DNA of 64,000 bases from Alteromonas naphthalenivorans (lineage in GTDB: Bacteria; Pseudomonadota; Gammaproteobacteria; Enterobacterales; Alteromonadaceae). Positions 1-64,000 of this stretch are shown piece by piece. How positions within the stretch are numbered: position 1 is the first letter of the stretch; each line of letters opens with the position of its first letter. The DNA lies in assembly GCF_000213655.1 (NCBI RefSeq), contig NC_015554.1:2604001-2668000 (forward strand), written 5' to 3'. The translations under genes and the position numbers were made by a program. Under the pieces are notes generated by a model. It was not told where the DNA came from, ran no database searches, and saw only the letters and a list, made by a program, of their open reading frames with translations.

Positions 1-207
1 GCACGTTTATCAAATCATTGATGTGTTGTTCCTACGCACTCAAACCTTGAGGAGATCGAATTCACTGCAAAAAGTTAATCTATATTTTTGGACCGTTTGT
101 ATCTTCACAAAAATTCGCCCATCTGCATCGAAAATGACAAAATAAGTGGAAAATGACGCCACTTAATCGTATCCTGCTCAGCATTAAATATATGCCTTGT
201 AGTCCTC

Positions 208-975
208 ATGCTTAACCGTTTTATTTTGCTGATACTTTTATTATTTCCTATCAGCAACTTAGCTATATCCTCTGAAATTAAGCACCTACGAGTTGGTGTT
301 GAAGCTATGAATTATTACCCCGTAATGGACTTTACCACACCGCAACATCGCGGATTATTAAGCGATATCATGACGGACTTTGGCAATAGCCATAATATCT
401 CGTTTGAATTCATTCCCCTTCCCTTGCAACGTTTCAATCACTGGTTTGAAGATAATGCCATTGATTTTCGCTTACCTGATAACCCTAGATGGACCCAAAG
501 TGGTACCCCAGGCCTGATTTACGGTGAAGCGCTAATAACCGTATGTGATACCTCGGTTGTGCTAACTGAAAACAGTGACATGCCAATGGATGAGGTTACT
601 AAACTTGGATTGTTATACGGCTTTACCCCATCCAGCAAATGGCGTGAAAGGCGTACTGAAGGCACGCTGACTATAGCCAATGAGCGTTCGGTCCGTATTC
701 TTACTCGCATGCTATTAAAAGGATTAGTGGATGCTATTGATTTAAATATTGCGACGATTAAAAGTGAATTGGTATCGCTGGGCCTGTCTGAAGAATTAGT
801 AGCAGTAGCAAAAAATGTCCCTGCTGACGGCGTAAAGTATCGTATCTCTACTCAGTCACAGCCAGAAGTACTCGCTAAACTTAATCGCTATGTTATTGAA
901 AACCGCGAATCAATAGATGCTAAAGCGCGAGAGTATGGTATTGCTGCCGGGACTAATTGCGACTCATTGCATTAA
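208..975 (+). CDS. Periplasmic substrate-binding protein, SBP family 3-like
   Basis: This is a 255-residue secreted protein. Residues 1-22 form a hydrophobic signal peptide without a lipobox cysteine, so a soluble periplasmic location is expected. The rest resembles the amino-acid-type solute-binding proteins (SBP_bac_3), with an early beta strand (HLRVGVEAMNYYP) followed by a DIMTDFG helix as in that fold. Two cysteines, near residues 113 and 252, could form a disulfide. No permease or ATPase gene is adjacent, so it is an orphan; such orphans are common in Alteromonadales and may feed sensors rather than transporters. The ligand cannot be told from the sequence. The ATG at 208 has only a weak ribosome binding site. 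A bidirectional terminator separates it from rluB. Confidence 0.7.
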   Translation: MLNRFILLILLLFPISNLAISSEIKHLRVGVEAMNYYPVMDFTTPQHRGLLSDIMTDFGNSHNISFEFIPLPLQRFNHWFEDNAIDFRLPDNPRWTQSGTPGLIYGEALITVCDTSVVLTENSDMPMDEVTKLGLLYGFTPSSKWRERRTEGTLTIANERSVRILTRMLLKGLVDAIDLNIATIKSELVSLGLSEELVAVAKNVPADGVKYRISTQSQPEVLAKLNRYVIENRESIDAKAREYGIAAGTNCDSLH

Positions 976-1035
976 AGTAATGTCTGTTGAGCGCAAGTTC
1001 GATTGCTAAGACAGGTGTATACAAAATAATTCTGC

Positions 1036-1062
1036 AAAAAAAACGGGCAATGCCCGTTTTTT
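1036..1062. terminator. Bidirectional Rho-independent terminator
   Basis: The stem is AACGGGCA/TGCCCGTT, flanked by an A-run on the left and a T-run on the right. It can therefore stop transcription both from the binding-protein gene on the plus strand and from rluB on the minus strand. The two genes converge here. Confidence 0.85.
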
Positions 1063-1086
1063 CGAATCTGCTATTTCACACTGTTA

Positions 1087-1983
1087 TTAACGCTTAGGCG
1101 TTCTTGCCACCCGCTTTTTAACACCGCCATTCTCTTTACGTACCTTGTGTTTTTTCACAGAGCGACGCATACGGCTTAAACGTGCATGATCTAATTTGCC
1201 TTGGCGTACATCCACCATGGTTTGTGTTTCTTCAGGTAATTGCACAATGTCCCGTAGTGAGTTTACGTCTTCTAAACCCAGCTCTACCCAAGCTCCCTGA
1301 GGTAAACGCTTTTGTAAGTCCATTGGACCGTATTTAACACGGATTAATCGGCTAACTTGAACACCTTGTGATTCCCACAAACGACGTACTTCTCGGTTGC
1401 GCCCTTCTTTAAGCGTAACGTTGAACCAACGGTTCATGCTCTCTTCTTCTGAGCCTGGAGGAGCGACTTTACCCGAGATACTTAAAAACTTAGCTTCACC
1501 ATCTTCAAGTTGAACACCTTTTTTCAAGGTATTTAACGTTTGATGCGTTACATCGCCAAATACACGAACAGCATATTCGCGCTCTACTTCACACTTAGGG
1601 TGCATCAAACGGTTTGCAAGCTCACCATCGTTAGTAAACAACAATAGGCCGCTTGTGTTCATATCTAAACGCCCTACCGCAATCCAGCGGCCCATGCGAA
1701 TAGCAGGTAAACGGTCAAACACCGTGTCACGCCCTTCAGGATCGTGGCGGCTGCATAACTCGCCCTCAGGCTTGTTATACATTAAAACGCGGCATACAGG
1801 CTGTTCGGTTTGACGAGACAACAAATGTCCATCAACACGAATCTGGCCTGTTTCGTCAACACGGTCGCCCAATGTTGCCAATGTACCATTCACAGAAACG
1901 CGACCTTGCTCTATCCAACGTTCCATTTCTCGTCGCGAGCCTAGCCCTTGGTTAGCTAGTACTTTTTGCAACTTTTCAGTCAT
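1087..1983 (-). CDS. rluB: 23S rRNA pseudouridine(2605) synthase RluB
   Basis: RluB isomerises a uridine of 23S rRNA (position 2605 in E. coli numbering) to pseudouridine. An S4 RNA-binding domain occupies residues 1-60 ([18 protein letters not shown]). The RsuA/RluB catalytic domain follows, with the signature GRLDMNTSG near residue 107 holding the catalytic Asp. The C-terminal 40 residues are rich in Lys and Arg, as is usual for RluB. I chose the ATG at 1983 because E. coli RluB starts [10 protein letters not shown] at the same place; a GTG nine bases upstream is also in frame. The start overlaps the end of scpB (ATGACTGA), so the two are probably translationally coupled. It is the last gene of the rnm-yciO-scpAB-rluB cluster. 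Confidence 0.93.
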
Positions 1984-2620
1984 TTGTATCACTCTTTATT
2001 TGCTTGTTTTCGGTCGCACGGTCTGTTACCTCAGACGGTGCCTCATTTAACACCTTAAGCGACGAGGTGGAATCAATACTTTTAGCCATTTCATCAAAGG
2101 CATCGGAATTGGGAAGCTCCGATAACGATGAAAGCGAAAAGTAATCTAAAAAAGTACTGGTGGTAGCATACAAAGCTGGCCTGCCTGGCACTTCTTTATG
2201 CCCCACTACTTTTACCCATTCTCGTTCTGTGAGTGTCTTCATTATACTACTGCTTACCGCTACGCCTCTTACTTGCTCAATTTCTCCACGAGTAATAGGT
2301 TGACGATAGGCAATAAGTGCCAAAGTTTCCATCATAGCGCGGGAATACTTTGGGGCAGTCTCCTGCCATAGTTTGCTCAACCATGGACTCAACGCATCCA
2401 CAGATTGAAATCGGTAGCCACTGGCTACCTTTACTAATTGTATACCCCTAGGTTGATAATCTAAGGTTAGCTCATTAATGACTGTTTTTAAGGTTCTCTC
2501 TGCTACCGTGAAGTCACTTAGCACCGTGTCTCTTAATCGCTGAATAGATACAGGAGCATCGGCAACGAATATGGCGGCTTCAACCAGTTGTTTTAATTGA
2601 GCTGTTTTTATTTTTTTCAT
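1976..2620 (-). CDS. scpB: Segregation and condensation protein ScpB
   Basis: ScpB is the winged-helix kleisin-interacting subunit of the SMC-ScpAB condensin complex, which compacts and segregates the chromosome. The 214-residue protein has the two tandem winged-helix domains in residues 5-170, including the conserved stretches [15 protein letters not shown] and [10 protein letters not shown] polar, low-complexity tail follows, as in the family. It lies 2 bases downstream of scpA and overlaps rluB. No smc gene is in the window. The scpA-scpB-rluB order is common in gammaproteobacteria that use SMC-ScpAB or keep it beside MukBEF. Confidence 0.92.
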
Positions 2621-2622
2621 TT

Positions 2623-3435
2623 TTACTCAACGCTACTGCCTAATTTTACATGAATTCGGGCGTAAGGACCTGCCTGAATACAAAAAATCAGTTGTTCTTT
2701 TACCAATTCTAGAATAGCTAGGAAGCATACCACCACACCAGCGCGTCCCTCTTCCACCGTAAATAATCCCTCAAGTGGTGTAAATTCACTGGCATTTATC
2801 AAACTGAGTATCATCGACATACGCTCACGTGTACTTAGGGCTTCACGGGCAATAGTATGGTGTTCAAATGCCGCCGCCCGTTTCATTGCACCACTAAACG
2901 CGAGTACAATTTCCGCTAGGCTTATCTCTGGTTCAATTCGTACCGGCGCAACACTGTCGGCTGCTAACACATTGGTATCAAATATGTCTCGTTCTAAACG
3001 AGGCTGAATATCCAAATCTTCAGCGGCTTGTTTAACGAGTTCATATTCTTTCAGCCGCCTAATAAGTTCAGCGCGAGGGTCTTCTTCCTCATCACTATCG
3101 CTGCTACGTTTAGGTAGCAATAACCGTGATTTTATCTCGGCTAAAATAGCGGCCATTAACAGGTATTCTGCGGCTAGTTCTAGCTTTAACGACATCATAG
3201 CATCGACATATACCATGTATTGCTTAGTGATTGTCGCCACCGGCAAGGTAATAATATCGAATTTTTGTTTTCGTATAAGGTACAGCAGAAGGTCGAGCGG
3301 CCCTTCAAACGTTTCTAAAATAACTTCTAGCGCATCAGGCGGAATAAATAAGTCTTCAGGCTTTTCTATTAACGCCTCACCATGAATAAATGCGAGCGGA
3401 AGCGGCTGCTGAATGGGCGATTGCTCACTGCTCAT
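2623..3435 (-). CDS. scpA: Segregation and condensation protein ScpA (kleisin)
   Basis: ScpA is the kleisin subunit that bridges the SMC heads. The hallmark N-terminal motif FEGPLDLLLYLIRKQKFDI is present near residues 43-61 and the C-terminal winged helix near residues 195-265. The 30 residues before the kleisin motif are a proline-rich extension typical of marine gammaproteobacterial ScpA. At 270 residues its length is normal. It is followed immediately by scpB and preceded by yciO with a 9-base gap, so the cluster is likely one transcript. Confidence 0.92.
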   Translation of the reverse strand: MSSEQSPIQQPLPLAFIHGEALIEKPEDLFIPPDALEVILETFEGPLDLLLYLIRKQKFDIITLPVATITKQYMVYVDAMMSLKLELAAEYLLMAAILAEIKSRLLLPKRSSDSDEEEDPRAELIRRLKEYELVKQAAEDLDIQPRLERDIFDTNVLAADSVAPVRIEPEISLAEIVLAFSGAMKRAAAFEHHTIAREALSTRERMSMILSLINASEFTPLEGLFTVEEGRAGVVVCFLAILELVKEQLIFCIQAGPYARIHVKLGSSVE

Positions 3436-3444
3436 CTGAATATA

Positions 3445-4065
3445 CTATTCAAACGGAGCAGGGTCGCCGGTACCACGGCGCATGATGACAGGGGTATCTT
3501 CAGATAAATCAATTACGGTGGTAGGTTGCTCACCTAAATACCCGCCGTGAATAATCACCCCCACCTGCTTTTCTAAATTATCGCGAATAACGTCAGGGTC
3601 TGATTCTGCCATGGTATTGCCTGGCAAAATAAGTGAGGTAGACATTAGCGGCTCGCCTAAGGTTTCAAGTAGCGCTAATGCAATGGCGTTATCGGGCACA
3701 CGAATTCCAATGGTCTTACGCTTTGGATTTTGCAGACGCTTAGGCACTTCACGGGTGGCTTTTAGTACAAACGTGTACGAGCCTGGCGTATTATTTTTAA
3801 TTTGTCTAAATGCCGTATTATCCACTTTTGCGTAAATAGATAATTCAGACATATCTCTGCACATCAGGGTGAAGTTGTGGTCTTTGCCAATATCTCGAAT
3901 GCGGCATAGTTGCTCTAAGGCTTTTTTATCTTCCATCTGACAACCAATGGCATAACCAGAGTCGGTAGGATAAACCACTACCGCCCCTTCACGTATAAGC
4001 TCACAAGCTTGGTTCAACAAACGTTGCTGTGGGTTTTCAGGATGAATATAGAAAAACTGACTCAT
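3445..4065 (-). CDS. yciO: YciO, Sua5/YciO/YrdC family protein
   Basis: The protein belongs to the Sua5/YrdC/YciO fold that binds dsRNA and nucleotides. TsaC/YrdC members make threonylcarbamoyl-AMP for the t6A modification of tRNA. This 206-residue protein follows the YciO branch, whose activity is less certain: VVYPTDSGYAIGC near residue 32, the stretch IRVPDN near residue 123, and MSTSLILPG, with the usual YciO spacing. The gene order rnm-yciO-...-rluB beside trpE matches E. coli. It should not be assumed to be the essential tsaC, which would be elsewhere in the genome. Confidence 0.88.
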   Translation of the reverse strand: MSQFFYIHPENPQQRLLNQACELIREGAVVVYPTDSGYAIGCQMEDKKALEQLCRIRDIGKDHNFTLMCRDMSELSIYAKVDNTAFRQIKNNTPGSYTFVLKATREVPKRLQNPKRKTIGIRVPDNAIALALLETLGEPLMSTSLILPGNTMAESDPDVIRDNLEKQVGVIIHGGYLGEQPTTVIDLSEDTPVIMRRGTGDPAPFE

Positions 4066-4147
4066 GATAATGTCCTGTTCATGCCTATTGCTTGGCTGTT
4101 GTTTAGCGAAAGAAGGCAGCTAATACCACGCTACGAACCACTAGCCG

Positions 4148-5059
4148 CTAATCGTTAATACTAGGTGCAGATTGATTCACAGCGTCTGCAACCCCTGCGA
4201 CCACAGGCCAATCATGCCAAATAGGCGTTAAGTTACTGCTAATACCTAAATTTTTACCTAACTCTGTCCATCTTGATGGAAAGTGAAAATCTGAGCCTGC
4301 CGAGGCTAATAAATTATGGCTAGCGGCGAGTTCATTCACCAGCGCTTGCTTGTCTTTGCTAATACCAGGAAACGCAGTTTCAATTGCATCGCCGCCCGCT
4401 TGGGCAAATAAATCAACTAATCTACGTAGCCATTTTGCGGTCATGTCGTAATGAACGGGGTGCGCTAGCACGGCTTGCCCGCCTGCACCGTGGATCCACT
4501 CAATGGCAGTTTCAACACTTGGCCACTCTGCTTTCACAGCTGCACGCTTGCCTTTTCCTAAATACTTTTTGAACGCAGCGTTCATGGTGCCAACGCCATA
4601 GTTATTCACCAGCACACGTGCGAAATGTGCGCGGGTTACCTGCCCTTCACCGGCCAGCGCCATAGCCCGAGGAAGTACTCCTTCAAACCCGCACTTGCCC
4701 AACTTTTCCGCTATTTTTTCTGCTCTTACTTTTCGAGTTTGAGCCTGACCTTCAAGTTGCGCTAGAAATGTTGGGTTGGTTCTATCAACATTTAACCCCA
4801 CAACGTGAATATCGAAACCATGCCAATTGGTGGAAATTTCGACACCGTCAATAATTTTCAACGGCCGTTTTTGTTTCGCCTGCGTGTTATGCGCCGTTTC
4901 TAATCCCGCCACTGTGTCGTGGTCGGTAATGGCTAATACGTCAACCTGCATGGTGTGCGCACGCAGTATAAGCTCCTCTGCAGTGAGGTGCCCATCGGAG
5001 AATTTTGTATGGCTGTGGAGATCTATTTTCAAAGGCTTTTCAATAATTGGTTGACACAA
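4148..5059 (-). CDS. rnm: PHP-domain 5'-3' exoribonuclease / 3',5'-nucleotide bisphosphate phosphatase (RNase AM)
   Basis: This is a PHP-superfamily metal-dependent phosphoesterase, orthologous by sequence and position to E. coli YciV/Rnm. That enzyme trims 5' ends of rRNA and hydrolyses 3',5'-bisphosphonucleotides. Metal ligands are visible as DLHSHTKFSDG near residue 13, ITDHDT near residue 40, HPVHYD near residue 201 and the terminal SDFHFP. The length of 303 residues is close to the family norm. The start is a TTG; no better codon exists upstream of the conserved LKIDLHSH. It diverges from the trp operon, so the roughly 100 bases between 5060 and the trp leader must carry promoters for both directions. 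Confidence 0.88.
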   Translation of the reverse strand: MCQPIIEKPLKIDLHSHTKFSDGHLTAEELILRAHTMQVDVLAITDHDTVAGLETAHNTQAKQKRPLKIIDGVEISTNWHGFDIHVVGLNVDRTNPTFLAQLEGQAQTRKVRAEKIAEKLGKCGFEGVLPRAMALAGEGQVTRAHFARVLVNNYGVGTMNAAFKKYLGKGKRAAVKAEWPSVETAIEWIHGAGGQAVLAHPVHYDMTAKWLRRLVDLFAQAGGDAIETAFPGISKDKQALVNELAASHNLLASAGSDFHFPSRWTELGKNLGISSNLTPIWHDWPVVAGVADAVNQSAPSIND

Positions 5060-5067
5060 AGGTGAAT

Positions 5068-5096
5068 TTGTTTTCTTCTATACGCACAAGTATACA
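5068..5096 (+). promoter_or_regulatory. Candidate trp operon promoter
   Basis: TTGTTT (5068-5073) and TATACA (5091-5096) are separated by 17 bases, a good sigma-70 arrangement about 60 bases upstream of the leader peptide. I could not recognise a TrpR operator over the -10 region. Control may therefore rest mainly on attenuation. Confidence 0.5.
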
Positions 5097-5157
5097 GATT
5101 TACGCCTTCGATAACTATCGATGTTCGTACAAGATTGAACCAAACACGAGTTTATTC

Positions 5158-5223
5158 ATGCAATTAATGACAATCACAACTGCAACAACTATTGCTTCTT
5201 GGTGGTGGCACTCCCTCGATTAA
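5158..5223 (+). CDS. trpL: trp operon leader peptide TrpL
   Basis: This 21-codon reading frame encodes MQLMTITTATTIASWWWHSLD. It carries three consecutive Trp codons (5200-5208) and ends 36 bases before a strong terminator hairpin. It is a textbook attenuation leader: ribosome stalling at the Trp codons when charged tRNA-Trp is scarce should favour an antiterminator. The region just after the Trp codons contains ACGGGT (5223-5228), which can pair with the ascending arm of the terminator (CCCGT at 5265-5269). That would be the competing antiterminator, by my reading. E. coli trpL has two Trp codons. The gene is too short for routine ORF callers. Confidence 0.9.
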   Translation: MQLMTITTATTIASWWWHSLD

Positions 5224-5258
5224 CGGGTGGTGTGCGCATTTGTGCGTGAATAAAACAC

Positions 5259-5288
5259 AAAAGGCCCGTATTTACGGGCCTTTTTTTT
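5259..5288 (+). terminator. trp attenuator (intrinsic terminator)
   Basis: The stem AAGGCCCGTA/TACGGGCCTT has a very short loop and is followed by eight T residues, between trpL and trpE. Its ascending arm is complementary to sequence at the trpL stop codon, giving the alternative antiterminator fold expected of attenuation. Confidence 0.9.
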
Positions 5289-5316
5289 ATCTTTTTGCAG
5301 TCGGAGAGTGGCAAAA

Positions 5317-6954
5317 ATGAGTTTAGCGGAACTGGGCACAACCCCAGGCAAAGTCGAAACAATTGAGCAGGTTGGGCATTACATCGACGACCCTCTTGCA
5401 GCCTTCGCACACATTTGTGCCGAACGTCCTAATGCGTTGTTATTAGAGTCGGCAGAAATCGATTCGAAAGACGATTTACAAAGTTTATTAATGGTACAAG
5501 CGGCTTTACGCCTAGAGTGCACTGGAAACCGTGTTGACGTAAAAGCCCTTACGGAAAACGGCGCTTCCGTGTTGCCAATATTTAAATCTCAGTGCCCTAA
5601 TGGGGTAACATGCGTTGACAGTACCGACACATCGGTCACCTTATTATGTGAACCTGCTGATGCGCAGTTAGACGAAGATAGCCGTTTAAAGTCTGCCAGC
5701 GTAATGGATACCTTGCGTATTATCGTGAAAAAAATCACGCCTATTCGTCAACATCCCCACGCGCTTTTTTTAGGCGGTGTATTTGCCTATGACATGCTTG
5801 CGGGATTTGAATCGCTTCCTCATGTAGAAGATGGCGATAATGATTGTCCAGATTTCGTTTTTTACTTGGCTGAAACGCTTATTACGGTAGATCACCAAAC
5901 TCGCGAAACCCACTTGATTGGCAGCGTGTTTAGTGGCGAAGACGTAGCCCAGCAATACTTTGGAATTTCCCAGCGCTTAGAATCATTGCACCAGCAATTG
6001 CAATCTATGCCTGAGACACCTACTTTAACTTCTGGCACTGGTATTGATGGCGCAGGTATTGATGGCGCTGTTATCGGTGGAGACATTTCGGTAAACGTAG
6101 ATAAAAGTGATGAAGAATTCTGTGACAATGTGCTTGAGTTAAAACAGCACATCCTTGCAGGGGATATTTTCCAAGTGGTTCCATCACGTACATTCTCACT
6201 GCCTTGCCCTTCTCCGCTTCTAGCTTATGCGCATTTAAAAGAACAAAACCCCAGCCCTTATATGTTCTATATGCAAGATGAAGCCTTTACTATATTTGGT
6301 GCTTCACCAGAGTCTGCACTTAAATATGAAAGTGAAAGCAACCAAGTTGAAATTTACCCCATTGCTGGTACTCGCCCTCGCGGCAAACGCCCTGACGGCA
6401 CAATTAATCACGATTTAGACAGTCGTATTGAACTTAACTTGCGTGAAGACAACAAAGAGAAGTCTGAGCACATCATGCTGGTCGACTTAGCGCGAAACGA
6501 TGTGGCAAAAGTAAGCCGCCCGGGAAGCCGCTTTGTAAAAGACTTATTGAAAGTAGACCGCTACTCTCATGTTATGCACCTTGTTTCCCGTGTTGTTGGC
6601 CAACTTCGTGACGATTTAGATGCGCTACATGCTTATCAAGCATGTATGAACATGGGCACCTTAGTGGGCGCGCCGAAAGTGAGTGCCGCTACGCTGATTC
6701 GTGAAGTAGAGCAAAAACGTCGTGGTAGCTATGGCGGCGCAGTAGGTTATATAAACGGACAAGGTGACATGGATACCTGTATTGTTATTCGCTCGGCATT
6801 TGTGAAAAACGGCCGTGCTTTCATTCAAGCAGGCGCTGGGGTGGTTTACGACTCTGTTCCACAAGCTGAGGCCGATGAAACCCGTGCAAAAGCGCAAGCG
6901 GTTATTAGCGCGGTTACCGCAGCACTCAAAGCGGAAGCGGAGACTCAAGCATGA
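5317..6954 (+). CDS. trpE: Anthranilate synthase component I TrpE
   Basis: TrpE converts chorismate plus ammonia (supplied by TrpG) to anthranilate, the committed step to tryptophan. The Trp feedback-site motif LLES is present near residues 42-45 (LLLESAEIDSKDD, nearly identical to E. coli). The chorismate-binding domain follows, with PIAGTRPRG, ELNLREDNKEKSEHIMLVDL and GAPKVSAATLI. I used the ATG at 5317 because GGAG at 5303-5306 is correctly spaced for it but too close to the in-frame GTG at 5308. A Gly/Ile/Asp-rich stretch (GTGIDGAGIDGAVIGG) around residues 237-252 looks like a small repeat expansion in a linker. The stop overlaps the trpG start (ATGA). Confidence 0.96.
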   Translation: MSLAELGTTPGKVETIEQVGHYIDDPLAAFAHICAERPNALLLESAEIDSKDDLQSLLMVQAALRLECTGNRVDVKALTENGASVLPIFKSQCPNGVTCVDSTDTSVTLLCEPADAQLDEDSRLKSASVMDTLRIIVKKITPIRQHPHALFLGGVFAYDMLAGFESLPHVEDGDNDCPDFVFYLAETLITVDHQTRETHLIGSVFSGEDVAQQYFGISQRLESLHQQLQSMPETPTLTSGTGIDGAGIDGAVIGGDISVNVDKSDEEFCDNVLELKQHILAGDIFQVVPSRTFSLPCPSPLLAYAHLKEQNPSPYMFYMQDEAFTIFGASPESALKYESESNQVEIYPIAGTRPRGKRPDGTINHDLDSRIELNLREDNKEKSEHIMLVDLARNDVAKVSRPGSRFVKDLLKVDRYSHVMHLVSRVVGQLRDDLDALHAYQACMNMGTLVGAPKVSAATLIREVEQKRRGSYGGAVGYINGQGDMDTCIVIRSAFVKNGRAFIQAGAGVVYDSVPQAEADETRAKAQAVISAVTAALKAEAETQA

Positions 6955-7580
6955 GTATGACTATGAGCAACAAAACCACCCTATTCTTACTCGATAACGT
7001 CGACTCTTTTACCTATAACTTGGTAGATGAATTACGTGCGCTTGATTTAGAAATAAACGTATATCGCAACACAGTGCGCGCTGATATGTTATTTGAAAAA
7101 ATGCAAGAACAAGCCACCAAAAGCCCAGTTTTGCTAATGCTGTCGCCAGGTCCTGGCGCCCCAAGCGAAGCGGGTTGTATGCCGGCTTTACTTGAAAAAG
7201 TAGCAGGTACTTTTCCGGTACTGGGTATTTGCTTAGGCCATCAAGCCATTGTTGAATATTATGGCGGTATTGTAGGCCGCGCCACGCAAGTTATGCATGG
7301 TAAAAGCTCTGCCATCACCCATTCAGAAAAAGACATGTTTACAGACCTGCCACAGCCATTACATGTAGCTCGCTATCATTCGTTAGCCGCACAAACACTA
7401 CCTGACGCCCTTGAACCCTGTGCGTCTTGTGTTAACGATGATGGAACTGAAACCGTCATGGCCGTGTTTAACAAAACTGATAAAATGCTCGGCTTTCAAT
7501 TTCACCCTGAGTCGATATTGACGGCCCAAGGTAGTGTGCTGCTGAAGCAAAGCATCGACTATTTAACGCAACAAGGATAA
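6951..7580 (+). CDS. trpG: Anthranilate synthase component II TrpG (glutamine amidotransferase)
   Basis: TrpG hydrolyses glutamine and channels ammonia to TrpE. This is a class I GATase of about 209 residues. The nucleophile Cys is near residue 94 (GICLGHQ), the catalytic His/Glu pair near residues 185/187 (FHPES), and the oxyanion loop is SPGPGAPSEAG. Unlike E. coli, where trpG is fused to trpD, it is a stand-alone gene. Several Met codons lie at the start (MSMTMSNK). The first overlaps the trpE stop; the third, at residue 5, is also possible. The 4-base overlap with trpE implies coupled, equimolar synthesis. Confidence 0.95.
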   Translation: MSMTMSNKTTLFLLDNVDSFTYNLVDELRALDLEINVYRNTVRADMLFEKMQEQATKSPVLLMLSPGPGAPSEAGCMPALLEKVAGTFPVLGICLGHQAIVEYYGGIVGRATQVMHGKSSAITHSEKDMFTDLPQPLHVARYHSLAAQTLPDALEPCASCVNDDGTETVMAVFNKTDKMLGFQFHPESILTAQGSVLLKQSIDYLTQQG

Positions 7581-7584
7581 AGCC

Positions 7585-8616
7585 ATGTTTGACGCTACTC
7601 CATTACTTGAAAAACTCATCAAACAATCGGCGCTGTCTCAAACCGAGGCTTACACGTTGTTCAACAGTATTATGCACGGTGAGCAAAGCGAAGCCGTTAT
7701 TGCCGCGGTGCTTACAGCACTAAAAATTAAGCATGAATCTCCGGGTGAAATTGCCGGAGCAGCTAGTGCTATGGTTGCCAACGCCAAGCCGTTTCCGGCA
7801 CCCTCTTACCCATTTGCCGACATTGTAGGCACAGGTGGAGATGGTCATAACACCATTAATATTTCGAGCGCCGCAGGGGTGGTGGCAGCAGCATGTGGTG
7901 TGAAAGTGGCCAAACATGGCAACAGAAGCGTATCGAGTAAATCAGGCTCTGCTGATCTGTTTAAACAATTTGGTTTAAACTTAGAAATTACGCCGGAATT
8001 GTCGAGAAAATGCTTAGATGAAGCAAATTTCACATTTCTTTTTGCGCCGGTATATCACGCAGGCATGCGTTTCGCAGCCCCCGTCCGTGCTGCCCTGAAG
8101 ACCAGAACCTTGTTTAACATACTGGGGCCACTTGCCAATCCAGCGGGCCCAACACATGGTGTGTTCGGCGTTTACTCCCCTGAACTGCTTGAACCTTACG
8201 CAAAAACCCTTATGCTTCTTGGCCAACATCGCGCCATGATTGTTCACGGCGATGGCTTAGATGAACTTGCTCTGCATGGTGAATCTCTTATTTACGATCT
8301 TGAGCATGGTGACATTCGTAAGTTAACCGTCACCGCGGAAGACTTTGGCCTTTCCTCATACCCATTATCGGCCATTGAGGGCGGCGAGCCAGAAGAAAAC
8401 AAGAAATACATTGAAGCTGCATTAGCCGGTGAAGGCCAAGAAGCCCATCGCGCTGCCATTGCAATGAACTGCGGCGCACTACTTAAAGTTACCGGTACCG
8501 CCGATTCATTTAAAGATGGCACCGAGATGGCCATGCAAGCAATGAAAGATGCAAAACCTTTGGCAGTATTAAACCAGGTTGCCAAAATCAGTCAGGAGGT
8601 CAGCACTGATGCCTAA
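7585..8616 (+). CDS. trpD: Anthranilate phosphoribosyltransferase TrpD
   Basis: TrpD transfers the phosphoribosyl group of PRPP to anthranilate. The PRPP-binding GTGGDG loop is near residues 82-87 and the KHGNRSVSSKSGSAD segment follows, both diagnostic of the family. The 343-residue length equals that of free-standing TrpD. It starts 4 bases after trpG. Its 3' end overlaps the start of trpC by 8 bases, and the ribosome binding site of trpC (AGGAGG, about 8594-8599) lies inside trpD. Confidence 0.96.
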   Translation: MFDATPLLEKLIKQSALSQTEAYTLFNSIMHGEQSEAVIAAVLTALKIKHESPGEIAGAASAMVANAKPFPAPSYPFADIVGTGGDGHNTINISSAAGVVAAACGVKVAKHGNRSVSSKSGSADLFKQFGLNLEITPELSRKCLDEANFTFLFAPVYHAGMRFAAPVRAALKTRTLFNILGPLANPAGPTHGVFGVYSPELLEPYAKTLMLLGQHRAMIVHGDGLDELALHGESLIYDLEHGDIRKLTVTAEDFGLSSYPLSAIEGGEPEENKKYIEAALAGEGQEAHRAAIAMNCGALLKVTGTADSFKDGTEMAMQAMKDAKPLAVLNQVAKISQEVSTDA

Positions 8617-10006
8617 TGTGCTAGAAAAAATTGTTGCCGATAAACGCATTGAAGTTGATGCCAGAAAATCGGCTTTGCCGCTTGAAAGCTTTAAAGCAGA
8701 TTTAGTGCCTTCGAACAAAAGCTTGTTTGATGCACTGAATGAACCGAATGCTGGCTTTATTTTTGAGTGCAAAAAGGCTTCCCCCTCAAAAGGGCTTATT
8801 CGCGAACATTTCGACCTAGACGAAATTCTAGCCGCATACACACCCTATGCGGCGGGCATTTCAGTACTTACTGACGAGAAGTATTTCCAAGGTAAATTTG
8901 AATATTTGGCCTACGTTACAGAACGTGTAGCACAGCCTGTATTAAACAAAGATTTCTTTATTGATACTTATCAGGTTTATTTAGCGCGTCATTACAATGC
9001 CGATGCCGTATTGCTCATGCTAAGCGTGTTAGACGATGTGCAGTATCGTGAACTTGCTACCGTAGCCAATAGCTTGTCGTTAGATATTCTTACTGAGGTA
9101 AGCAACGAAGAAGAGATGCGTCGCGCCATTGCTCTTGAAGCAAACATTATTGGTATTAACAACCGTAACCTGCGCGACTTATCAACCGATTTAGCCACCA
9201 CAGAACACTTGGTACCTATGCTGGAAAGTGCCACACACGACTTTGTGGTAATTTCAGAATCGGGTATTTATACCCATGAAGACGTATTGCGCTTAAGCCC
9301 GCTTTGTCAAGGCTTCTTGGTAGGCAGTGCACTTATGTCGCAAGCTAATTTGAAACGCGCCGTTCAAAGCTTAATTTACGGTTCGGTAAAAGTATGCGGG
9401 TTAACCAGTGTTGAACAGGCCCAACTTGCTTTTGAAAGTGGCGCGAGCATGGGCGGGCTAATTTTCGCTGAAAAATCACCTCGATTTGTGGCCGAATCAG
9501 TCGCAAAAGATATTGTAGAAACCGTTGAAGGCGATTACGTGGGCGTGTTTGTGAATCATGACATAGACCATGTTGCTAAGTTAGCTACAACGCTTTCGCT
9601 ATCCGCCGTTCAATTACATGGCAGCGAAGATGCAACATATCGAGCAAAACTGAAAGACGCCCTGCCGTCACGTTGTGAAATATGGCAAGCCAAAGGCGTG
9701 AAAGGCGCTTTGCCTGAACAGCTACCTAAGTTATTAGAAGATGAAAATATCGATTATGTACTGCTTGATTGCCAAGTAGGTAATGCCAAGGGCGGTACAG
9801 GAGAAAGCTTCGATTGGGGATTGTTAGACAATATAGCCAACAAGCAAAAAATCATTCTAGCCGGTGGAATTAACGCAACCAACATTGCTCAAGGCATTGA
9901 CGTGGGTTGTGCAACCATCGACATAAATTCAGGGGTAGAAAGTGCCCCAGGCGAAAAGTCGGCTGAAAAATTAGCCGAGCTATTTTCAATTTGTCGCCGC
10001 TATTAA
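8609..10006 (+). CDS. trpCF: Bifunctional indole-3-glycerol-phosphate synthase / phosphoribosylanthranilate isomerase TrpCF
   Basis: This fusion catalyses two consecutive steps: Amadori rearrangement (TrpF) and ring closure to indoleglycerol phosphate (TrpC). The N-terminal IGPS barrel spans about residues 1-255 (FECKKASPSKG, VLNKDFFID, EVSNEEE, SESGIY). The PRAI barrel follows from about residue 258 (VKVCGLTS with catalytic Cys; LLDCQVG with catalytic Asp). The fused arrangement is the one found in E. coli. I placed the start at the ATG at 8609, which has AGGAGG upstream and gives MPNVLEKIVADK, the usual N-terminus; a longer frame upstream lies wholly within trpD. Confidence 0.96.
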   Translation: MPNVLEKIVADKRIEVDARKSALPLESFKADLVPSNKSLFDALNEPNAGFIFECKKASPSKGLIREHFDLDEILAAYTPYAAGISVLTDEKYFQGKFEYLAYVTERVAQPVLNKDFFIDTYQVYLARHYNADAVLLMLSVLDDVQYRELATVANSLSLDILTEVSNEEEMRRAIALEANIIGINNRNLRDLSTDLATTEHLVPMLESATHDFVVISESGIYTHEDVLRLSPLCQGFLVGSALMSQANLKRAVQSLIYGSVKVCGLTSVEQAQLAFESGASMGGLIFAEKSPRFVAESVAKDIVETVEGDYVGVFVNHDIDHVAKLATTLSLSAVQLHGSEDATYRAKLKDALPSRCEIWQAKGVKGALPEQLPKLLEDENIDYVLLDCQVGNAKGGTGESFDWGLLDNIANKQKIILAGGINATNIAQGIDVGCATIDINSGVESAPGEKSAEKLAELFSICRRY

Positions 10007-10021
10007 CACTTAGGACAACGC

Positions 10022-11203
10022 ATGAATCAATTAGATACAAAATTTGGAGAGTTCGGTGGCATGTATGTGCCAGAGCTACTTATTCCTGCACTGGACCAAC
10101 TAGAAAAAGCGTTTCTAGATGCGAAAGATGATCCTAGCTTCAACGAAGAGTTTTTGGGGTTATTAAAAGATTACGCAGGCCGCCCAACAGCAATGACGCT
10201 AACCCGCAACTTGGTGAGCAACCCTAAGGTAAAATTATACCTTAAACGAGAAGACTTACTTCACGGCGGTGCCCACAAAACAAACCAAGTACTCGGTCAG
10301 GCGTTATTGACTAAGCGTATGGGTAAAACCGAAGTTATTGCCGAAACGGGCGCCGGTCAACACGGTGTTGCTACAGCGTTAGCATGCGCATTATTAGGCT
10401 TAAAAGCCCGTATTTATATGGGTGCAAAAGATGTTGAGCGTCAAGCGCCTAACGTTTTCCGTATGAAACTAATGGGTGCAGAAGTTATTCCTGTAAACGC
10501 TGGCTCAGGCACACTTAAAGATGCGGTAAACGAAGCCATGCGTGACTGGTCTGCTAATTACGATACTGCACATTACCTGCTAGGTACGGCAGCTGGCCCT
10601 CACCCATTCCCCACTATCGTACGTGAATACCACCGTATGATAGGCGAAGAAACACGTGCACAAATTCTAGAAAAAGAGGGCCGTTTACCAGATGCCGTTG
10701 TGGCCTGTGTAGGTGGTGGTTCTAATGCTATTGGTATGTTTGCTGATTTCATCGACGAACCCTCTGTACGCCTGGTAGGTGTTGAACCTGCAGGTAAAGG
10801 GATCCATACCAAAGAGCACGGCGCTACTATTGTGACGGGTACTAAAGGTATATTACACGGTGCGTACACTTTCATCATGCAGGACCAAGAAGGACAAATT
10901 GAAGAGAGCTATTCAGTTTCTGCCGGATTAGATTACCCAGCAGTTGGCCCTCAACATGCCTATTTAGCTGAAACTGGCCGTGCTGAGTACGTTGCCGCTA
11001 CCGATGAAGAAGCGCTTAACGCGTTCCAATTGCTTGCACGTAAAGAGGGTATTATTCCCGCGCTTGAGTCTTCACACGCCCTAGCACACGCATTAAATAT
11101 GGCCGACGAAGCAGAAGAAGAAACCATTATTGTGGTGAATTTATCTGGCCGTGGTGATAAAGATTTGGCTCACGTAACCAAAATTTTAGGGGACAAACTG
11201 TAA
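10022..11203 (+). CDS. trpB: Tryptophan synthase beta chain TrpB
   Basis: TrpB condenses indole with serine using pyridoxal phosphate. The Schiff-base lysine is Lys86 in HGGAHKTNQ, and the phosphate-binding loop is [10 protein letters not shown] near residue 233. The length of 393 residues and N-terminus ([11 protein letters not shown]) are standard for TrpB1. TAATG overlap with trpA (one base) suggests coupling, consistent with the alpha2-beta2 complex. The gap to trpCF is 15 bases. Confidence 0.97.
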
Positions 11204-12012
11204 TGGAAAGATATGCAGAAATGTTTGCGCGCCTAGACGCAAAAAATGAAGGCGCTTTTGTTCCTTTCGTGATGATAGGCGACCCTGATTTAGCACAATC
11301 TGAAGCGATTATTTGCCAATTGGTTGAAAGTGGTGCTGATGCGCTAGAGCTTGGTATTCCTTATTCAGATCCCATCGCCGATGGCCCTACTATTCAAGCG
11401 GCGAGTATTCGTGCGCACAAAAGCAACGTTACAGTAGCTAAATGTTTTGAATTATTGGCGCGCGTACGCAGTAAGTACCCACAAGTCCCTATTGGTTTAC
11501 TTCTATACAGCAACCTAGTGATGGCACAGTCTATCGATGGCTTTTATAAAAAAGCCAGCGATGCAGGGGTAGATTCTATTTTGGTTGCTGATGTGCCTAT
11601 TCGTGAAGCAGCACCATTCCAAAAAGCGGCTGATGCTAATGGAATATCACAAATTTTGATAGCTCCGCCGAATGCGACCGATGAAACCATGGAAAAAATT
11701 GGTGAGTATTCGAAAGGCTATACGTACTTGTTAGGTAGAGCTGGGGTAACTGGCGCTGAAACTGCTGTAGAAATTCCTGCCGCTGAGTTGATTGCACGAC
11801 TAACGGCACATAAATGTGCACCGCCACTACTTGGATTTGGTATTTCTACGCCAGCACAAGTAAAGTCGGCCATTGATGCTGGTGCAGCGGGCGCTATTTC
11901 AGGTTCAGCTACAGTGAACTTGATTGCAGCAAACTTAGACAACAACGATGCTATGCTAAGTGCATTGGGTGAGTTTGTGCAGTCTATGAAAGCCGCCACT
12001 GCTAAGGGTTAA
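11203..12012 (+). CDS. trpA: Tryptophan synthase alpha chain TrpA
   Basis: TrpA cleaves indole-3-glycerol phosphate and passes indole through a tunnel to TrpB. The catalytic Glu49 and Asp60 sit in [16 protein letters not shown] at exactly the canonical positions. The phosphate-binding region [10 protein letters not shown] and the GAISGSATV loop follow. At 269 residues it is normal. It is the last biosynthetic gene of the operon, followed after 11 bases by yciI. Confidence 0.97.
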
Positions 12013-12023
12013 GGAGTCATTAT

Positions 12024-12323
12024 ATGCTTTATATGATTTGTGCTACCGATGTGGCAAACAGTTTGGAAAATCGTTTAGCGGCCCGCCCTGCGCATTTAGC
12101 ACGTTTAAATGCGTTAAAAGATGAAGGTAGGTTAGTTATAGCTGGCCCCTTCCCTGCTATCGACAGCCCGGATCCTGGCCCAGCAGGGTTTACAGGTTCA
12201 TTGGTGGTTGCAGAATTTGAATCGCTAGAAGCGGCGCAAGCTTGGGCAGATGCTGACCCGTATATTGAAGCGGGTGTTTACGAAAGTGTGATTGTTAAAC
12301 CTTACAAAAAAGTGCTTCCTTAG
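12024..12323 (+). CDS. yciI: YciI family protein
   Basis: This 99-residue protein has the YCII/ferredoxin-like fold with the conserved ARPAHLARL helix and [11 protein letters not shown] ending. E. coli YciI is encoded near the trp operon too. The biochemical role is unsettled; the fold and conserved His/Asp pair suggest a small enzyme. Here it is cotranscribed with trpBA, 11 bases after trpA (GGAG at about 12012-12015), and precedes the operon terminator. A direct role in tryptophan synthesis is not implied. Confidence 0.9.
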
Positions 12324-12465
12324 CGGTCACGCTCAGCGGTTATCGACCTGTACCTACTCTACGTTTTGTTGTAACTAGCAAAGGTACAGTAGCAATCGTG
12401 ATGTTAACTGACTCGGCCTCATGAATAGCCAGCGTCAATTGAGCACTCAACTTGATTACCGCTCA

Positions 12466-12512
12466 TAAAAAAGCCTGAGAGAAATGCTAACGCATTCCTT
12501 TCAGGCTTTTTA
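12466..12512 (+). terminator. trp operon terminator
   Basis: AAAAGCCTGA pairs with TCAGGCTTTT around an internal AAATG/CATT stem, ending in a T-run. It lies 143 bases after yciI. The bases between (12324-12465) hold an 8-base inverted repeat (CTGTACCT/AGGTACAG) but no reading frame I believe. Confidence 0.8.
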
Positions 12513-12526
12513 GTGTGCGAATCTGA

Positions 12527-12811
12527 ATTGGACACACACTCCAATTACGTTTTCCACTGACTAAACCTAAATTGGACACACACTCATGTTCTGGCAAATT
12601 CCGACACTCGAAAACATTTTTAATTTAGGACAGACACTCCAATGATGTCTTCGGCTAACTGAATGCTAGAGTCTAAATTGTAGAGTCTAAATTGGACACA
12701 CACTCATATTCTGGCAAATTCAGACACTCGAAAACATTTTCAATTTAGGACAGGCACTCCAATGATGTCTTCGGCTAACTGAATGCTAGAGTCTAAATTG
12801 GACACACACTC
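12527..12811. repeat. Array of GGACACACACTC repeats (type A), with a 106-base tandem unit
   Basis: Five structured copies lie here. ATTGGACACACACTC occurs at 12527, 12571, 12691 and 12797, all in plus orientation. A 106-base unit starting with this motif is repeated: 12569-12688 (120 bases because a 14-base segment, TAGAGTCTAAATTG, is duplicated at its end), 12689-12794, then a third start at 12795. Each unit also carries a variant (GGACAGACACTCC at 12628, GGACAGGCACTCC at 12748). The two units differ at only a few bases. The array lies between the trp terminator and the 3' end of the next gene, whose stop codon is 16 bases beyond the last motif. Confidence 0.85.
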
Positions 12812-12826
12812 ATTTGAGCATTCTAG

Positions 12827-13291
12827 CTACAAAGTCACTTTATCGTGTTCGCCCATTTCATCAGGTGAAATGGTTTTGCCGGTCATCAATTTAAACATTC
12901 CTTTAAGGGATGGGTCAGCCTCCCAAATCTCGGCATCCGCCAAATTAAATCGCAGCATGAGTAAATTCGGATCGTCCTTACCTTTCTCGTACCAAGCTTC
13001 TACGCCGTTAGACCAATACTTGTCGATAATATCTTGACGAGTTTCCTGAACTAATGTTCCGCGAATACATGCGAACACGTCATGCCCTTTTGATGAAAAC
13101 TGTACCATGGCTTCGCCACCTTCAGCGATGCGATTATCTTTTGTGGTGTAAAACCAAAACTCGCTATTAGCATGCTTATCGAGCTGGGCACGCATTGGTT
13201 CAGCGTGCGTGTTTTTACTAGTAAGGCTTACCATTACATTTGGACTGCTAGACATAGCTTCCCACATTGCCGTTTTAATATCGTGCGACAT
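12827..13291 (-). CDS. Pyridoxamine 5'-phosphate oxidase-fold protein (general stress protein 26-like)
   Basis: The 154-residue protein has the split-barrel flavin-binding fold of the PNPOx-like family, specifically the general stress protein 26 group: SSPNVMVSLTSKNTHAEPMRAQLD, then FWFYTTKDNRIAEG, then VFACIRGTLVQETRQ. Such proteins bind FMN or related cofactors, and their physiological role is mostly unknown. It is a single gene between two repeat clusters; the last type A repeat ends only 15 bases past its stop codon. The ATG start at 13291 fits the family N-terminus. Confidence 0.85.
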   Translation of the reverse strand: MSHDIKTAMWEAMSSSPNVMVSLTSKNTHAEPMRAQLDKHANSEFWFYTTKDNRIAEGGEAMVQFSSKGHDVFACIRGTLVQETRQDIIDKYWSNGVEAWYEKGKDDPNLLMLRFNLADAEIWEADPSLKGMFKLMTGKTISPDEMGEHDKVTL

Positions 13292-13833
13292 ATTGCCTCC
13301 GTTGCATACATTTGAATAAACTTACCCAATTACAATTCACACTACGTGCCAGAAAAACCTCTAACCGCTACAGACCAAACTATGTAAGGGCTACATAGGC
13401 ATCACGTTCTGTAAACGAGTAAAACACTTGCTACTAAAACCTATAACCTATTCACTCTTGCAGTAAGTTTTTCACACCGACTAAGATTGGACACACACTT
13501 AAATTCAGAAGAAAAGTTAGATAATCACTTTAATTTTAGCCGCTTCATTCTTAGCCCTTGATATTGGACAGTCACTCAAGCACGAGTATCTTTTTCACCA
13601 AAAAAGTTATAATTGGAGTGTGTGTCCAATCGAGTACTTCATTGAATTACTTGTAAACTTAAGTGACTGTCCCACATTCATAACCTCATTAGTCCTTAAC
13701 ATCATTCTTGCTATCGCTTTATGTACACCTTCTATTTGGCAAGGTAGACTTACACAGATATTCAGTAATGGTTCAGCTCCGGTCTCTATACTAGGTTCCT
13801 ATCGGGCTTTGCCTCCTTTTTTGGTGAGGATAT
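13292..13833. other. 542-base intergenic region with repeats and the PepSY operon promoter area
   Basis: The first 190 bases (13292-13480) show no gene or structure I recognise. The middle holds the repeat cluster listed separately. The last 150 bases must contain the promoter of the PepSY/response-regulator operon, but I cannot pick -35 and -10 boxes with confidence. An open frame at 13620-13895 crosses the repeat and is not convincing as a gene. Confidence 0.6.
13486..13673. repeat. Mixed type A and type B repeat cluster in nested inverted orientation
   Basis: Four copies are present. Type A forward is at 13486 (ATTGGACACACACTT) and type B forward at 13563 (ATTGGACAGTCACTC). Type A reverse is at 13616 (GAGTGTGTGTCCAAT) and type B reverse at 13661 (AAGTGACTGTCCC). 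Forward A pairs with reverse A, and forward B with reverse B, giving two overlapping long-range inverted pairs. The reverse type A copy itself sits in a short palindrome, ATTGGA-N7-TCCAAT. Confidence 0.8.
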
Positions 13834-14109
13834 ATGGTGAATACACTTCGCGCTGTGGCTTTAGTGCTAACACTGTTTATGTGCAGTGGTGGTAGTGCCT
13901 TCGCGCAGCAGGAAAAAAGTGGTGAATTAAGCAAAAGCCAAGCTGTAGAACGTGCCCGTCAGGCAGAATCTGGACGTGTGCTTCGTGTAAGCCAGACTAA
14001 CCAAAAATACCGCGTTAAAGTTTTAAAGGAGTCGGGGCGAGTTGTTTCTGTTGATGTAGACAAGCGCTCTGGAAAAGTGAAGACCTCTAAGAAGAATTCA
14101 AAGGATTAA
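13834..14109 (+). CDS. Secreted PepSY-domain protein
   Basis: The 91-residue protein has a signal peptide (residues 1-24, ending SAFA) and a single PepSY-like domain: the SKSQAVERARQAESGRVLRV helix-strand unit and VVSVDVDKRSGKV hairpin. PepSY proteins often inhibit proteases or modulate sensor proteins in the periplasm. It ends one base before a response-regulator gene, so it is part of a three-gene operon with the regulator and kinase. In related operons the PepSY protein is thought to influence the sensor; that role here is inference. Confidence 0.8.
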   Translation: MVNTLRAVALVLTLFMCSGGSAFAQQEKSGELSKSQAVERARQAESGRVLRVSQTNQKYRVKVLKESGRVVSVDVDKRSGKVKTSKKNSKD

Positions 14110-14110
14110 C

Positions 14111-14785
14111 ATGCGGATACTCATTGCTGAAGACGACAGCCGCCTTCTAACCCAGCTTGATAGTCTATTACAGCAACACGGCTACAGTGTAGATTTGGCC
14201 GACAACGGCGAGCACGCGCTTTATCTACTCAATGAGTATGCTTACGACCTAGCTATTATTGATATCGGCCTACCTAAAATGGATGGCTTCGAAGTTATTC
14301 GAAATGCAAGGCAAGAAGACATACGCTGCCCCGTACTTATTTTAACCGCTCGTGATCGCTGGCAGGAAAAAGTTGAAGGTTTGGATGCAGGAGCGGATGA
14401 TTACCTTACCAAACCTTTTCACAATGAAGAATTGCTGGCAAGGGTTAAGGCACTGATTCGCCGCGCCTCTGGCCAAGCAAATCCTGTTATACAGTTCGGT
14501 CCTATCTCGCTGGACACGGTCGCTGAAGAAATCACTGTAAATGATGCCCCCCTCGAGTTGACTGCGTACGAATACAAAGTCATGGAATACTTAATGCTGA
14601 ACCCGCAAAAAGTAGTCTCGAAAACAGAGTTAACAGAGCATATTTACGATCAAGATTTTGATCTTGATAGTAACGTCATTGAAGTTTTTGTTGGCCGATT
14701 GCGTAAGAAGCTAGATCCAGAAAATAGCTTTAAACCCATTGAAACTCTACGCGGACGTGGGTATAGGATCAACCGCAATCTATGA
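14111..14785 (+). CDS. OmpR/PhoP-family response regulator
   Basis: This is a two-domain transcription factor. The receiver domain (residues 1-115) has acidic residues in AEDDS, phospho-acceptor Asp51 (IIDIGLPKMDG) and Lys101 (LTKPF). A winged-helix DNA-binding domain follows (residues 125-222, ending RGRGYRI). Closest in style to PhoP/QseB. It is flanked by the PepSY gene (1-base gap) and the kinase gene (4-base ATGA-type overlap), so the kinase is the likely partner. The stimulus is unknown; PhoP homologues respond to divalent cations or antimicrobial peptides. Confidence 0.9.
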   Translation: MRILIAEDDSRLLTQLDSLLQQHGYSVDLADNGEHALYLLNEYAYDLAIIDIGLPKMDGFEVIRNARQEDIRCPVLILTARDRWQEKVEGLDAGADDYLTKPFHNEELLARVKALIRRASGQANPVIQFGPISLDTVAEEITVNDAPLELTAYEYKVMEYLMLNPQKVVSKTELTEHIYDQDFDLDSNVIEVFVGRLRKKLDPENSFKPIETLRGRGYRINRNL

Positions 14786-16107
14786 AACAACTGTCGCTGA
14801 GAATAAGGAGCATTTTATTAGCGATGAGCGTACTTGCCCTATTTGCACCGCTTACTGTGGTTATTTTAGATGACGCCTATACCACAAGCTTGACCCAAGC
14901 CAAAATGAGTGAACTTAGACTCATGAACCTAGGGTTACTCTCGGCTTTCGAGCTAGATGGCGACATTCCCTTTATGCCCGAGATTTTATACGAGGAGCAA
15001 CTTAACTTGCCTGGCTCTGGCTACTTGGGTGTGATTGTTTTTCGCGGTCACGTAGTGTGGCAGTCGGCTTCAGCATTAGATTACACATTGCCTGCCCCGA
15101 ATTTAAACGTGAACGTGGGTAACGAGCTCTTTGTTGAATCGTATATAGCCAATTTCGACAATGATACCGATTATTTCGCCTACGCTTTTACGGCTGAATT
15201 TGCCTCAGAAAGCAACTTCGAGCCAGTTCGTTTTTATATTTTTAATAATAAACACCTGTTTAATGAAGAGCGCGAAACTTTTATATCGGTGGTGTGGCGT
15301 TGGTTGCTTATCTTATCCGGCGGTTTGCTTGTGTTAATAATTGTGGGTATCAGCCTTGTGCTAATGCCAGTAAGAAAGCTTATTAGCGAAATTTCACTTA
15401 CCTCTACCGGGCAGAAACAACAGCTTGACGCCCACTACCCCGTTGAATTTAACCCATTGAAACAGTCAATCAACGAACTGATTGAATCTGAATCTCAGCA
15501 GCGTGCTCGTTATAAAAACAGCTTAGGTGACCTTGCTCATAGTTTAAAAACACCACTGGCTGTAGCTTTAGGGGTTGAAAAACTTCCCAAACAAGCCGTT
15601 GAATCTTTAAATCAAATTGACCAAATTATTCAACGCCAATTAAAACGTGCTAGTGCTGGTAAGACGGGGTGGCAAGCGGCTATTCCTCTGTTACCTATCA
15701 CACAAAAAGTGGCTAACGCTATGGATAAGGTATATCAGCATAAGCAATTATCGATAACAATTGAAGCCATCAACAATGTCGCCATAAAAGCCGACGAAAC
15801 CGATATTATGGAAATGGTAGGTAATCTGTTAGATAACGCCTGTAAGGCTGCTGATTCAAAGGTATTAGTTGCACTGAAAAACGAAGGAAATTGGGCGGTT
15901 TTAACCATTGATGATGATGGCCCCGGCGTACCTTCAGATAAGAAACAAGCCCTGTTAGAGCGTGGAACCCGATTAGATACATACGCCGACGGGCAAGGCA
16001 TAGGCATGGCTCTAGTCAGCGACCTTATTGCCATCTACCAAGGTAAATTGCTTATCGAACGCGCGCCTATTGGCGGCGCTCGCTTTATTGTGAAGTTTCC
16101 GGTTTAA
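14782..16107 (+). CDS. PhoQ-like sensor histidine kinase
   Basis: This 441-residue membrane kinase has TM1 at about residues 10-30, a 135-residue periplasmic sensor region, and TM2 at about 172-195. The dimerisation/phospho-acceptor segment has His253 in DLAHSLKTPLAVAL, and the HATPase domain has LLDNACKAA (N box), DDGPGV (G1) and GQGIGMAL (G2). The ESESQQRARYKNSLGDLAHSLKTPL region is PhoQ-like. It follows and overlaps its response regulator. Its last three bases overlap the stop codon of the convergent permease gene, with no terminator between them. Confidence 0.9.
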   Translation: MKQLSLRIRSILLAMSVLALFAPLTVVILDDAYTTSLTQAKMSELRLMNLGLLSAFELDGDIPFMPEILYEEQLNLPGSGYLGVIVFRGHVVWQSASALDYTLPAPNLNVNVGNELFVESYIANFDNDTDYFAYAFTAEFASESNFEPVRFYIFNNKHLFNEERETFISVVWRWLLILSGGLLVLIIVGISLVLMPVRKLISEISLTSTGQKQQLDAHYPVEFNPLKQSINELIESESQQRARYKNSLGDLAHSLKTPLAVALGVEKLPKQAVESLNQIDQIIQRQLKRASAGKTGWQAAIPLLPITQKVANAMDKVYQHKQLSITIEAINNVAIKADETDIMEMVGNLLDNACKAADSKVLVALKNEGNWAVLTIDDDGPGVPSDKKQALLERGTRLDTYADGQGIGMALVSDLIAIYQGKLLIERAPIGGARFIVKFPV

Positions 16108-17147
16108 GCTTTACCTTTTTTATCGCCCGCGCTAGACAATAACACCGCAAGCCATTGGCTCTCCTCTCGAGACTCTAATGCTATTTTCACCACCATAGTA
16201 AGAGGTACAGAGAGTAGCATTCCCACCGTACCCAATAACCATCCCCAGAAGATTAAAGACAGAAAAACCACCAAAGTAGATAGCCCCATTCCTTTACCCA
16301 TCAGCCTTGGCTCTACCATGTTTCCCATAATTGTATTAACTAAAACAAAACCTAACGCCGCCATGCCTGCTGAAGCTAACCCATATTGAACAAAAGCAAT
16401 AAGTACTGCTGGTAAGGCAGCAATTATTGAGCCTATGTTAGGGATGAAGTTCAACATGAATGCCAATACCGCCCATAACAGGAAATGGTCTATTCCCATC
16501 ACATAAAGCCACGTACCGATAATTAACCCAGTACCCAAACTCACCACGGTTTTAATAGCCAAATAGCTATTTACAGAACGAATGAAACGGTCGATGTGTT
16601 TTAATTTCATGTCGGGGTCTGACAATGCAATGTGCAGTCGCTTTGGAATGCTGTCTGCCTCAAACAACATAAAAATAACCGTTAGCAATATAAGGAATAA
16701 GTTCGACAATACGCCGCCCATACCACTAATAAAATTGGTCGCTACCGACATCGCGGTGGCAGGATCTAAGTGGGTAGCAATCAGTTCTTGGTTAACGTTA
16801 ATATTGTATTGTGCGAGCTTTTCTATAATCCACGAAAATTCGGTATCGAGCTGTTCCCTATATTGTGGAAGATTTTCTCTAAATTCCGTCATAGACTGTC
16901 CTACTAGACCAGCAAGAAGAAATCCAAAGACTAAAATTATTAGTATTACTAAAGTAATAGAAAGCCATTTAGGTACACCAAAACGTCCGGTCCAATGAAT
17001 TATTGGGCTACACGCAATAGCGATAAATATTGATAAGAAAAAAGGTACCATAATCGTACTAGCGGACTTTATCCCCGCCATCACAACGACTAAACATGCG
17101 AGGACAATAAGTACTTTCGCTATGGGTGAGCGCAATTCCATGGACAT
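16104..17147 (-). CDS. AI-2E family transporter (PerM/YdiK-type permease)
   Basis: This 347-residue polytopic protein has about seven hydrophobic segments. Two or three lie in the first 85 residues, a long amphipathic central region follows, and the rest cluster from about residue 155 onward. The family signature region VMGIDHFLLWAVLAFMLNFIPNIGSIIAALPAVLIAF lies near residue 220; it is the conserved FNFIPxxG segment. Members export small molecules or ions (AI-2, cations); the substrate here is unknown. The gene is convergent with the histidine kinase and divergent from folX. Confidence 0.85.
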   Translation of the reverse strand: MSMELRSPIAKVLIVLACLVVVMAGIKSASTIMVPFFLSIFIAIACSPIIHWTGRFGVPKWLSITLVILIILVFGFLLAGLVGQSMTEFRENLPQYREQLDTEFSWIIEKLAQYNINVNQELIATHLDPATAMSVATNFISGMGGVLSNLFLILLTVIFMLFEADSIPKRLHIALSDPDMKLKHIDRFIRSVNSYLAIKTVVSLGTGLIIGTWLYVMGIDHFLLWAVLAFMLNFIPNIGSIIAALPAVLIAFVQYGLASAGMAALGFVLVNTIMGNMVEPRLMGKGMGLSTLVVFLSLIFWGWLLGTVGMLLSVPLTMVVKIALESREESQWLAVLLSSAGDKKGKA

Positions 17148-17222
17148 TTTTATGCTTCATTCCTAATAAAAAACTCAGACACTTTACAGTGACTTATACA
17201 TAACTACAAATACGAGAATACA

Positions 17223-17591
17223 ATGACCTTCAACTTAGCCACAATTAAAATTAAAAACCTGAGATTGAGAACTTATATTGGTATTAACGAAGATGAAATC
17301 ACCAACAAACAAGACGTTATCGTTAATGTGAAGATTGATTACGATGCCCAAAGAGCGACGGACAGCGACAATATGGAAGACGCGCTAAACTATAAGGTGA
17401 TTACCAAGGCCATTATCAAGCTGGTTGAGGACAACCGATTTTCATTGCTCGAAAAGCTCACCGCCGACGTATTAAGCTTGGCTGCTGAACACTCATCAGT
17501 ACGTTACGCCGAAGTTGAGGTGGATAAGCCGCATGCATTGCGATTTTCTGATTCGGTGTCGCTAACGCTTTCGTGCAATAAAACCGGCTGA
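17223..17591 (+). CDS. folX: Dihydroneopterin triphosphate 2'-epimerase FolX
   Basis: FolX epimerises dihydroneopterin triphosphate at C2' and belongs to the FolB fold. The 122-residue sequence matches E. coli FolX closely: [44 protein letters not shown] and [17 protein letters not shown]. The full-length FLLE-type active-site region and the HALR motif distinguish FolX from FolB. The neighbouring yfcH reproduces the E. coli folX-yfcH pair. Confidence 0.93.
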
Positions 17592-17649
17592 TTGTTTTTT
17601 GCGCGACATTTGATAAGCACTTTTATAGTCATTCTTATAGGCACATTGT

Positions 17650-18546
17650 ATGAAAATTTTAATGTCAGGCGGCACTGGCCTCATTGGTAGCGCGTTTATT
17701 GAAAAGTTTAAAGGCGAGCATCAGTTTACTGTCATAACAAGAGCCCCAAAAAAAGCTAAGCACCTGCTGGGTAGCAATGTAGCGTTTGTTTCAGATGTGA
17801 GTGACATTGATGATATTGGAATTTTCGATGCTATCATCAATTTGGCTGGCGAACCCATTGCCGACAAACGTTGGACAGACACGCAAAAGCAAAGAATTTG
17901 CGATAGTCGATGGGATATTACTTCTAAACTTGTCGCGAAAATCAATAGTGCCGGCACCCCACCACCTGTATTTATTTCTGGTTCGGCCATCGGTTTTTAT
18001 GGCAGTAAAGGTAGTGTTGATGTTACCGAGCAAACGCCCCCTCATGAAGAGTTCACACACGACCTTTGTGCCAAATGGGAGGCTATCGCTACCTCTGTCG
18101 CCCGCGACGAAACGCGGGTTTGTACGCTAAGAACCGGTGTAGTGTTAGCTGAAAATGGCGGAGCACTAGAGAAAATGGCACTGCCCTTCAAACTAGGATT
18201 AGGCGGCAAAATAGGAAATGGCGAACAGTATTTATCGTGGATCCACATTGAGGACATGGTGTCAGCTATTGCTTACCTACTTGAACATGATAGTTGCCAT
18301 GGGCCGTTCAACCTTACGGCTCCATCTCCTACAACTAATAAAGACTTCTCCCACACATTAGCGGCAACGCTTTCAAGGCCCTGCTTGTTTACCGTTCCAG
18401 GCTTTGTATTAAAAATAGCGATGGGTGAATCGTCTGATATGATTTTAAAAGGGCAAAAGGTGCTCCCTGAAAAGCTCGTAACCTCAGGCTACACGTTTGC
18501 TTACCCTACTTTGCAAGGGGCGTTGGATGCAATTTATAAGCACTGA
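17650..18546 (+). CDS. yfcH: TIGR01777-family NAD(P)-dependent epimerase YfcH
   Basis: This is a 298-residue extended short-chain dehydrogenase. The NAD(P)-binding GGTGLIGSAF motif lies at residues 7-16, NLAGEPIADKRW near residue 75, GSAIGFYG near residue 111 and the C-terminal DUF1731 segment from about residue 245 (GFVLKIAMGESSDMILKGQKVLP). The physiological substrate is not known. It follows folX by 58 bases. A repeat cluster begins 20 bases after its stop codon and may take the place of a terminator. Confidence 0.92.
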   Translation: MKILMSGGTGLIGSAFIEKFKGEHQFTVITRAPKKAKHLLGSNVAFVSDVSDIDDIGIFDAIINLAGEPIADKRWTDTQKQRICDSRWDITSKLVAKINSAGTPPPVFISGSAIGFYGSKGSVDVTEQTPPHEEFTHDLCAKWEAIATSVARDETRVCTLRTGVVLAENGGALEKMALPFKLGLGGKIGNGEQYLSWIHIEDMVSAIAYLLEHDSCHGPFNLTAPSPTTNKDFSHTLAATLSRPCLFTVPGFVLKIAMGESSDMILKGQKVLPEKLVTSGYTFAYPTLQGALDAIYKH

Positions 18547-18566
18547 CGTTCGGAAGCAAATACAGG

Positions 18567-18768
18567 ATTGGACACACACTCGAACTTGAACCAACCGGCT
18601 TTATGGGACACAGAACGAAATTGGACACACACTCAAAGTTAAGTGTGTGTCCAACATTTAATCGCAACATTTAATCGAGTGACTCGTACGACTATTTGTA
18701 CCGACTTCAGATACTCACTTGAGTGACTGTCCGATTTATTTTTGTACTTATTTTCGAGTGACTGTCCC
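18567..18768. repeat. Type A inverted pair and two type B repeats between yfcH and ybbP
   Basis: Type A copies lie at 18567 (forward), 18620 (forward) and 18641 (reverse). The last two form a perfect 13-base-pair hairpin, TTGGACACACACT/AGTGTGTGTCCAA, with an 8-base loop (18621-18654). Type B reverse copies (GAGTGACTGTCC) lie at 18721 and 18756, and a shortened one (GAGTGACTCG) near 18678. A 13-base direct repeat (CAACATTTAATCG) sits at about 18653-18678. The region lies between the convergent genes yfcH and ybbP, a typical place for REP-like elements. Confidence 0.85.
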
Positions 18769-18837
18769 TTTCATCCCGCTTTCATCTCCCTTACGCTTTA
18801 AAACGGTCTTTCCTAACTTTCAACAGCTATACATCCT

Positions 18838-21360
18838 TTAGACCATCTTCCTAAGCAGTGCCGAAGTATTTAAGGTAAGTAACCGCCAGCAGCCAATTGC
18901 ACCTAAAGCACCCACCACAATTGCCCCGACAATCGGTGCAATTACCCAATACTCTAAGTGAAGACTTGCAGTCATTTGAAACACGTTGGTTTGCAGCATA
19001 AACAAGCTGAGCTCATTGGCGAGCGCTGCCATGAAACCTGCAACAACACCTATGATGACAAACTCGAACACCACGCTTTTGCGAATTAAACTGCCTTTCG
19101 CCCCAAGCGTTCTTAAAATAGCCAGCTCTTGTCGTCTTTCATCCATGCTAGCTTGAACCTGGGCTATTAACACTAAACTGCCTGCTACAAGCACCAGCAC
19201 TAAGATAAACTCAATGGCCACCGACACTTGATTAACAATATCTCTTAGCTGATTAATTCGCGCATCAACATCGAACATGGTGATAGACGCAAATGGCTTT
19301 AACAACGTGGTTAGTTGTGATTTCTGCGCTTCGGGCAAATAAAAACTGGTGATGTAGGTTGGATTGAACGCCGCCATGGCCTCAGGTTGAATAACAAAGA
19401 AAAAGTTAGGCTGCATGGTTTGCCAGTTCACTTTTCTAAAACTTGTTACCTTAGTTTTAACGATTTCACTGCCCACATTGAATGTGAGCATATCGCCTAA
19501 TTCAATACCAAGTCGCTCGCCTACATCGGTTTCAACTGAAACAGCGAATACGCCTTCGTCTAATGCATCAGGGTTGTCACCATGCCATGTACCACTGGTA
19601 ATCTCGTTCTCTTTTTGTAACGAATTACTCCAAGTTAAATTCGCTTCACGTCCAAGTCCTTGTCTACCTTCAGTATTTGAATCTTCCTCTTTAGATACTT
19701 CGGTATTTACACTGTCATCATTCACTGCAACGAAGCGCCCTCGTATTACAGGATAGAACTCTTCGATGGTAATTCCGTTTGATTTGAAGTGTGTGTCCAA
19801 TTCTGTTTTTTGATCGCCAGTGATATTAATCAAAAAGTAATTGGGTGTACCTTCTGGCAACTGAGAGCGCCACTGCGATACCATGTCGTTGCGCATAACC
19901 AATACAACTAGCAACAACATGGTAGTGACTGAAAAACTAATCAGCTGAACACTATTTTCCATTGAACGGCGTTTAATTCGCGCCCAAGCAAGCTGCCAAG
20001 GCCCCATTTTTCCTGAGCCGAATTTACGTCCCGCTGCAATCAGCAAAAAGGTTGCGCCTAGCAGCCCCGCGACTAAAACCACGCCAGAGCCAAACAAAAT
20101 AAGGCTGATCATCAAATCTTGGCTATAAATCCACATCAAGAGAAATATCGCACCGCCTGAGGCCACATACTGAATGGTCCGAGAACGTAAATTAGTGCTT
20201 AAATCACGCCTTAGCACACGCAGTGGAGGAATTGAAAACAACTGCATCAATGGATAAAGCGAGAATAATAACGAGCAGGTTGCCCCTGTGAAAACAGCGA
20301 TTAGCACTGGCCGCCAATGCCAAATAGATAACGCCACATCAACTTGTTCAGCAACTAACCACACCACAACTTGCTGGCCAATGAAGCCCATTATTAATCC
20401 AATAATAATGCCTAGCCCAGTAATAAATAGAATTTGAAGAAGATAGATACGGCGAATGACTTGCTTTGTCGCACCGAGTGTTTTCATGATAGCGACAGGG
20501 TCGAAATGACGTTGACTGTAACGCTGGGCTGCCACCGCAATGGAAACCGCTGCAAGCACTATGGCAAGTAAACTCGCCAATAAAAAATACCGCTCAGCAC
20601 TCGCTACCGAACGTCCAATGGCCGATTCGTCATCTTCAACGGTACGCCAATTATGTAAGTCATCTTGCAAGTTAGGGCTGAGCCAGTCGTAAAAATTACT
20701 AATAGCACTCCTTTCGCCTTCAAAATAGCCCACGTAACGTGCCCGACTGCCAGGCCCGGTTATAGCCGTTGCATCCAAATCGGACAGTCTAATCAAAGCG
20801 ATTGGTTCGGTGTTAAATACACTGAACCCTGCATCAGGTATATCAACCAACACTTTGGTTACCGTGAATTCAGCATCGCCTATTTCAATACTGTCTCCCA
20901 AACTAAGCTTCAGAGTTTGAAACAACAGAGACTGCAGCCACACTTCGCCGGGCTTGGGCAAATCTGTTGCCGCTTCTTTTTGTCCAAAAGGCACATCAGT
21001 AATATTAACCGTGCCCTTCAGTGGATAATTCTCGTTTACAGCCCTAAGGTCCACCAATGACATTTCGTCACGATGAAAGACCATCGACCGAGTAGTCACC
21101 TGCTTTGCCGTGTTAAGCCCCTCATCTCGAGCCTGCTGCAACCAAGTATCATTAATGGGTGTATCAGAGCGTAACTGTGCATCAGCTGCGATAAAAGCCG
21201 CTGAACGCTCTTTTAGCGCACCTTGCAACCGCTCACTAAATAACGACAGCGACAATACCGCGCCTACCGACAATACAATTGCCAACAAGATAATGGTAAG
21301 CTCTCCGCGCTTCGCCTCATGCCGAAACAATCGCCATGCCAAGGTCGATGTCATGCTCAT
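18838..21360 (-). CDS. ybbP: ABC transporter permease YbbP (FtsX/MacB superfamily)
   Basis: This 840-residue membrane protein has an N-terminal TM helix (about residues 20-42), a large periplasmic region, and two FtsX-type permease domains with several TM helices near residues 255-350 and 395-490. A final trio follows after about residue 710. It pairs with the ATPase YbbA. The YbbA-YbbP system is of the mechanotransmission type rather than a pore, by family knowledge. Position, length and motifs (YPVIRGRF near residue 532) match E. coli YbbP. A copy of the type A repeat lies in frame at about residues 518-524 (ELDTHFK). Alignment with E. coli from memory suggests no length change there. Confidence 0.9.
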   Translation of the reverse strand: MSMTSTLAWRLFRHEAKRGELTIILLAIVLSVGAVLSLSLFSERLQGALKERSAAFIAADAQLRSDTPINDTWLQQARDEGLNTAKQVTTRSMVFHRDEMSLVDLRAVNENYPLKGTVNITDVPFGQKEAATDLPKPGEVWLQSLLFQTLKLSLGDSIEIGDAEFTVTKVLVDIPDAGFSVFNTEPIALIRLSDLDATAITGPGSRARYVGYFEGERSAISNFYDWLSPNLQDDLHNWRTVEDDESAIGRSVASAERYFLLASLLAIVLAAVSIAVAAQRYSQRHFDPVAIMKTLGATKQVIRRIYLLQILFITGLGIIIGLIMGFIGQQVVVWLVAEQVDVALSIWHWRPVLIAVFTGATCSLLFSLYPLMQLFSIPPLRVLRRDLSTNLRSRTIQYVASGGAIFLLMWIYSQDLMISLILFGSGVVLVAGLLGATFLLIAAGRKFGSGKMGPWQLAWARIKRRSMENSVQLISFSVTTMLLLVVLVMRNDMVSQWRSQLPEGTPNYFLINITGDQKTELDTHFKSNGITIEEFYPVIRGRFVAVNDDSVNTEVSKEEDSNTEGRQGLGREANLTWSNSLQKENEITSGTWHGDNPDALDEGVFAVSVETDVGERLGIELGDMLTFNVGSEIVKTKVTSFRKVNWQTMQPNFFFVIQPEAMAAFNPTYITSFYLPEAQKSQLTTLLKPFASITMFDVDARINQLRDIVNQVSVAIEFILVLVLVAGSLVLIAQVQASMDERRQELAILRTLGAKGSLIRKSVVFEFVIIGVVAGFMAALANELSLFMLQTNVFQMTASLHLEYWVIAPIVGAIVVGALGAIGCWRLLTLNTSALLRKMV
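19786..19803. repeat. Type A repeat core inside ybbP
   Basis: GAAGTGTGTGTCCAATTC on the plus strand matches the dispersed type A motif over about 14-15 contiguous bases. On the coding strand it reads GAATTGGACACACACTTC and encodes ELDTHF. It is a single copy without neighbours. Confidence 0.55.
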
Positions 21361-21375
21361 TTATAGGGCCTCCAT

Positions 21376-22074
21376 CTAAACAGCCTCTGAGCGCTGACGA
21401 GGCGATACTGGGGTCGACTCTGTCAAAACACCCGCCTGCATGGTTAACTGCCTGTCACACTTAGCGGCAAGCTCGTTATCGTGGGTAACAAGTACCAATG
21501 TTGTACCTTTCTCTCGATTGAGCGCGAAAAGGAGCTCTTCGACTTTGTGGCTGTTTGTTGCATCCAAGTTTCCAGTAGGCTCATCGGCAAATAAAATTTT
21601 AGGTGAAGTAATAAAAGCCCGCGCAATAGCAACTCGCTGTTGTTCACCACCTGAAAGTTGATTTGGGTAATGACTCGCGCGATGCCCAATGCCTACTTGT
21701 TCAAGAATCTTACTCGCCATCTGCTTAGGGTTATCTAAACCCGCAATTTCGGCTGGCAGCATTACGTTTTCAATAGCGGTTAAGCTTTGCACTAACATAA
21801 AGCTTTGAAAAATAAACCCTACTTTTTGCCCCCGAAGTACAGCGCGAGCCTCTTCATCCATGGTATGCAGTGGTTCACCATCAAGGTGAATTTCGCCTTT
21901 GGAAACTTCATCTAGGCCGGCCAACAGCCCCAACAGAGTAGATTTTCCTGAACCTGACGCACCAATAATGGCAACGGACTCACCGGACTTGACTTCAAAA
22001 GAGATAGGATGAAGGATCTCAAGCTTACCTTCGCTCGTATTTACAGACTTAGTTACTTTGGATGTTTTTATCAT
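21376..22074 (-). CDS. ybbA: ABC transporter ATP-binding protein YbbA
   Basis: This 232-residue ABC ATPase of the MacB/LolD class has Walker A GASGSGKST near residue 37, Q-loop QSFMLVQSLTA near residue 91, signature LSGGEQQR near residue 141, Walker B ILFADEPTG near residue 160 and the H-loop VTHD. It precedes ybbP by 15 bases and is divergent from tesA (17 bases between starts), exactly as in E. coli. The tesA-ybbA-ybbP linkage suggests envelope lipid or lipoprotein handling, but the substrate is not established. Confidence 0.92.
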   Translation of the reverse strand: MIKTSKVTKSVNTSEGKLEILHPISFEVKSGESVAIIGASGSGKSTLLGLLAGLDEVSKGEIHLDGEPLHTMDEEARAVLRGQKVGFIFQSFMLVQSLTAIENVMLPAEIAGLDNPKQMASKILEQVGIGHRASHYPNQLSGGEQQRVAIARAFITSPKILFADEPTGNLDATNSHKVEELLFALNREKGTTLVLVTHDNELAAKCDRQLTMQAGVLTESTPVSPRQRSEAV

Positions 22075-22091
22075 ATAGGGGTCATTAATTC

Positions 22092-22748
22092 GTGATTTAT
22101 CGTTTTCGCAGCGCCGTTTTGTTCACACTGCTTTTATTAATACCGTTATCTGCATTATCAGATCAGACCGATACCATCGTCCCCAATAATTCAGCTAAAT
22201 TACTGATTCTAGGTGACAGCCTATCTGCTGCTTATGGGTTAGATCAACAAGAAGGTTGGGTGAGTTTGTTACAAAAACGCTGGCGTGACGAGAATATATC
22301 GATCGATATTGTAAATGCTGCGGTAAGCGGTGAGACCACTGATGGCGGTTTAGCTAGGCTTCCGAGGTTAATTGAACAACATACGCCAAGCCATATTTTA
22401 GTAGAACTCGGTGGTAATGATGGCCTGCAAGGGCACAGTATCAGTAAGATTAGGAACAACTTGAGCGCAATTGTTAGCATAGCAAAATCGGACAATACAA
22501 CCGTTTTTGTGCAAGACATGCAGATACCCACTAATTACGGTAAACGCTATACACAAATGTTTAGCGACACTTTTGATACCGTGTCAGAGCAACATGAAGT
22601 TACAAAAATTCCTTTTTTTCTTGAGGACATAGCACTTCAAAAAGACTTGATGCAACGTGATGGTATTCACCCTAACGCAAAAGCTCAGCCTATGATTGTC
22701 GAATTTATGTTCGAAAAACTGACGCCTTTGATCATGAATAATCAATAA
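22092..22748 (+). CDS. tesA: Arylesterase / acyl-CoA thioesterase I / lysophospholipase L1 TesA
   Basis: This is a periplasmic SGNH-family esterase of 218 residues with a signal peptide (residues 1-23). The four SGNH blocks are visible: GDSLSAAYG with Ser43, the Gly at VSGETTDGG, GGNDGL with Asn, and DGIHPNA with the catalytic Asp and His. Known TesA enzymes hydrolyse acyl-CoA, lysophospholipids and aryl esters. The start is a GTG; its promoter region overlaps that of ybbA on the opposite strand. Confidence 0.93.
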   Translation: MIYRFRSAVLFTLLLLIPLSALSDQTDTIVPNNSAKLLILGDSLSAAYGLDQQEGWVSLLQKRWRDENISIDIVNAAVSGETTDGGLARLPRLIEQHTPSHILVELGGNDGLQGHSISKIRNNLSAIVSIAKSDNTTVFVQDMQIPTNYGKRYTQMFSDTFDTVSEQHEVTKIPFFLEDIALQKDLMQRDGIHPNAKAQPMIVEFMFEKLTPLIMNNQ

Positions 22749-22816
22749 CGTGTGCTATGCTCTTAAACTTAGAATGTAAATGCGAAAACAAGTAACAACT
22801 TAATTTGGAGATTGTT

Positions 22817-23002
22817 ATGGACGTTTCATCATCAACGTCAACGCCAGTATCGAATGTACTTCAGTCGCCACAACAAGAACCTCAACGACAGGTTCAACAA
22901 CGTGCTAGTCAGCAAACTGAAGTAAGTGCGCCCCAACAGACGCAACAAGCGGCTCCTGCCTCTGACAGTAGAGTGGGTTCCCGTATCGACACTTACGTTT
23001 AA
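22817..23002 (+). CDS. Small Gln/Ser/Pro-rich hypothetical protein
   Basis: I do not recognise this 61-residue protein. It is low in complexity: Ser/Thr/Pro at the start, then a Gln-rich middle (QQEPQRQVQQRASQQ), ending SRVGSRIDTYV. There is no signal peptide, TM segment or cysteine. The ATG at 22817 is chosen because GGAG (22807-22810) is well placed. The C-terminal segment GSRIDTYV looks less biased and may be the conserved part. Short proteins of this kind, with a disordered body and conserved tail, occur in Alteromonadales. It lies 80 bases upstream of the RAYT gene, in the same direction. Confidence 0.6.
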   Translation: MDVSSSTSTPVSNVLQSPQQEPQRQVQQRASQQTEVSAPQQTQQAAPASDSRVGSRIDTYV

Positions 23003-23081
23003 TTGAAAACCCGCCCTAAGCACAGTAGTTTATTACCGCATTTCCAGCATAATTATTTCCGAACCACTCGGAGATATGGAA

Positions 23082-24062
23082 ATGCCGCTACCTCGTTACA
23101 AGCAAGTCAATTTAGAAGTTACGCCCTACTATCACTGCACATCACGTTGTGTGCGGCAATCTTTCCTTTGTGGCGTTGATGCTATTACTGGCAAAAACTA
23201 CAACCATCGCAGACAGTGGATTGTAGATAGACTTCATAGGCTCACGAAAACCTTCGCGATTGACTTGTGTGCCTATGCAGTAATGCACAATCATACCCAT
23301 GTTGTGGTGCATATAGCGAAAGCGAGAGCTGAACACTGGAGCATGGATGAAGTGTTACTTCGGTGGAAGTCTTTTTATCGCTGCCCCTCATTAGTCCAAC
23401 GGTATCTCGATGAAGAAAGTCGAGGTTCACTTTCTGAAGTAGAGCTTCAAAAAGTTGAAGAATTAAGCGAAATTTATCGGCATCGGCTATATAGCGTAAG
23501 TTGGTTTATGCGCCTGCTTAATGAATTTATTGCGCGAAAAGCTAACAAAGAAGATGAATGTACTGGATATTTTTGGGAGCGCCGATTTAAGAGCCAAGCA
23601 ATATTGTCGGAGAATGCGCTAGCGGTAACCATGGCCTATACCGATTTAAACCCCATCCGAGCCGGTATAGCCAAAACATCAGAACAATCAAACTTTACCA
23701 GTATTCAATACAGAATTAACGCATTGAAAGTAAACAAAGTACCTGCTCGGCTTATGCCATTTAATGACCAAGTTCCGGTTAATGAAATAAGCCTACCTTT
23801 CAAATTGAGCGACTACTTAGTGCTTGTAGATGAAACCGGTCGCGTTATGCGACCAGACAAGAAGGGTGCTATCCCTCAGAAAATGAAGCCTATCTTGGAC
23901 AGACTTAAACTCTCTAATAATTCATGGATTACCCTTTCAACCAAACTAGAAAGGAAATTTACAGGCCCTATTGGCTCTGCTGAGCGAATTTGCGTGTTTG
24001 CATCAGCTTGCGAATATGGCAGAAAACCCAACATAGCTAATGCCAGAAGATATCTTCAATAG
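23082..24062 (+). CDS. REP-associated tyrosine transposase (Y1/HUH family, RAYT)
   Basis: This is a domesticated IS200/IS605-like Y1 transposase. The HUH-type metal-binding pair is in AYAVMHNHTHVVVHI (near residues 71-73) and the likely catalytic Tyr is in AYTDLNPIRAGI (near residue 186). The context FWERRFKSQAIL is typical of RAYTs. Known RAYTs cut and process REP hairpins scattered in the same genome. The length (326 residues) is on the long side, with about 130 residues after the Tyr of unclear function. I prefer the ATG at 23082 because GGAG (23070-23073) is 8 bases away; the ATG at 23076 is too close. There are no IS ends or target duplications, and no type A/B repeats directly flank it; the nearest lie about 1.1 kb downstream. 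Confidence 0.85.
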   Translation: MPLPRYKQVNLEVTPYYHCTSRCVRQSFLCGVDAITGKNYNHRRQWIVDRLHRLTKTFAIDLCAYAVMHNHTHVVVHIAKARAEHWSMDEVLLRWKSFYRCPSLVQRYLDEESRGSLSEVELQKVEELSEIYRHRLYSVSWFMRLLNEFIARKANKEDECTGYFWERRFKSQAILSENALAVTMAYTDLNPIRAGIAKTSEQSNFTSIQYRINALKVNKVPARLMPFNDQVPVNEISLPFKLSDYLVLVDETGRVMRPDKKGAIPQKMKPILDRLKLSNNSWITLSTKLERKFTGPIGSAERICVFASACEYGRKPNIANARRYLQ

Positions 24063-24128
24063 ACTTTTAGGTTTTAGTTTTTTTAAGCGACATCAACAAA
24101 ACACCACGGTTGATATGTTTTAAATAGT

Positions 24129-25067
24129 CTAGTGTGAGGCTTGCCTGGCTAATACATCTACAATTTCTTGTGATTTTGATAATCGCCTGATGTCGTTAAA
24201 CAATAATTCAGCTTCAGGGTACTGCCTTTTTAAATAGCCACACCACTGCTTTATTCGGTTTGGGTAGTATTTGCCCTTATCGCCGTAGATTTCGTAGCCC
24301 GAATAGCGGATAAGCAACGCGGCCACATCTTCCCATGCCATAGGCGGTTCGCCATCACGAATACACCTTGCTAGGTTTGGCATGGCAAGTGCCCCCCTAC
24401 CTACCATTAAGTTGGTGCAGGCGGATTGCTCCTGGCAACGCTTGCCGTCTTCTTCATTCCATATTTCGCCATTGGCCACTAATGGAATATCGGTATTTTG
24501 CTTTATTTTAGCGATCCAATCCCAGTAAGCTGGCGGCTTATAGCCTTCCGTCTTTGTTCTGGCGTGCACAACTAGCTCAGATGCGCCCGCTTCGGTTATA
24601 GCGATAGCATTTTCTACGGCAAGAGATTTATCTTCAAATCCCAACCGAATTTTAGCTGATACAGGTTGTGAGGCTGGTACGGCATCACGAACCGCTTTTA
24701 CGATGTCATACAAAGCTTGGGTTTCTTTTAACAGAACCGCCCCGCCTTTACTTTTATTGACGGTTTTTGCAGGGCAGCCAAAATTTAAATCTACACCCGG
24801 TGAACCCAAATCAACCGCAGTGTGAGCATTTTCTGCCAGCCATTGTGGATGCTGCCCTAATAATTGCACGCGCACAGGCACGCCGTTAGGGGTTTTGCCG
24901 CCATTATGTAGTTCGGGACATAGTTTGTAGAAGGTTTTATTGGGAAGTTTTTGATCAACTACTCTAACGAATTCAGTTACACACTGATCGAACCCACCCA
25001 CATGAGTAAGCATATCTCGCATTAAATGGTCGACAACACCTTCCATAGGCGCCAGCATGATTTTCAT
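24129..25067 (-). CDS. dusC: tRNA-dihydrouridine(16) synthase DusC
   Basis: DusC is an FMN-dependent reductase of uridine 16 in the tRNA D-loop. The TIM barrel begins LAPMEGVVDHLMRD. The DusC-specific segment TEFVRVVDQKLPNKTFYKLCPEL distinguishes it from DusA and DusB. Catalytic Cys98 is in NFGCPAKTV, followed by VHARTKTEGY and VANGEIWN. The 312-residue length and near line-by-line similarity to E. coli DusC support the call. It is a single gene, convergent with the RAYT gene (66 bases between stops). Confidence 0.94.
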   Translation of the reverse strand: MKIMLAPMEGVVDHLMRDMLTHVGGFDQCVTEFVRVVDQKLPNKTFYKLCPELHNGGKTPNGVPVRVQLLGQHPQWLAENAHTAVDLGSPGVDLNFGCPAKTVNKSKGGAVLLKETQALYDIVKAVRDAVPASQPVSAKIRLGFEDKSLAVENAIAITEAGASELVVHARTKTEGYKPPAYWDWIAKIKQNTDIPLVANGEIWNEEDGKRCQEQSACTNLMVGRGALAMPNLARCIRDGEPPMAWEDVAALLIRYSGYEIYGDKGKYYPNRIKQWCGYLKRQYPEAELLFNDIRRLSKSQEIVDVLARQASH

Positions 25068-25178
25068 AACTAAAATTTCGCTAAAACTGAGTGATTAAAA
25101 TGGGCGCGAGAGTGTAGCAAAGTGCGGGTTATATGACCATGCTATTTAAGTGTCGATAAGAATTTGTGTACGTTTTTT

Positions 25179-25282
25179 TGACTGTCCGATTTTATACACA
25201 TTGATGCGTTGCTTGAGAGAAGTTTGAGTGACTGTCCAAGATTTAAGTTTGTGTCTAACCTTAACTTGAGTGTGTGTCCAAC
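25179..25282. repeat. Type B, B and A repeats, the last forming the 3' end of a small gene
   Basis: All are in reverse orientation: TGACTGTCCGAT at 25179, GAGTGACTGTCCAA at 25226 and GAGTGTGTGTCCAAC at 25268. A decayed copy (AGTTTGTGTCTAAC) is at 25246. The type A copy at 25268-25282 lies inside the coding region of the DUF1289 gene. Confidence 0.8.
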
Positions 25283-25434
25283 TTTTGTTGTTCTAGGCGG
25301 GTGAGGATGTTTTGTTTTTGCTGTGTGCTGTAATTCGACCAGTTGGTAATTTCTTTGATTGTACGTTTACAACCGGTGCATACTTCGTCTTCGTCTAGTT
25401 TACAGTTGGCAATACAGGGTGAAGTAATACTCAC
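25261..25434 (-). CDS. DUF1289 family small zinc-ribbon-like protein
   Basis: This 57-residue protein has the DUF1289 pattern: SPCIANCKLDEDEVCTGCKRTIKEI with four cysteines (CxxxC...CxxC), followed by a Trp-containing segment (EITNWSNY). The four Cys could bind a metal. The function of DUF1289 is unknown. It starts with GTG, overlapping the stop codon of the upstream gene (GTGA). The last seven residues, KLDTHSS, are encoded by a type A dispersed repeat, which also supplies the sequence leading to the stop. The original C-terminus was therefore probably replaced when the repeat arrived. It is below the usual length cut-off of gene callers. Confidence 0.8.
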   Translation of the reverse strand: MSITSPCIANCKLDEDEVCTGCKRTIKEITNWSNYSTQQKQNILTRLEQQKLDTHSS

Positions 25435-25664
25435 GAATATTTGGCCTTAAGGTTTAGTTTATTACTGGCATTTTCTTTAGCTACAAGAGTTGCTTGCAGC
25501 ATAACATCAATTACTTTTTGCGTAGGTTCTTTGGCGGTCCACATACAAACATGCACACCAAACTTCGTATTTAAGAATGCGTCGAACTGGGCTTTATCTT
25601 CATAATCCCCCGTCACTAGTTGTTGTTTATAACCATCATAAATTAATGCAGAAAATGTAAACAC
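25431..25664 (-). CDS. Hypothetical protein, 77 residues
   Basis: I do not recognise the family with certainty. The protein is small, soluble and mixed alpha/beta: VFTFSALIYDGYKQQLV, then an acidic turn (TGDYEDKAQFDAFLNTKFG), then a helix (VIDVMLQATLVAKENA) and a basic end. The start GTG at 25664 has a near-perfect AGGAGG five bases upstream; a TTG further upstream is also in frame but less likely. It overlaps the DUF1289 gene by four bases, so the two form an operon. Confidence 0.6.
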   Translation of the reverse strand: MFTFSALIYDGYKQQLVTGDYEDKAQFDAFLNTKFGVHVCMWTAKEPTQKVIDVMLQATLVAKENASNKLNLKAKYS

Positions 25665-25731
25665 GTAAGCCTCCTCATCGAGAAGGCCCAACTATACATC
25701 TAGACGTCTAAACATTCAAACATCTAAACGT

Positions 25732-26670
25732 CTATTTTATATATTTCAACGCAGCAGTTATTACAGCCACTTGGGCAGCGTTACAATTTTCAGCCGTTGC
25801 ATTAGCGCTATCAGGATAAACTTCTGTTGTGGTTACATAAGCTGCACCTGTCATACCGCCGCAAAGATACAATGCTTTTTTGTCGTAACAAATCACACCT
25901 TCAGACAGTAAGTCAGCACCTATAATTTTGCCACTTTCATCCGCAGGCGCGATATGAGTTATTTGCTTAACTGCATCAATAATAGCTTCCTGAAATTGTT
26001 TTTGTGGATTCGGGGTATTAGCCACCAAATAAAAGCCATCAGGAATATTCCAATTATCATGAGTCGTTGCATCTCTTGCTGCTAATGCAGGCCTAAACTC
26101 ACTGTTGTCTGTATCAGTGGTTTCATGTAAATCGATATGCAATGTAAATGGTAAGTTCAACGATTCAACAAATGCCATTAGCTGGGCTGACTCAGGTGCC
26201 GGAGAATTAGGGTAAAATGAACGATTAGGATCTAACGCATACTGATCCCAACGGTTAATCGTCTCATAACCCCAAGGGCTAACGCACGGTACAACAATGA
26301 TGGTGAAATCTTCTGCGTAATCACTTAATTTAGTATTGATAAACTGAAGTGCGCCCTGCACACCACTGGTTTCATACCCATGTACCCCTCCAGTAACTAG
26401 CACCGCAGGCTTAGCTGCATCAATATTTGTAGGCATATCTTTAGGGATATTTTTAGGCATATCTTTAGGAACTATGGCATACAACGGGTATCGAGACTCA
26501 TCGTAAGGCAACGCGCCATACTGCTTTAATTCAAACCCTTCAGGAATACTGCCTAATTGCTTAAGCACTTCATCATTATACGAACGCTTAATCGTTTGGC
26601 GCTGTTTCCATTCTTCTTTCTCTTCTTCACCCCAAGGTTTTCCTGGCGTGCCGATAGGATAATTTTGCAT
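25732..26670 (-). CDS. M14-family zinc carboxypeptidase-like protein
   Basis: This 312-residue protein belongs to the M14 metallopeptidase/succinylglutamate desuccinylase-like group. The zinc-ligand motif HGYETSG is near residue 96, DPNRSFYPNSP supplies the substrate-binding Asn-Arg pair, and HIDLHETTD holds the third zinc His. A catalytic Glu is likely in the TTTEVYPD segment. There is no signal peptide, so it should be cytoplasmic. The substrate is unknown. A small internal repeat (PKDMPKNIPKDMPTNI) near residues 68-83 looks like recent slippage. The ATG at 26670 has AGAGG suitably upstream. Confidence 0.8.
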   Translation of the reverse strand: MQNYPIGTPGKPWGEEEKEEWKQRQTIKRSYNDEVLKQLGSIPEGFELKQYGALPYDESRYPLYAIVPKDMPKNIPKDMPTNIDAAKPAVLVTGGVHGYETSGVQGALQFINTKLSDYAEDFTIIVVPCVSPWGYETINRWDQYALDPNRSFYPNSPAPESAQLMAFVESLNLPFTLHIDLHETTDTDNSEFRPALAARDATTHDNWNIPDGFYLVANTPNPQKQFQEAIIDAVKQITHIAPADESGKIIGADLLSEGVICYDKKALYLCGGMTGAAYVTTTEVYPDSANATAENCNAAQVAVITAALKYIK

Positions 26671-26760
26671 AAATAACCTCTTTGTTAACACGGTTATATT
26701 ATCAAGATGGTATTGGTTTGTATGTGGAATATCGATAAGAATGGCAGGAATTAAGCTGTA

Positions 26761-26790
26761 GAAACGAAAAAGCCAACCCGAAGGTTGGCT
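26761..26790 (-). terminator. Terminator of the tRNA-Ala/tRNA-Glu operon
   Basis: Stem AGCCAACC/GGTTGGCT with a 4-base loop, followed on the minus strand by TTTTTCGTTTC. It lies 8 bases past the last tRNA-Glu. Confidence 0.85.
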
Positions 26791-26798
26791 TAACGATA

Positions 26799-26874
26799 TG
26801 GCGTCCCCAAGGGGATTCGAACCCCTGTTACCGCCGTGAAAGGGCGGTGTCCTAGGCCTCTAGACGATGGGGAC
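26799..26874 (-). tRNA. tRNA-Glu (UUC), copy 4 of the operon
   Basis: This 76-base gene on the minus strand starts GTCCCCATCGTCTAGAGG. The anticodon loop is CCTTTCACG with anticodon TTC, the T-arm GGTTCGAATCC is intact, and CCA is encoded. It is the last of four identical copies in a tRNA-Ala-(tRNA-Glu)4 transcript beside gltX, which charges tRNA-Glu. Confidence 0.97.
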
Positions 26875-27029
26875 AAAAAATCTTCTTTCAAAAGCTACGC
26901 TTTTGAGATTTTTTGTAAGGCGAATCGAGCTAAGCGACATTACCTTACAAAAACAAATTTTTGTCGCTGATAGTAACTTTTCAATTACTACCGGCCTATT
27001 TCACAGTTACGGACTGTGACACCGGAAAA
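26875..27029 (-). repeat. tRNA-Glu operon spacer with CAAAAGC hairpin
   Basis: This transcribed spacer shares most of its sequence with the other two inter-tRNA-Glu spacers, including CACAGTTACGGACTGTG (27002-27018) and the AAAACAAATTTTTGTCGC block. Directly after the tRNA it carries the hairpin CAAAAGC-TAC-GCTTTTG, unlike the two inner spacers. The same hairpin recurs after the promoter-proximal copy (27588 onward). Confidence 0.75.
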
Positions 27030-27105
27030 TGGCGTCCCCAAGGGGATTCGAACCCCTGTTACCGCCGTGAAAGGGCGGTGTCCTAGGCCTCTAGACGATG
27101 GGGAC
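27030..27105 (-). tRNA. tRNA-Glu (UUC), copy 3
   Basis: This tRNA gene is identical in sequence to the other three tRNA-Glu genes here, with anticodon TTC and encoded CCA. The repeat period to the next copy is 240 bases, showing amplification by tandem duplication of tRNA plus spacer. Confidence 0.97.
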
Positions 27106-27269
27106 AGAAATTTTGCTAGTGAAGTAAAACTTCACTAAATTTCTGTAAGGAGAGGTGAGCTCTGCGAGCTGAGCGACATTACCCTTACAAAAACAAATTT
27201 TTGTCGCTGATAGTAACTTTCTAATTACTACCGGCCTATTTCACAGTTACGGACTGTGACACCGGAAAA
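27106..27269 (-). repeat. tRNA-Glu operon spacer with AGTGAAGT hairpin
   Basis: Directly after the tRNA is GAAATTT-TGCT-AGTGAAGT-AAA-ACTTCACT-AAATTTC, a two-part stem. The conserved block GTAAGGAGAGGTGAGCTC and the CACAGT/ACTGTG hairpin shared by all spacers follow. The stems probably guide endonucleolytic separation of the tRNAs. Confidence 0.75.
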
Positions 27270-27345
27270 TGGCGTCCCCAAGGGGATTCGAACCCCTGTT
27301 ACCGCCGTGAAAGGGCGGTGTCCTAGGCCTCTAGACGATGGGGAC
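27270..27345 (-). tRNA. tRNA-Glu (UUC), copy 2
   Basis: This copy is identical to the other tRNA-Glu genes of the operon, with anticodon TTC, CCA encoded and 76 bases. Confidence 0.97.
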
Positions 27346-27511
27346 AGAAATTTTGCTAGTGAAGTAACACTTCACTAAATTTCTGTAAGGAGAGGTGAGC
27401 TCCGCGAACCGAACGACCTTATTACCTTACAAAAACAAATTTTTGTCGCTGATAGTAACTTTCTAATTACTACCGGCCTATTTCACAGTTACGGACTGTG
27501 ACACCGGAAAA
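27346..27511 (-). repeat. tRNA-Glu operon spacer with AGTGAAGT hairpin (second copy)
   Basis: It is nearly identical to the spacer at 27106-27269, with a loop change (AAA to ACA) and a few differences in the GAGCTC region. Confidence 0.75.
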
Positions 27512-27587
27512 TGGCGTCCCCAAGGGGATTCGAACCCCTGTTACCGCCGTGAAAGGGCGGTGTCCTAGGCCTCTAGACGATGGGGAC
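27512..27587 (-). tRNA. tRNA-Glu (UUC), copy 1 (promoter-proximal)
   Basis: This copy is identical to the other three tRNA-Glu genes. It is separated from tRNA-Ala by 206 bases (27588-27793) that contain the CAAAAGC/GCTTTTG hairpin and two copies of the GTAAGG...GAGCTC spacer block, but no gene. Confidence 0.97.
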
Positions 27588-27793
27588 AAAAAATCTTCTT
27601 TCAAAAGCTACGCTTTTGAGATTTTTTGTAAGGCGAAGCGAGCTCTGCGAGCTGAGCGACATTATCCTTACAATCAATCATTTTTGTAAGGAGAGGTGAG
27701 CTCCGCGAACCGAACGACCTCATCCTTACAAAACAATTTATGCCCGAAGGTAAAACCTTCAGCCTAAACCGCAATATAACTTGCAGTTAGATT

Positions 27794-27869
27794 TGGTGGA
27801 GCCAGGCGGGATCGAACCGCCGACCTCCTGCATGCCATGCAGGCGCTCTCCCAGCTGAGCTATGGCCCC
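27794..27869 (-). tRNA. tRNA-Ala (GGC)
   Basis: This 76-base gene starts GGGGCCATAGCTCAGC. The anticodon stem-loop CTGCATGGCATGCAG places GGC at the anticodon, the T-arm is GGTTCGATCC, and CCA is encoded. It is the first gene of the tRNA operon downstream of gltX, as alaX/alaW are near gltX in E. coli. Confidence 0.97.
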
Positions 27870-27917
27870 GTTGTGTCATAGTCACTATTGTGTGACTGTT
27901 CCGTGACAGCGGGGCGC

Positions 27918-27946
27918 ATTCTAGGCATCCACCCCATTTATGTCAA
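27918..27946 (-). promoter_or_regulatory. Promoter of the tRNA-Ala/tRNA-Glu operon
   Basis: On the minus strand the -35 box is TTGACA (27946-27941) and the -10 box TAGAAT (27923-27918), 17 bases apart. It is followed by the GC-rich discriminator GCGCCCCGC. That discriminator is the hallmark of promoters under stringent (ppGpp/DksA) control, as expected for stable RNA. The -35 box lies just past the gltX stop codon. Confidence 0.85.
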
Positions 27947-27954
27947 CGGTTTTT

Positions 27955-29364
27955 TTATGAATTTTCTCTGTTTGCTATAAAAGTAAGCGCTTTGTCGATT
28001 CTCTCGCCAACTTTCTCTTTTGACAGCAAATTAAGGGTTACATCTAAGGACGGAGAATTGCCACTTCCGGTGGTAGCAACACGCAATGGCATCCCTACTT
28101 TACCCATACCCACTTCTAATTCTTCAGCTGTTGCATTAATAGCAGCCTGAATATTTTCCGGCTCCCACGCTTCAATAGCCATCAACTTCTCTTTTACTCG
28201 CTCTAGCGGCCCTCGTGCTACTGGGCGTAAATGCTTTTTGGCAGCGTTAGCATCAAATTCTTCATAATCTTGATAAAAGTAAGTAGAGATCTCAGCAAGT
28301 TCTTTTAACGTTTTTACTCTGTCAGCTTGAATAGCAATAACAGACTCGAGTGCAGGCCCCGCAGTTAAATCTATGCCTAAGCCATCAAAGTGCCATTTTA
28401 AGTGTGTGGCCACTTCACTGGCTGGTAGACTTTTAATGTAGTGCTGGTTCAACCAAATCAATTTTTCAGTATTAAATGCAGAAGCTGACTGGCCAATTGC
28501 ATCTAAACTGAATAACTCAATCATTTCATCAAGAGTGAATATCTCTTGGTCACCATGTGACCACCCTAGCCTAACTAAATAATTCAGTACCGCTTGAGGC
28601 AAGAAGCCATCATCACGGTATTGCATAACACTTACTGCGCCATGACGTTTCGACAACTTTTTACCGTCATCACCTAAAATCATAGATACGTGAGCATATT
28701 CAGGTACAGGCGCACCTAATGCTTGCAGAATATTAATTTGACGGGGCGTGTTATTGATATGGTCTTCACCACGCACAACGTGTGTGATGCCCATATCCCA
28801 ATCGTCTACTACAACGCAGAAATTGTAAGTTGGCGTGCCGTCGGTGCGCTGAATGATTAAGTCATCCAATTCACTATTGTTAATTTCGATTTTACCGCGT
28901 ACGTGGTCGGTAATAACAACCGTGCCCTCTAATGGCGTTTTAAAGCGAATAACAAAAGGTTCGCCTTCGGGGTGATCTGTGCGGTCACGCCATGTGCCAG
29001 GGTAACGAGGTTTTTCACCACGATCTTTTTGCGCTTCACGAATAGCATCCAATTCTTCTGCACTCATAAAGCACTTATACGCTTTACCTTCGTCTAACAA
29101 TTGTTGGATAAGGTCTTTATATCGGTCGAAACGATCGGTTTGATAGATAGGACCGGTGTCCCAAGTCAAACCAAGCCATTGCATGCCATCTAAAATTGCT
29201 TGCTTTGCTTCTTCTGTAGAACGTTCAATATCTGTATCTTCTATACGAAGTACAAATTCTCCGCCATTGTTTTTAGCAAGTAGCCAAGAATATAAAGCGG
29301 TGCGGGCGCCACCAACGTGAAGGTAGCCAGTAGGGCTTGGTGCAAATCGTGTTACAACCGACAT
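27955..29364 (-). CDS. gltX: Glutamate--tRNA ligase GltX
   Basis: GltX is a class I aminoacyl-tRNA synthetase that charges tRNA-Glu. The HIGH-like motif is in [17 protein letters not shown] near residues 7-23, and the KMSKS-like motif is KKLSKRHG near residues 237-244. The length (469) is standard. No second anticodon-binding specialisation is evident, so it looks like the normal discriminating enzyme. The gene lies between its cognate tRNA-Glu operon and the tRNA-Val cluster. No terminator is seen before the tRNA-Ala promoter, so some readthrough into the tRNA operon is possible. Confidence 0.96.
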
Positions 29365-29612
29365 GATAAAAACTCTCTATCTTTATTAGATTGTGAAATT
29401 GCGCGCATTCTACCAGTCTCCGCTTCACGACAAAAGCAGCACGATGCATTTGCTTGGTATATAGCTACCAATAGAAACTTATATTTATGCTTTAATGAAG
29501 TCTTGTTTGATAGCATGGCGTCGCATCACGCTTACAATTTCATCAATTCAGATAAAAAAAGCCCAAAATGTTCACTTTTCAGGCATACAGTCATTTTTCT
29601 TTCATTTTATTA

Positions 29613-29640
29613 TTGACAGTATGAGAACCGACTCTATAAT
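29613..29640 (+). promoter_or_regulatory. Promoter of the tRNA-Val cluster
   Basis: TTGACA (29613-29618) and a perfect TATAAT (29635-29640) are separated by 16 bases, followed by the GC-rich discriminator ACCGCCCC. It is a strong sigma-70 promoter with a stringent-type discriminator, 37 bases before the first tRNA-Val. Between gltX and this promoter (29365-29612) I see no gene. Confidence 0.88.
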
Positions 29641-29677
29641 ACCGCCCCACTTGCTTAGGCAAGATAATAAACAAGAT

Positions 29678-29753
29678 GGACGCTTAGCTCAGTTGGGAGA
29701 GCATCGCCCTTACAAGGCGAGGGTCACTGGTTCAAGCCCAGTAGCGTCCACCA
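29678..29753 (+). tRNA. tRNA-Val (UAC), copy 1
   Basis: This 76-base gene starts GGACGCTTAGCTCAGTTGG. The anticodon loop CTTACAA gives anticodon TAC, the T-arm is GGTTCAAGCC and CCA is encoded. The valUXY cluster is likewise next to gltX in E. coli. All four copies in the window are identical. Confidence 0.97.
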
Positions 29754-29770
29754 CTTTTTTTTAAAAGTGT

Positions 29771-29826
29771 AAGGCGAGTGCCACTGGTTCAACAACTTCG
29801 TTGCGAGCCACAGCAGACGTCCACCA
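29771..29826 (+). repeat. Degenerate tRNA-Val 3'-half, remnant 1
   Basis: It begins AAGGCGAGTGCCACTGGTTC, matching the end of the anticodon arm, variable region and T-stem of the neighbouring tRNA-Val. The T-loop is replaced by a short hairpin (AACAACTTCGTTGCG), and it ends GACGTCCACCA like the acceptor end of the tRNA. It cannot fold as a tRNA because the 5' half is missing. Confidence 0.75.
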
Positions 29827-29842
29827 CTTTTTTTAAAAGTGT

Positions 29843-29911
29843 CAGGCGAGTGCCACTGGTTCAATAACTTCGTTGCGATAACTTCGTTACGAACCATAGC
29901 AGACGTCACCA
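29843..29911 (+). repeat. Degenerate tRNA-Val 3'-half, remnant 2
   Basis: It has the same plan as remnant 1, but the T-arm insert is expanded by a 15-base tandem duplication (ATAACTTCGTTGCG then ATAACTTCGTTACG). The end has decayed to GACGTCACCA. Confidence 0.7.
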
Positions 29912-29936
29912 ATTTTGTTTATTAGAAAAAGTATTC

Positions 29937-30012
29937 GGACGCTTAGCTCAGTTGGGAGAGCATCGCCCTTACAAGGCGAGGGTCACTGGTTCAAGCCCAG
30001 TAGCGTCCACCA
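29937..30012 (+). tRNA. tRNA-Val (UAC), copy 2
   Basis: This copy is identical to copy 1. It is followed after only 24 bases by copy 3, without a remnant between them. Confidence 0.97.
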
Positions 30013-30036
30013 CTTTTGCTTCAAATCTGATATATC

Positions 30037-30112
30037 GGACGCTTAGCTCAGTTGGGAGAGCATCGCCCTTACAAGGCGAGGGTCACTGGTTCAAGCCCAG
30101 TAGCGTCCACCA
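30037..30112 (+). tRNA. tRNA-Val (UAC), copy 3
   Basis: This copy is identical to copies 1 and 2. The bases before it (TTGCTTCAAATCTGATATATC) recur before copy 4, showing that tRNA plus leader was duplicated as a unit. Confidence 0.97.
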
Positions 30113-30129
30113 CTTTTTCTGAAAGTGTA

Positions 30130-30198
30130 TGGCGAGTGCCACTGGTTCAACAACTTCGTTGCGATAACTTCGTTACGAACCATAGCAGACATCCACCA
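30130..30198 (+). repeat. Degenerate tRNA-Val 3'-half, remnant 3
   Basis: It reads GGCGAGTGCCACTGGTTC, then the expanded AACTTCGTT hairpin insert as in remnant 2, then GAACCATAGCAGACATCCACCA in two parts. The TGGTTC/GAACCA arms are complementary, giving a stable stem. Confidence 0.72.
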
Positions 30199-30223
30199 CT
30201 TTTTGCTTCAAATCTGATATATC

Positions 30224-30299
30224 GGACGCTTAGCTCAGTTGGGAGAGCATCGCCCTTACAAGGCGAGGGTCACTGGTTCAAGCCCAGTAGCGTCCACCA
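30224..30299 (+). tRNA. tRNA-Val (UAC), copy 4
   Basis: This copy is identical to the others and is the last intact tRNA of the cluster. Confidence 0.97.
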
Positions 30300-30328
30300 C
30301 TTCTCCTTATCTTCATACGATTAAAATA

Positions 30329-30374
30329 TCACTGGTTCAACAACTTCGTTACGAACCATAGCAGACGTCCACCA
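30329..30374 (+). repeat. Degenerate tRNA-Val 3'-half, remnant 4
   Basis: It is shorter at the 5' side: TCACTGGTTC, the single AACAACTTCGTTA insert, GAACCATAGCAGACG and TCCACCA. It lies downstream of the last tRNA. Confidence 0.7.
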
Positions 30375-30402
30375 TCTCTCTTTATCTTTATACAATCAAA
30401 AA

Positions 30403-30462
30403 TCACTGGTTCAATAACTTCGTTGCGATAACTTCGTTAGGAACCATAGTAGACGTCCACCA
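30403..30462 (+). repeat. Degenerate tRNA-Val 3'-half, remnant 5
   Basis: TCACTGGTTC is followed by the duplicated insert, GGAACCATAGTAGACG and TCCACCA. It is the last remnant; no clear terminator follows before the next gene (30463-30625). Confidence 0.7.
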
Positions 30463-30625
30463 CTCTTTCAAAAGAAAACTCATTTCCCCTGCCCTCTAGC
30501 TGTTTTTCATGCCGTGCACCGCAATCTTTGGGACACTATTTAACAATGGTGATAAGTTAATTCTTCTACTAAACTCCTACTAGGTTGTTTACACGAGTAA
30601 GCATTGACGCATATACGAGGTTGTA

Positions 30626-32251
30626 ATGAACCTACAGTTGGCAAGACAAACCCGTTTATTAATAGCGGAAGATCAGGCTTTGGCAAAAAGCCATATGAAA
30701 TATGCTTTGGAGCAACTTGGCTTCCAACATATCGATTATGTAGACCGTGCTGCGAACGCCCTTACCTCACTGCGCACTCGGCAATACGACGTCATTGTTT
30801 GCGCTTATGATTTAAGGCACGAACAAGGCGGCTATAATTTATTCGAGCAGCTGAAAACCGAAAAGATTATTCCTCTTACTACCGGTTTTATTTTTACTAG
30901 TGCCGATACTGCCATTGATGTGGTCCATGCAATAATCGAGATGCAACCCGACGAATTCTTAGCAAAACCATTTTCCGTTAACGAATTAGATAAACGACTT
31001 AGTAAAGTCGTCACCCGTAAAAAAATGTTTCACGATGTCTATCGTTACATGGATGAGCAGAATCCCGAACAGGCACTTAAAGAATTAGAGTTTATCTTAG
31101 TTGAGCCTAAGAACGCGGAACACTTCCCGTTAGCCCTAAAAACGAAGGGCGACTTATTGCTATTGAATAGACAGTTTGAAAACGCGAAGCTCTTTTACCA
31201 ATCAATCATCAATATTCAAAATTTTACATGGGCAAAGCTTGGCCTCGTTCAGTGTTACATTCACCTAGATGAGTTTGATGATGCAGAACGAGACCTTATT
31301 CAGCTAGCGCTACAACCTGAAAGTATGCTGAGCGCATATGATTTATTAGCAGAGCTGCAAATTAAGTTAGAAGCGTATGATGAAGCGCTGGAATGTGTGA
31401 ATGTGGCCAGCGACATTTCACCTCGAAATGTGATGCGTCATATTACTGCAGTGCAACTTGCTAGGCTAACCCACGACTATAAAGGGCAATTTAACAGCGC
31501 AAAAAAAGTGGTTCGTTTCGGTAAGAATTCAGTGCACGACACCCCTGAGATGTACTTGTCTGTTGCCAGAGCGGGTATTGATTTTGCGATGACGGCAGAA
31601 ACCTCGCAAACAAACAAAATTATCAAGCAATCCAATGAATATCTGCGCCAATTAAAAAGCGCCTACCCAAAGGTGAATCTTGACCACCAACTGCAAGTTA
31701 TTAGCGCACGAATTCACTATCTAAAAGATGAAAACGATAAAGCAAAAGATCTGCTTGATGCCTTAGATATTGATAACCTGGAAGAACAGTCTGTCGAAAC
31801 GCTACTTGATTCCGCAAAAGCGTTTCACGATTTAGGATTAAGAGGGAGCGCTCTCAAATTACTCGATAAAGCGACGTTACGGCAAAAAGAGTTGGATGCA
31901 CCAAACAGTTTACTTAGCCGTTATATCAACCAAGAAGTTGAAGAGAAAACAGCAATATCAATAAGCCCTAAAAACCTCAATGACGTGGCGGTAGTGCAGT
32001 ATAAGCGTGGCGAACTGGCAAAATCTTACAAAACCTTCGAGCAAGCATTTAGGGTTATGCCCCGAAACCCTGCCATTGCGTTAAACCTTCTGCAAGCGTC
32101 GGCAATGCGACGCTCTCGTGAAGGTAAAGCGGAAGGCAATATGAACGCGGTAATGAAGAGGTGCCGCTTTACGCTGGAAAGTGCTTCTCTATCTGAAGAA
32201 CAAAGTCAGCGCTACGAAACGGTTAAAGGGCTATTAGATCAGGTGGTGTAA
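30626..32251 (+). CDS. Pseudo-receiver domain protein with TPR repeats
   Basis: This 541-residue protein has an N-terminal CheY-like domain (residues 8-125) and a long helical C-terminus with several tetratricopeptide-like repeats (residues 135-300 and 345-540), for example NPEQALKELEFILVEPKNAEHFPLALKTKGDLLLLN in pieces. Two receiver landmarks are present: the acidic pair AEDQ at 14-17 and the Lys in LAKPF. But the phospho-acceptor position in DVIVCAYDL is Ala60 instead of Asp. It is thus probably not phosphorylated in the usual way, and the role is likely protein binding. Receiver-TPR proteins of this type occur in Alteromonas, Shewanella and Vibrio without an assigned role. Its 3' end overlaps the convergent acetyltransferase gene by 13 bases. 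Confidence 0.82.
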   Translation: MNLQLARQTRLLIAEDQALAKSHMKYALEQLGFQHIDYVDRAANALTSLRTRQYDVIVCAYDLRHEQGGYNLFEQLKTEKIIPLTTGFIFTSADTAIDVVHAIIEMQPDEFLAKPFSVNELDKRLSKVVTRKKMFHDVYRYMDEQNPEQALKELEFILVEPKNAEHFPLALKTKGDLLLLNRQFENAKLFYQSIINIQNFTWAKLGLVQCYIHLDEFDDAERDLIQLALQPESMLSAYDLLAELQIKLEAYDEALECVNVASDISPRNVMRHITAVQLARLTHDYKGQFNSAKKVVRFGKNSVHDTPEMYLSVARAGIDFAMTAETSQTNKIIKQSNEYLRQLKSAYPKVNLDHQLQVISARIHYLKDENDKAKDLLDALDIDNLEEQSVETLLDSAKAFHDLGLRGSALKLLDKATLRQKELDAPNSLLSRYINQEVEEKTAISISPKNLNDVAVVQYKRGELAKSYKTFEQAFRVMPRNPAIALNLLQASAMRRSREGKAEGNMNAVMKRCRFTLESASLSEEQSQRYETVKGLLDQVV

Positions 32252-32766
32252 ACCACAACCTTCTCTTGATAAAGATTATCTTTATATTCAATTTCGTGGC
32301 TAAAGGTCATGCCTATTTTTTCCATCACTTTGATTGAATTTAAATTTTCAGGTTTTGCCATAGCACAAAATTTGTCGATACCAATTTGATACAGGGCATC
32401 TTTCACTTGCATCGCTGCTTCTGTGGCATATCCCTTCCCCCAACTGGCTTGTTTGAAACGCCAGCCAAGTTCAATATTATCAATCTCAGGATTTTTAGTG
32501 AAAAAGCCAAAAGGCCGAACTAAAACCCAGCCAATATCCTCTTCACTTTCTTTTTCTTGCACTCGCCATAATCCCCAGCCAAGGGCTGGATTTGAATATG
32601 CTTGAAAGCGTGGTACGAAGGTGTTGGTAATATCTTCACGAGATGTTTTCTGACCGTCACTGATAAATCGCATTACTTCCTCATCTTGATCAAGCTCCCA
32701 CAGGAACTCTACATCAGCGTCGGTGATATAATGGAAAGACAGGCGCGCGCTATCTTCAATAAACAT
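32239..32766 (-). CDS. GNAT-family N-acetyltransferase (RimJ/RimL-type)
   Basis: This acetyltransferase has the Acetyltransf_3 layout: ARLSFHYITDADVEFLWELD at the start, IELGWRFKQASWGKGYATEAA with the acetyl-CoA-binding Q/RxxGxG/A-like loop, and ENLNSIKVMEKIGM at the end. The substrate is unknown. I chose the ATG at 32766 (175 residues), which has an AAAGGGA upstream and matches the family N-terminus. An in-frame GTG at 32850, overlapping the moaA stop, would add 28 residues. The gene follows moaA on the same strand. Confidence 0.8.
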   Translation of the reverse strand: MFIEDSARLSFHYITDADVEFLWELDQDEEVMRFISDGQKTSREDITNTFVPRFQAYSNPALGWGLWRVQEKESEEDIGWVLVRPFGFFTKNPEIDNIELGWRFKQASWGKGYATEAAMQVKDALYQIGIDKFCAMAKPENLNSIKVMEKIGMTFSHEIEYKDNLYQEKVVVYTT

Positions 32767-32842
32767 AGATTTCCCTTTCCAATCATTATTACAAGCAACT
32801 TTATACTGCTGCTTTCGTATTTTTTGGGCAACGAACGTAAAT

Positions 32843-33811
32843 TTAGCCACCTAACATAGCTAAGTGCTTCGTTGCTCCAGTATTACCTTCATGCAAAAAG
32901 TGCGTTGCATGCTTCTCACCTAAGCACTCAACTAAAAACTGTTGTAGTCCTACTACATCTTGGTCGGCTAGTAGGTGTCGCATATCAATACCGTGCTCAC
33001 TAAATAAGCACAAATGTAATTTACCATTGGCGGCAACGCGAAGTCGATTACAACTTTTACAAAAATCTTTGCTGTACGGCATGATAAGACCAATTTTACC
33101 GGCATAGTCAGGATGAAAGAATTCCTGTGCAGGGCCAGCATCTTTTCGTCTAACCATGGGTTGCCATCCGGCATCTATAAGCGTTTGCTTAAGTGGGGTT
33201 CCACCTTGATGCTGCGCTTTAAAGAAATGAGTAGTATCGCCGGTTTCCATCAACTCAATAAACCGCAATGTGACAGGCATCGTTTTCAGCCAATCAAGGA
33301 AGCGATTCAATCGTGCATCAGAAAAATCATTTAGCAGCACCGAATTTACTTTTACATCAAGACCAGCCTCAACCGCAGCGTCCAGCCCGGCTAACACTTG
33401 CTTTAATTTGTCTTGCCCTGTAATTGCCGCAAACTGCCTGGGATCTAAGCTATCTATGCTGACATTCACTTGGTGTAAACCCGCCTGTTTCCACGCGGCA
33501 GCATGTTCAGCCATACGACCACCATGGGTGGTCATGGCCACTCGCTTTATGCCGGGAGTATTTGCCGTTGCACTTAAAATATCGAGAAAGTCGCGGCGAA
33601 GTGTTGGCTCACCGCCAGTAAGGCGGACTTTTGACGTACCCAGCCCTGAAAAGGCACTCAATAGCGTGTTGATTTCGCCTAAGGAAAGAAAATGCTCACT
33701 GGAAGGACCTTGGTAGCCGTCAGGCAAACAATACTGACAGCGAAAATTACACGCCTCCGTTACCGATAAACGCAAATAATGGAATTGTCGCCCAAAGCTA
33801 TCTTCTAACAA
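32843..33811 (-). CDS. moaA: GTP 3',8-cyclase MoaA (molybdopterin synthesis)
   Basis: MoaA is a radical-SAM enzyme that starts molybdenum cofactor biosynthesis from GTP. The N-terminal iron-sulfur motif is in TEACNFRCQYC. The second, substrate-binding cluster is CKSCNRLRVAANGKLHLCLF near the C-terminus, with the GxxGG-like glycines needed for MoaC coupling less clear (ending NTGATKHLAMLGG). I prefer the TTG at 33811 (GGGAG five bases upstream, giving LEDSFGRQFHYLRLS as in E. coli); ten more residues are in frame upstream. Other moa/moe genes are not in this window. Confidence 0.9.
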   Translation of the reverse strand: MLEDSFGRQFHYLRLSVTEACNFRCQYCLPDGYQGPSSEHFLSLGEINTLLSAFSGLGTSKVRLTGGEPTLRRDFLDILSATANTPGIKRVAMTTHGGRMAEHAAAWKQAGLHQVNVSIDSLDPRQFAAITGQDKLKQVLAGLDAAVEAGLDVKVNSVLLNDFSDARLNRFLDWLKTMPVTLRFIELMETGDTTHFFKAQHQGGTPLKQTLIDAGWQPMVRRKDAGPAQEFFHPDYAGKIGLIMPYSKDFCKSCNRLRVAANGKLHLCLFSEHGIDMRHLLADQDVVGLQQFLVECLGEKHATHFLHEGNTGATKHLAMLGG

Positions 33812-34111
33812 ATTTTCTCCCTTTAGGGGTACGTAAAACAAATAATGTGATTAAATAGACTATGATGTCTTTTCGCCAGTTTACGCGGCTGCAAATAAGA
33901 ATGAAATGTTTGATAACGCATAAATTAGAACGTTTTATCGTACCGTTAACTTATTTCTCTTAAATAAATATAACGGTTCACCGTAAACAATGTAGTTTAA
34001 AGTTCGTTAATCTATCACAATTCACCTTTATGCAGGGGCTTTCCTTCCTGCCTTCCGTTAACGTCTTCGTTTTACACCGTCACAAATATGCAGTGAGAAC
34101 AATATTACACC

Positions 34112-35914
34112 ATGCGAAAAAATCGATTTCCGCTAAACGAAAATGAGCCTATCAAATGGCAAGTGCTCAAGCAGTTGTGGCCTTACCTTCTTGAGTTCAA
34201 AGGTAGGGTAGCATTAGCGTTACTGTGCTTAGTCGCCGCTAAACTTGCCAGCATTGGTCTACCCTATGTACTCAAATACACGGTAGATAGTTTAAATGGG
34301 GATGTGGAAGCACTGGCCATTGCCGTACCTATCAGCTTAATTATTGCGTACGGCGCACTTAGGCTCACCAATGTTTTACTTGGCGAAGTACGAGACACCT
34401 TATTCGGACGTGTCACCGAACGCGCTATGCGCCGGCTAGGTTTAAAGGTATTTAATCATCTGCACAATCTAGATTTAGGCTTTCATTTAAACCGCAGAAC
34501 GGGCGGCTTATCAAGAGATATTGAACGTGGCACAAATGGCGTAAGTTTCTTAATGCGGTTTATGGTGTTTAACATCGTGCCTACCCTTTTAGAGATTGGC
34601 TTAGTCGTGATATTGCTATTGATTCAGTTTGGCTGGTCGTTTGCGATGATCATTGTGGTCAGTGTCATCAGCTATGTCATGTTTTCGATGAAAGCTACCG
34701 ATTGGCGCACGCGATTTGTGCAGCAAATGAATGAAGCTGACTCCACCACCAACTCACGCGCGGTAGACAGCTTACTTAACTTTGAAACCGTAAAGTATTT
34801 CAACAATGAGCGCTTCGAAGCAAATCGATACGATACAGATTTAGCTGGCTGGGAAAAAGCCAGGCGTAAAAATCGGTTATCACTGTTTGCCTTAAATGGC
34901 GGACAGGCCAGCATTATTGCCCTAGCAATGACAGCCATGATGGCGAATGCAGCTTATGGCGTAATGGAAGGCGAGATGACCATTGGTGATTTCGTGCTAA
35001 TTAACGCCTTCACCATGCAAATATTTATGCCTCTCAATTTCTTGGGCTTTGTGTATCGGGAAATCCGTGGCTCGCTAGCGAACATTCAAAACTTGTTTTC
35101 CCTGCTATCCCAAAAACCCGCAATTGAAGATAAACCCAATGCTACCCACCTCTCAGCAAAACAGGCGAGCATACGTTTTAGTAACGTTCAATTTCACTAT
35201 CAGCAAGCACGGCCTATTTTAAAAGGAATCAGCTTCGAGGTGCCATCAGGCGCCAAGATTGCTGTGGTTGGCGAAAGTGGTGCTGGAAAATCCACCATCA
35301 TGAAGTTGCTGTTTCGTTTTTACGACCCCACCGAGGGTGGCATTTTCATAAACGGGCAGGATATTCGCGAACTTAGCCAACACAGTTTACGAAGCCATAT
35401 CGGTATTGTTCCACAAGATACCGTGTTGTTTAATACATCCTTGGTAGAAAATATCCGTTACGGCAACCCTGATGCTAGCGACGAAGAAGTTACTCATGCT
35501 ATTAAGCTTGCGCATTTAACCCAATTTGTTGAAAGCTTGCCAGACGGACTAGACACAACAGTAGGCGAACGTGGGCTAAAACTCTCTGGCGGCGAAAAAC
35601 AGCGAGTTGCCATCGCTCGTGCGCTATTAAAAGGTGCGCCAATAATGATATTCGATGAAGCGACCTCTTCGTTAGACAGTCAATCTGAGCAAGCGATATT
35701 AGGCGCGCTGCGAGACGCCGCAAAGGGGCATACTAGCTTGGTTATTGCCCATAGGCTGTCTACTATCGTCGATGCCGATACCATCTTAGTGTTAAGCAAG
35801 GGCATGATTGCCGAACATGGCACCCACGAGACTCTTTTAGCACAACAAGGTATATACAATCGGCTGTGGGCTACTCAGCAGCGAGATTCAAATCATGAAG
35901 AAATGGGCCAATGA
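34112..35914 (+). CDS. ABC exporter, Atm1/HMT1 family
   Basis: This is a 600-residue half-transporter: six TM helices in residues 25-320, then the ATPase with Walker A GESGAGKST near residue 387, signature LSGGEKQR near residue 492, Walker B IMIFDEATSSLD and H-loop IAHRLST. The membrane part has Atm1-type features (LGEVRDTLFGRVTERAMRRLGLKVFNHLHNLDLGFHL in pieces; NFETVKYFNNE), a family that exports glutathione-linked sulfur or metal conjugates. The 270-base region upstream (33842-34111) is AT-rich and probably carries promoters for this gene and moaA, but I cannot place them. Confidence 0.88.
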   Translation: MRKNRFPLNENEPIKWQVLKQLWPYLLEFKGRVALALLCLVAAKLASIGLPYVLKYTVDSLNGDVEALAIAVPISLIIAYGALRLTNVLLGEVRDTLFGRVTERAMRRLGLKVFNHLHNLDLGFHLNRRTGGLSRDIERGTNGVSFLMRFMVFNIVPTLLEIGLVVILLLIQFGWSFAMIIVVSVISYVMFSMKATDWRTRFVQQMNEADSTTNSRAVDSLLNFETVKYFNNERFEANRYDTDLAGWEKARRKNRLSLFALNGGQASIIALAMTAMMANAAYGVMEGEMTIGDFVLINAFTMQIFMPLNFLGFVYREIRGSLANIQNLFSLLSQKPAIEDKPNATHLSAKQASIRFSNVQFHYQQARPILKGISFEVPSGAKIAVVGESGAGKSTIMKLLFRFYDPTEGGIFINGQDIRELSQHSLRSHIGIVPQDTVLFNTSLVENIRYGNPDASDEEVTHAIKLAHLTQFVESLPDGLDTTVGERGLKLSGGEKQRVAIARALLKGAPIMIFDEATSSLDSQSEQAILGALRDAAKGHTSLVIAHRLSTIVDADTILVLSKGMIAEHGTHETLLAQQGIYNRLWATQQRDSNHEEMGQ

Positions 35915-36088
35915 ATACTAAAGAAGTGATGCGGCTTGAGGCTCTTACCGAATGTACCCATCCAGTATATTCGACATTTATATTCAAACCGTGAACACAA
36001 GTGCATATACCTGTTCATCGCAGACGAGAATATTGACACCTTGTAGGCACTCTAACAACCTAACGACATTAAAGTAATTTTGAGCAAT

Positions 36089-36304
36089 ATGGATCCAGAA
36101 GCAATAAAAAGTGCAATCAACCAAACCATGCCATTCGGAAAGTATGCAGGACGACGCCTGTTTCACCTACCAGAACCTTATTTAGTTTGGTTTAACAAAC
36201 AAGGTTTTCCCGAAGGAAAGCTGGGGCAGCAACTCGCGCTCATGTACGAAATTAAACTAAATGGATTAGAGTCAGTTGTTGAGCCTCTACTTAATGACGA
36301 CTAA
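36089..36304 (+). CDS. DUF3820 family protein
   Basis: This 71-residue protein has the conserved MPFGKYAGRRLFHLPEPYLVWF signature of DUF3820 (shown here as 14-35) followed by a short helix with LALMYEIKLNG. The GKY-G-RL-LP-YL-WF pattern resembles the nucleic-acid-linked small domains also found appended to exonucleases. The function is unknown. The ATG at 36089 gives the family start MDPEAIKSAI; an upstream TTG is in frame. It is a single gene. Confidence 0.82.
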   Translation: MDPEAIKSAINQTMPFGKYAGRRLFHLPEPYLVWFNKQGFPEGKLGQQLALMYEIKLNGLESVVEPLLNDD

Positions 36305-36518
36305 GTTCGGCTCACTATTTAATTTTAATGATGCATAACAAGTAAGTGCGTCCCCCCTATTAACCTATTCCGAGTTTTTAAGCGCTGTGAATGATCCAGC
36401 TCACAAATCGATTTATGCAAAATAGAGATTAATCAAATACAAATTCATCATTTCTGTAATAAATAAAAACACCATAAAATACCTCCATTAACAGCTCACA
36501 CAACATGTAGATATTATT

Positions 36519-37720
36519 ATGGATCCCAAATCATCACCCTCTCTCACAACAGGTAAATTATTGCTCATGTCGAGCGCGGTGGCGGCTACCGTTGCTAATC
36601 TATATTACAATCAACCTATATTGCCGCAGATAGGCAAAGAACTGGGCTAAGTACCCACCAGCTCGGTGCAATTCCGTCCGCTGGCCAGATTGGATATGCT
36701 GTGGCCTTGTTATTTCTATCTCCTTTGGGCGACACCGTATCCCGTAAAACGATAATTGGTTTACTGTCTGTTTTGCTTGTTATCGCTTCACTCGTGGCAT
36801 TTTCAACAACTAGCTTATTTATGCTCGTTGCCGCCTGTTTCACAATTGGTCTTGGGGCCAATATTACGCAACAAATTATTCCATTCGCGGCGTCCTTAAG
36901 TACACCAGAGAATAAAGGGAAAGTTATCGGTACTATCATGACAGGGCTAACCGTGGGCATATTATTGTCTAGAACCGTAAGTGGGTTTGTAGGAGAGTTA
37001 TTTAACTGGCGCGCGGTGTTTCTCATGTCAGCACTACTAGCTACATGTTTTGGTATCTTGCTCTATTTATACTTACCTGCGAATAAACCCGCCAGCACAA
37101 TGCCTTATCCCAAGTTAGTATTAAGTATGATTTCGCTAATAAAACAACATGCCGCGCTTCGTCAGTCTGCGTTAACCGGAAGCTTGTGGTTCGCTGCGTT
37201 TAATGCCTTGTGGGCTACCTTAGCTTTACATGTTCATGAGTCTCCTTTTAACTACAATGCACAACAAGCTGGGCTGTTTGGTGTAGTGGCATTGGCAGGT
37301 ATTGTGGGTGCAAAAGTATCAGGGAGCTTGGTAAACAAAGTGGGCGTTCGCAATATGATAAATATAGCGTTGGGACTTATCTTTCTTGGGTTTACTATTT
37401 CAGGTTTGTTCGGAGAAAACTTATGGGGGTTAATTGTAGGTATAGTGCTTATCGATCTGGGGATATTCAGTGCCCAAGTGTCCAATCAAGTTCGCGTATT
37501 TTCAATCGACGTTTCAGCGCAAAGTCGAATAAATGGTATTTACATGCTGGGGTATTATCTCGGTGGTGCACTAGGCTCTTATGCTGGCCTCATTGCGTTT
37601 AACAGATTTTCTTGGCTTGGTGTGGTTGTGGTTAGCCTAGCATTTGTTAGTAGTGCGTTATTCGTTAATAATTTGAATCGCTCGCGCATTAAGAATCTTC
37701 ATTCTCATACTAGCGTTTAG
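36519..37720 (+). pseudogene. MFS transporter interrupted by a one-base deletion
   Basis: The gene starts at an ATG (36519) and reads LLMSSAVAATVANLYYNQPILPQIGKELG, typical of the N-terminus of an AraJ/YwoG-like major facilitator, then hits TAA at 36648-36650. One base less, the reading continues as LSTHQLGAIPSAGQIGYAVALLFLSPLGDTVSRK and on to 37720. Restoring a C in GGCTAAGT (GGCCTAAGT) near 36647 joins the halves into about 400 residues with 12 TM helices. The downstream part alone lacks TM1. It is either a recent pseudogene or a sequencing error. The likely substrate class is sugars or drugs, unresolved. Confidence 0.85.
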
Positions 37721-37760
37721 AGCTGTGCACGTAGGTGATGATTTAATCTAAAGGTCAGAC

Positions 37761-37797
37761 AAAAAAAGGGTAAATCGACATGCGATTTACCCTTTTC
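37761..37797. terminator. Bidirectional terminator
   Basis: AAAAGGGTAAATCG pairs with CGATTTACCCTTTT around a short loop, with A- and T-runs on both sides. It serves the MFS gene and the convergent DAHP synthase. Confidence 0.88.
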
Positions 37798-37815
37798 ACT
37801 CTGTTTTGTTAACGC

Positions 37816-39159
37816 TTATGCGTTGCGTAAATGGTCTGCCACTAAGAACGCCATTTCAAGTACTTGATCGGCGTTTAAACGCGGATCGCACTGGGTTTTA
37901 TACGCTTGCGCTAAGTCTTCATCACTAATTTCATATGCACCGCCAGTACACTCAGTCACGTGTTGGCCAGTCATCTCAAGGTGAATACCACCAGCATGTG
38001 TGCCTTCATCGCTATGTGCTTGGAAGAACTGTTTAATCTCACGCAAAATGGCATCAAAATTACGAGTTTTGTAACCGCTTGATGCAGAGAACGTATTTCC
38101 GTGCATGGGGTCTGAACTCCATACTACGTGTCTACCTTCTGCTTTAACGCGGCGCAATAAGCGAGGTAAATTATCAGCTAAGTTATCAGCCCCCATACGG
38201 GTAATAAGGGTCAATCTACCTGGATCGTTATTCGGGTTAAGCGCATCAATCAAACGAATAAGTTCGTCTTCTTGCATGCTAGGCCCAACTTTCACACCAA
38301 TAGGGTTGTGAATACCGCGGAAGAACTCAATATGGGCATGGTCTAGCTGACGGGTACGCTCACCAATCCAAATCATGTGCGCAGAGCAATCGTAAGGCTT
38401 ACCCGTTAGCGTATCAATTCGCGTGAGGGCTTGTTCATAGTTAAGCAGTAATGCTTCATGCGACGTAAACAATGACGTTTCGTGCAATGTAGGGCTAGAT
38501 TGGGAATTAATACCAATCACATCCATGAACGATAACGTATCTTGAATACGCACGGCCATATCATGATAGCGCTCTTTAAGCGGGTTGTTTTCAACAAATG
38601 CCATATTCCAACGATTTACTTCATGAAGGTCGGCTAAGCCACCTTGAGAAAAAGCGCGAAGTAAATTAAGCGTCGATGCACTGCGGTGGTACGCCTCAAT
38701 CAAACGGTTCGGATCGGGGCGGCGAGCCGCTTCGTTAAACTCGAAACTATTAATGATATCGCCGCGGTAGCTTGGCAATGTAACACCATCACGGGTTTCG
38801 AAGTTTGATGAACGAGGCTTAGCATATTGACCCGCCATGCGAGCCACTTTTGTAACTGGACACCGACCTGCAAAGGTTAAAACAATGGCCATCTGAAGCA
38901 ATACTTTAAAGGTATCGCGAATTTTTGGCGCATTAAATTCGTCAAACGATTCGGCGCAGTCACCGCCTTGAAGCAGAAAGCCTTTACCTAAACTAACCTC
39001 ACCAAGTTGACGGCGAAGATCACGGGCTTCAGCGGCAAAAACCAGCGGTGGATATGTACTTAGCGTGTGCTCTACTTGTTTAAGTTGTGCCGCATCATCG
39101 TACTCTGGTTGTTGAAGGATAGGTTTTTGCCTCCAACTGTCTACTTGCCAATTACTCAA
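37816..39159 (-). CDS. Class II 3-deoxy-7-phosphoheptulonate (DAHP) synthase
   Basis: This enzyme performs the first step of the shikimate pathway, joining erythrose 4-phosphate and PEP. It is the plant/Mycobacterium-type (class II) enzyme of 447 residues, not the E. coli AroFGH type. Recognisable class II stretches are [47 protein letters not shown], and [18 protein letters not shown]. It supplies chorismate for the trp operon encoded 26 kb away. Some class II enzymes are inhibited by aromatic products; the regulation here is not visible. It stands alone, after btuCD. Confidence 0.92.
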
Positions 39160-39241
39160 GGGGTTCTCCTGATTTAAGTGTTTTTACGTTTAGGCAAACG
39201 TTAATCTCGTTGTATGAGCGCTTATCTGTATGCGCGCCATT

Positions 39242-40015
39242 TTACCACATTTGATCTAATACAATAGGTGCGCAAACTTGAATATCTAGAAAGTCGTCGC
39301 GCTTATTCACTGCAAAATGACAATCAAAGGTATGTTCTAGGTTTTTAACCGACAATACCGACTCGGGTAAACCGAAACTTACGCTAGTACCCAACTTCAT
39401 GAGCAGCATTTTATAACTATAGTTTGCGCTTAATGAAATGTCATGACTGCTTAGCACTAAGGTATTCCCTTTATTGCATAAGGCTTGAAACAGCGCCATC
39501 AATGCGTATTGATGGCGAATATCTACCCCTTGCAAGGGTTCATCTAACAATAAAAGCGCTTCCCCCCGCTTAATGGCAGGCCAAACTTGCAGCAGTGCAC
39601 GGCAAATTTCAACGCGCTGACGCTCTCCACCTGAAAGTCGGTTTAAGGGCGTTTGATAAAAACCCGTTACTTCCAGTGTGGCCTCTAACAAACTGGGAAG
39701 TTCGAACGCCTGCTCACTTGAAAAAAACGAAAGGTATTCTCTTACTGATACCGCAAATACAGCTTCACTTTGCTGTGCTAATAAGGTTCTAAATGTTGCC
39801 AATGCACTTAGAGGCCATTGAGGTAGGGGTTGTTTTAGCAGTAAAGCCTCGCCATGTTCAGCGGGTAATACGCCTGCCATTATCGATAAAAGGGTAGATT
39901 TTCCAGCACCATTCGGCCCTAAAATATGGACGCAATCACCTTTATTGATATCAAGGGTGATATTCGTTAAACGCTTGTTCACGTTAATATTGCGCAATGA
40001 AATAACTGGGCTCAT
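39242..40015 (-). CDS. btuD: Vitamin B12 ABC transporter ATP-binding protein BtuD
   Basis: This is the ATPase of the BtuCD importer. It has Walker A GPNGAGKST near residue 34, the signature LSGGERQRVE near residue 129, Walker B LLLLDEPLQGVD and H-loop SSHD. Its first bases overlap the end of btuC. The short distance from the signature to Walker B is lengthened by the small insertion VWPAIKRGEA, also present in many BtuD proteins. No periplasmic BtuF or outer-membrane BtuB gene is in the window. Confidence 0.85.
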   Translation of the reverse strand: MSPVISLRNINVNKRLTNITLDINKGDCVHILGPNGAGKSTLLSIMAGVLPAEHGEALLLKQPLPQWPLSALATFRTLLAQQSEAVFAVSVREYLSFFSSEQAFELPSLLEATLEVTGFYQTPLNRLSGGERQRVEICRALLQVWPAIKRGEALLLLDEPLQGVDIRHQYALMALFQALCNKGNTLVLSSHDISLSANYSYKMLLMKLGTSVSFGLPESVLSVKNLEHTFDCHFAVNKRDDFLDIQVCAPIVLDQMW

Positions 40016-40980
40016 CGAAGCTGCCCTTTAAGTAATGCCCAAATGAGTAAAGGGCCACCGAGGGTGGCAGTGATCATCGATACCGGCAGGGTTATCGCAC
40101 GCGTAAGTTCAGACATGAGCACCACAACAAGTAATAAACTGGCGCCACATAACGCGCTTGCTGGTAACAGTATTCTATTGTCATGGCCAAGAATAAGCCG
40201 AAGAATGTGGGGCACTAACAGCCCAACAAAGGCAATAGCACCCGCAATAGACACCGCCGCCCCTACCCCCACGGCGGTAGCAATAAGACTACGTTCGGTA
40301 AGTCGTTGCACATTCACGCCGCTACTTAACGCGGCTAAATCTCCAGCATACAGGCGATTGAATTTTGCAGATTGGCGTATTTGATACCATAAACTACCAA
40401 CAATTAGTGGGCCGCTTAGCCATAAAATAGGCCACGTGGTTTGATAGACACTTCCCATCAGCCAAAACGTTAAATTACGCAATGATTGGGCATCACTAAA
40501 CATGTACAACCAAGCAATAACTGCCCCACTCAAGGTAGAGATAGCAATACCCGATAAAATAACAGCAACCGCAGAACCCAGAAGTTTTCTAGCAAGACGA
40601 TAAATAACAAACGTTGTTATTAGCGCACCAATAAAGCAGCCTAAAGGTAGTATGTAATGAAGATAAGGCTGTGCCCACAAAGGAGTAAGTAACAACAGGG
40701 ATGCAGCCACTAGGCTGGCGCCGCTAGTGATACCAATAATACCTGGGTCTGCCAACGGATTGCGCAATACTATTTGAAGAGTGGCACCACTGACTGCTAA
40801 TACACTACCTACTAAGATAGCGGTAATGATAAGCGGAATTTGAAGCTGTAGTGTGATGTGTTGTTTTAATGCCGTGGGTGAATCGGTTAGCCACACCGTG
40901 GCTAACACACCAACGGTTAGCAAGAAGGTAACACTACAAAGTAGGAAGGTGGCAGCCCTTCCCTTTAACACAGTGTGCAT
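40012..40980 (-). CDS. btuC: Vitamin B12 ABC transporter permease BtuC (FecCD family)
   Basis: This 322-residue permease has about nine or ten TM helices. FecCD landmarks are present: VSGATLQIVLRNPLADPGIIGITSGAS near residues 63-89, and AGAIAFVGLLVPHILRLILGHDNR near residues 245-268, the coupling helix region that docks on BtuD. FecCD permeases carry cobalamin or siderophores; the BtuC assignment rests on the match with E. coli BtuCD and is slightly uncertain. It follows the phosphatase gene after 2 bases. Confidence 0.85.
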   Translation of the reverse strand: MHTVLKGRAATFLLCSVTFLLTVGVLATVWLTDSPTALKQHITLQLQIPLIITAILVGSVLAVSGATLQIVLRNPLADPGIIGITSGASLVAASLLLLTPLWAQPYLHYILPLGCFIGALITTFVIYRLARKLLGSAVAVILSGIAISTLSGAVIAWLYMFSDAQSLRNLTFWLMGSVYQTTWPILWLSGPLIVGSLWYQIRQSAKFNRLYAGDLAALSSGVNVQRLTERSLIATAVGVGAAVSIAGAIAFVGLLVPHILRLILGHDNRILLPASALCGASLLLVVVLMSELTRAITLPVSMITATLGGPLLIWALLKGQLR

Positions 40981-40982
40981 AT

Positions 40983-41450
40983 CTAGCTCTGTTGAATATG
41001 TGCAATTAGCCCGTCAGAGGCCTCTTCAATTAAATCTAACACTAATTCAAAGCCCCGCTTTCCGCCATAATAAGGGTCGGGAACTTCTTTATCTTCACTG
41101 TTAGCGAAGTCTAAGAACAAGTGAATTTTTTCGTGGTGTTCAGGCGGCGACATTTCACGCAAATTGTCTAAGTTGCTATTATCCATCGCCAGAATGTAGT
41201 CGTACTTTTCGAAGTCTTTGTCATCTACCCGTCTACACTTTAAGCCTTTAAAGCTATAACCACGCTCTACGCCAACTGCTTGCGAGCGTTTATCGGGTTG
41301 TTTGCCAATGTGATACCCATGGGTTCCTGCAGAGCCTACGTCTAGTTTTAAACCAGCTCGAGCGGCCTTAGCAAGAAACACAGCTTCGGCCGTAGGTGAG
41401 CGGCAAATGTTACCCAAGCAAACGAATAACACCGATGTGTTCTGACCCAT
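40983..41450 (-). CDS. Low-molecular-weight protein tyrosine phosphatase
   Basis: This 155-residue phosphatase has the active-site loop VCLGNICRSPTAE near residues 10-22 (Cys11, Arg17), and the general acid Asp in PDPYYGGKRGFE near residue 127. The family dephosphorylates protein tyrosines or, in some cases, arginines. It is not beside a tyrosine kinase or exopolysaccharide cluster but heads a tight operon with btuC and btuD. Confidence 0.9.
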   Translation of the reverse strand: MGQNTSVLFVCLGNICRSPTAEAVFLAKAARAGLKLDVGSAGTHGYHIGKQPDKRSQAVGVERGYSFKGLKCRRVDDKDFEKYDYILAMDNSNLDNLREMSPPEHHEKIHLFLDFANSEDKEVPDPYYGGKRGFELVLDLIEEASDGLIAHIQQS

Positions 41451-41544
41451 ATAAAAATTCCTTTAAAACCAATAACGGCACTAAGCTAAACTTTATGTTA
41501 ACTTTCACGTAAATAACGCCGTTTAAAAAAATTGTGGAGCAGTA

Positions 41545-42267
41545 ATGACCGCACATGTATTAATGTTAAGTAGTTCTCGTCAGGGCGACGAAGCGTACCT
41601 TGAACATGCGAGAAGCCTTATTCTTGCACACTTAGGTGGCATTCGCGACCTACTATTTATTCCCTACGCAGCAGTGACACAAAGCTACGATAACTATGTC
41701 TCAGCTGTCGCAACAGCCCTGCCAGAATGTAATGTGACAGGGATTCATACCTTTGATCACCCTGTAAAGGTTATCAATAATGCAAAGGCAAATAATCAAG
41801 CCATTGTAGTAGGCGGCGGAAATACCTTCCATTTGATGCATACTATATACCAACAAAACTTATTGGAACCACTTCAGCACGCCATTGCTGAAGGCACGCC
41901 ATATATTGGCTGGAGTGCGGGCTCAAATATTTGTGGGCAAAGCATTCGAACAACCAATGATATGCCAATTGTTGAGCCAGAAAGCTTTAATGCGCTCAAT
42001 GTAGTTCCTTTTCAGTTGAATCCGCACTACAGCGATTATCACCCGCCGGGGCACAATGGTGAAACACGTGATCAGCGATTGGCTGAATTTACGGTGCTAA
42101 ACCCCACCACACCCGTGGTAGCCATTCGTGAAGGTACCGCTCTTTCTTTGTCTAAGCAGCAATTAACACTGGTGGGTGAGAAAGGCGGGTTTATATTTTT
42201 AGGTAACGAAAAGCGCCCAATCGCGCCAAATGAAAATTTAACAGAGCTTTTGAATAGCAGTTTGTAG
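41545..42267 (+). CDS. pepE: Dipeptidase E (alpha-aspartyl dipeptidase) PepE
   Basis: This is a peptidase S51 enzyme of 240 residues that hydrolyses dipeptides with N-terminal Asp. The nucleophile Ser124 sits in GWSAGSN, and the catalytic His is in NPHYSDYHPPGHNGET. The VVGGGNTFHL segment before it is typical. It ends 30 bases inside the convergent bioD gene, an unusually long 3' overlap with both reading frames intact. Confidence 0.93.
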   Translation: MTAHVLMLSSSRQGDEAYLEHARSLILAHLGGIRDLLFIPYAAVTQSYDNYVSAVATALPECNVTGIHTFDHPVKVINNAKANNQAIVVGGGNTFHLMHTIYQQNLLEPLQHAIAEGTPYIGWSAGSNICGQSIRTTNDMPIVEPESFNALNVVPFQLNPHYSDYHPPGHNGETRDQRLAEFTVLNPTTPVVAIREGTALSLSKQQLTLVGEKGGFIFLGNEKRPIAPNENLTELLNSSL

Positions 42268-42909
42268 CGCTTCGGTACTTGGCGCGCTTGAAAATGGCAC
42301 TTCCAGCAGCAGCGGTGCTGGCATAACGTTTTTAAGCGTAGCCAAATTGTCATCATATCTAGACATACAACCGGTGATATCGTTAGCTACCCAACCTACA
42401 ATATTAAGCCCGTCATTTTGAATTGCTTGCGCGGTAAGTAATGCATGGTTTAAACAGCCCAGCTTCATACCCACCACTAAAATCACGTCCATTTTTAAGT
42501 CGCTAACCACATCTGAAAGAAACAGCGTATCGGTTAACGGTAATCGCCAACCTCCCGCTCCTTCCATCAACAATAAATCAGGAGTCTCTTGCTGTAGGCG
42601 AACTAGCCCTTCAACCACAGCTTCACTGGTTAATGTTACGCCCGCTTCTTTAGCTGCGATGTGCGGCGCAATCGGCGGAACAAACGTAATAGGATTGATA
42701 GAACTAATAGGCAGTTTAATACTACTTGCTTGCTGAATTTCAGATGCGTCTTCGTTTACCCAGTCGTTTCCCACTTTTTCACAGCCTGCCGAAATAGGTT
42801 TATAACCTAAGCTCGTTTTTTGCGCGCTTTCAGCGGCTTTTAGTAGATGGCAAGTAACGTAGGTTTTACCTACTTCGGTATCGGTTCCGGTAATGAAATA
42901 CTGCTTCAT
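42238..42909 (-). CDS. bioD: Dethiobiotin synthetase BioD
   Basis: BioD carboxylates 7,8-diaminopelargonate to dethiobiotin using ATP. The P-loop GTDTEVGKTYVT is at residues 8-19 and the MEGAGGWRLPL motif near residue 114. It is 223 residues from the ATG at 42909, which overlaps the bioC stop (ATGA). It is the last gene of the bioBFCD operon. Confidence 0.93.
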   Translation of the reverse strand: MKQYFITGTDTEVGKTYVTCHLLKAAESAQKTSLGYKPISAGCEKVGNDWVNEDASEIQQASSIKLPISSINPITFVPPIAPHIAAKEAGVTLTSEAVVEGLVRLQQETPDLLLMEGAGGWRLPLTDTLFLSDVVSDLKMDVILVVGMKLGCLNHALLTAQAIQNDGLNIVGWVANDITGCMSRYDDNLATLKNVMPAPLLLEVPFSSAPSTEALQTAIQKLC

Positions 42910-43805
42910 GGTTTCTCTAGTCTGAAATGACACACTTTGTAAGTAAGGGGTAGCACGCCATCGACAGCGCTAATATTTTTATAGGCCAACGACAATTTCT
43001 TAATATCACTACGTGACAGCGATTGCTGTTTAGCGCCCGTAGCCCCCGCCCCTACGTTTTTAATTGAACGAAGTAAAGAAAGTACATCTTGGTGCTCATC
43101 AACATAATCTTTATTAATAAGACGGCTAACCCGCAGCCCAGCCCCAAGAAACGAATTAAGCCACAACCTAGCTTCGGGCAAACGTGTTACCGCAGCAGGT
43201 AGTTGGGCAACACTTCTCGCTTTTTGAAGCTCAGAAAAAGAACCACTCACCATAATGGCAATTTCCGCCATGCCCGATGGCTTAAGTACGCGGTAAAGTT
43301 CGCTAGCCACTGCTTGCGGGCTGTTACACCACTGCAATGCCATAGAGGAGAATACCGTACTAAAGCAGCTATTTTGAAATGGTAGAGACTGTGCCGACCC
43401 CTGCTTGAAATTAACATCAGGGAAGCGGGCTTGTGCTCTGTGTACCATGCCTGGTGCAATATCTACCCCGGTGACGTTAGCGCCACGTTGCTGAAGTTCG
43501 TCACTATGGGCTCCCGTTGCACAGCCAATATCAAGTAAGTCGCCTTTTAAAGAAATAGGTAAGTTGTTTAACCCTGCCTGCGCAATTTCGCACTGAATAT
43601 GCGCTTCGTTATCGTACTTATTTGCGGCTTTTGAAAATTGCTTCGCGATCACCGCTTCACTGATCCCGCTTTCAGATTGTGAGTCTAATAAACCATCGGA
43701 GTGACTAGCAGCATGCACTGCAACTGCGCCCTGTTGGCAAAGCGGTTGAGATAAATCTTGTTTAAGCGGCTGTGGCGCTTGTTTAGCTAAAGATTGCGGG
43801 CTCAT
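42906..43805 (-). CDS. bioC: Malonyl-ACP O-methyltransferase BioC
   Basis: BioC methylates malonyl-ACP so that fatty-acid enzymes can build the pimeloyl chain of biotin. The SAM-binding motif LLDIGCATGAHS is near residue 90, and SSMALQWC near residue 155 is BioC-specific. The N-terminus is unusual: about 45 Gln/Ser/Ala-rich residues precede the normal start (VIAKQFSKAANKYD). It overlaps bioF by four bases, which supports the long start. The extra segment parallels low-complexity insertions in the neighbouring BioF. Confidence 0.9.
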   Translation of the reverse strand: MSPQSLAKQAPQPLKQDLSQPLCQQGAVAVHAASHSDGLLDSQSESGISEAVIAKQFSKAANKYDNEAHIQCEIAQAGLNNLPISLKGDLLDIGCATGAHSDELQQRGANVTGVDIAPGMVHRAQARFPDVNFKQGSAQSLPFQNSCFSTVFSSMALQWCNSPQAVASELYRVLKPSGMAEIAIMVSGSFSELQKARSVAQLPAAVTRLPEARLWLNSFLGAGLRVSRLINKDYVDEHQDVLSLLRSIKNVGAGATGAKQQSLSRSDIKKLSLAYKNISAVDGVLPLTYKVCHFRLEKP

Positions 43806-45175
43806 GATATCGACTCCATCGCAAGGGCAATAGCATCAACAAGTACGTCTATATCTTGCTGGGTATGAGTAGCGCTTAGTGTAATGCGCAATCGGTCTTC
43901 CCCTTTTGGTACGGTAGGGTAGCGAATAGCAGGTATCCATATGCCTCGACTTTTTAGGCCATCACTTAATGCTAAAGCGCGCTCAGGGCTACCTACAATA
44001 ATAGGTTGGATTGCACTATGTGAATTAGCCAAGACTAAATCATGATGGGTATTTGACGAAGCTTTGATTGACGAAGCTTTGATTGACGAAGCGTTGTTCG
44101 ATGACGCTTTGAGTATGTGTCCATTTTCGTCTTCGCTGTCATCATTGCTACAACGTGCACTCCCGATTTGGGTACTAAACCGTTCACGAAAATACGCGAT
44201 ATTGTGATTCAAGGCATCGGTTCGACTTGAATCAGCGGCAATATGGGTTAACGAATATAATGTTGCTACTGCTTGGGCCGGTGGCATGGCAGTGGAATAG
44301 ACATAATGCTTGGCAAAATTGACTAGGTAATCAATGAGCGCCTGGCTTCCAGCTATAAACGCACCTGCGGTTCCTACGGCTTTACCGAAGGTGCCCATCA
44401 CGATAGGAACATCGGTTTGAGACAACGCCTGCGCTTCAACGCTGCCCAGCCCGTTTTCACCTAATACACCCATACCATGGGCATCGTCTACCATTAGCCA
44501 TGCTTTGTTTTGCTTTGCTATACCCGCCATATCACGAAGGGGGGCGCTGTCGCCGTCCATACTGAATACACCTTCAGTGACGACTAACTTGTCACTGTTA
44601 CTTGTGGTATCAACCTTTTCTAATAAATTGGATAGGTGAGCTAAATCGTTATGCCTAAAGCGACGCAGCTTGGCTTTGGTTGCCATAGCACCTTCAAGGA
44701 AGGAGGCATGCATAAGCCGATCGGCAAAAATTTCACCGGAATGTTTAATGCCGGCTGCGGCACTTGGGGTTTGATTACTAGCACTTTTATTACTAGCGCT
44801 TTGATTATGAGCACCACTAAATAGCGCCATACATAATGCTTGGTTAGCCGCAAAACCCGAATTAAACAACAACGCAGCGTCTCGATTTAAACCGTCGGCA
44901 ATGTACGCCTCAAGAGCCAAATGTGCTTGGGTATGGCCCGTTACCAGGGGCGAAGCACCGCTGCCACCACCAAATTGTGCCAAGCCTTCTACCCAGCTTT
45001 GCAACACGCCTTCGTGTTGCCGCATGCCAAGGTAATCGTTACTGGCAAAATTTAAATAGTGCTCACCATCAATACAGATAATGTTGTCTTTTTCGTATTG
45101 CTGGCATACCCGCTTGCGCAGGTAACCTCGCTGAGCCCGCTCACTTAAGCGGGCTTCAAGCCAATCGAAGGCCAT
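43802..45175 (-). CDS. bioF: 8-amino-7-oxononanoate synthase BioF, with two insertions
   Basis: BioF condenses pimeloyl-ACP with alanine, using pyridoxal phosphate on Lys265 (TFGKAVGTAGAF); FASNDYLG near residue 43 and VDDAHGMGVLG near residue 229 are conserved. The protein is 457 residues, about 70 longer than usual. The excess sits in two low-complexity insertions: residues about 121-146 (NQSASNKSASNQTPS) and about 338-384 (ASSNNASSIKASSIKASS). Both are encoded by short tandem repeats. The second also contains a diverged type A dispersed repeat (44111-44127). All catalytic regions are intact, so the enzyme is probably active. Confidence 0.93.
   Translation of the reverse strand: MAFDWLEARLSERAQRGYLRKRVCQQYEKDNIICIDGEHYLNFASNDYLGMRQHEGVLQSWVEGLAQFGGGSGASPLVTGHTQAHLALEAYIADGLNRDAALLFNSGFAANQALCMALFSGAHNQSASNKSASNQTPSAAAGIKHSGEIFADRLMHASFLEGAMATKAKLRRFRHNDLAHLSNLLEKVDTTSNSDKLVVTEGVFSMDGDSAPLRDMAGIAKQNKAWLMVDDAHGMGVLGENGLGSVEAQALSQTDVPIVMGTFGKAVGTAGAFIAGSQALIDYLVNFAKHYVYSTAMPPAQAVATLYSLTHIAADSSRTDALNHNIAYFRERFSTQIGSARCSNDDSEDENGHILKASSNNASSIKASSIKASSNTHHDLVLANSHSAIQPIIVGSPERALALSDGLKSRGIWIPAIRYPTVPKGEDRLRITLSATHTQQDIDVLVDAIALAMESIS
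44111..44127. repeat. Diverged type A repeat inside the second BioF insertion
   Basis: On the coding strand, GAAAATGGACACATACTCAAAG matches GAAATTGGACACACACTCAAAG at 18618-18639 at 20 of 22 positions, compared here piecewise. It lies exactly within the extra segment absent from ordinary BioF. Confidence 0.55.
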
Positions 45176-46293
45176 TATGCCTCCGCGGGCTGCTGTTTTT
45201 GTTTACGCGGTGCGCTAGCGTCGTAAAATAAATCGCTAGCATCAGAACCTTGTTCTTGTTGCTGCGCAATTTCTTCTTCTAAGACTTGCTGATGTGCTTC
45301 ATCAGAAAAATCGCGAGTACGTTCGGTGTTTATACCTAACTTCTTAAACAAGATAACGTCTTCGTGGGTGTCAGGGTTAGACGTAGTCAGCAACTTACAA
45401 CCGTAGAAAATAGAGTTCGCACCGGCCATAAAGCATAGCGCTTGCATCTGTTCATTCATGGCTTCACGGCCTGCTGATAAACGCACATGAGATTTAGGCA
45501 TCATGATACGGGCTACCGCGATGGTGCGGATAAACTCGAAATAATCTAAATCTTCTAAACTGGCTAGTGGCGTACCTTTTACTTTAACCAACATGTTAAT
45601 TGGCACACTTTGCGGTTGTTCCGGCAAGTTCGCTAATTGAATCAATAAGCTAGCTCTGTCGCCCGCGGTTTCGCCCATACCCACAATACCGCCAGAACAC
45701 ACATTCATGCCTGCCGCGCGTACGTTTTCAAGGGTGTTTAGTCTGTCTTGATAGGTACGAGTGGTAATGATATCGCCGTAGTATTCAGGCGAGGTATCAA
45801 GGTTGTGGTTGTAATAATCTAGACCAGCCTGTTTAAGCGCTACCGCTTGGTCGCGGGTTAACATGCCAAGGGTCATGCAGGTTTCAAGGCCAAGTTGTTT
45901 AACCTCTTCCACCATTTTTACAATATAAGGCATATCTCTGTCACGTGGGTTACGCCATGCAGCACCCATACAAAAACGAGTAGAGCCTACTTGCTTGGCT
46001 TCTTTTGCTCGTTCAATCACTTTTTCAATTTCAAGCAAGCGCTCTTTTTCTAAGCCGGTATCGTAACGCGCGCTTTGCGGACAATATTTACAATCTTCCG
46101 GGCATGCACCGGTTTTAATCGACAACAAGGTGCTTACTTGTACTTCGTTTGGATTGAAGTGTTGTCTGTGAACTACCTGCGCTTGAAACAGCAAGTCGTT
46201 AAATGGCAAGGCATATAGCGCCTCTACTTCGGCTTGTGACCAATCGTGACGAATTGTATTATTTTGCGCGTCAGGCGCTGAAGCCAGAGTCAT
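45175..46293 (-). CDS. bioB: Biotin synthase BioB
   Basis: BioB is a radical-SAM enzyme that inserts sulfur into dethiobiotin. The iron-sulfur motif is [11 protein letters not shown] near residue 64, and the second-cluster residues lie in [19 protein letters not shown] and [13 protein letters not shown]. The length is 372, with a Gln-rich tail. It is the first gene of bioBFCD and overlaps bioF by one base. It is divergent from bioA across a 98-base control region. Confidence 0.96.
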
Positions 46294-46347
46294 TGACTGT
46301 CCTTTACTAATTAAGAATGCTGGCTTAGTCTATGCTGCAAACACGAG

Positions 46348-46380
46348 TTGTCAACTCTGACCATTTCAAAAGCTTTACTA
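46348..46380. promoter_or_regulatory. Candidate BirA operator between bioB and bioA
   Basis: TTGTCAACT (46348-46356), 15 bases, GCTTTACTA (46372-46380). The known gammaproteobacterial BirA box is TTGTAAACC-N14/15-GGTTTACAA; each half here matches 7 of 9 positions with correct spacing. Its place between divergent bio genes fits repression by biotinyl-AMP-bound BirA. Confidence 0.55.
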
Positions 46381-46391
46381 ACGGTTGAATT

Positions 46392-47669
46392 TTGAACAAT
46401 ATAGATTTTGATAAAAAACACATTTGGCATCCTTATACGTCAGCAACCAACCCTTTGCCTTGCTATGAAGTGGTTGGCGCTAAAGGAGCAGAGCTTACGC
46501 TTTCAACGGGCGACGTTTTAGTAGATGGCATGTCGAGTTGGTGGGCGGCCATTCACGGTTACAACCACCCTGTATTAAACCAAGCGGCCCACAGCCAAAT
46601 AGATGCTTTTTCCCATGTGATGTTTGGCGGTATTACCCACCAGCCAGCGGTCGACCTATGTCGCACGCTTCTAGAAATGGTGCCTGATGGTCTTGAACGG
46701 GTCTTTTTAGCCGACTCCGGCTCGGTCTCGGTAGAAGTGGCTATCAAAATGGCCATTCAATACTGGGCGTGCCAAGGCCGCCCTGAAAAATCACGCATCG
46801 TGGCACCGCGTAATGGTTATCATGGCGATACGTTTGCGGCCATGTCGGTATGCGATCCGGTAAACGGCATGCACAGCTTATTTGAGAGTGTATTAAGCAA
46901 ACAACTATTTGCCCCAGCCCCACAAACCCGTTTCGGCCAGACGTTCAGTGAAGACGACATTTTACCTTTAGCCGAGCTGTTCGAAAATCATCATCATGAA
47001 ATGGCAGCGCTTATTCTTGAGCCCGTAGTTCAAGGTGCGGGCGGTATGCGTATTTATCACCCTGAATATTTAAAACGCTGCCGCCAACTCTGCGACAACT
47101 ACGACGTGCTACTTATCTGTGATGAAATCGCTACGGGATTTGGGCGAACAGGCAAGCTATTCGCCTGTGAACATGCCGGCATTTCGCCAGACATTATGTG
47201 TTTAGGAAAAGCTATTACTGGCGGTTACATGACCCTAGCGGCCACCCTATGTACTGAAGATGTAGCGTTGGGTGTTTGCCAAGGCTCCCCCGGTGTATTC
47301 ATGCATGGACCTACTTATATGGGTAACCCATTGGCTTGCGCCGTGGCAAACGCCAGCTTGGCACTTATTAATGAAAATCACTGGCAGCAACAAATCCCCG
47401 CCATTGAGAAACAATTACACACTGAACTGTCAAAATGTGCCAATCTGCCTACGGTAGCCGATTTAAGAGTGCTAGGCGCAATAGGTGTTATTGAAACCGT
47501 TCACCCTGTTAACGTGGCCGATATTCAGCGTCATTTTGTAAAACAAGGTGTGTGGATACGGCCTTTTGGTAAGCTGGTATACATTATGCCTCCGTACATC
47601 ATTAGCCCAGACCAGCTGAGCAAACTCACCCATGCTATTTACACTTATTTAAGCCGGACAGTAAGGTGA
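46392..47669 (+). CDS. bioA: Adenosylmethionine--8-amino-7-oxononanoate aminotransferase BioA
   Basis: BioA is a class III aminotransferase that converts KAPA to DAPA with SAM as amino donor. Signatures: HIWHPYTSA near the start, [16 protein letters not shown] near residue 45, [13 protein letters not shown] near residue 242 and PLP Lys in CLGKAITGG near residue 275. The start is TTG; the alignment [17 protein letters not shown] fits E. coli BioA. Its promoter lies with that of bioB in 46294-46391. Confidence 0.95.
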
Positions 47670-47788
47670 CTTATAAGGTTAAAAAACAAGGCAAAAAATA
47701 GGGGTGAAAATTAAGGGGTGCGATGACTGGTCTAATAAAATTTATATGCTTTTAATTGCTGAAAAATAACTTTAGGTCAGTCATTTAT

Positions 47789-48310
47789 ATGTTCATACGC
47801 GTTGTCGATAAAATCGTTTTTGCCACTCTGTTTGTTGCCGCATTGCAAGTGCCTATTTTAGCCGATCACTATAGACAGTATTTAAGCGGCTATTACGATG
47901 CAACCCGCGAAGAAGTGTCGGCCATGTCGGCATTAGCAACGCAGCATGGCTATGCATCAGTGGGGGCAATGTTAAATGCACTAAGGCAAAACAGTGAAGC
48001 TGTGGTGAGGGCAGATGCAGAACGTAAATCGGCGCTTTACACCAAGCTAAGCCATATAGAGCAAGGGGTCAAGCCCCTTGAGTACGGGCATTATTATGAA
48101 AAAGCCTGGTATATGGTCTCCCCTTCAAACGCGCCTACGCTGCAAAAGGTGTTGGGTAATTTCAGCCCGTCGGTGCCGCTTACGCCATCTTCCATTGTTT
48201 TCAGTTTTATTACTGCTTTGCTAGTTAATTTATTATTGTGGAGCCCTTACCTTTGCTACTGCCAAGTTAGGCACTTGAAGCACAAACCGCGGCACGCCAG
48301 CTATCGCTAA
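47789..48310 (+). CDS. DUF2937 family inner-membrane protein
   Basis: This 173-residue protein has a hydrophobic N-terminal helix (VDKIVFATLFVAALQVPILAD), a helical periplasmic or cytoplasmic centre (residues 30-130), and a second TM segment near residues 136-158. A basic tail follows. The layout fits DUF2937, whose function is unknown. The ATG at 47789 is preferred over an upstream TTG because it begins the conserved MFIRVVDK segment. It follows bioA by 119 bases and is probably its own transcript. Confidence 0.7.
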   Translation: MFIRVVDKIVFATLFVAALQVPILADHYRQYLSGYYDATREEVSAMSALATQHGYASVGAMLNALRQNSEAVVRADAERKSALYTKLSHIEQGVKPLEYGHYYEKAWYMVSPSNAPTLQKVLGNFSPSVPLTPSSIVFSFITALLVNLLLWSPYLCYCQVRHLKHKPRHASYR

Positions 48311-48523
48311 CGCACTTTTTGCGCTGCCTATTTCCCTATCTATTTCCCTGTCTATTTCTCCTACTTTTTTCTTCTAAAATGCACTTTGAGTAAATTCTAT
48401 GCAAATTTGGCACTCTCCATGCTACAACCTTATTACGAGTTTTATTGTTTCAGCATAAACAAACTATGCCAATTACAAAAAACGCAATTATTTTAGTTAG
48501 TTAAATAGTAAGGAAGAATCATA

Positions 48524-48805
48524 ATGCCTACTGACGCACAATTACTTATTGGGAAAGTGTTGCAAATAAAAGACAAAATTAGTGCAAAACGTCATTGTAT
48601 CCCTAACGAGTTACAGACTGAATGGAACGCACTTGATAAGAAAACAGCCTGCTTCGAAAGCACCGCCATTTTTAAATCTGCGGTGAAAGGTCAACATACC
48701 AGCAAGCAACTTGCCTACTCTGGTTCAGTTAAGGAATTATCAGGTTTAGTTAGCCGCTTGAACGCGCTAAATGAAGAAGTTACGATTGCGCAGGTTAAGC
48801 ACTAA
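48524..48805 (+). CDS. Hypothetical protein, 93 residues
   Basis: I do not recognise this protein. It is soluble, helical and mildly basic, with two Cys, and no signal or TM segment. The ATG has a clear ribosome binding site (AAGGAAG, 8 bases upstream). Codon use resembles that of neighbouring genes. No partner gene is adjacent; 48311-48523 upstream is AT-rich and likely holds its promoter. Downstream, 48806-49002 contains a short direct repeat (CTCAAACAAAGG, twice) and no gene. Confidence 0.6.
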   Translation: MPTDAQLLIGKVLQIKDKISAKRHCIPNELQTEWNALDKKTACFESTAIFKSAVKGQHTSKQLAYSGSVKELSGLVSRLNALNEEVTIAQVKH

Positions 48806-49002
48806 CAAAGGCGCTGCTATTTTCTAACTCAAGCTTCTCAAACAAAGGTTCTCAAACAAAGGCTTTTAGGCTCTACCTTAGTTTTTGTTTCTTAGCGTTG
48901 TGAAAACAACTGCGCCTTTTATTATTGAAGCAATCTTGGCTATTGGGCATACATTTGTAGCTACATAAGGCTTTAGAAATTAGTACTTAATATACCGGTT
49001 AT

Positions 49003-50214
49003 TTACGTAGCAGCTTTTGTAGACAGTAGCACTAGCGTACGCACTTTGCGTGTACCGTAACTGGCTAAGCGAACAAAGTCGTCTCTTGCCACCGGAATGT
49101 GTTGAAATTCAACACGCTGACTTTCGTTTTGACTATTGCCTTCGTCAGCATCGGGATCGTGCAAGTAAAAGCATTGTTCATCGTAACTGGTAATAGCCAC
49201 CCAATGTGGTGCTTTTTTCTTATCAAATGCATAGGTGCTTATTAAGCACACCACTGCTTTACCAGCATCTAGGGCCTGTTCTATAACATCAACCCGCCAC
49301 TCTTCAGTAGCAATAGCCATATTGCTTTTTTGTGCTTGAAGCAAAAAGTCAGCTTCTACTTGCCCAACAATATGCTTTTTATGCTCACTTCTTACGCCAT
49401 CTACAAACAATGGCAAAGGCTGGTTAATCAGAACTTCTGCCGTAAACCCTTCCAATTGTGCCGCTAGCGCCAATCCAATAGGGTGGCAACCGCCATGACC
49501 TGACGTCATAAATATTGTGGTCGCCGTACGCCAAATCGCTAATTCTTTTTGCTGGTTCATTTCATAATTATTTTGCAACGAACACATAGCCATCATTAAT
49601 GCTGATGGTCCACAGGTAAATTCAGTCGTTTGCTGATACCAAGGGTATATAGCGTGAGACATGGCTTTCGATGACACCAATACCTTCTGCATACGCAAGG
49701 CATTTGAATGATCGTCGTAATAATCAACGTACATACCGAACTGTTTAAAGCCTAGCCGTTGGTAAAGTGAAATAGCGCCTTTATTGTCCGCAGACACTTC
49801 CAGGCGCATAAAGCGCTTTCCCCTGGCTAACGCCTGCTCCCCTAGTCTCGCAATCAACTTTTCAGCAATTCCAAAACCACGGGCTTCGGGCAACACCGCA
49901 ATGGAATACAACCGAGTAAGTTGTGTTCCTCTGCGTAGCAACAGTAATCCATAACCCGCAAGCGAAACCCCTTGCGCGGTGTGATGCTCGGCAATATAAA
50001 ACTCAGCATGTTTGGCCGTAACGTAAAAACGAAAACGACGGACATTCAGCTTATCGCTTTTAAAGCATGTGTTTTCAATGTGTTGTATTTGTTTCACATC
50101 ATCTAACGTGGCTTTTCTCAATTGAACATTGTTAGCGGCATTCTTTTCAGCTTCATCCCCACCTTTACGTTCAGGTGCAAGTTTATTATATTCAGGCGCA
50201 AGTGCATTGTTCAT
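49003..50214 (-). CDS. GNAT acetyltransferase fused to a C39-like cysteine peptidase
   Basis: This is a two-domain protein of 403 residues. Residues 30-175 are a RimI-like GNAT domain (LYSIAVLPEARGFGIAEKLIARLG with the acetyl-CoA loop, then ISLYQRLGFKQFG). Residues 190-400 are a peptidase_C39-like domain with candidate Cys in TTEFTCGPSALMMAM (near residue 201), His in HWVAITSYD (near residue 350) and Asp in YLHDPDAD. The C39 fold is known from bacteriocin leader peptidases and related papain-like enzymes. It is two bases downstream of a RimK-like ligase gene, so the two are cotranslated. Related pairs occur in other proteobacteria, by memory; function undetermined. Confidence 0.85.
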   Translation of the reverse strand: MNNALAPEYNKLAPERKGGDEAEKNAANNVQLRKATLDDVKQIQHIENTCFKSDKLNVRRFRFYVTAKHAEFYIAEHHTAQGVSLAGYGLLLLRRGTQLTRLYSIAVLPEARGFGIAEKLIARLGEQALARGKRFMRLEVSADNKGAISLYQRLGFKQFGMYVDYYDDHSNALRMQKVLVSSKAMSHAIYPWYQQTTEFTCGPSALMMAMCSLQNNYEMNQQKELAIWRTATTIFMTSGHGGCHPIGLALAAQLEGFTAEVLINQPLPLFVDGVRSEHKKHIVGQVEADFLLQAQKSNMAIATEEWRVDVIEQALDAGKAVVCLISTYAFDKKKAPHWVAITSYDEQCFYLHDPDADEGNSQNESQRVEFQHIPVARDDFVRLASYGTRKVRTLVLLSTKAAT

Positions 50215-50216
50215 GC

Positions 50217-51716
50217 TTATCGCCCTCGCCGCTCTAGTCTGTCAGCAAATTCTTGCATAATTAACTCATACAAGGCTTTGCCTAAATACTTATCTTCCAC
50301 TCCAGCATCTATGCTTGGGTTGTCGTTTACTTCAATCACGTATACCTGATTGCCCGAATGCTTGATGTCTACACCATATAAACCATCACCCACAACCTTT
50401 GCTGCTTTAATTGCTGCCTGCAATACCGGCTTCGGTACTTCAAAGGTTGGCATAGTGGTAAAGCCACCGGATGAAAAACGCTCGCCTTGATGGTGATAAA
50501 TTTGCCAGTGATTTCGCGCCATAAAATACTGACACGCATAAATCGGCTTACCGCCCAACATACCAATACGCCAATCAAACTCGGTAAAAATATATTCTTG
50601 AACCAGTACTAAGGCCGATTCAGCTAACATTTCGACTAATCGAGCTTTTAACACGTCACGGTTTTCTGCTTTGTGCACCCCTCTCGAAAATGAGCTTTCA
50701 GGTAACTTCAATACCAAAGGTAAGCCGAATTCTTCAATAAGCTTATCGCAGGTTTCATCATCTGAATTCGACACAAAAGTGGCTTTCGGTGCCGGTACTT
50801 TTTGATAAGTAAACGCATCTTGTAAAAACACTTTGTTGCAACAGCGCAATATAGACTGGGTATCATCCATCACTATCACTCCTTCACGCTCAGCCGCTCT
50901 GGCTAAACGGTAGGTATGATGGTCTATCGCCGTAGTTTCACGAATAAATAACGCATCATAGTGCCCCAAATCTTCAGGCGACAAACGTGAAACCACATCA
51001 GCTCTAAAACCCACCTTCTCAGCCGCTTTTACAAAGTGACGAATGGCTCTTTCATCGCTAGGAGGCGTCGACTCATCAGGGTTAACTAAAATAGCCATAT
51101 CCCAACGAGTGCGCTTACTTACTTTAGAAGCGCGCCACTGTTTCGTAGTGTAGTTTTCTAACTGTGCAATACACTGTTGCTGTTGTTTACTGTCTAGCGC
51201 GGTAAAGGGCTTCGCAGCAATATCAGCAAAGCCAACCACATTATGTTTACTACTTACTTTTTTACCTTCCTTTTTGTCTGCACGGGAATCAGATACCGAC
51301 AGGGTAAGTAGCAAAATTGGACACGGATATTTTTCAAACGCTTGACGGGCGACACGCTTGAAACGCTGATCTTTAACTTCACCAAAAAGTACTAATAAAG
51401 GTGCAGTAGGAATGTCAATTTCATCCACGGGTAGCGACAATGCAAAAGGCAGCCTATCCACACTGCGTGCTTCTGCTAGTCGTAAATCGTTTATGGTATT
51501 TACACCGGGTAATACTAAATGGTTACGCGCCTGCGCTAACAATGAACAGTAATACCCTTGGCTTAAATAGCGGGTAGTATCACACAGGTTTATCACCCGT
51601 ATTTTTGGTTCATTAAGCTTCGGAAACTCCGCCAAGTAATCTTGAAAGGTAAGTACCGTTAACGCTGTTTCGCTAAATGGCGTAACATCGTCAGCCACAA
51701 TCAACGTATTGTGCAT
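50217..51716 (-). CDS. RimK-like ATP-grasp ligase with N-terminal RLAN domain
   Basis: This 499-residue protein has an N-terminal RimK-like associated domain (residues 1-180) and a C-terminal ATP-grasp ligase (about residues 290-490). The latter has LPLVLKLPESSFSRGVHK (ATP-binding Lys and glycine-type loop), LVQEYIFTEFDWRIGML, and metal-binding Asp/Glu/Asn in YGVDIKHSGNQVYVIEVNDNPS. ATP-grasp enzymes of this group ligate amino acids to peptides or to protein C-termini; RimK adds Glu to ribosomal protein S6. This one is longer than RimK and is paired with the GNAT/C39 fusion. Substrate unknown. Confidence 0.87.
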   Translation of the reverse strand: MHNTLIVADDVTPFSETALTVLTFQDYLAEFPKLNEPKIRVINLCDTTRYLSQGYYCSLLAQARNHLVLPGVNTINDLRLAEARSVDRLPFALSLPVDEIDIPTAPLLVLFGEVKDQRFKRVARQAFEKYPCPILLLTLSVSDSRADKKEGKKVSSKHNVVGFADIAAKPFTALDSKQQQQCIAQLENYTTKQWRASKVSKRTRWDMAILVNPDESTPPSDERAIRHFVKAAEKVGFRADVVSRLSPEDLGHYDALFIRETTAIDHHTYRLARAAEREGVIVMDDTQSILRCCNKVFLQDAFTYQKVPAPKATFVSNSDDETCDKLIEEFGLPLVLKLPESSFSRGVHKAENRDVLKARLVEMLAESALVLVQEYIFTEFDWRIGMLGGKPIYACQYFMARNHWQIYHHQGERFSSGGFTTMPTFEVPKPVLQAAIKAAKVVGDGLYGVDIKHSGNQVYVIEVNDNPSIDAGVEDKYLGKALYELIMQEFADRLERRGR

Positions 51717-52056
51717 GTAATTCGCTTCTAAATAATATTAAGTAAGTTACAATTCGAGTAGTGCGATATTTGAAGTAATACTCACTACCGCTCGAGTAAG
51801 ATTGGCGCTGAGTTTACGCCGAAAGTGAAAATTGCAAAGCGAATTGAGCACGGCTTTTTTTCATCGTTAAGACAACGAAAACTAATCTATCCAGTAGGGT
51901 TATTGATAGCGAAGAGCTGTCGCACGATAGAAGGCGCTAGTCTGTGATTCACACTCAGCCGAAATGAGGCGAAAGCCGAAGAAAGCGATCGTTTTCACTT
52001 AGCTTTTTTATAAAAAATACTGCGAACATATTTTAGAGAAACAAGTAGGAGATTGT
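51717..52056. other. 340-base intergenic region, possible leader of the CaCA exchanger
   Basis: Between the divergent ligase and exchanger genes I see no reading frame worth naming. The sequence 51950-51990 contains complementary pieces (GCCG...CGGC-like, around CAGCCGAAATGAGGCG and AAAGCCG) and a T-run at 51857-51863. These could belong to a leader RNA, but I recognise no riboswitch class. GTAGGAG at 52047-52053 is the ribosome binding site of the exchanger. Confidence 0.4.
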
Positions 52057-53025
52057 ATGTTATTAGCCAGTTTAGCCATTCTTATTGGGCTGCCGGTTTT
52101 GCTATGGAGTGCAGGAAAATTTGTAGGCGGCGCGGCATCTGTTGCCAATCACTTTGGGGTGTCTCCGCTTCTTATTGGTATGCTCATCATTGGTTTTGGA
52201 ACGTCAGCCCCTGAAATCATTGTCTCAATCTTCGCCGCTATTCAAGGGAACTCGGGTATTGCATTGGGTAACGCCTACGGGTCAAACATTGCCAACATAC
52301 TGCTTATTTTGGGATTAACCGCGCTTATCAGCCCTATTGCGGTTAAATCGAACATTATTAAAAAAGAAATTCCCGTACTACTGGGCATTACTTTTTTTGC
52401 CTCTTGGCAGGTGCTAGACCAAACGGTATCAAAGGATGATGCATTCTCTTTACTTGGCTTATTTGTATTGCTGATCTCTTGGAGTATTTGGCACGGCATG
52501 CAAGGCAGTAAAGATAAACTCGCCGATGAATACAGCGAGGAAATCAATGCATCTGAAGGCACAATCAAAACCCACATTGTATGGCTTCTTACCGGCCTAT
52601 TACTGCTAGTGGCTAGCTCTCGCATGTTAGTGTGGGGAGCCGTTGAAGTTGCTACGTACTTTGGTGTTAGCGATACCATCATTGGTTTAACGGTTATTGC
52701 CATTGGTACGTCGTTACCTGAACTCGCCTCCTCTTTAATAGCGGTGAAAAAAGGTGAGCATGACTTAGCCATAGGTAATGTTATTGGCTCGAATATGTTT
52801 AACACATTAGCTGTTGTGGGTATTGCGGGTACTATTCAGCCTATGTCAGTCAGTGCAGATTTCTTGTATCGCGATGTAGTGGTGATGCTAGCAGCCACTG
52901 TGGCACTATTTGTATTTTGCATCGGCTTTAAACGCCAAGGGCGCTTAAATCGAGTAGAAGGTGGCGCTTTTGTGGCAGCTTACGCCATTTACACTTATTG
53001 GCTCATTAGCATTGCCTTTATGTAG
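52057..53025 (+). CDS. yrbG: Calcium/sodium antiporter, CaCA family (YrbG-like)
   Basis: This 322-residue membrane protein has two inverted repeats of five TM helices, each with the ion-binding alpha-repeat: GFGTSAPEIIVSIFAA...ALGNAYGSNIANIL (residues about 47-80) and AIGTSLPELASSLIAV...AIGNVIGSNMFNTL (about 215-248). It exchanges Ca2+ (or another cation) for Na+ or H+. A loop of about 30 polar residues joins the halves. Its stop overlaps the 3' end of the next, convergent gene by 8 bases. Confidence 0.9.
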   Translation: MLLASLAILIGLPVLLWSAGKFVGGAASVANHFGVSPLLIGMLIIGFGTSAPEIIVSIFAAIQGNSGIALGNAYGSNIANILLILGLTALISPIAVKSNIIKKEIPVLLGITFFASWQVLDQTVSKDDAFSLLGLFVLLISWSIWHGMQGSKDKLADEYSEEINASEGTIKTHIVWLLTGLLLLVASSRMLVWGAVEVATYFGVSDTIIGLTVIAIGTSLPELASSLIAVKKGEHDLAIGNVIGSNMFNTLAVVGIAGTIQPMSVSADFLYRDVVVMLAATVALFVFCIGFKRQGRLNRVEGGAFVAAYAIYTYWLISIAFM

Positions 53026-53413
53026 CAGCCCCCATGGTAGTGGCCAGCGTAATAAGGCTAATCACAGCTATGCTGGCCAATACGAATAAATTAAAACCGA
53101 ACTGATCGCCCTGTCGCCTGCTTCGACGGGCGCGCATTACAATACTCACCAAGCTCACCAACAAACACACTTGCAGCATGATTTGCATGGCTTTTACATA
53201 TTCAGCCGACCAGCCTGTATCGCCTTCAATGCCCCAATATTCTTGAACGCCACTGATAAAATCGGGGCGCGCAAAGTGAAATAGAACCAGGGTTACGACC
53301 AATGCTAACCACCCTAGTACATTCAGGGCCAGCATCACACGAAAGAAATTCGTTTCGGTTCTAGGTCTTGAACGTCGCTCTTCAACACCGTACGGATTAT
53401 ATTTATTTCCCAT
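53018..53413 (-). CDS. Hypothetical membrane protein, 131 residues
   Basis: I do not recognise a named family. There are three TM helices (about residues 25-46, 75-92 and 105-127), a basic N-terminus with RRSRPR, and a basic loop RARRSRRQGDQFG between TM2 and TM3, suggesting N-in topology. Similar short proteins beginning NKYNPYGVEERRS are common in Alteromonas by memory. It is convergent with the exchanger gene and divergent from asnS. Confidence 0.7.
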   Translation of the reverse strand: MGNKYNPYGVEERRSRPRTETNFFRVMLALNVLGWLALVVTLVLFHFARPDFISGVQEYWGIEGDTGWSAEYVKAMQIMLQVCLLVSLVSIVMRARRSRRQGDQFGFNLFVLASIAVISLITLATTMGAAT

Positions 53414-53705
53414 TTGTCACTCTGTTCTCTGGCATCCCGCTTTAGGTTGAGTATACTAGCGTGCTATTGGATTATGCGTTATTAGCGGTATTTATTTTTA
53501 GTCCTCTTGTAAACGCCATTCTCGCGTTTTTAAAATGACTAAGTGCTATCTCGCTTTTTCAGGATGAAAATTCTAAAACATGCTGAATTATCGGCAAAAA
53601 ATCCAAAAGATTGACGTAAAAACCATTATTAGTGCAAATGCACATTGTTGTTGCGTGTGGATAATGACACAAAACAGCATAAATCAGTGAGACGGAGAAA
53701 TTAAC

Positions 53706-55103
53706 ATGACGCATGCGCCCGTTGTCGACGTGCTTAAAGGTAAGTACGCAGTTGGCGAATCGGTAACCGTTAAAGGTTGGGTAAGAACACGCCGCGACTC
53801 TAAGGCTGGGTTATCTTTTATAGCACTACACGATGGTAGTTGCTTTGACCCTATTCAAGTGGTAGCACTGAGTTCTCTGTCAAATTACGCTGACGTACAG
53901 CGTTTAACAGCAAGTTGCTCACTATCGGTAACGGGTGTGGTAAAAGCATCTCAAGGCCAAGGCCAATCGGTAGAAATTGAAGCAACTGAGGTTGAGGTAT
54001 TAGGCTGGGTAGAAAACCCAGATACCTACCCAATGTCAGCTAAGCGTCACAGTATCGAGTATTTGAGAGAGTACGCTCACTTGCGCCCTCGTACTAACGT
54101 AATTGGTGCGGTAACCCGTGTGCGTAACTGCTTATCACAGGCCATTCATCGCTTCTTCCACGAACGCGGCCACTTTTGGGTATCAACCCCAATTTTAACC
54201 GCAAGTGACACAGAAGGCGCTGGTGAAATGTTCCGCGTATCTACATTAGATATGATGAACTTACCACTAGACGACAAAGGTAACGTTGATTACTCAGAAG
54301 ATTTCTTCGGTAAAGAAACTTACCTTACCGTTTCGGGTCAGTTGAACGTTGAAACTTACTGTACAGCTATGTCTAAGGTTTATACCTTTGGGCCTACTTT
54401 CCGCGCAGAAAACTCGAACACATCTCGCCACTTGGCTGAATTTTGGATGATTGAGCCGGAAGTCGCTTTTGCTGATTTGAGCGATATTGCTCAGTTAGCT
54501 GAAGATATGCTGAAATATGTATGTAAAGCCGTACTTGAAGAGCTGCCAGATGACATGAACTTCTTTGCTCAGCGCATTAAAAAAGATGCCGTTGAACGCT
54601 TAGAAAAGCTAGTGAGTTCTGACTTTGTTCGCATGGACTACACAGACGCTATCGACATTCTACAAAACTGCAAAAAGACGTTCGAATTCCCTGTTGAATG
54701 GGGAATTGATTTATCTTCTGAGCATGAGCGCTATTTAGCCGAAGAACATGTTGGCGCGCCTATCATTATGCAAAACTATCCTAAGGATATTAAAGCATTC
54801 TATATGCGTATTAACGACGACGGTAAAACCGTTGCAGCTATGGACGTCCTTGCACCAGGTATTGGTGAAATTATTGGTGGTTCGCAGCGTGAAGAACGTC
54901 TTGATGTTTTCGATGCCCGTTTGGAAGAAATGGAATTGTCGAAAGAAGACTACGCTTGGTATCGCGACCTTCGCCGTTATGGCACCGTACCTCATTCTGG
55001 TTTCGGACTAGGTTTCGAGCGCTTGGTTGCTTATGTGACTGGTATGCAAAACGTACGTGATGTTATTCCATTCCCACGTACACCAGGTAACGCAAGCTTC
55101 TAA
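53706..55103 (+). CDS. asnS: Asparagine--tRNA ligase AsnS
   Basis: AsnS is a class IIb aminoacyl-tRNA synthetase. The N-terminal OB-fold anticodon-binding domain occupies residues 15-105 ([24 protein letters not shown] in part), the class II motif 2 includes [22 protein letters not shown] near residue 230, and motif 3 is [10 protein letters not shown] near residue 440. The length of 465 is usual. The 292 bases upstream (53414-53705) must hold its promoter; I cannot define boxes there. A terminator follows. Confidence 0.96.
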
Positions 55104-55125
55104 ATGTCGGAAATCTTGTTTATGT

Positions 55126-55153
55126 AAAGCCAGCACCTTGTGCTGGCTTTTTG
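55126..55153 (+). terminator. asnS terminator
   Basis: AAAGCCAGCAC pairs with GTGCTGGCTTT around a 3-base loop, followed by TTTGTTTT. Confidence 0.88.
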
Positions 55154-55201
55154 TTTTCTGCAGTCAGCGTTTCTTACCACTCATCACTTCACGCTATTTT
55201 A

Positions 55202-56332
55202 TTAAGGCGTTATGCCATTGCCAATCGCTGCTGAGCGACACGGTATTACCGTATAGGAATAGCCAATATCATTATTTTCTAAAAGGCTGATAGTTAAAAT
55301 TTCATAGTCGTTCAATTCCACAACTCGTGTACCTTCGGGGTTAGCGCAGCGAGAGAACTCATCAGCTTCATAATGGAAGATAAACTCAGCAAGCAATTGC
55401 ATCTGCATAAGTCGAAACTTAGCACTTTGAGCAGCAAGGTCAAAGCTAACCACTTTTTCATCTTCGGTTGAGCCTGGCGAGGTAGCATCTGGTAATGCTT
55501 TTGAATCGGCTTCGAGAACTGCAGAAGATTTACGCTCAGCTTCAAATTCCGCCTCAATCAGCCCTTTTAAATTATTAGCAGCGTCAGCCAACCTAACCGT
55601 TTTTTTTGCGTTGCCGATTTGGGCATCATTCACACCTTTATCTTCAACTTCAGAGCTGGTCGACACGACTTCAGAGGGCGTGTCTGAGAAAAAGCTCACC
55701 ACCCCCGATTCCATCGACACTTCTAACACCTTTACCAATATCAATATCGTCCATACGTAGCGGACTAAAGCAGTGGTGAACACAAACCGGTAGTCTGGCG
55801 CATGCCATAAGCCATGAACGCCAAAAGGCTTTAGCAGCAGTAATGCAATTAAGTACAGCGGCATGACTAATTGAACAAGTACCAGCGCTAAGAGCGTGGT
55901 GATAAAAAACCAGCTTGGTAGCATGAGGATAATGGCGAAATTATGACTGTAAGGCAGTGATGCTGCGCTGACACCCGAAACGCTATTCACTAATCCACTT
56001 GCCGAAGCCAACGCAAAATTGGCGATTACAGCATAAATGAAAAGGATCAAAGCTTTACCTGGTAAGCTATTCCATACCACCATGAACCTTGGCCAGAATT
56101 CATGAAGAATGGCAATCGTCACCAATGCGCCAATTACGATGTTAAAGAAAACACCCTGAATATCGAAAAACAGTACACTAAAATACACCAAGGTTGCAGC
56201 AGCATAACAACGCTGCGCCAAATTCAGGCTTTTCCAAAACGTTGTTCCCCTTGAAGATCGTTTTAGTAAGCCACGCTCGATTACGCGCTTAAATACCCCA
56301 AAGCGGCGCTGGATTTGAATTTTTATGTTCAT
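55202..56332 (-). CDS. Hypothetical membrane protein with acidic cytoplasmic domain
   Basis: This 376-residue protein has no family I recognise. Residues 40-215 contain about five or six hydrophobic helices (for example AATLVYFSVLFF, VIGALVTIAILHEF, ALILFIYAVIANFALA, MLPSWFFITTLLALVLVQLV). Residues 225-300 are acidic and Ser/Glu-rich, probably disordered, and the last 75 residues form a compact region containing HYEADEFSRCANPEGTRV. The N-terminus is basic. It is convergent with asnS and divergent from pqiA. Confidence 0.65.
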   Translation of the reverse strand: MNIKIQIQRRFGVFKRVIERGLLKRSSRGTTFWKSLNLAQRCYAAATLVYFSVLFFDIQGVFFNIVIGALVTIAILHEFWPRFMVVWNSLPGKALILFIYAVIANFALASASGLVNSVSGVSAASLPYSHNFAIILMLPSWFFITTLLALVLVQLVMPLYLIALLLLKPFGVHGLWHAPDYRFVFTTALVRYVWTILILVKVLEVSMESGVVSFFSDTPSEVVSTSSEVEDKGVNDAQIGNAKKTVRLADAANNLKGLIEAEFEAERKSSAVLEADSKALPDATSPGSTEDEKVVSFDLAAQSAKFRLMQMQLLAEFIFHYEADEFSRCANPEGTRVVELNDYEILTISLLENNDIGYSYTVIPCRSAAIGNGITP

Positions 56333-56534
56333 GTAATGTCTTATGTGGTGATTATTTTTAGTTGTACTTCTCAGCGAAGCTTCCCGCTAACCGTGGAATA
56401 CGCTATTCTGTTAACAATTACAATTCAACGGTTTAACCGTCGTTTTTATAGTTTGGGTATACATTCCGGCTCTAAGGCTTGGATCTACAGTTCGATGTTT
56501 CCATTTAAAATAAGGTAGTCGTTTTCTTACCCCT

Positions 56535-57677
56535 ATGGCTGAAGGTAATAGGTTAACCCTCGTTTGCGAACAATGCCATCATCGCGTTGTATTGCCAGAA
56601 TTGAATCATCGAGAACGGGCAGTATGCCCTCGATGCCATCATACCTTGCTCACATTTAAGAGAAATGCGAGCGAGCGGCTTTTGGCGTTTTCAATAAGTG
56701 CGTTTGTGTTCTTGGCCCTATCCCTACCTTTTAACTTTTTGACTTTTAAATCAAGTGGTCAGAAGCATAGTATCGATCTTCCCGGTGGTCTTTCTGTTTT
56801 AATGGAAAATGACTATTTATCGTTGGCTATTATTACCGGATTAGCGACGTTAATTTTACCCGGCATGGTGCTTTTAGGTTTTATTACCCTTGGGTTAGCA
56901 CATTTAAACAATGCAAGAACCCCATTTATTAAGCGAATGTTTTATTGGGTAAGAGCCTTGCTACCGTGGAGTATGGCCGAGATATTCTTAGTTGGAACAT
57001 TAGTTAGTTTGATAAAAGTCTCCGAACTCGCCGATGTAGCTATTGGTATGTCTTTTTACGCTTTTATTGGTTTTACCGCATTTATGGCTCTTTCTATGTC
57101 GAACTTTGACAGTACAGGGTTTGCGTTGTGGCTGCACGAAGGCAACTTACCACCGCCAAAACCTTTAGAAGAAAAACAAGCCAGTGGCAGTATACAACGC
57201 ACTTGGGCGCTGCTACTTACATCAACTATTTTGTATATCCCCGCTAACGTATTACCTATCATGCGAACTGAATTTTTTGGTCAAGAAACCCCAAATACCA
57301 TTATAGGCGGCGTGATCACGCTGTGGGAGGGGGGCTCCTACCCCATCGCCATTATTATTTTAGTGGCCAGCGTAGTGGTACCAGTCGCTAAAATTATCAT
57401 TCTGTGTTGGTTGAATCTAAGTGTTCAACTGGGCCGAACAGGCTCTACACAATTACGCATTCGCTATTACCGCATCACCGAAGCAATTGGACGCTGGTCT
57501 ATGATTGATGTTTTCGTTGTCGCGGTATTGGTTGCATTGATTCAAATGGGTAATACACTTTCTATTTTCCCTGGCCCCGCAGCGCTTGCGTTTTGCGCGG
57601 TGGTCTTTACTACGATGATAGCCGCGATGACATTTGATTCACGGTTAATTTGGCAGCATTGGAAACAACTACCATGA
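56535..57677 (+). CDS. pqiA: Intermembrane transport protein PqiA
   Basis: PqiA is an inner-membrane partner of the MCE protein PqiB in lipid transport between membranes. This 380-residue protein starts with a zinc-ribbon-like segment, CEQCHHRVVLPE and CPRCHHTLL (residues 10-38). Two PqiA membrane domains of about four TM helices each follow (residues 48-200 and 225-375); NFLTFKSSGQ and VLPIMRTEFFG are the conserved post-TM1 segments. I see no second CxxC zinc ribbon before the second domain. The stop overlaps pqiB (ATGA). Confidence 0.9.
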   Translation: MAEGNRLTLVCEQCHHRVVLPELNHRERAVCPRCHHTLLTFKRNASERLLAFSISAFVFLALSLPFNFLTFKSSGQKHSIDLPGGLSVLMENDYLSLAIITGLATLILPGMVLLGFITLGLAHLNNARTPFIKRMFYWVRALLPWSMAEIFLVGTLVSLIKVSELADVAIGMSFYAFIGFTAFMALSMSNFDSTGFALWLHEGNLPPPKPLEEKQASGSIQRTWALLLTSTILYIPANVLPIMRTEFFGQETPNTIIGGVITLWEGGSYPIAIIILVASVVVPVAKIIILCWLNLSVQLGRTGSTQLRIRYYRITEAIGRWSMIDVFVVAVLVALIQMGNTLSIFPGPAALAFCAVVFTTMIAAMTFDSRLIWQHWKQLP

Positions 57678-59308
57678 CAGAAGAGGCAAAAGTTACGTCC
57701 ACAAAATCAATCTCTCGTATATGGATCATTCCCATATTAGTAGTCGTGGTTGGTGGCTGGATGGTTTATCAACAATGGAAAAACCAAGGGCCTCTAATCA
57801 CCATAGAGTTACAATCTGCCACTGGCATTGAAGTTAACAAAACCCCAATCAAAGTGCGGGATTTAGATGTGGGGCAAGTGAAAAAAATTACGCTTAAGCC
57901 TAACTTGGACGGTGTATTAGTAACTGCGCGCATCGATGCCAATGCATCTCACCTACTTACCGATAAAAGTGAATTTTGGGTGGTAGCCCCGCGAATTAGT
58001 TTTTCAGAAGTGTCCGGTCTAAACACCTTACTCTCTGGTAGTTATATCGCCATGGCTGCGAATGACAGCGGTAAAGAACAGCTCAATTTTATCGCCCTCG
58101 AGCGCCCTCCGGTAACACCTGCTGGCACACCTGGATTACACGTCATTCTGCAAAGCGATGATGAGTTTGCTTATAAACCAGGCGACCCCATCATTTACAA
58201 AGGCTTCAAAGTCGGTGAGTTTGAAGATGCGGTCTTTAATATTGAAGAACGTGTGGTGTACTACGATGCGTTTATTGAAGCCCCCTACCATAAGCTTGTT
58301 ACCGAGAATACGCGTTTTTGGGATGTAAGCGGCGTAAAGCTTAAGCTTGAATCAAGCGGCGTAAAAATGGAAACCGGCAGTTTAGAAACCCTGTTAGCCA
58401 ACGGTATTACCTTTGGTGTACCTGAAGGGGTTCAAATTGGTGAGCAAGTGGTAGAGAACGCGTTTTTTACTATTTACGGCGATATTGCTACTGCCTCCAA
58501 TGCACGGTACAAGCTTACCGCCGAGTATGTGCTTTTAGTTGATGAAAGTGTTCGTGGGCTTACCGTAGGCGCCCCCGTTGAATACCGAGGTATTGAAATC
58601 GGTAATGTAACGGCTATTAACTCGTTTCCTGCCGTGGAAGGCAACATACTTGAACGGGATTATCCCATCCCCGTCATTATTAACATCTACCCTGGAAAAG
58701 TCAGACAGCCGGACACAGAAGAAGGCTTGAATGCCATCAAACAAACCATACGCAATTGGCTTCGTAAAGATTTAAGGGCTACCCTCCGAATGGGTAATGT
58801 ACTCACCGGTGGTCTTTTTGTAGACTTACAGCACGTTTCAAAACCTGACGACAGTGATGAAATAGCGGTGCTGAACGGTTACGAAGTGATCCCAACTGTA
58901 TCTAACGAGTTTACGCAAATTACGCAAAAAGCAGATGCGATTTTAGACAAGATAAATCAACTGCCTTTGGGTGACATGGTATCAAACGTATTATTGGCCG
59001 TGGAAGATATGAAACTGGCTGCGCAGTCTGTTGAAACGGCGAGTGATGACTTTGATTTGCTTATTGAAAATGTAGATACAGAGCTGCTTAACACTAACTT
59101 AAATCAAGTATTGATAAGCTTAGACAGCTTGTTAAAAAACTACAGCGAAGGGGGCTTGAGCCAGTCTGAAATCAAAGAAACGGTAGATACTATGCAAGAT
59201 ACTATGCGTAATCTTCAGCCTTTGTTATTAAAGCTGAATCAGTCACCGAATAGCTTAATTTTTACTGATAGCAATAGCTCTGGTATTGAACCAAAAGCGA
59301 AAAATTAG
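57674..59308 (+). CDS. pqiB: Intermembrane transport protein PqiB (three MCE domains)
   Basis: This 544-residue protein has an N-terminal TM helix (about residues 17-37) and three consecutive MCE domains in the periplasm: about 45-130 (PLITIELQSATGIEVNKTPIKVRDLDVG in part), 160-245 (LHVILQSDDEFAYKPGDPIIYKGFKVGE) and 285-400 (VGAPVEYRGIEIGNV). A helical tail follows (430-530) that would form the tunnel coiled coil. MCE assemblies conduct phospholipids across the periplasm. It is cotranslated with pqiA and followed by pqiC. Confidence 0.93.
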   Translation: MTEEAKVTSTKSISRIWIIPILVVVVGGWMVYQQWKNQGPLITIELQSATGIEVNKTPIKVRDLDVGQVKKITLKPNLDGVLVTARIDANASHLLTDKSEFWVVAPRISFSEVSGLNTLLSGSYIAMAANDSGKEQLNFIALERPPVTPAGTPGLHVILQSDDEFAYKPGDPIIYKGFKVGEFEDAVFNIEERVVYYDAFIEAPYHKLVTENTRFWDVSGVKLKLESSGVKMETGSLETLLANGITFGVPEGVQIGEQVVENAFFTIYGDIATASNARYKLTAEYVLLVDESVRGLTVGAPVEYRGIEIGNVTAINSFPAVEGNILERDYPIPVIINIYPGKVRQPDTEEGLNAIKQTIRNWLRKDLRATLRMGNVLTGGLFVDLQHVSKPDDSDEIAVLNGYEVIPTVSNEFTQITQKADAILDKINQLPLGDMVSNVLLAVEDMKLAAQSVETASDDFDLLIENVDTELLNTNLNQVLISLDSLLKNYSEGGLSQSEIKETVDTMQDTMRNLQPLLLKLNQSPNSLIFTDSNSSGIEPKAKN

Positions 59309-59432
59309 CGAAGTAGAAACTTAGTCAACTAAGAACTAAAATACGTATAAGGCTTCTGGGTTTGCGTGGGCAAGTAAATGCCAACCTAGAAGCGGCTGAG
59401 CTAAGCGCTATCTATGTACTGTAAGGATAATA

Positions 59433-60047
59433 ATGAACACTTTTATTAACAATAGGAATGCGCTGGTTTGCAAAGTTATTAGAGCAAGATTAATTTTCGC
59501 TGCTTTTCTTGGCGCTTCACTAGTAGGCTGTGCTTCATCTGGCAGCGCACTGCAATATTACTTGCTACATTCAACGACTTCGTCTTTTGCAAATGAGTAT
59601 GAAACTCCCCCCCATCGTTTATTAATAAATAAGATTATCCTTCCCGACTATCTAAAACAGCGTGGCCTTGTTTATCAAACCAGCTCTACCAGTTTACATA
59701 TCGCGACTGATCACCTTTGGGCCGAGCCACTTGATGAGGGTATTACTAAGTCATTAAAAGCATCGTTGCGCTCCCAAGGTGTAATGTTAGTTACCCACAA
59801 TATGAATGCAAAAGAGGCTAATGACTATTTAACCCTACAGATAGACGACTTTATCGCGACATGGCAAGGCGATATTATTCTGAGCGGTCAATACACTGTA
59901 AAACATATCGACGAATCGCAGTCAGCAACGGATTTTGAGTACACACTCCCCCTTGCAGTTGATGGATTCCCTGCAAGTATCGAAGTGATGCGAGAAGCTA
60001 TTCATGCCTTGGCGGAAAATATCGCTAGCGAAGTCACAAAGGGATAA
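59433..60047 (+). CDS. pqiC: Outer-membrane lipoprotein PqiC
   Basis: This 204-residue lipoprotein of the ABC_trans_aux/PqiC family has signal peptide and lipobox LVGC at residues 30-33, followed by ASSGSALQYYLL, the family's first strand (YYLL). PqiC anchors the PqiB tunnel at the outer membrane. The residue after the lipid Cys is Ala, compatible with outer-membrane sorting. It is 124 bases after pqiB, in the same direction. Confidence 0.87.
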   Translation: MNTFINNRNALVCKVIRARLIFAAFLGASLVGCASSGSALQYYLLHSTTSSFANEYETPPHRLLINKIILPDYLKQRGLVYQTSSTSLHIATDHLWAEPLDEGITKSLKASLRSQGVMLVTHNMNAKEANDYLTLQIDDFIATWQGDIILSGQYTVKHIDESQSATDFEYTLPLAVDGFPASIEVMREAIHALAENIASEVTKG

Positions 60048-60057
60048 CCCTATTTTT

Positions 60058-61167
60058 ATGATTAGTGCCATTAAAAAGTTTGTAGACCTTGGAACCGACG
60101 CATCTCTGTCTGACGATCTAAATCGTCGAATCAGAGTCGTTAACATGTTCTCTGCGGTTGGGATGACCGTGACTTTTTTACTTGGGTTTCGGGCACTGTT
60201 TGCACAAGAAACATTCTTAACCTGCGTGTTATTTTCTGCCACCATACTGTTTGCAATATCTCATAAACTACAAGCAATGATAGGGGCAAAGCGAGGCAGT
60301 TTCATTTCTGCTACCGTTTTAATTGCCTGTCTAATGTCACTTATGCTGATACTAGTCGTGACTGGTGGTAGTGAAAATACGGGGCCTCTTTGGATATTTA
60401 CCGTTCCCTCCGTCACCATGTTTTTTACCGGTTTTCGCCGGGGGCTAATGGCGCTAACAGGTTTTGCCGCAGTTATTATTGTCATATTTTTTACACCCGA
60501 TAATGCCTTATTGGCGACAGAGTATTCTTTCGAGTTTAAAACGCGTATTGTTTATACTTTCATCACGGTTTCTTTCCTATCCGCAGTTTATGAATATAGC
60601 CGTCAACGTAGCTACAATACGGCCGTGTACCTGAGCGAACAGTTCGAACGTCAAGCCAGATACGACCCCCTTACCACCATTTTAAACCGTAGAGGCGGGC
60701 AGCAGCAGCTTGAGCAAGAACTCAGCAGAATGCAGAGAAACAAAAAACCATTTTCTATCGCGCTCGCTGATATCGACCGCTTTAAATCTATAAATGATAC
60801 CTTCGGACACGATGCGGGTGACGAGGTTTTAAAAAAGGTTGCCAGCGTTTTCAGCAGTCGCTTGCGCGCTCAAGATGGTCTATCACGATGGGGCGGCGAA
60901 GAATTTTTATTTATTTTTCCAGAAACCAATGAGCAAGATGCGAGAATGGTGACTGAACAAATAAGAGAAAACCTGAGTGCTAATGCCATTCCGGTTGATA
61001 ACAAATCGCACCGTGTTACATCAAGTTTTGGGGTGTGCGAGATTACGCCGTCTATGACACTCACTACTGCGTTAAACTTGGCCGACCAAGCGTTATACCA
61101 AGCAAAAAATGACGGTAGAAATAAAGTATGTACCGCAACAGAGCACAAGCGTAAAAGTAGTCGCTAG
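60058..61167 (+). CDS. Membrane-bound diguanylate cyclase (GGDEF domain)
   Basis: This 369-residue protein has about six TM helices in residues 25-190, arranged like the 5-7 TM sensor type, and a C-terminal GGDEF domain (residues 200-365). The catalytic motif is RWGGEEF near residue 277, an active-type GGEEF. The substrate-binding segment DIDRFKSINDTFGHDAGDEVL is complete; the inhibitory RxxD motif position five before GGEEF reads RAQDGLSRW, where RAQD fits an I-site. It should make c-di-GMP. The ATG at 60058 was chosen over an upstream in-frame ATG that lies inside pqiC; the ribosome binding site is weak. Confidence 0.87.
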   Translation: MISAIKKFVDLGTDASLSDDLNRRIRVVNMFSAVGMTVTFLLGFRALFAQETFLTCVLFSATILFAISHKLQAMIGAKRGSFISATVLIACLMSLMLILVVTGGSENTGPLWIFTVPSVTMFFTGFRRGLMALTGFAAVIIVIFFTPDNALLATEYSFEFKTRIVYTFITVSFLSAVYEYSRQRSYNTAVYLSEQFERQARYDPLTTILNRRGGQQQLEQELSRMQRNKKPFSIALADIDRFKSINDTFGHDAGDEVLKKVASVFSSRLRAQDGLSRWGGEEFLFIFPETNEQDARMVTEQIRENLSANAIPVDNKSHRVTSSFGVCEITPSMTLTTALNLADQALYQAKNDGRNKVCTATEHKRKSSR

Positions 61168-61335
61168 ACTAATCAACCAAAGATATTCCCTCCCTTAATT
61201 CCCTTACGTATGCAAGCATTGGTCTCCCTGAGTCTTTACATATATTGACTTACGTTTAGTTACAATTGATGAATAACTTAGACACAGTTTGGCGTTAAAC
61301 TACTCTCAGCTAATTTTTTAAATAAAGACCCGATT

Positions 61336-62490
61336 ATGAAATGGATGAAATTCATACTTCCCGTTGCCATCTTGGTAGTAAGTTATTTTATAATGAAAGG
61401 CATTGAGGCCTCTGCCTCAGATTCAGCCATAACTGAAGCGGTAGACACCCGTCCCACCGTCACTATCGAGCAAATTGATGTCGAAAGCTCTGTCATTACA
61501 TTATCTTCATATGGAGAAGTGCAGCCACTAGAAAGTACAAACCTTGCTGCTCAGGTCTCGGGTGAAGTCGAGTCTTGGAACCCCAAATTTGTAAGTGGCG
61601 GACTGGTTCGACGAGGTGAAGTATTATTCTCGGTTGAAAAAGATGCCTACGAGGCAGCGCTATTACTCGCGCAAGCTAACCTTTCCAGCGCACAAGCCCA
61701 ATTAATACAAGAGCAAGCTCAAGCGGATGTAGCGGCTCGAGAGGCCAAATCTATGCCTGATGCAAGGGTCACCGACTTGTATCTTAGAAAGCCGCAAGTT
61801 ATGAGCGCACAAGCATCGGTTAAATCGGCAGAAGCTCAACTCAAAATTGCCAAGCGCGACTTAGATAACTGCGAAGTGGCTGCCCCTTATGATGCCCTTA
61901 TTATTTCAAGAGAGATCAGTACCGGCGATTATGTTACCCAAGGCACAACCGCGGCGGTTATCAATAATATTGAGCAGGCAGAAATCACCTTCCCTATCGC
62001 GGGGTTCGACCGGGTATTCTTAGATGAAAACACCCTAGGAACAAAAGCGATACTTACCCTTGACGATGTAAGCAAAACGCAAGTTACCGCGACAATTCAT
62101 CGTGACACGGGCGTTATCGACAGTGCCACCAGAATGACCCATTTTGTAGCCAGAATTGAAGACCCTTACGCCCTGAATGCAACTAAACCTATCGTGAAAT
62201 TCGGTACCTATACCACGATAAGTTTTGAAGGTAAGACGCTAGAAGATGTATACCGTATTCCTCAAGAATTAGTCACCAACCGCACGCTTTGGACAATAGA
62301 TGAAGAAAGTAAGTTGGTCTCGCAAAAAATTCAGGTTATTCGTGAAGATGGCAGCGACTTTCTTATTCAAGGCACTTTTAACCCGAACAAAGTGGTGATG
62401 TCTTTACCTGAATACCCTCAAAATGGCATGGAAGTAAAAGTCATCGATAACAGCGCTGGTTTTGCGGCGAACAGCGACACCGCGAAATAG
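61336..62490 (+). CDS. RND efflux periplasmic adaptor (membrane fusion protein)
   Basis: This 384-residue MexA/AcrA-like adaptor has a single N-terminal hydrophobic helix (residues 5-24) rather than a lipobox. A split biotinyl-lipoyl domain (SYGEVQPLESTNLAAQVSGEV in part) with an alpha-hairpin (residues 110-175, rich in Ala/Gln/Glu) comes next. A beta-barrel follows. It links an inner-membrane RND pump to an outer-membrane channel. The stop is 10 bases from the pump gene, and the pump's ribosome binding site (AGGAG) overlaps it. No outer-membrane factor is seen within the window. Confidence 0.92.
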   Translation: MKWMKFILPVAILVVSYFIMKGIEASASDSAITEAVDTRPTVTIEQIDVESSVITLSSYGEVQPLESTNLAAQVSGEVESWNPKFVSGGLVRRGEVLFSVEKDAYEAALLLAQANLSSAQAQLIQEQAQADVAAREAKSMPDARVTDLYLRKPQVMSAQASVKSAEAQLKIAKRDLDNCEVAAPYDALIISREISTGDYVTQGTTAAVINNIEQAEITFPIAGFDRVFLDENTLGTKAILTLDDVSKTQVTATIHRDTGVIDSATRMTHFVARIEDPYALNATKPIVKFGTYTTISFEGKTLEDVYRIPQELVTNRTLWTIDEESKLVSQKIQVIREDGSDFLIQGTFNPNKVVMSLPEYPQNGMEVKVIDNSAGFAANSDTAK

Positions 62491-62500
62491 GAGCGTCACT

Positions 62501-64000
62501 ATGAATAAAACAAATTCAGAAACGGGCATTATCGCGTGGTTTGCCAATAACGCCGTAGCCGCGAACCTATTAATGATATTTATCATTTTGATGGGCTTGG
62601 CCAGTTACTTTACGATTCAGCGCCAAATGTTTCCCAACATCGAAATAAACTACATTACGGTGTCGGCACAATATCCTGGTGCATCTCCACAAGAAATAGA
62701 AGAAAGTATTCTTATTAAAGTAGAAGAGGCGCTAAAAGACGTTACCGAGATTAAAAGAACAGTAGCCCGCGCTTTTCGTGATTCTGGAACCGTAACACTT
62801 GAAATTGATACCGATGAAGAACTCACCGATGTACTCGATAAAGTTAAACTGAGAGTTGACGGTATTGCTACCTTCCCTGCGGGAATGGAGCCGGTAAATA
62901 TATCGCAAATTGAGTTTCAACAAGACGTGATTGAAATGCCATTGGTGGGCGATTTACCTCTTCCAGAGCTTAAAATCATCGCCAATGAGATTGAAGATGA
63001 ACTGCTTCAACTAGGCAACGTGTCCTTAGTAGAAGTGTCTACACCCAGTGATGAAATTGCCATTGAAATAAAGCCAGAAATGTTGCGTAAATACAGCCTT
63101 AGCATTGCCGATGTTAGCCGTGCAATAAGCAACTATTCTACTAACATATCAGCCGGTCAGCTCCGTACTAATGCAGGCATCATTTCTGTTCGGGTAGAAA
63201 ACCAGTATTACAGCGGAAATGAGTTTGCCCAAATTCCCGTTAAGATTGGCACTGCAGGGGCCAAAGTCACTTTGGGTGACATTGCTACAATTAAAGATGG
63301 CTTTACCGAAGGCGAACGATACTTTAAATACAATGGTAAAAACGCCATTTACATGTCGGTAAGTGCGACTAAGTCGCAAAATACCATCCCCGTGGCTAAC
63401 ACGGTGAAAGCCTATATCGAGCAAAGAAATAAAACCCTTCCCAATGGGGTGAGCTTAGAAATATTGGTAGATATGACCTACTACTTGAATGCTCGCTTAG
63501 ATATGATGCTTAAAAACCTGTTTCAAGGCTCCATTCTTGTCGCCTTGATGCTAACCCTATTTCTACGTTTCAAGCTGGCCTTGTGGGTAATGGTAGGCTT
63601 ACCGGTATGCTTCTTAGGTGCTGTTATGCTAATGCCGATATTTGGCATCAGTATTAATATTCTTTCGTTATTCGCTTTCATTATGGTGCTAGGTATTGTG
63701 GTAGACGATGCCATCGTCATAGGGGAAAGTGCCTATACCGAAATAGAAAGCAAAGGCGGCGGCATTGATAACGTAGTACGGGGCGCAAAGCGTGTTGCTA
63801 CGCCAGCTACATTCGGTGTTTTGACCACCATTGCCGTGTTCGCTCCGTTTACCCTAAGTAGCGGCCCTGAAGGTGCCTTCTTCTACAATATCGCAATTGT
63901 GGTTATCTTTTGCTTAGCGTTCAGCTTAGTTGAATCGAAGCTAATACTACCAGCACATATTGCCCATACACACTTTACACCGATTAAAAAAGGAAGCTGG
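62501..64000 (+). CDS. RND family efflux transporter permease (5' part, runs off the window)
   Basis: The first 500 codons of an RND pump are present, open to the window end. TM1 is at about residues 18-36, the porter domain with QYPGASPQEIEESI follows, and then TM2-TM4 and beyond from about residue 345 (LFLRFKLALWVMVGLPVCFLG in pieces). The proton-relay Asp pair appears in VLGIVVDDAIVIGE near residue 405. The sequence suggests the AcrB/HAE-like group of proteobacterial multidrug or acyl-compound pumps rather than heavy-metal CusA. The full length should be about 1030 residues. It is co-operonic with the adaptor. Confidence 0.92.
   Translation, partial: MNKTNSETGIIAWFANNAVAANLLMIFIILMGLASYFTIQRQMFPNIEINYITVSAQYPGASPQEIEESILIKVEEALKDVTEIKRTVARAFRDSGTVTLEIDTDEELTDVLDKVKLRVDGIATFPAGMEPVNISQIEFQQDVIEMPLVGDLPLPELKIIANEIEDELLQLGNVSLVEVSTPSDEIAIEIKPEMLRKYSLSIADVSRAISNYSTNISAGQLRTNAGIISVRVENQYYSGNEFAQIPVKIGTAGAKVTLGDIATIKDGFTEGERYFKYNGKNAIYMSVSATKSQNTIPVANTVKAYIEQRNKTLPNGVSLEILVDMTYYLNARLDMMLKNLFQGSILVALMLTLFLRFKLALWVMVGLPVCFLGAVMLMPIFGISINILSLFAFIMVLGIVVDDAIVIGESAYTEIESKGGGIDNVVRGAKRVATPATFGVLTTIAVFAPFTLSSGPEGAFFYNIAIVVIFCLAFSLVESKLILPAHIAHTHFTPIKKGSW

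Follow-up and report, generated by a model that had tools for sequence, protein, structure and literature searches.

Short repeats that crowd around a RAYT gene raise the question of whether the repeats and the transposase belong together and, if so, what kind of system they form. In the window (the whole 64-kb stretch of DNA analysed), 13 matches to GGACACACACTC and seven to GGACAGTCACTC were found at no more than one mismatch, compared with 0.09 and 0.08 expected from shuffled sequence, which confirms that the repeats are real. One site is common to both sets of matches, leaving 19 distinct sites, of which 18 lie within 12527–25282 and one at 44111 (Table 1). On recheck, the four clusters at 12.5–12.8, 13.5–13.7, 18.6–18.8 and 25.2–25.3 kb were seen as the preliminary description had reported them. 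Its statement that the copies mostly follow the 3′ ends of genes is true of some clusters only, as judged by ORFs of at least 80 amino acids. Two 3′ ends flank each of the clusters at 12.5 and 18.6 kb, two 5′ ends flank the one at 13.5 kb, and the 25.2-kb cluster has a 5′ end on one side and a 3′ end on the other.

Table 1. The RAYT gene and motif copies in and around the four clusters (window coordinates).
Feature	Position	Strand	Basis
Motif GGACACACACTC	12530..12541	+	≤1-mismatch scan
Motif GGACACACACTC	12574..12585	+	≤1-mismatch scan
Motif GGACAGACACTC	12628..12639	+	matches both GGACACACACTC and GGACAGTCACTC scans
Motif GGACACACACTC	12694..12705	+	scan; part of duplicated unit with neighbouring copies
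Motif GGACAGGCACTC	12748..12759	+	GGACAGTCACTC scan
Motif GGACACACACTC	12800..12811	+	≤1-mismatch scan
Motif GGACACACACTT	13489..13500	+	GGACACACACTC scan
Motif GGACAGTCACTC, left half of convergent pair with 13616–13627	13566..13577	+	scan, folding
Motif GGACACACACTC	13616..13627	-	≤1-mismatch scan
Motif GGACAGTCACTT	13661..13672	-	GGACAGTCACTC scan
Motif-frame copy GGACAGACAC within ORF 17650–18546	17873..17882	+	ORF list, frame scan
Motif GGACACACACTC	18570..18581	+	≤1-mismatch scan
Convergent motif pair (18623 +, 18641 -), 13-bp hairpin	18623..18652	.	scan, folding
Motif GGACAGTCACTC	18721..18732	-	≤1-mismatch scan
Motif GGACAGTCACTC	18756..18767	-	≤1-mismatch scan
Motif GGACACACACTT within FtsX-like permease gene 18838–21360	19787..19798	-	GGACACACACTC scan
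RAYT gene, TnpAY1 subclass 2.3-like (ATG 23076 or 23082, stop 24062)	23082..24062	+	ORF, alignment, fold match
Incomplete copy GGACAGTCA	25179..25187	-	sequence inspection
Motif GGACAGTCACTC	25226..25237	-	≤1-mismatch scan
Motif GGACACACACTC	25268..25279	-	≤1-mismatch scan

Adjacent inverted copies nearly always point towards each other. Across 17 regions, 55 such pairs are convergent (+-) and four divergent (-+), counts that include orthologous copies and are hence non-independent; the window's genome alone holds ten convergent pairs and one divergent pair. The hairpin of the pair at 18623 has a folding energy of -13.9 kcal/mol (z -5.3). Two single copies that were folded did no better than shuffles, and 100 distinct copies of the focal family, taken from five genomes, showed no excess self-complementarity of their flanks (arms 1.79 vs 1.96, s.d. 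0.08, in shuffled pairings), a level at or below that of the shuffles which rules out general palindromy of single copies. The earlier view that single copies are not palindromic and that only pairs fold thus holds for most copies; those at 12530 and 13616 depart from it, carrying ATTGGA/TCCAAT arms that are complementary by eye. The motif consensus has no GTAG/GTGG head, and the combination of such a head with a palindromic single copy, which marks canonical REPs, was not found.

The RAYT gene lies where it had been described and encodes a protein of 328 residues (326 from the second ATG); most of the 120 relatives listed have 322–336 residues and some 308–316. This length fits TnpAY1 subclass 2.3, whose members are given by Quentin et al. 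(2018, PMC6006769) as long proteins (median 325 residues) with the Y motif YVDLNP, a WE, a downstream TS and a median HuH-to-Y distance of 110. These features also fit: the focal protein has YTDLNP at 188 (YVDLNP in 18 of 25 alignment rows), WE at 167–168, TS at 208–209 and 113 residues from H75 to Y188. Its HuH motif, NHTH, does not match the NHYH tabulated for the subclass (PMC6006769); the 25-sequence alignment contains NHLH, NHIH, NHTH and NHSH, with the HuH histidines and the tyrosine invariant throughout. The subclass is further described as having several divergent copies per genome in Alteromonadales and Chromatiales (PMC6006769), which is also the case here, with five intact RAYT copies and two fragments, the four paralogues being 50–53% identical to the focal protein. 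Named relatives come from Alteromonas, Colwellia, Shewanella and Ectothiorhodospiraceae. The best fold match is 4er8, E. coli TnpAREP in complex with a REP hairpin (E 1.2e-4), followed by weak, lower-ranked matches to the IS200/IS605-type structures 2ec2, 2xm3 and 2a6m. Searching solved structures by sequence gave no match, nor did Pfam at its default threshold for the focal protein, and weak Pfam Y1_Tnp matches appeared at 0.01 in 25 of 25 alignment members. Assigned from these sequence features, the protein fits a TnpAY1 subclass 2.3-like HuH/Y1 endonuclease.

The repeats had been called dispersed, but a genome-wide count of GGACANNCACTC shows that they keep to a region of about 73 kb surrounding the RAYT gene. 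This region holds 19 of the 23 exact copies in the 4.97-Mb genome, and the four copies outside it equal the whole-genome count of a reversed control pattern. The preliminary description had named chance-level counts elsewhere in the genome as evidence against a RAYT link; such counts are literally what was found, and we take them as a sign of confinement and not of a missing link. The same confinement is seen in relatives. In seven genomes with a focal orthologue, chosen for having one or two contigs, 125 of 145 copies are found no farther than 100 kb from the orthologue (4.3% expected). Adding five other fully listed genomes (G001 19/21, G010 19/23, G012 6/9, G014 11/16, G007 0/4) brings the figure to 180 of 218; all motif places are known for these 12 of the 26 focal-orthologue genomes, the remaining ones being covered by counts or stretches. 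Counting against the link, G007 and G029 have RAYT orthologues (at 60% and 66%) but few copies, with four and two of the 12-base probe and seven and two of GGACANNCAC per 40 kb, respectively.

The RAYT address is conserved, being syntenic in 13 of the 13 relatives compared. Genus genomes were classed by best E value, with 1e-115 or better denoting a focal orthologue. Probe copies have a median of 19 with the focal orthologue (n = 26), 10 with other RAYTs (n = 25) and two without a RAYT match (n = 7), medians that leave out G051, with its weak RAYT match (E 4e-4) and no copies. The equal abundance in RAYT-less relatives that would have spoken against a link was thus not seen. In addition, all six RAYT-less genomes inspected at the syntenic address carry only 0–2 copies per 40 kb there, and these nearly empty regions strengthen the RAYT link that had earlier been inferred.

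The paralogues have local words of their own. Of the 26 genome copies of AGACACCCAYG, 17 lie no more than 30 kb from the 2306-kb paralogue; of the 32 copies of GGACACCCAC, 9 lie within the same distance of the 472-kb paralogue and 10 within that distance of the 1186-kb paralogue. The latter two paralogues share the GGACACCCAC core and differ at the core edges alone. Near the 2859-kb paralogue a related word is weakly enriched (four copies vs three elsewhere in the sample). The strongest local word near 1,186 kb is an unrelated GCCGAAGCC repeat and not the motif. Words from tRNAs also rank among the local words around the focal RAYT.

A common frame emerges around RAYT genes of many gammaproteobacteria. 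Among all 8-mers at 80 RAYT loci, GACACCCA is the most inward-biased, pointing inward at 47 loci and outward at three. Counted within 1 kb on either side of the gene at the 77 loci other than the focal one, NGMCANNCAY brackets the gene with inward copies at 59 (6% of 1500 control placements) and faces outward at one, and the stricter RGACANNCAY gives inward bracketing at 41 (1.1% of controls); at these loci the gene lies between two inverted cognate copies, the layout of REPtrons and TIRtrons. RGACANNCAY falls from 1.27/kb in the first kilobase to 0.12–0.18/kb at 6–10 kb, and its 420 matches in 80 loci compare with a mean of 172 and a maximum of 274 for 40 permuted patterns. Because this loose frame is at background genome-wide (406 vs 408 for the reversed control), it is informative only locally. 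The top 9-mer per locus contained GACA/TGTC at 26 of 80 RAYT loci, with GCCACCCA-type words left uncounted in the ranking. Comparing the 700 bp to the left of each RAYT gene with the 700 bp to its right, by the 10-mers that they share, discriminated poorly (inverted at 54 of 78 loci and at 345 of 760 control placements). As had been stated, the focal gene has no copy within 1 kb; the nearest are 1.1 kb to the right and 3.3 kb to the left, so that the layout is only loosely present there. In PMC6006769, subclass 2.3 is reported without REP-like repeats near the gene, after visual inspection and an automatic search for hairpins tagged by GT[AG]G. The 59 of 77 loci that have inward repeats on each side do not match that trait. 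Since the words crowd at the RAYT and related RAYTs have related words, the repeats, as judged from these patterns, very likely belong to this transposase group formerly thought to be without any.

The two types first distinguished (ACACAC and AGTCAC) understate the variation at the motif centre, where the dinucleotide is CA, GT, GA or GG in the window and also CC and others elsewhere. On the RAYT tree it changes 20 times in 88 rows, compared with a mean of 42.2 and a minimum of 37 in 200 shuffles; the rows derive from 114 loci, less five with internal stops or short frames and one duplicate (108), less 20 without a majority dinucleotide. The variable dinucleotide goes with the RAYT lineage, and its clustering is partly common descent of the flanking DNA. 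Instead of the genome-wide class with exactly two flavours that had been envisaged, we see a locally confined member of RGACANNCAY with several dialects.

We favour the reading, at a probability of roughly 0.75, that the RAYT encoded at 23082–24062 has these repeats as its cognate recognition sequences, amplified near its gene. The protein would bind the motif as single-stranded DNA, or else the hairpin that a convergent pair forms, and would nick and rejoin the motif as E. coli TnpAREP does with REPs, seeding new convergent units; growth of an array within a site is probably aided by ordinary tandem duplication. It would act mainly near its own gene, and repeat and protein would therefore drift together. 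More tentatively, each subclass 2.3 RAYT might act in cis, almost only within some tens of kilobases. Paralogues would therefore divide the chromosome into territories, their repeat words drifting with the proteins, and the arrays, in-frame ones included, would be a fossil record of nuclease reach. We lowered our confidence in this cis reading slightly because two paralogues share the GGACACCCAC core and because G007 has no copy of the 12-base probe near its orthologue.

It is unlikely, though worth weighing, that the RAYT is now just a sequence-specific DNA-binding or domain-organising protein and that selection, not spread by the enzyme, maintains the repeats as its local binding sites. Motif cores are 96–99% conserved in syntenic relatives and flanks 56–76% with gaps as differences (74–89% without gap columns), figures from 21, 21, 13 and 16 of 26 copies that include orthologous copies, leave out unalignable copies and those with more than five gap columns, and rest on blastn anchoring, which favours conserved stretches. 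This conservation, the address kept in 13 relatives and the extra, exposed domains ascribed to subclass 2.3 proteins in PMC6006769 all suit a binding protein. The invariant HuH histidines and tyrosine and the motif's bracketing of RAYT genes themselves argue against it, as do the copies within coding sequence, which are reiterated in-frame linker repeats, variable between relatives, that resemble proliferation (arrays from 15 of 30 and 12 of 30 loci were used).

We consider it improbable that the arrays grow by RAYT-independent slippage or recombination between short repeats, the RAYT having merely brought the first copies. Relatives differ mostly by gain or loss of units inside arrays (three clusters aligned), unit-size indels that recombination is able to make without a RAYT, and larger units are duplicated 120 bp apart in the window (12574/12628 and 12694/12748) and also at 467.5–467.9 kb. 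Growth of this kind does not easily account for separate clusters that lie tens of kilobases from one another in unrelated intergenic DNA, the convergent-pair rule, or a core conserved while its flanks diverge. It is highly improbable that the motif serves chromosome organisation in a replication region, as matS does in the terminus, and surrounds the RAYT by chance: the single dense region, 73 kb of a 4.97-Mb chromosome, and GAGTGACTGTCC, which we take to resemble matS faintly, speak for it, but related words surround other RAYTs on the same chromosome, and in relatives the dense regions go with the RAYT and are absent from the same address where it is lacking, so that a single replication-defined, RAYT-independent region was not found. 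Chance or low-complexity sequence, suggested by the CA repeat of the type-A core, is ruled out by the match counts against shuffled sequence, and the GT, GA and CC dialects are not simple repeats.

If the recognition-sequence reading is right, one of the larger domesticated Y1 transposase subclasses, published without cognate repeats, now has a concrete candidate target whose variants can be tested, and its biochemistry becomes accessible. A genome with several RAYTs whose local words are related yet partly distinct, together with empty-address relatives, offers a natural experiment on whether RAYTs make their repeats and on what keeps some of these close to the gene. No paper on subclass 2.3 repeats was found among the matches listed in a search limited to open-licence literature, and a search with the motif letters gave unrelated titles among the matches listed.

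How does this system compare with known ones? It shares the HuH/Y1 catalytic core with IS200/IS605 elements, but near-identical copies at varying addresses were not found; instead, the paralogues are 50–53% identical and the focal address is syntenic in 13 relatives. REPINs consist of two REPs each and are spread genome-wide. As in REPINs, two inverted copies form one hairpin unit tied to a RAYT (PMC8049555), whereas here each hairpin consists of two mostly non-palindromic words near their own RAYT. In REPtrons, a RAYT is flanked by two inverted copies of a RAYT-specific, coevolving repeat (Nunvar et al., 2010, PMC2817692), and the same paper reports RAYT-proximal accumulation, over at most two hundred kilobases, in three marine gammaproteobacteria and a Thauera. 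The present repeats are alike in all three respects; they differ from canonical REPs, with their GT(A/G)G head and a palindrome per single copy, in having no head and in folding as convergent pairs. TIRtrons (TIRYT) are Y1 transposase genes flanked by terminal inverted repeats, only some of them self-complementary and some forming moderately abundant repeat families (Di Nocera et al., 2013, PMC3733652), and 20 of 26 fall in TnpAY1 subclass 2.1 (PMC6006769). The main text of PMC3733652 contains no Alteromonas, Colwellia or Marinomonas, no GGACA and no GACACCCA. Both systems have inverted repeats, mostly or partly without self-complementarity, flanking a Y1 gene, and the shared TIR motif GGGGWSAS can include GGACA (PMC3733652); the differences are the subclass, 2.3-like here, and the RGACANNCAY frame, which has several dialects and arrays that are strongly confined locally. 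The repeats are nearer to these terminal inverted repeats, which belong to a sister subclass, than to canonical GTAG REPs. Reports of RAYT-proximal REPs, and of TIR-type repeats in a sister subclass, already exist, and the repeats described here are a further variant.

The motif RGACANNCAY is associated with the RAYT in location, orientation and dialect (the variants of its central dinucleotide and edges), is conserved, and is absent together with the RAYT. Both repeat words are present in the window as first described, with 13 and 7 matches (up to one mismatch) against 0.09 and 0.08 expected from shuffled sequence, at 19 distinct sites. The preliminary description was mistaken in calling the family dispersed. 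Of 23 exact GGACANNCACTC copies in the 4.97-Mb genome, 19 are confined to 2,556,902-2,629,279, around the RAYT at 2,627,076; the 4 copies outside equal the whole-genome count of the reversed control pattern. Six other orthologue-bearing genomes with one or two contigs had 21/21 (G021), 21/23 (G022), 18/20 (G024), 14/21 (G041), 13/15 (G047) and 19/22 (G058) copies within 100 kb of the orthologue; together with the window's genome, this amounts to 125/145 copies, with 4.3% expected. Five further fully listed orthologue-bearing genomes gave 19/21 (G001), 19/23 (G010), 6/9 (G012), 11/16 (G014) and 0/4 (G007). The loose frame RGACANNCAY showed no whole-genome enrichment (406 hits vs 408 for its reversed control).

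The pattern extends across genera. We fetched 80 loci of RAYT relatives from Alteromonas, Colwellia, Shewanella, Marinomonas, Microbulbifer, Thiodiazotropha and others, in which RGACANNCAY occurred 420 times (40 permuted patterns: mean 172, maximum 274). Its density was 1.27/kb in the first kilobase beside the gene and 0.12-0.18/kb at 6-10 kb, with 159 plus and 62 minus copies to the left of the gene and 47 plus and 152 minus copies to the right. Inward orientation on both sides was found for RGACANNCAY in 41/77 loci (1.1% of control placements) and for NGMCANNCAY in 59/77 (6% of 1500 control placements), the latter facing outward in 1/77. A scan of the flanking kilobase that did not presuppose the motif returned GACACCCA as the top inward-biased 8-mer, which points inward in 47 loci and outward in 3. 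Neighbours within arrays obey the same inward rule as the gene-flanking copies: adjacent copies up to 150 bp apart comprised 106 ++, 106 --, 55 convergent and 4 divergent pairs, 28 of the 55 convergent ones with an inner gap of 10-29 bp. The window's genome alone has 10 convergent pairs and 1 divergent pair.

The focal family has the consensus TTGGACA[CA/GT/GA]CACT[C/T]AA (100 distinct copies, five genomes), of which only the dinucleotide and edges are informative because the copies were collected with GGACANNCACT. Flank complementarity within single copies was no higher than in shuffled pairings (1.79 vs 1.96). The proposal that only pairs fold holds for most copies. Structure prediction for six stretches gave good folds for all three convergent pairs (18617-18660, -13.9 kcal/mol, z -5.3; 13560-13632, z -4.3; one near the RAYT paralogue at 2,306 kb, z -3.5) but not for two single copies or a same-direction pair. 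The window copies at 12530 and 13616 do, by eye, have complementary ATTGGA/TCCAAT arms.

We surveyed 59 genomes of the genus with a 12-base probe (G051 omitted). Median copy number was 19 in the 26 genomes with the focal orthologue, 10 in the 25 with other RAYTs only and 2 in the 7 without RAYT. The focal gene is flanked by a GDSL-lipase-like gene and a Dus gene, an address conserved in 13/13 relatives compared, several of which carry about 3 kb extra on the Dus side. Six RAYT-less genomes have the same address without the RAYT and 0, 1, 0, 2, 0 and 0 copies of GGACANNCAC per 40 kb; twelve RAYT-bearing regions have 2 to 48, with low values in G029 (2) and G007 (7). Further along the window, 26799-27869 holds four tandem tRNA-Glu (ttc) genes, about 240 bp apart, and a tRNA-Ala (ggc) gene; the BLAST pattern suggests that this repeat varies among relatives.

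On a tree of 108 RAYTs, 88 of them with a known majority dinucleotide beside the gene, that dinucleotide changed 20 times (200 shuffles: mean 42.2, minimum 37); the 34 Alteromonas rows alone required 8 changes (mean 17.2, minimum 12). The dialect tracks the RAYT protein, in part through flanking DNA co-inherited with close orthologues. At L088, L129, L155 and other Colwellia/Shewanella-type loci, C replaces the A of GACA (TGCCACCCAT or AGCCACCCAT), so that the presumed core, too, varies by RAYT clade.

The window's genome (G000) encodes five intact RAYTs and two fragments, the four intact paralogues being 50-53% identical to the focal protein. Local k-mers were AAGACACCCATG near the 2,306-kb RAYT and a GGACACCCAC core with differing edges near those at 472 and 1,186 kb; around the RAYT at 2,859 kb, TGAGACACCCAC was weakly enriched (4 copies vs 3 elsewhere in the sample). 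Genome-wide, 17/26 copies of AGACACCCAYG lie within 30 kb of the 2,306-kb RAYT and 23/26 within 30 kb of some RAYT; for GGACACCCAC, 9/32 lie near the 472-kb and 10/32 near the 1,186-kb gene, and 24/32 near some RAYT. Neither word occurs within 75 kb of the focal RAYT. The focal and 2,306-kb dialects are therefore separate, whereas those at 472 and 1,186 kb share a core. Each of the two fragments (G000:C1:584461-584744 and 589276-589476; 58% identity across about 50-60 residues) has a AGACAGGCAT copy roughly 40-100 bp upstream; they may be degenerate RAYTs that had a different dialect. A few GGACACCCAC/GGACACTCAC copies at G000:C1:680.7-727.9 kb, with no RAYT match nearby, are possibly remnants of a lost one. 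Near the 1,186-kb RAYT, an unrelated repeat of the GCCGAAGCC type ranks first among local words (17-19 overlapping 10-mer copies; G000:C1:1137-1237 kb, L051-L055).

Arrays differ between relatives by whole units (three clusters aligned), and that at 2,556.9 kb is absent from G058. In four relatives, aligned copies were 96-99% identical and flanks 6-25 bases away 56-76% with gaps counted as differences, or 74-89% once gap columns were dropped. Two protein-coding genes near paralogues contain the motif in frame.

Genes with in-frame motif copies near RAYT paralogues
Gene product	Motif-encoded linker repeats	Location	Nearby RAYT
Molybdopterin-binding dehydrogenase	DTH	L053:6057-8360 and L257 (G046)	1,186 kb, at 1 kb
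Phytase-domain protein	NKTP/NETP/RETP	L057:8394-10667 (G000 about 2,284.4-2,286.7 kb)	2,306 kb, at about 20 kb

For the dehydrogenase, six genomes, the window's among them, have 2 to 8 motif-frame copies; in G046 the linker carries seven reiterated copies, and in nine more distant relatives it carries none. In six more distant relatives of the phytase-domain protein, copies lie at other places and are mostly read as DTH; copy number differs, and some copies are read in another frame or strand. The pattern resembles spread of the motif into permissive linkers more than a fixed regulatory site.

Mechanistically, the RAYT may bind and cut the motif word, with the convergent pair as the putative moving unit, and would act mostly near its own gene; host recombination probably contributes further copies within arrays through local duplication.

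The focal protein matches the NCBIfam REP-associated tyrosine transposase model below its cut-off (38 of 80 bits) and Y1_Tnp weakly. Its AlphaFold2 model (mean pLDDT 85.5) matched a single structure at E below 0.001: 4er8, the E. coli RAYT in complex with a REP hairpin (E 1.2e-4; TM 0.34 by query, 0.64 by target). The protein shares length, Y motif, WE, TS and HuH-Y spacing with subclass 2.3 as described by Quentin et al. (2018; PMC6006769), but its HuH letters deviate from the table given there. Those authors report that neither subclass 2.1 nor subclass 2.3 yielded any REP-like sequence; the automatic part of their search looked for hairpins tagged with GT[AG]G that had a copy no more than 1 kb away, and a non-palindromic word would therefore escape it. 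Among the papers listed by searches of the open-licence literature, we found no earlier report of the word, its dialects, the subclass 2.3 link or several territories per chromosome. The kind of system is known, since RAYT-proximal REPs and TIR-associated transposases have been reported. Nunvar et al. (2010; PMC2817692) described RAYT-REP coevolution and, for three marine gammaproteobacteria and a Thauera, REPs piled up near the rayt gene over a span not exceeding two hundred kb. Di Nocera et al. (2013; PMC3733652) named the TIR-associated transposases, many with a common GGGGWSAS motif; Quentin et al. assigned 20/26 of them to subclass 2.1, within which subclass 2.3 is rooted (PMC6006769).
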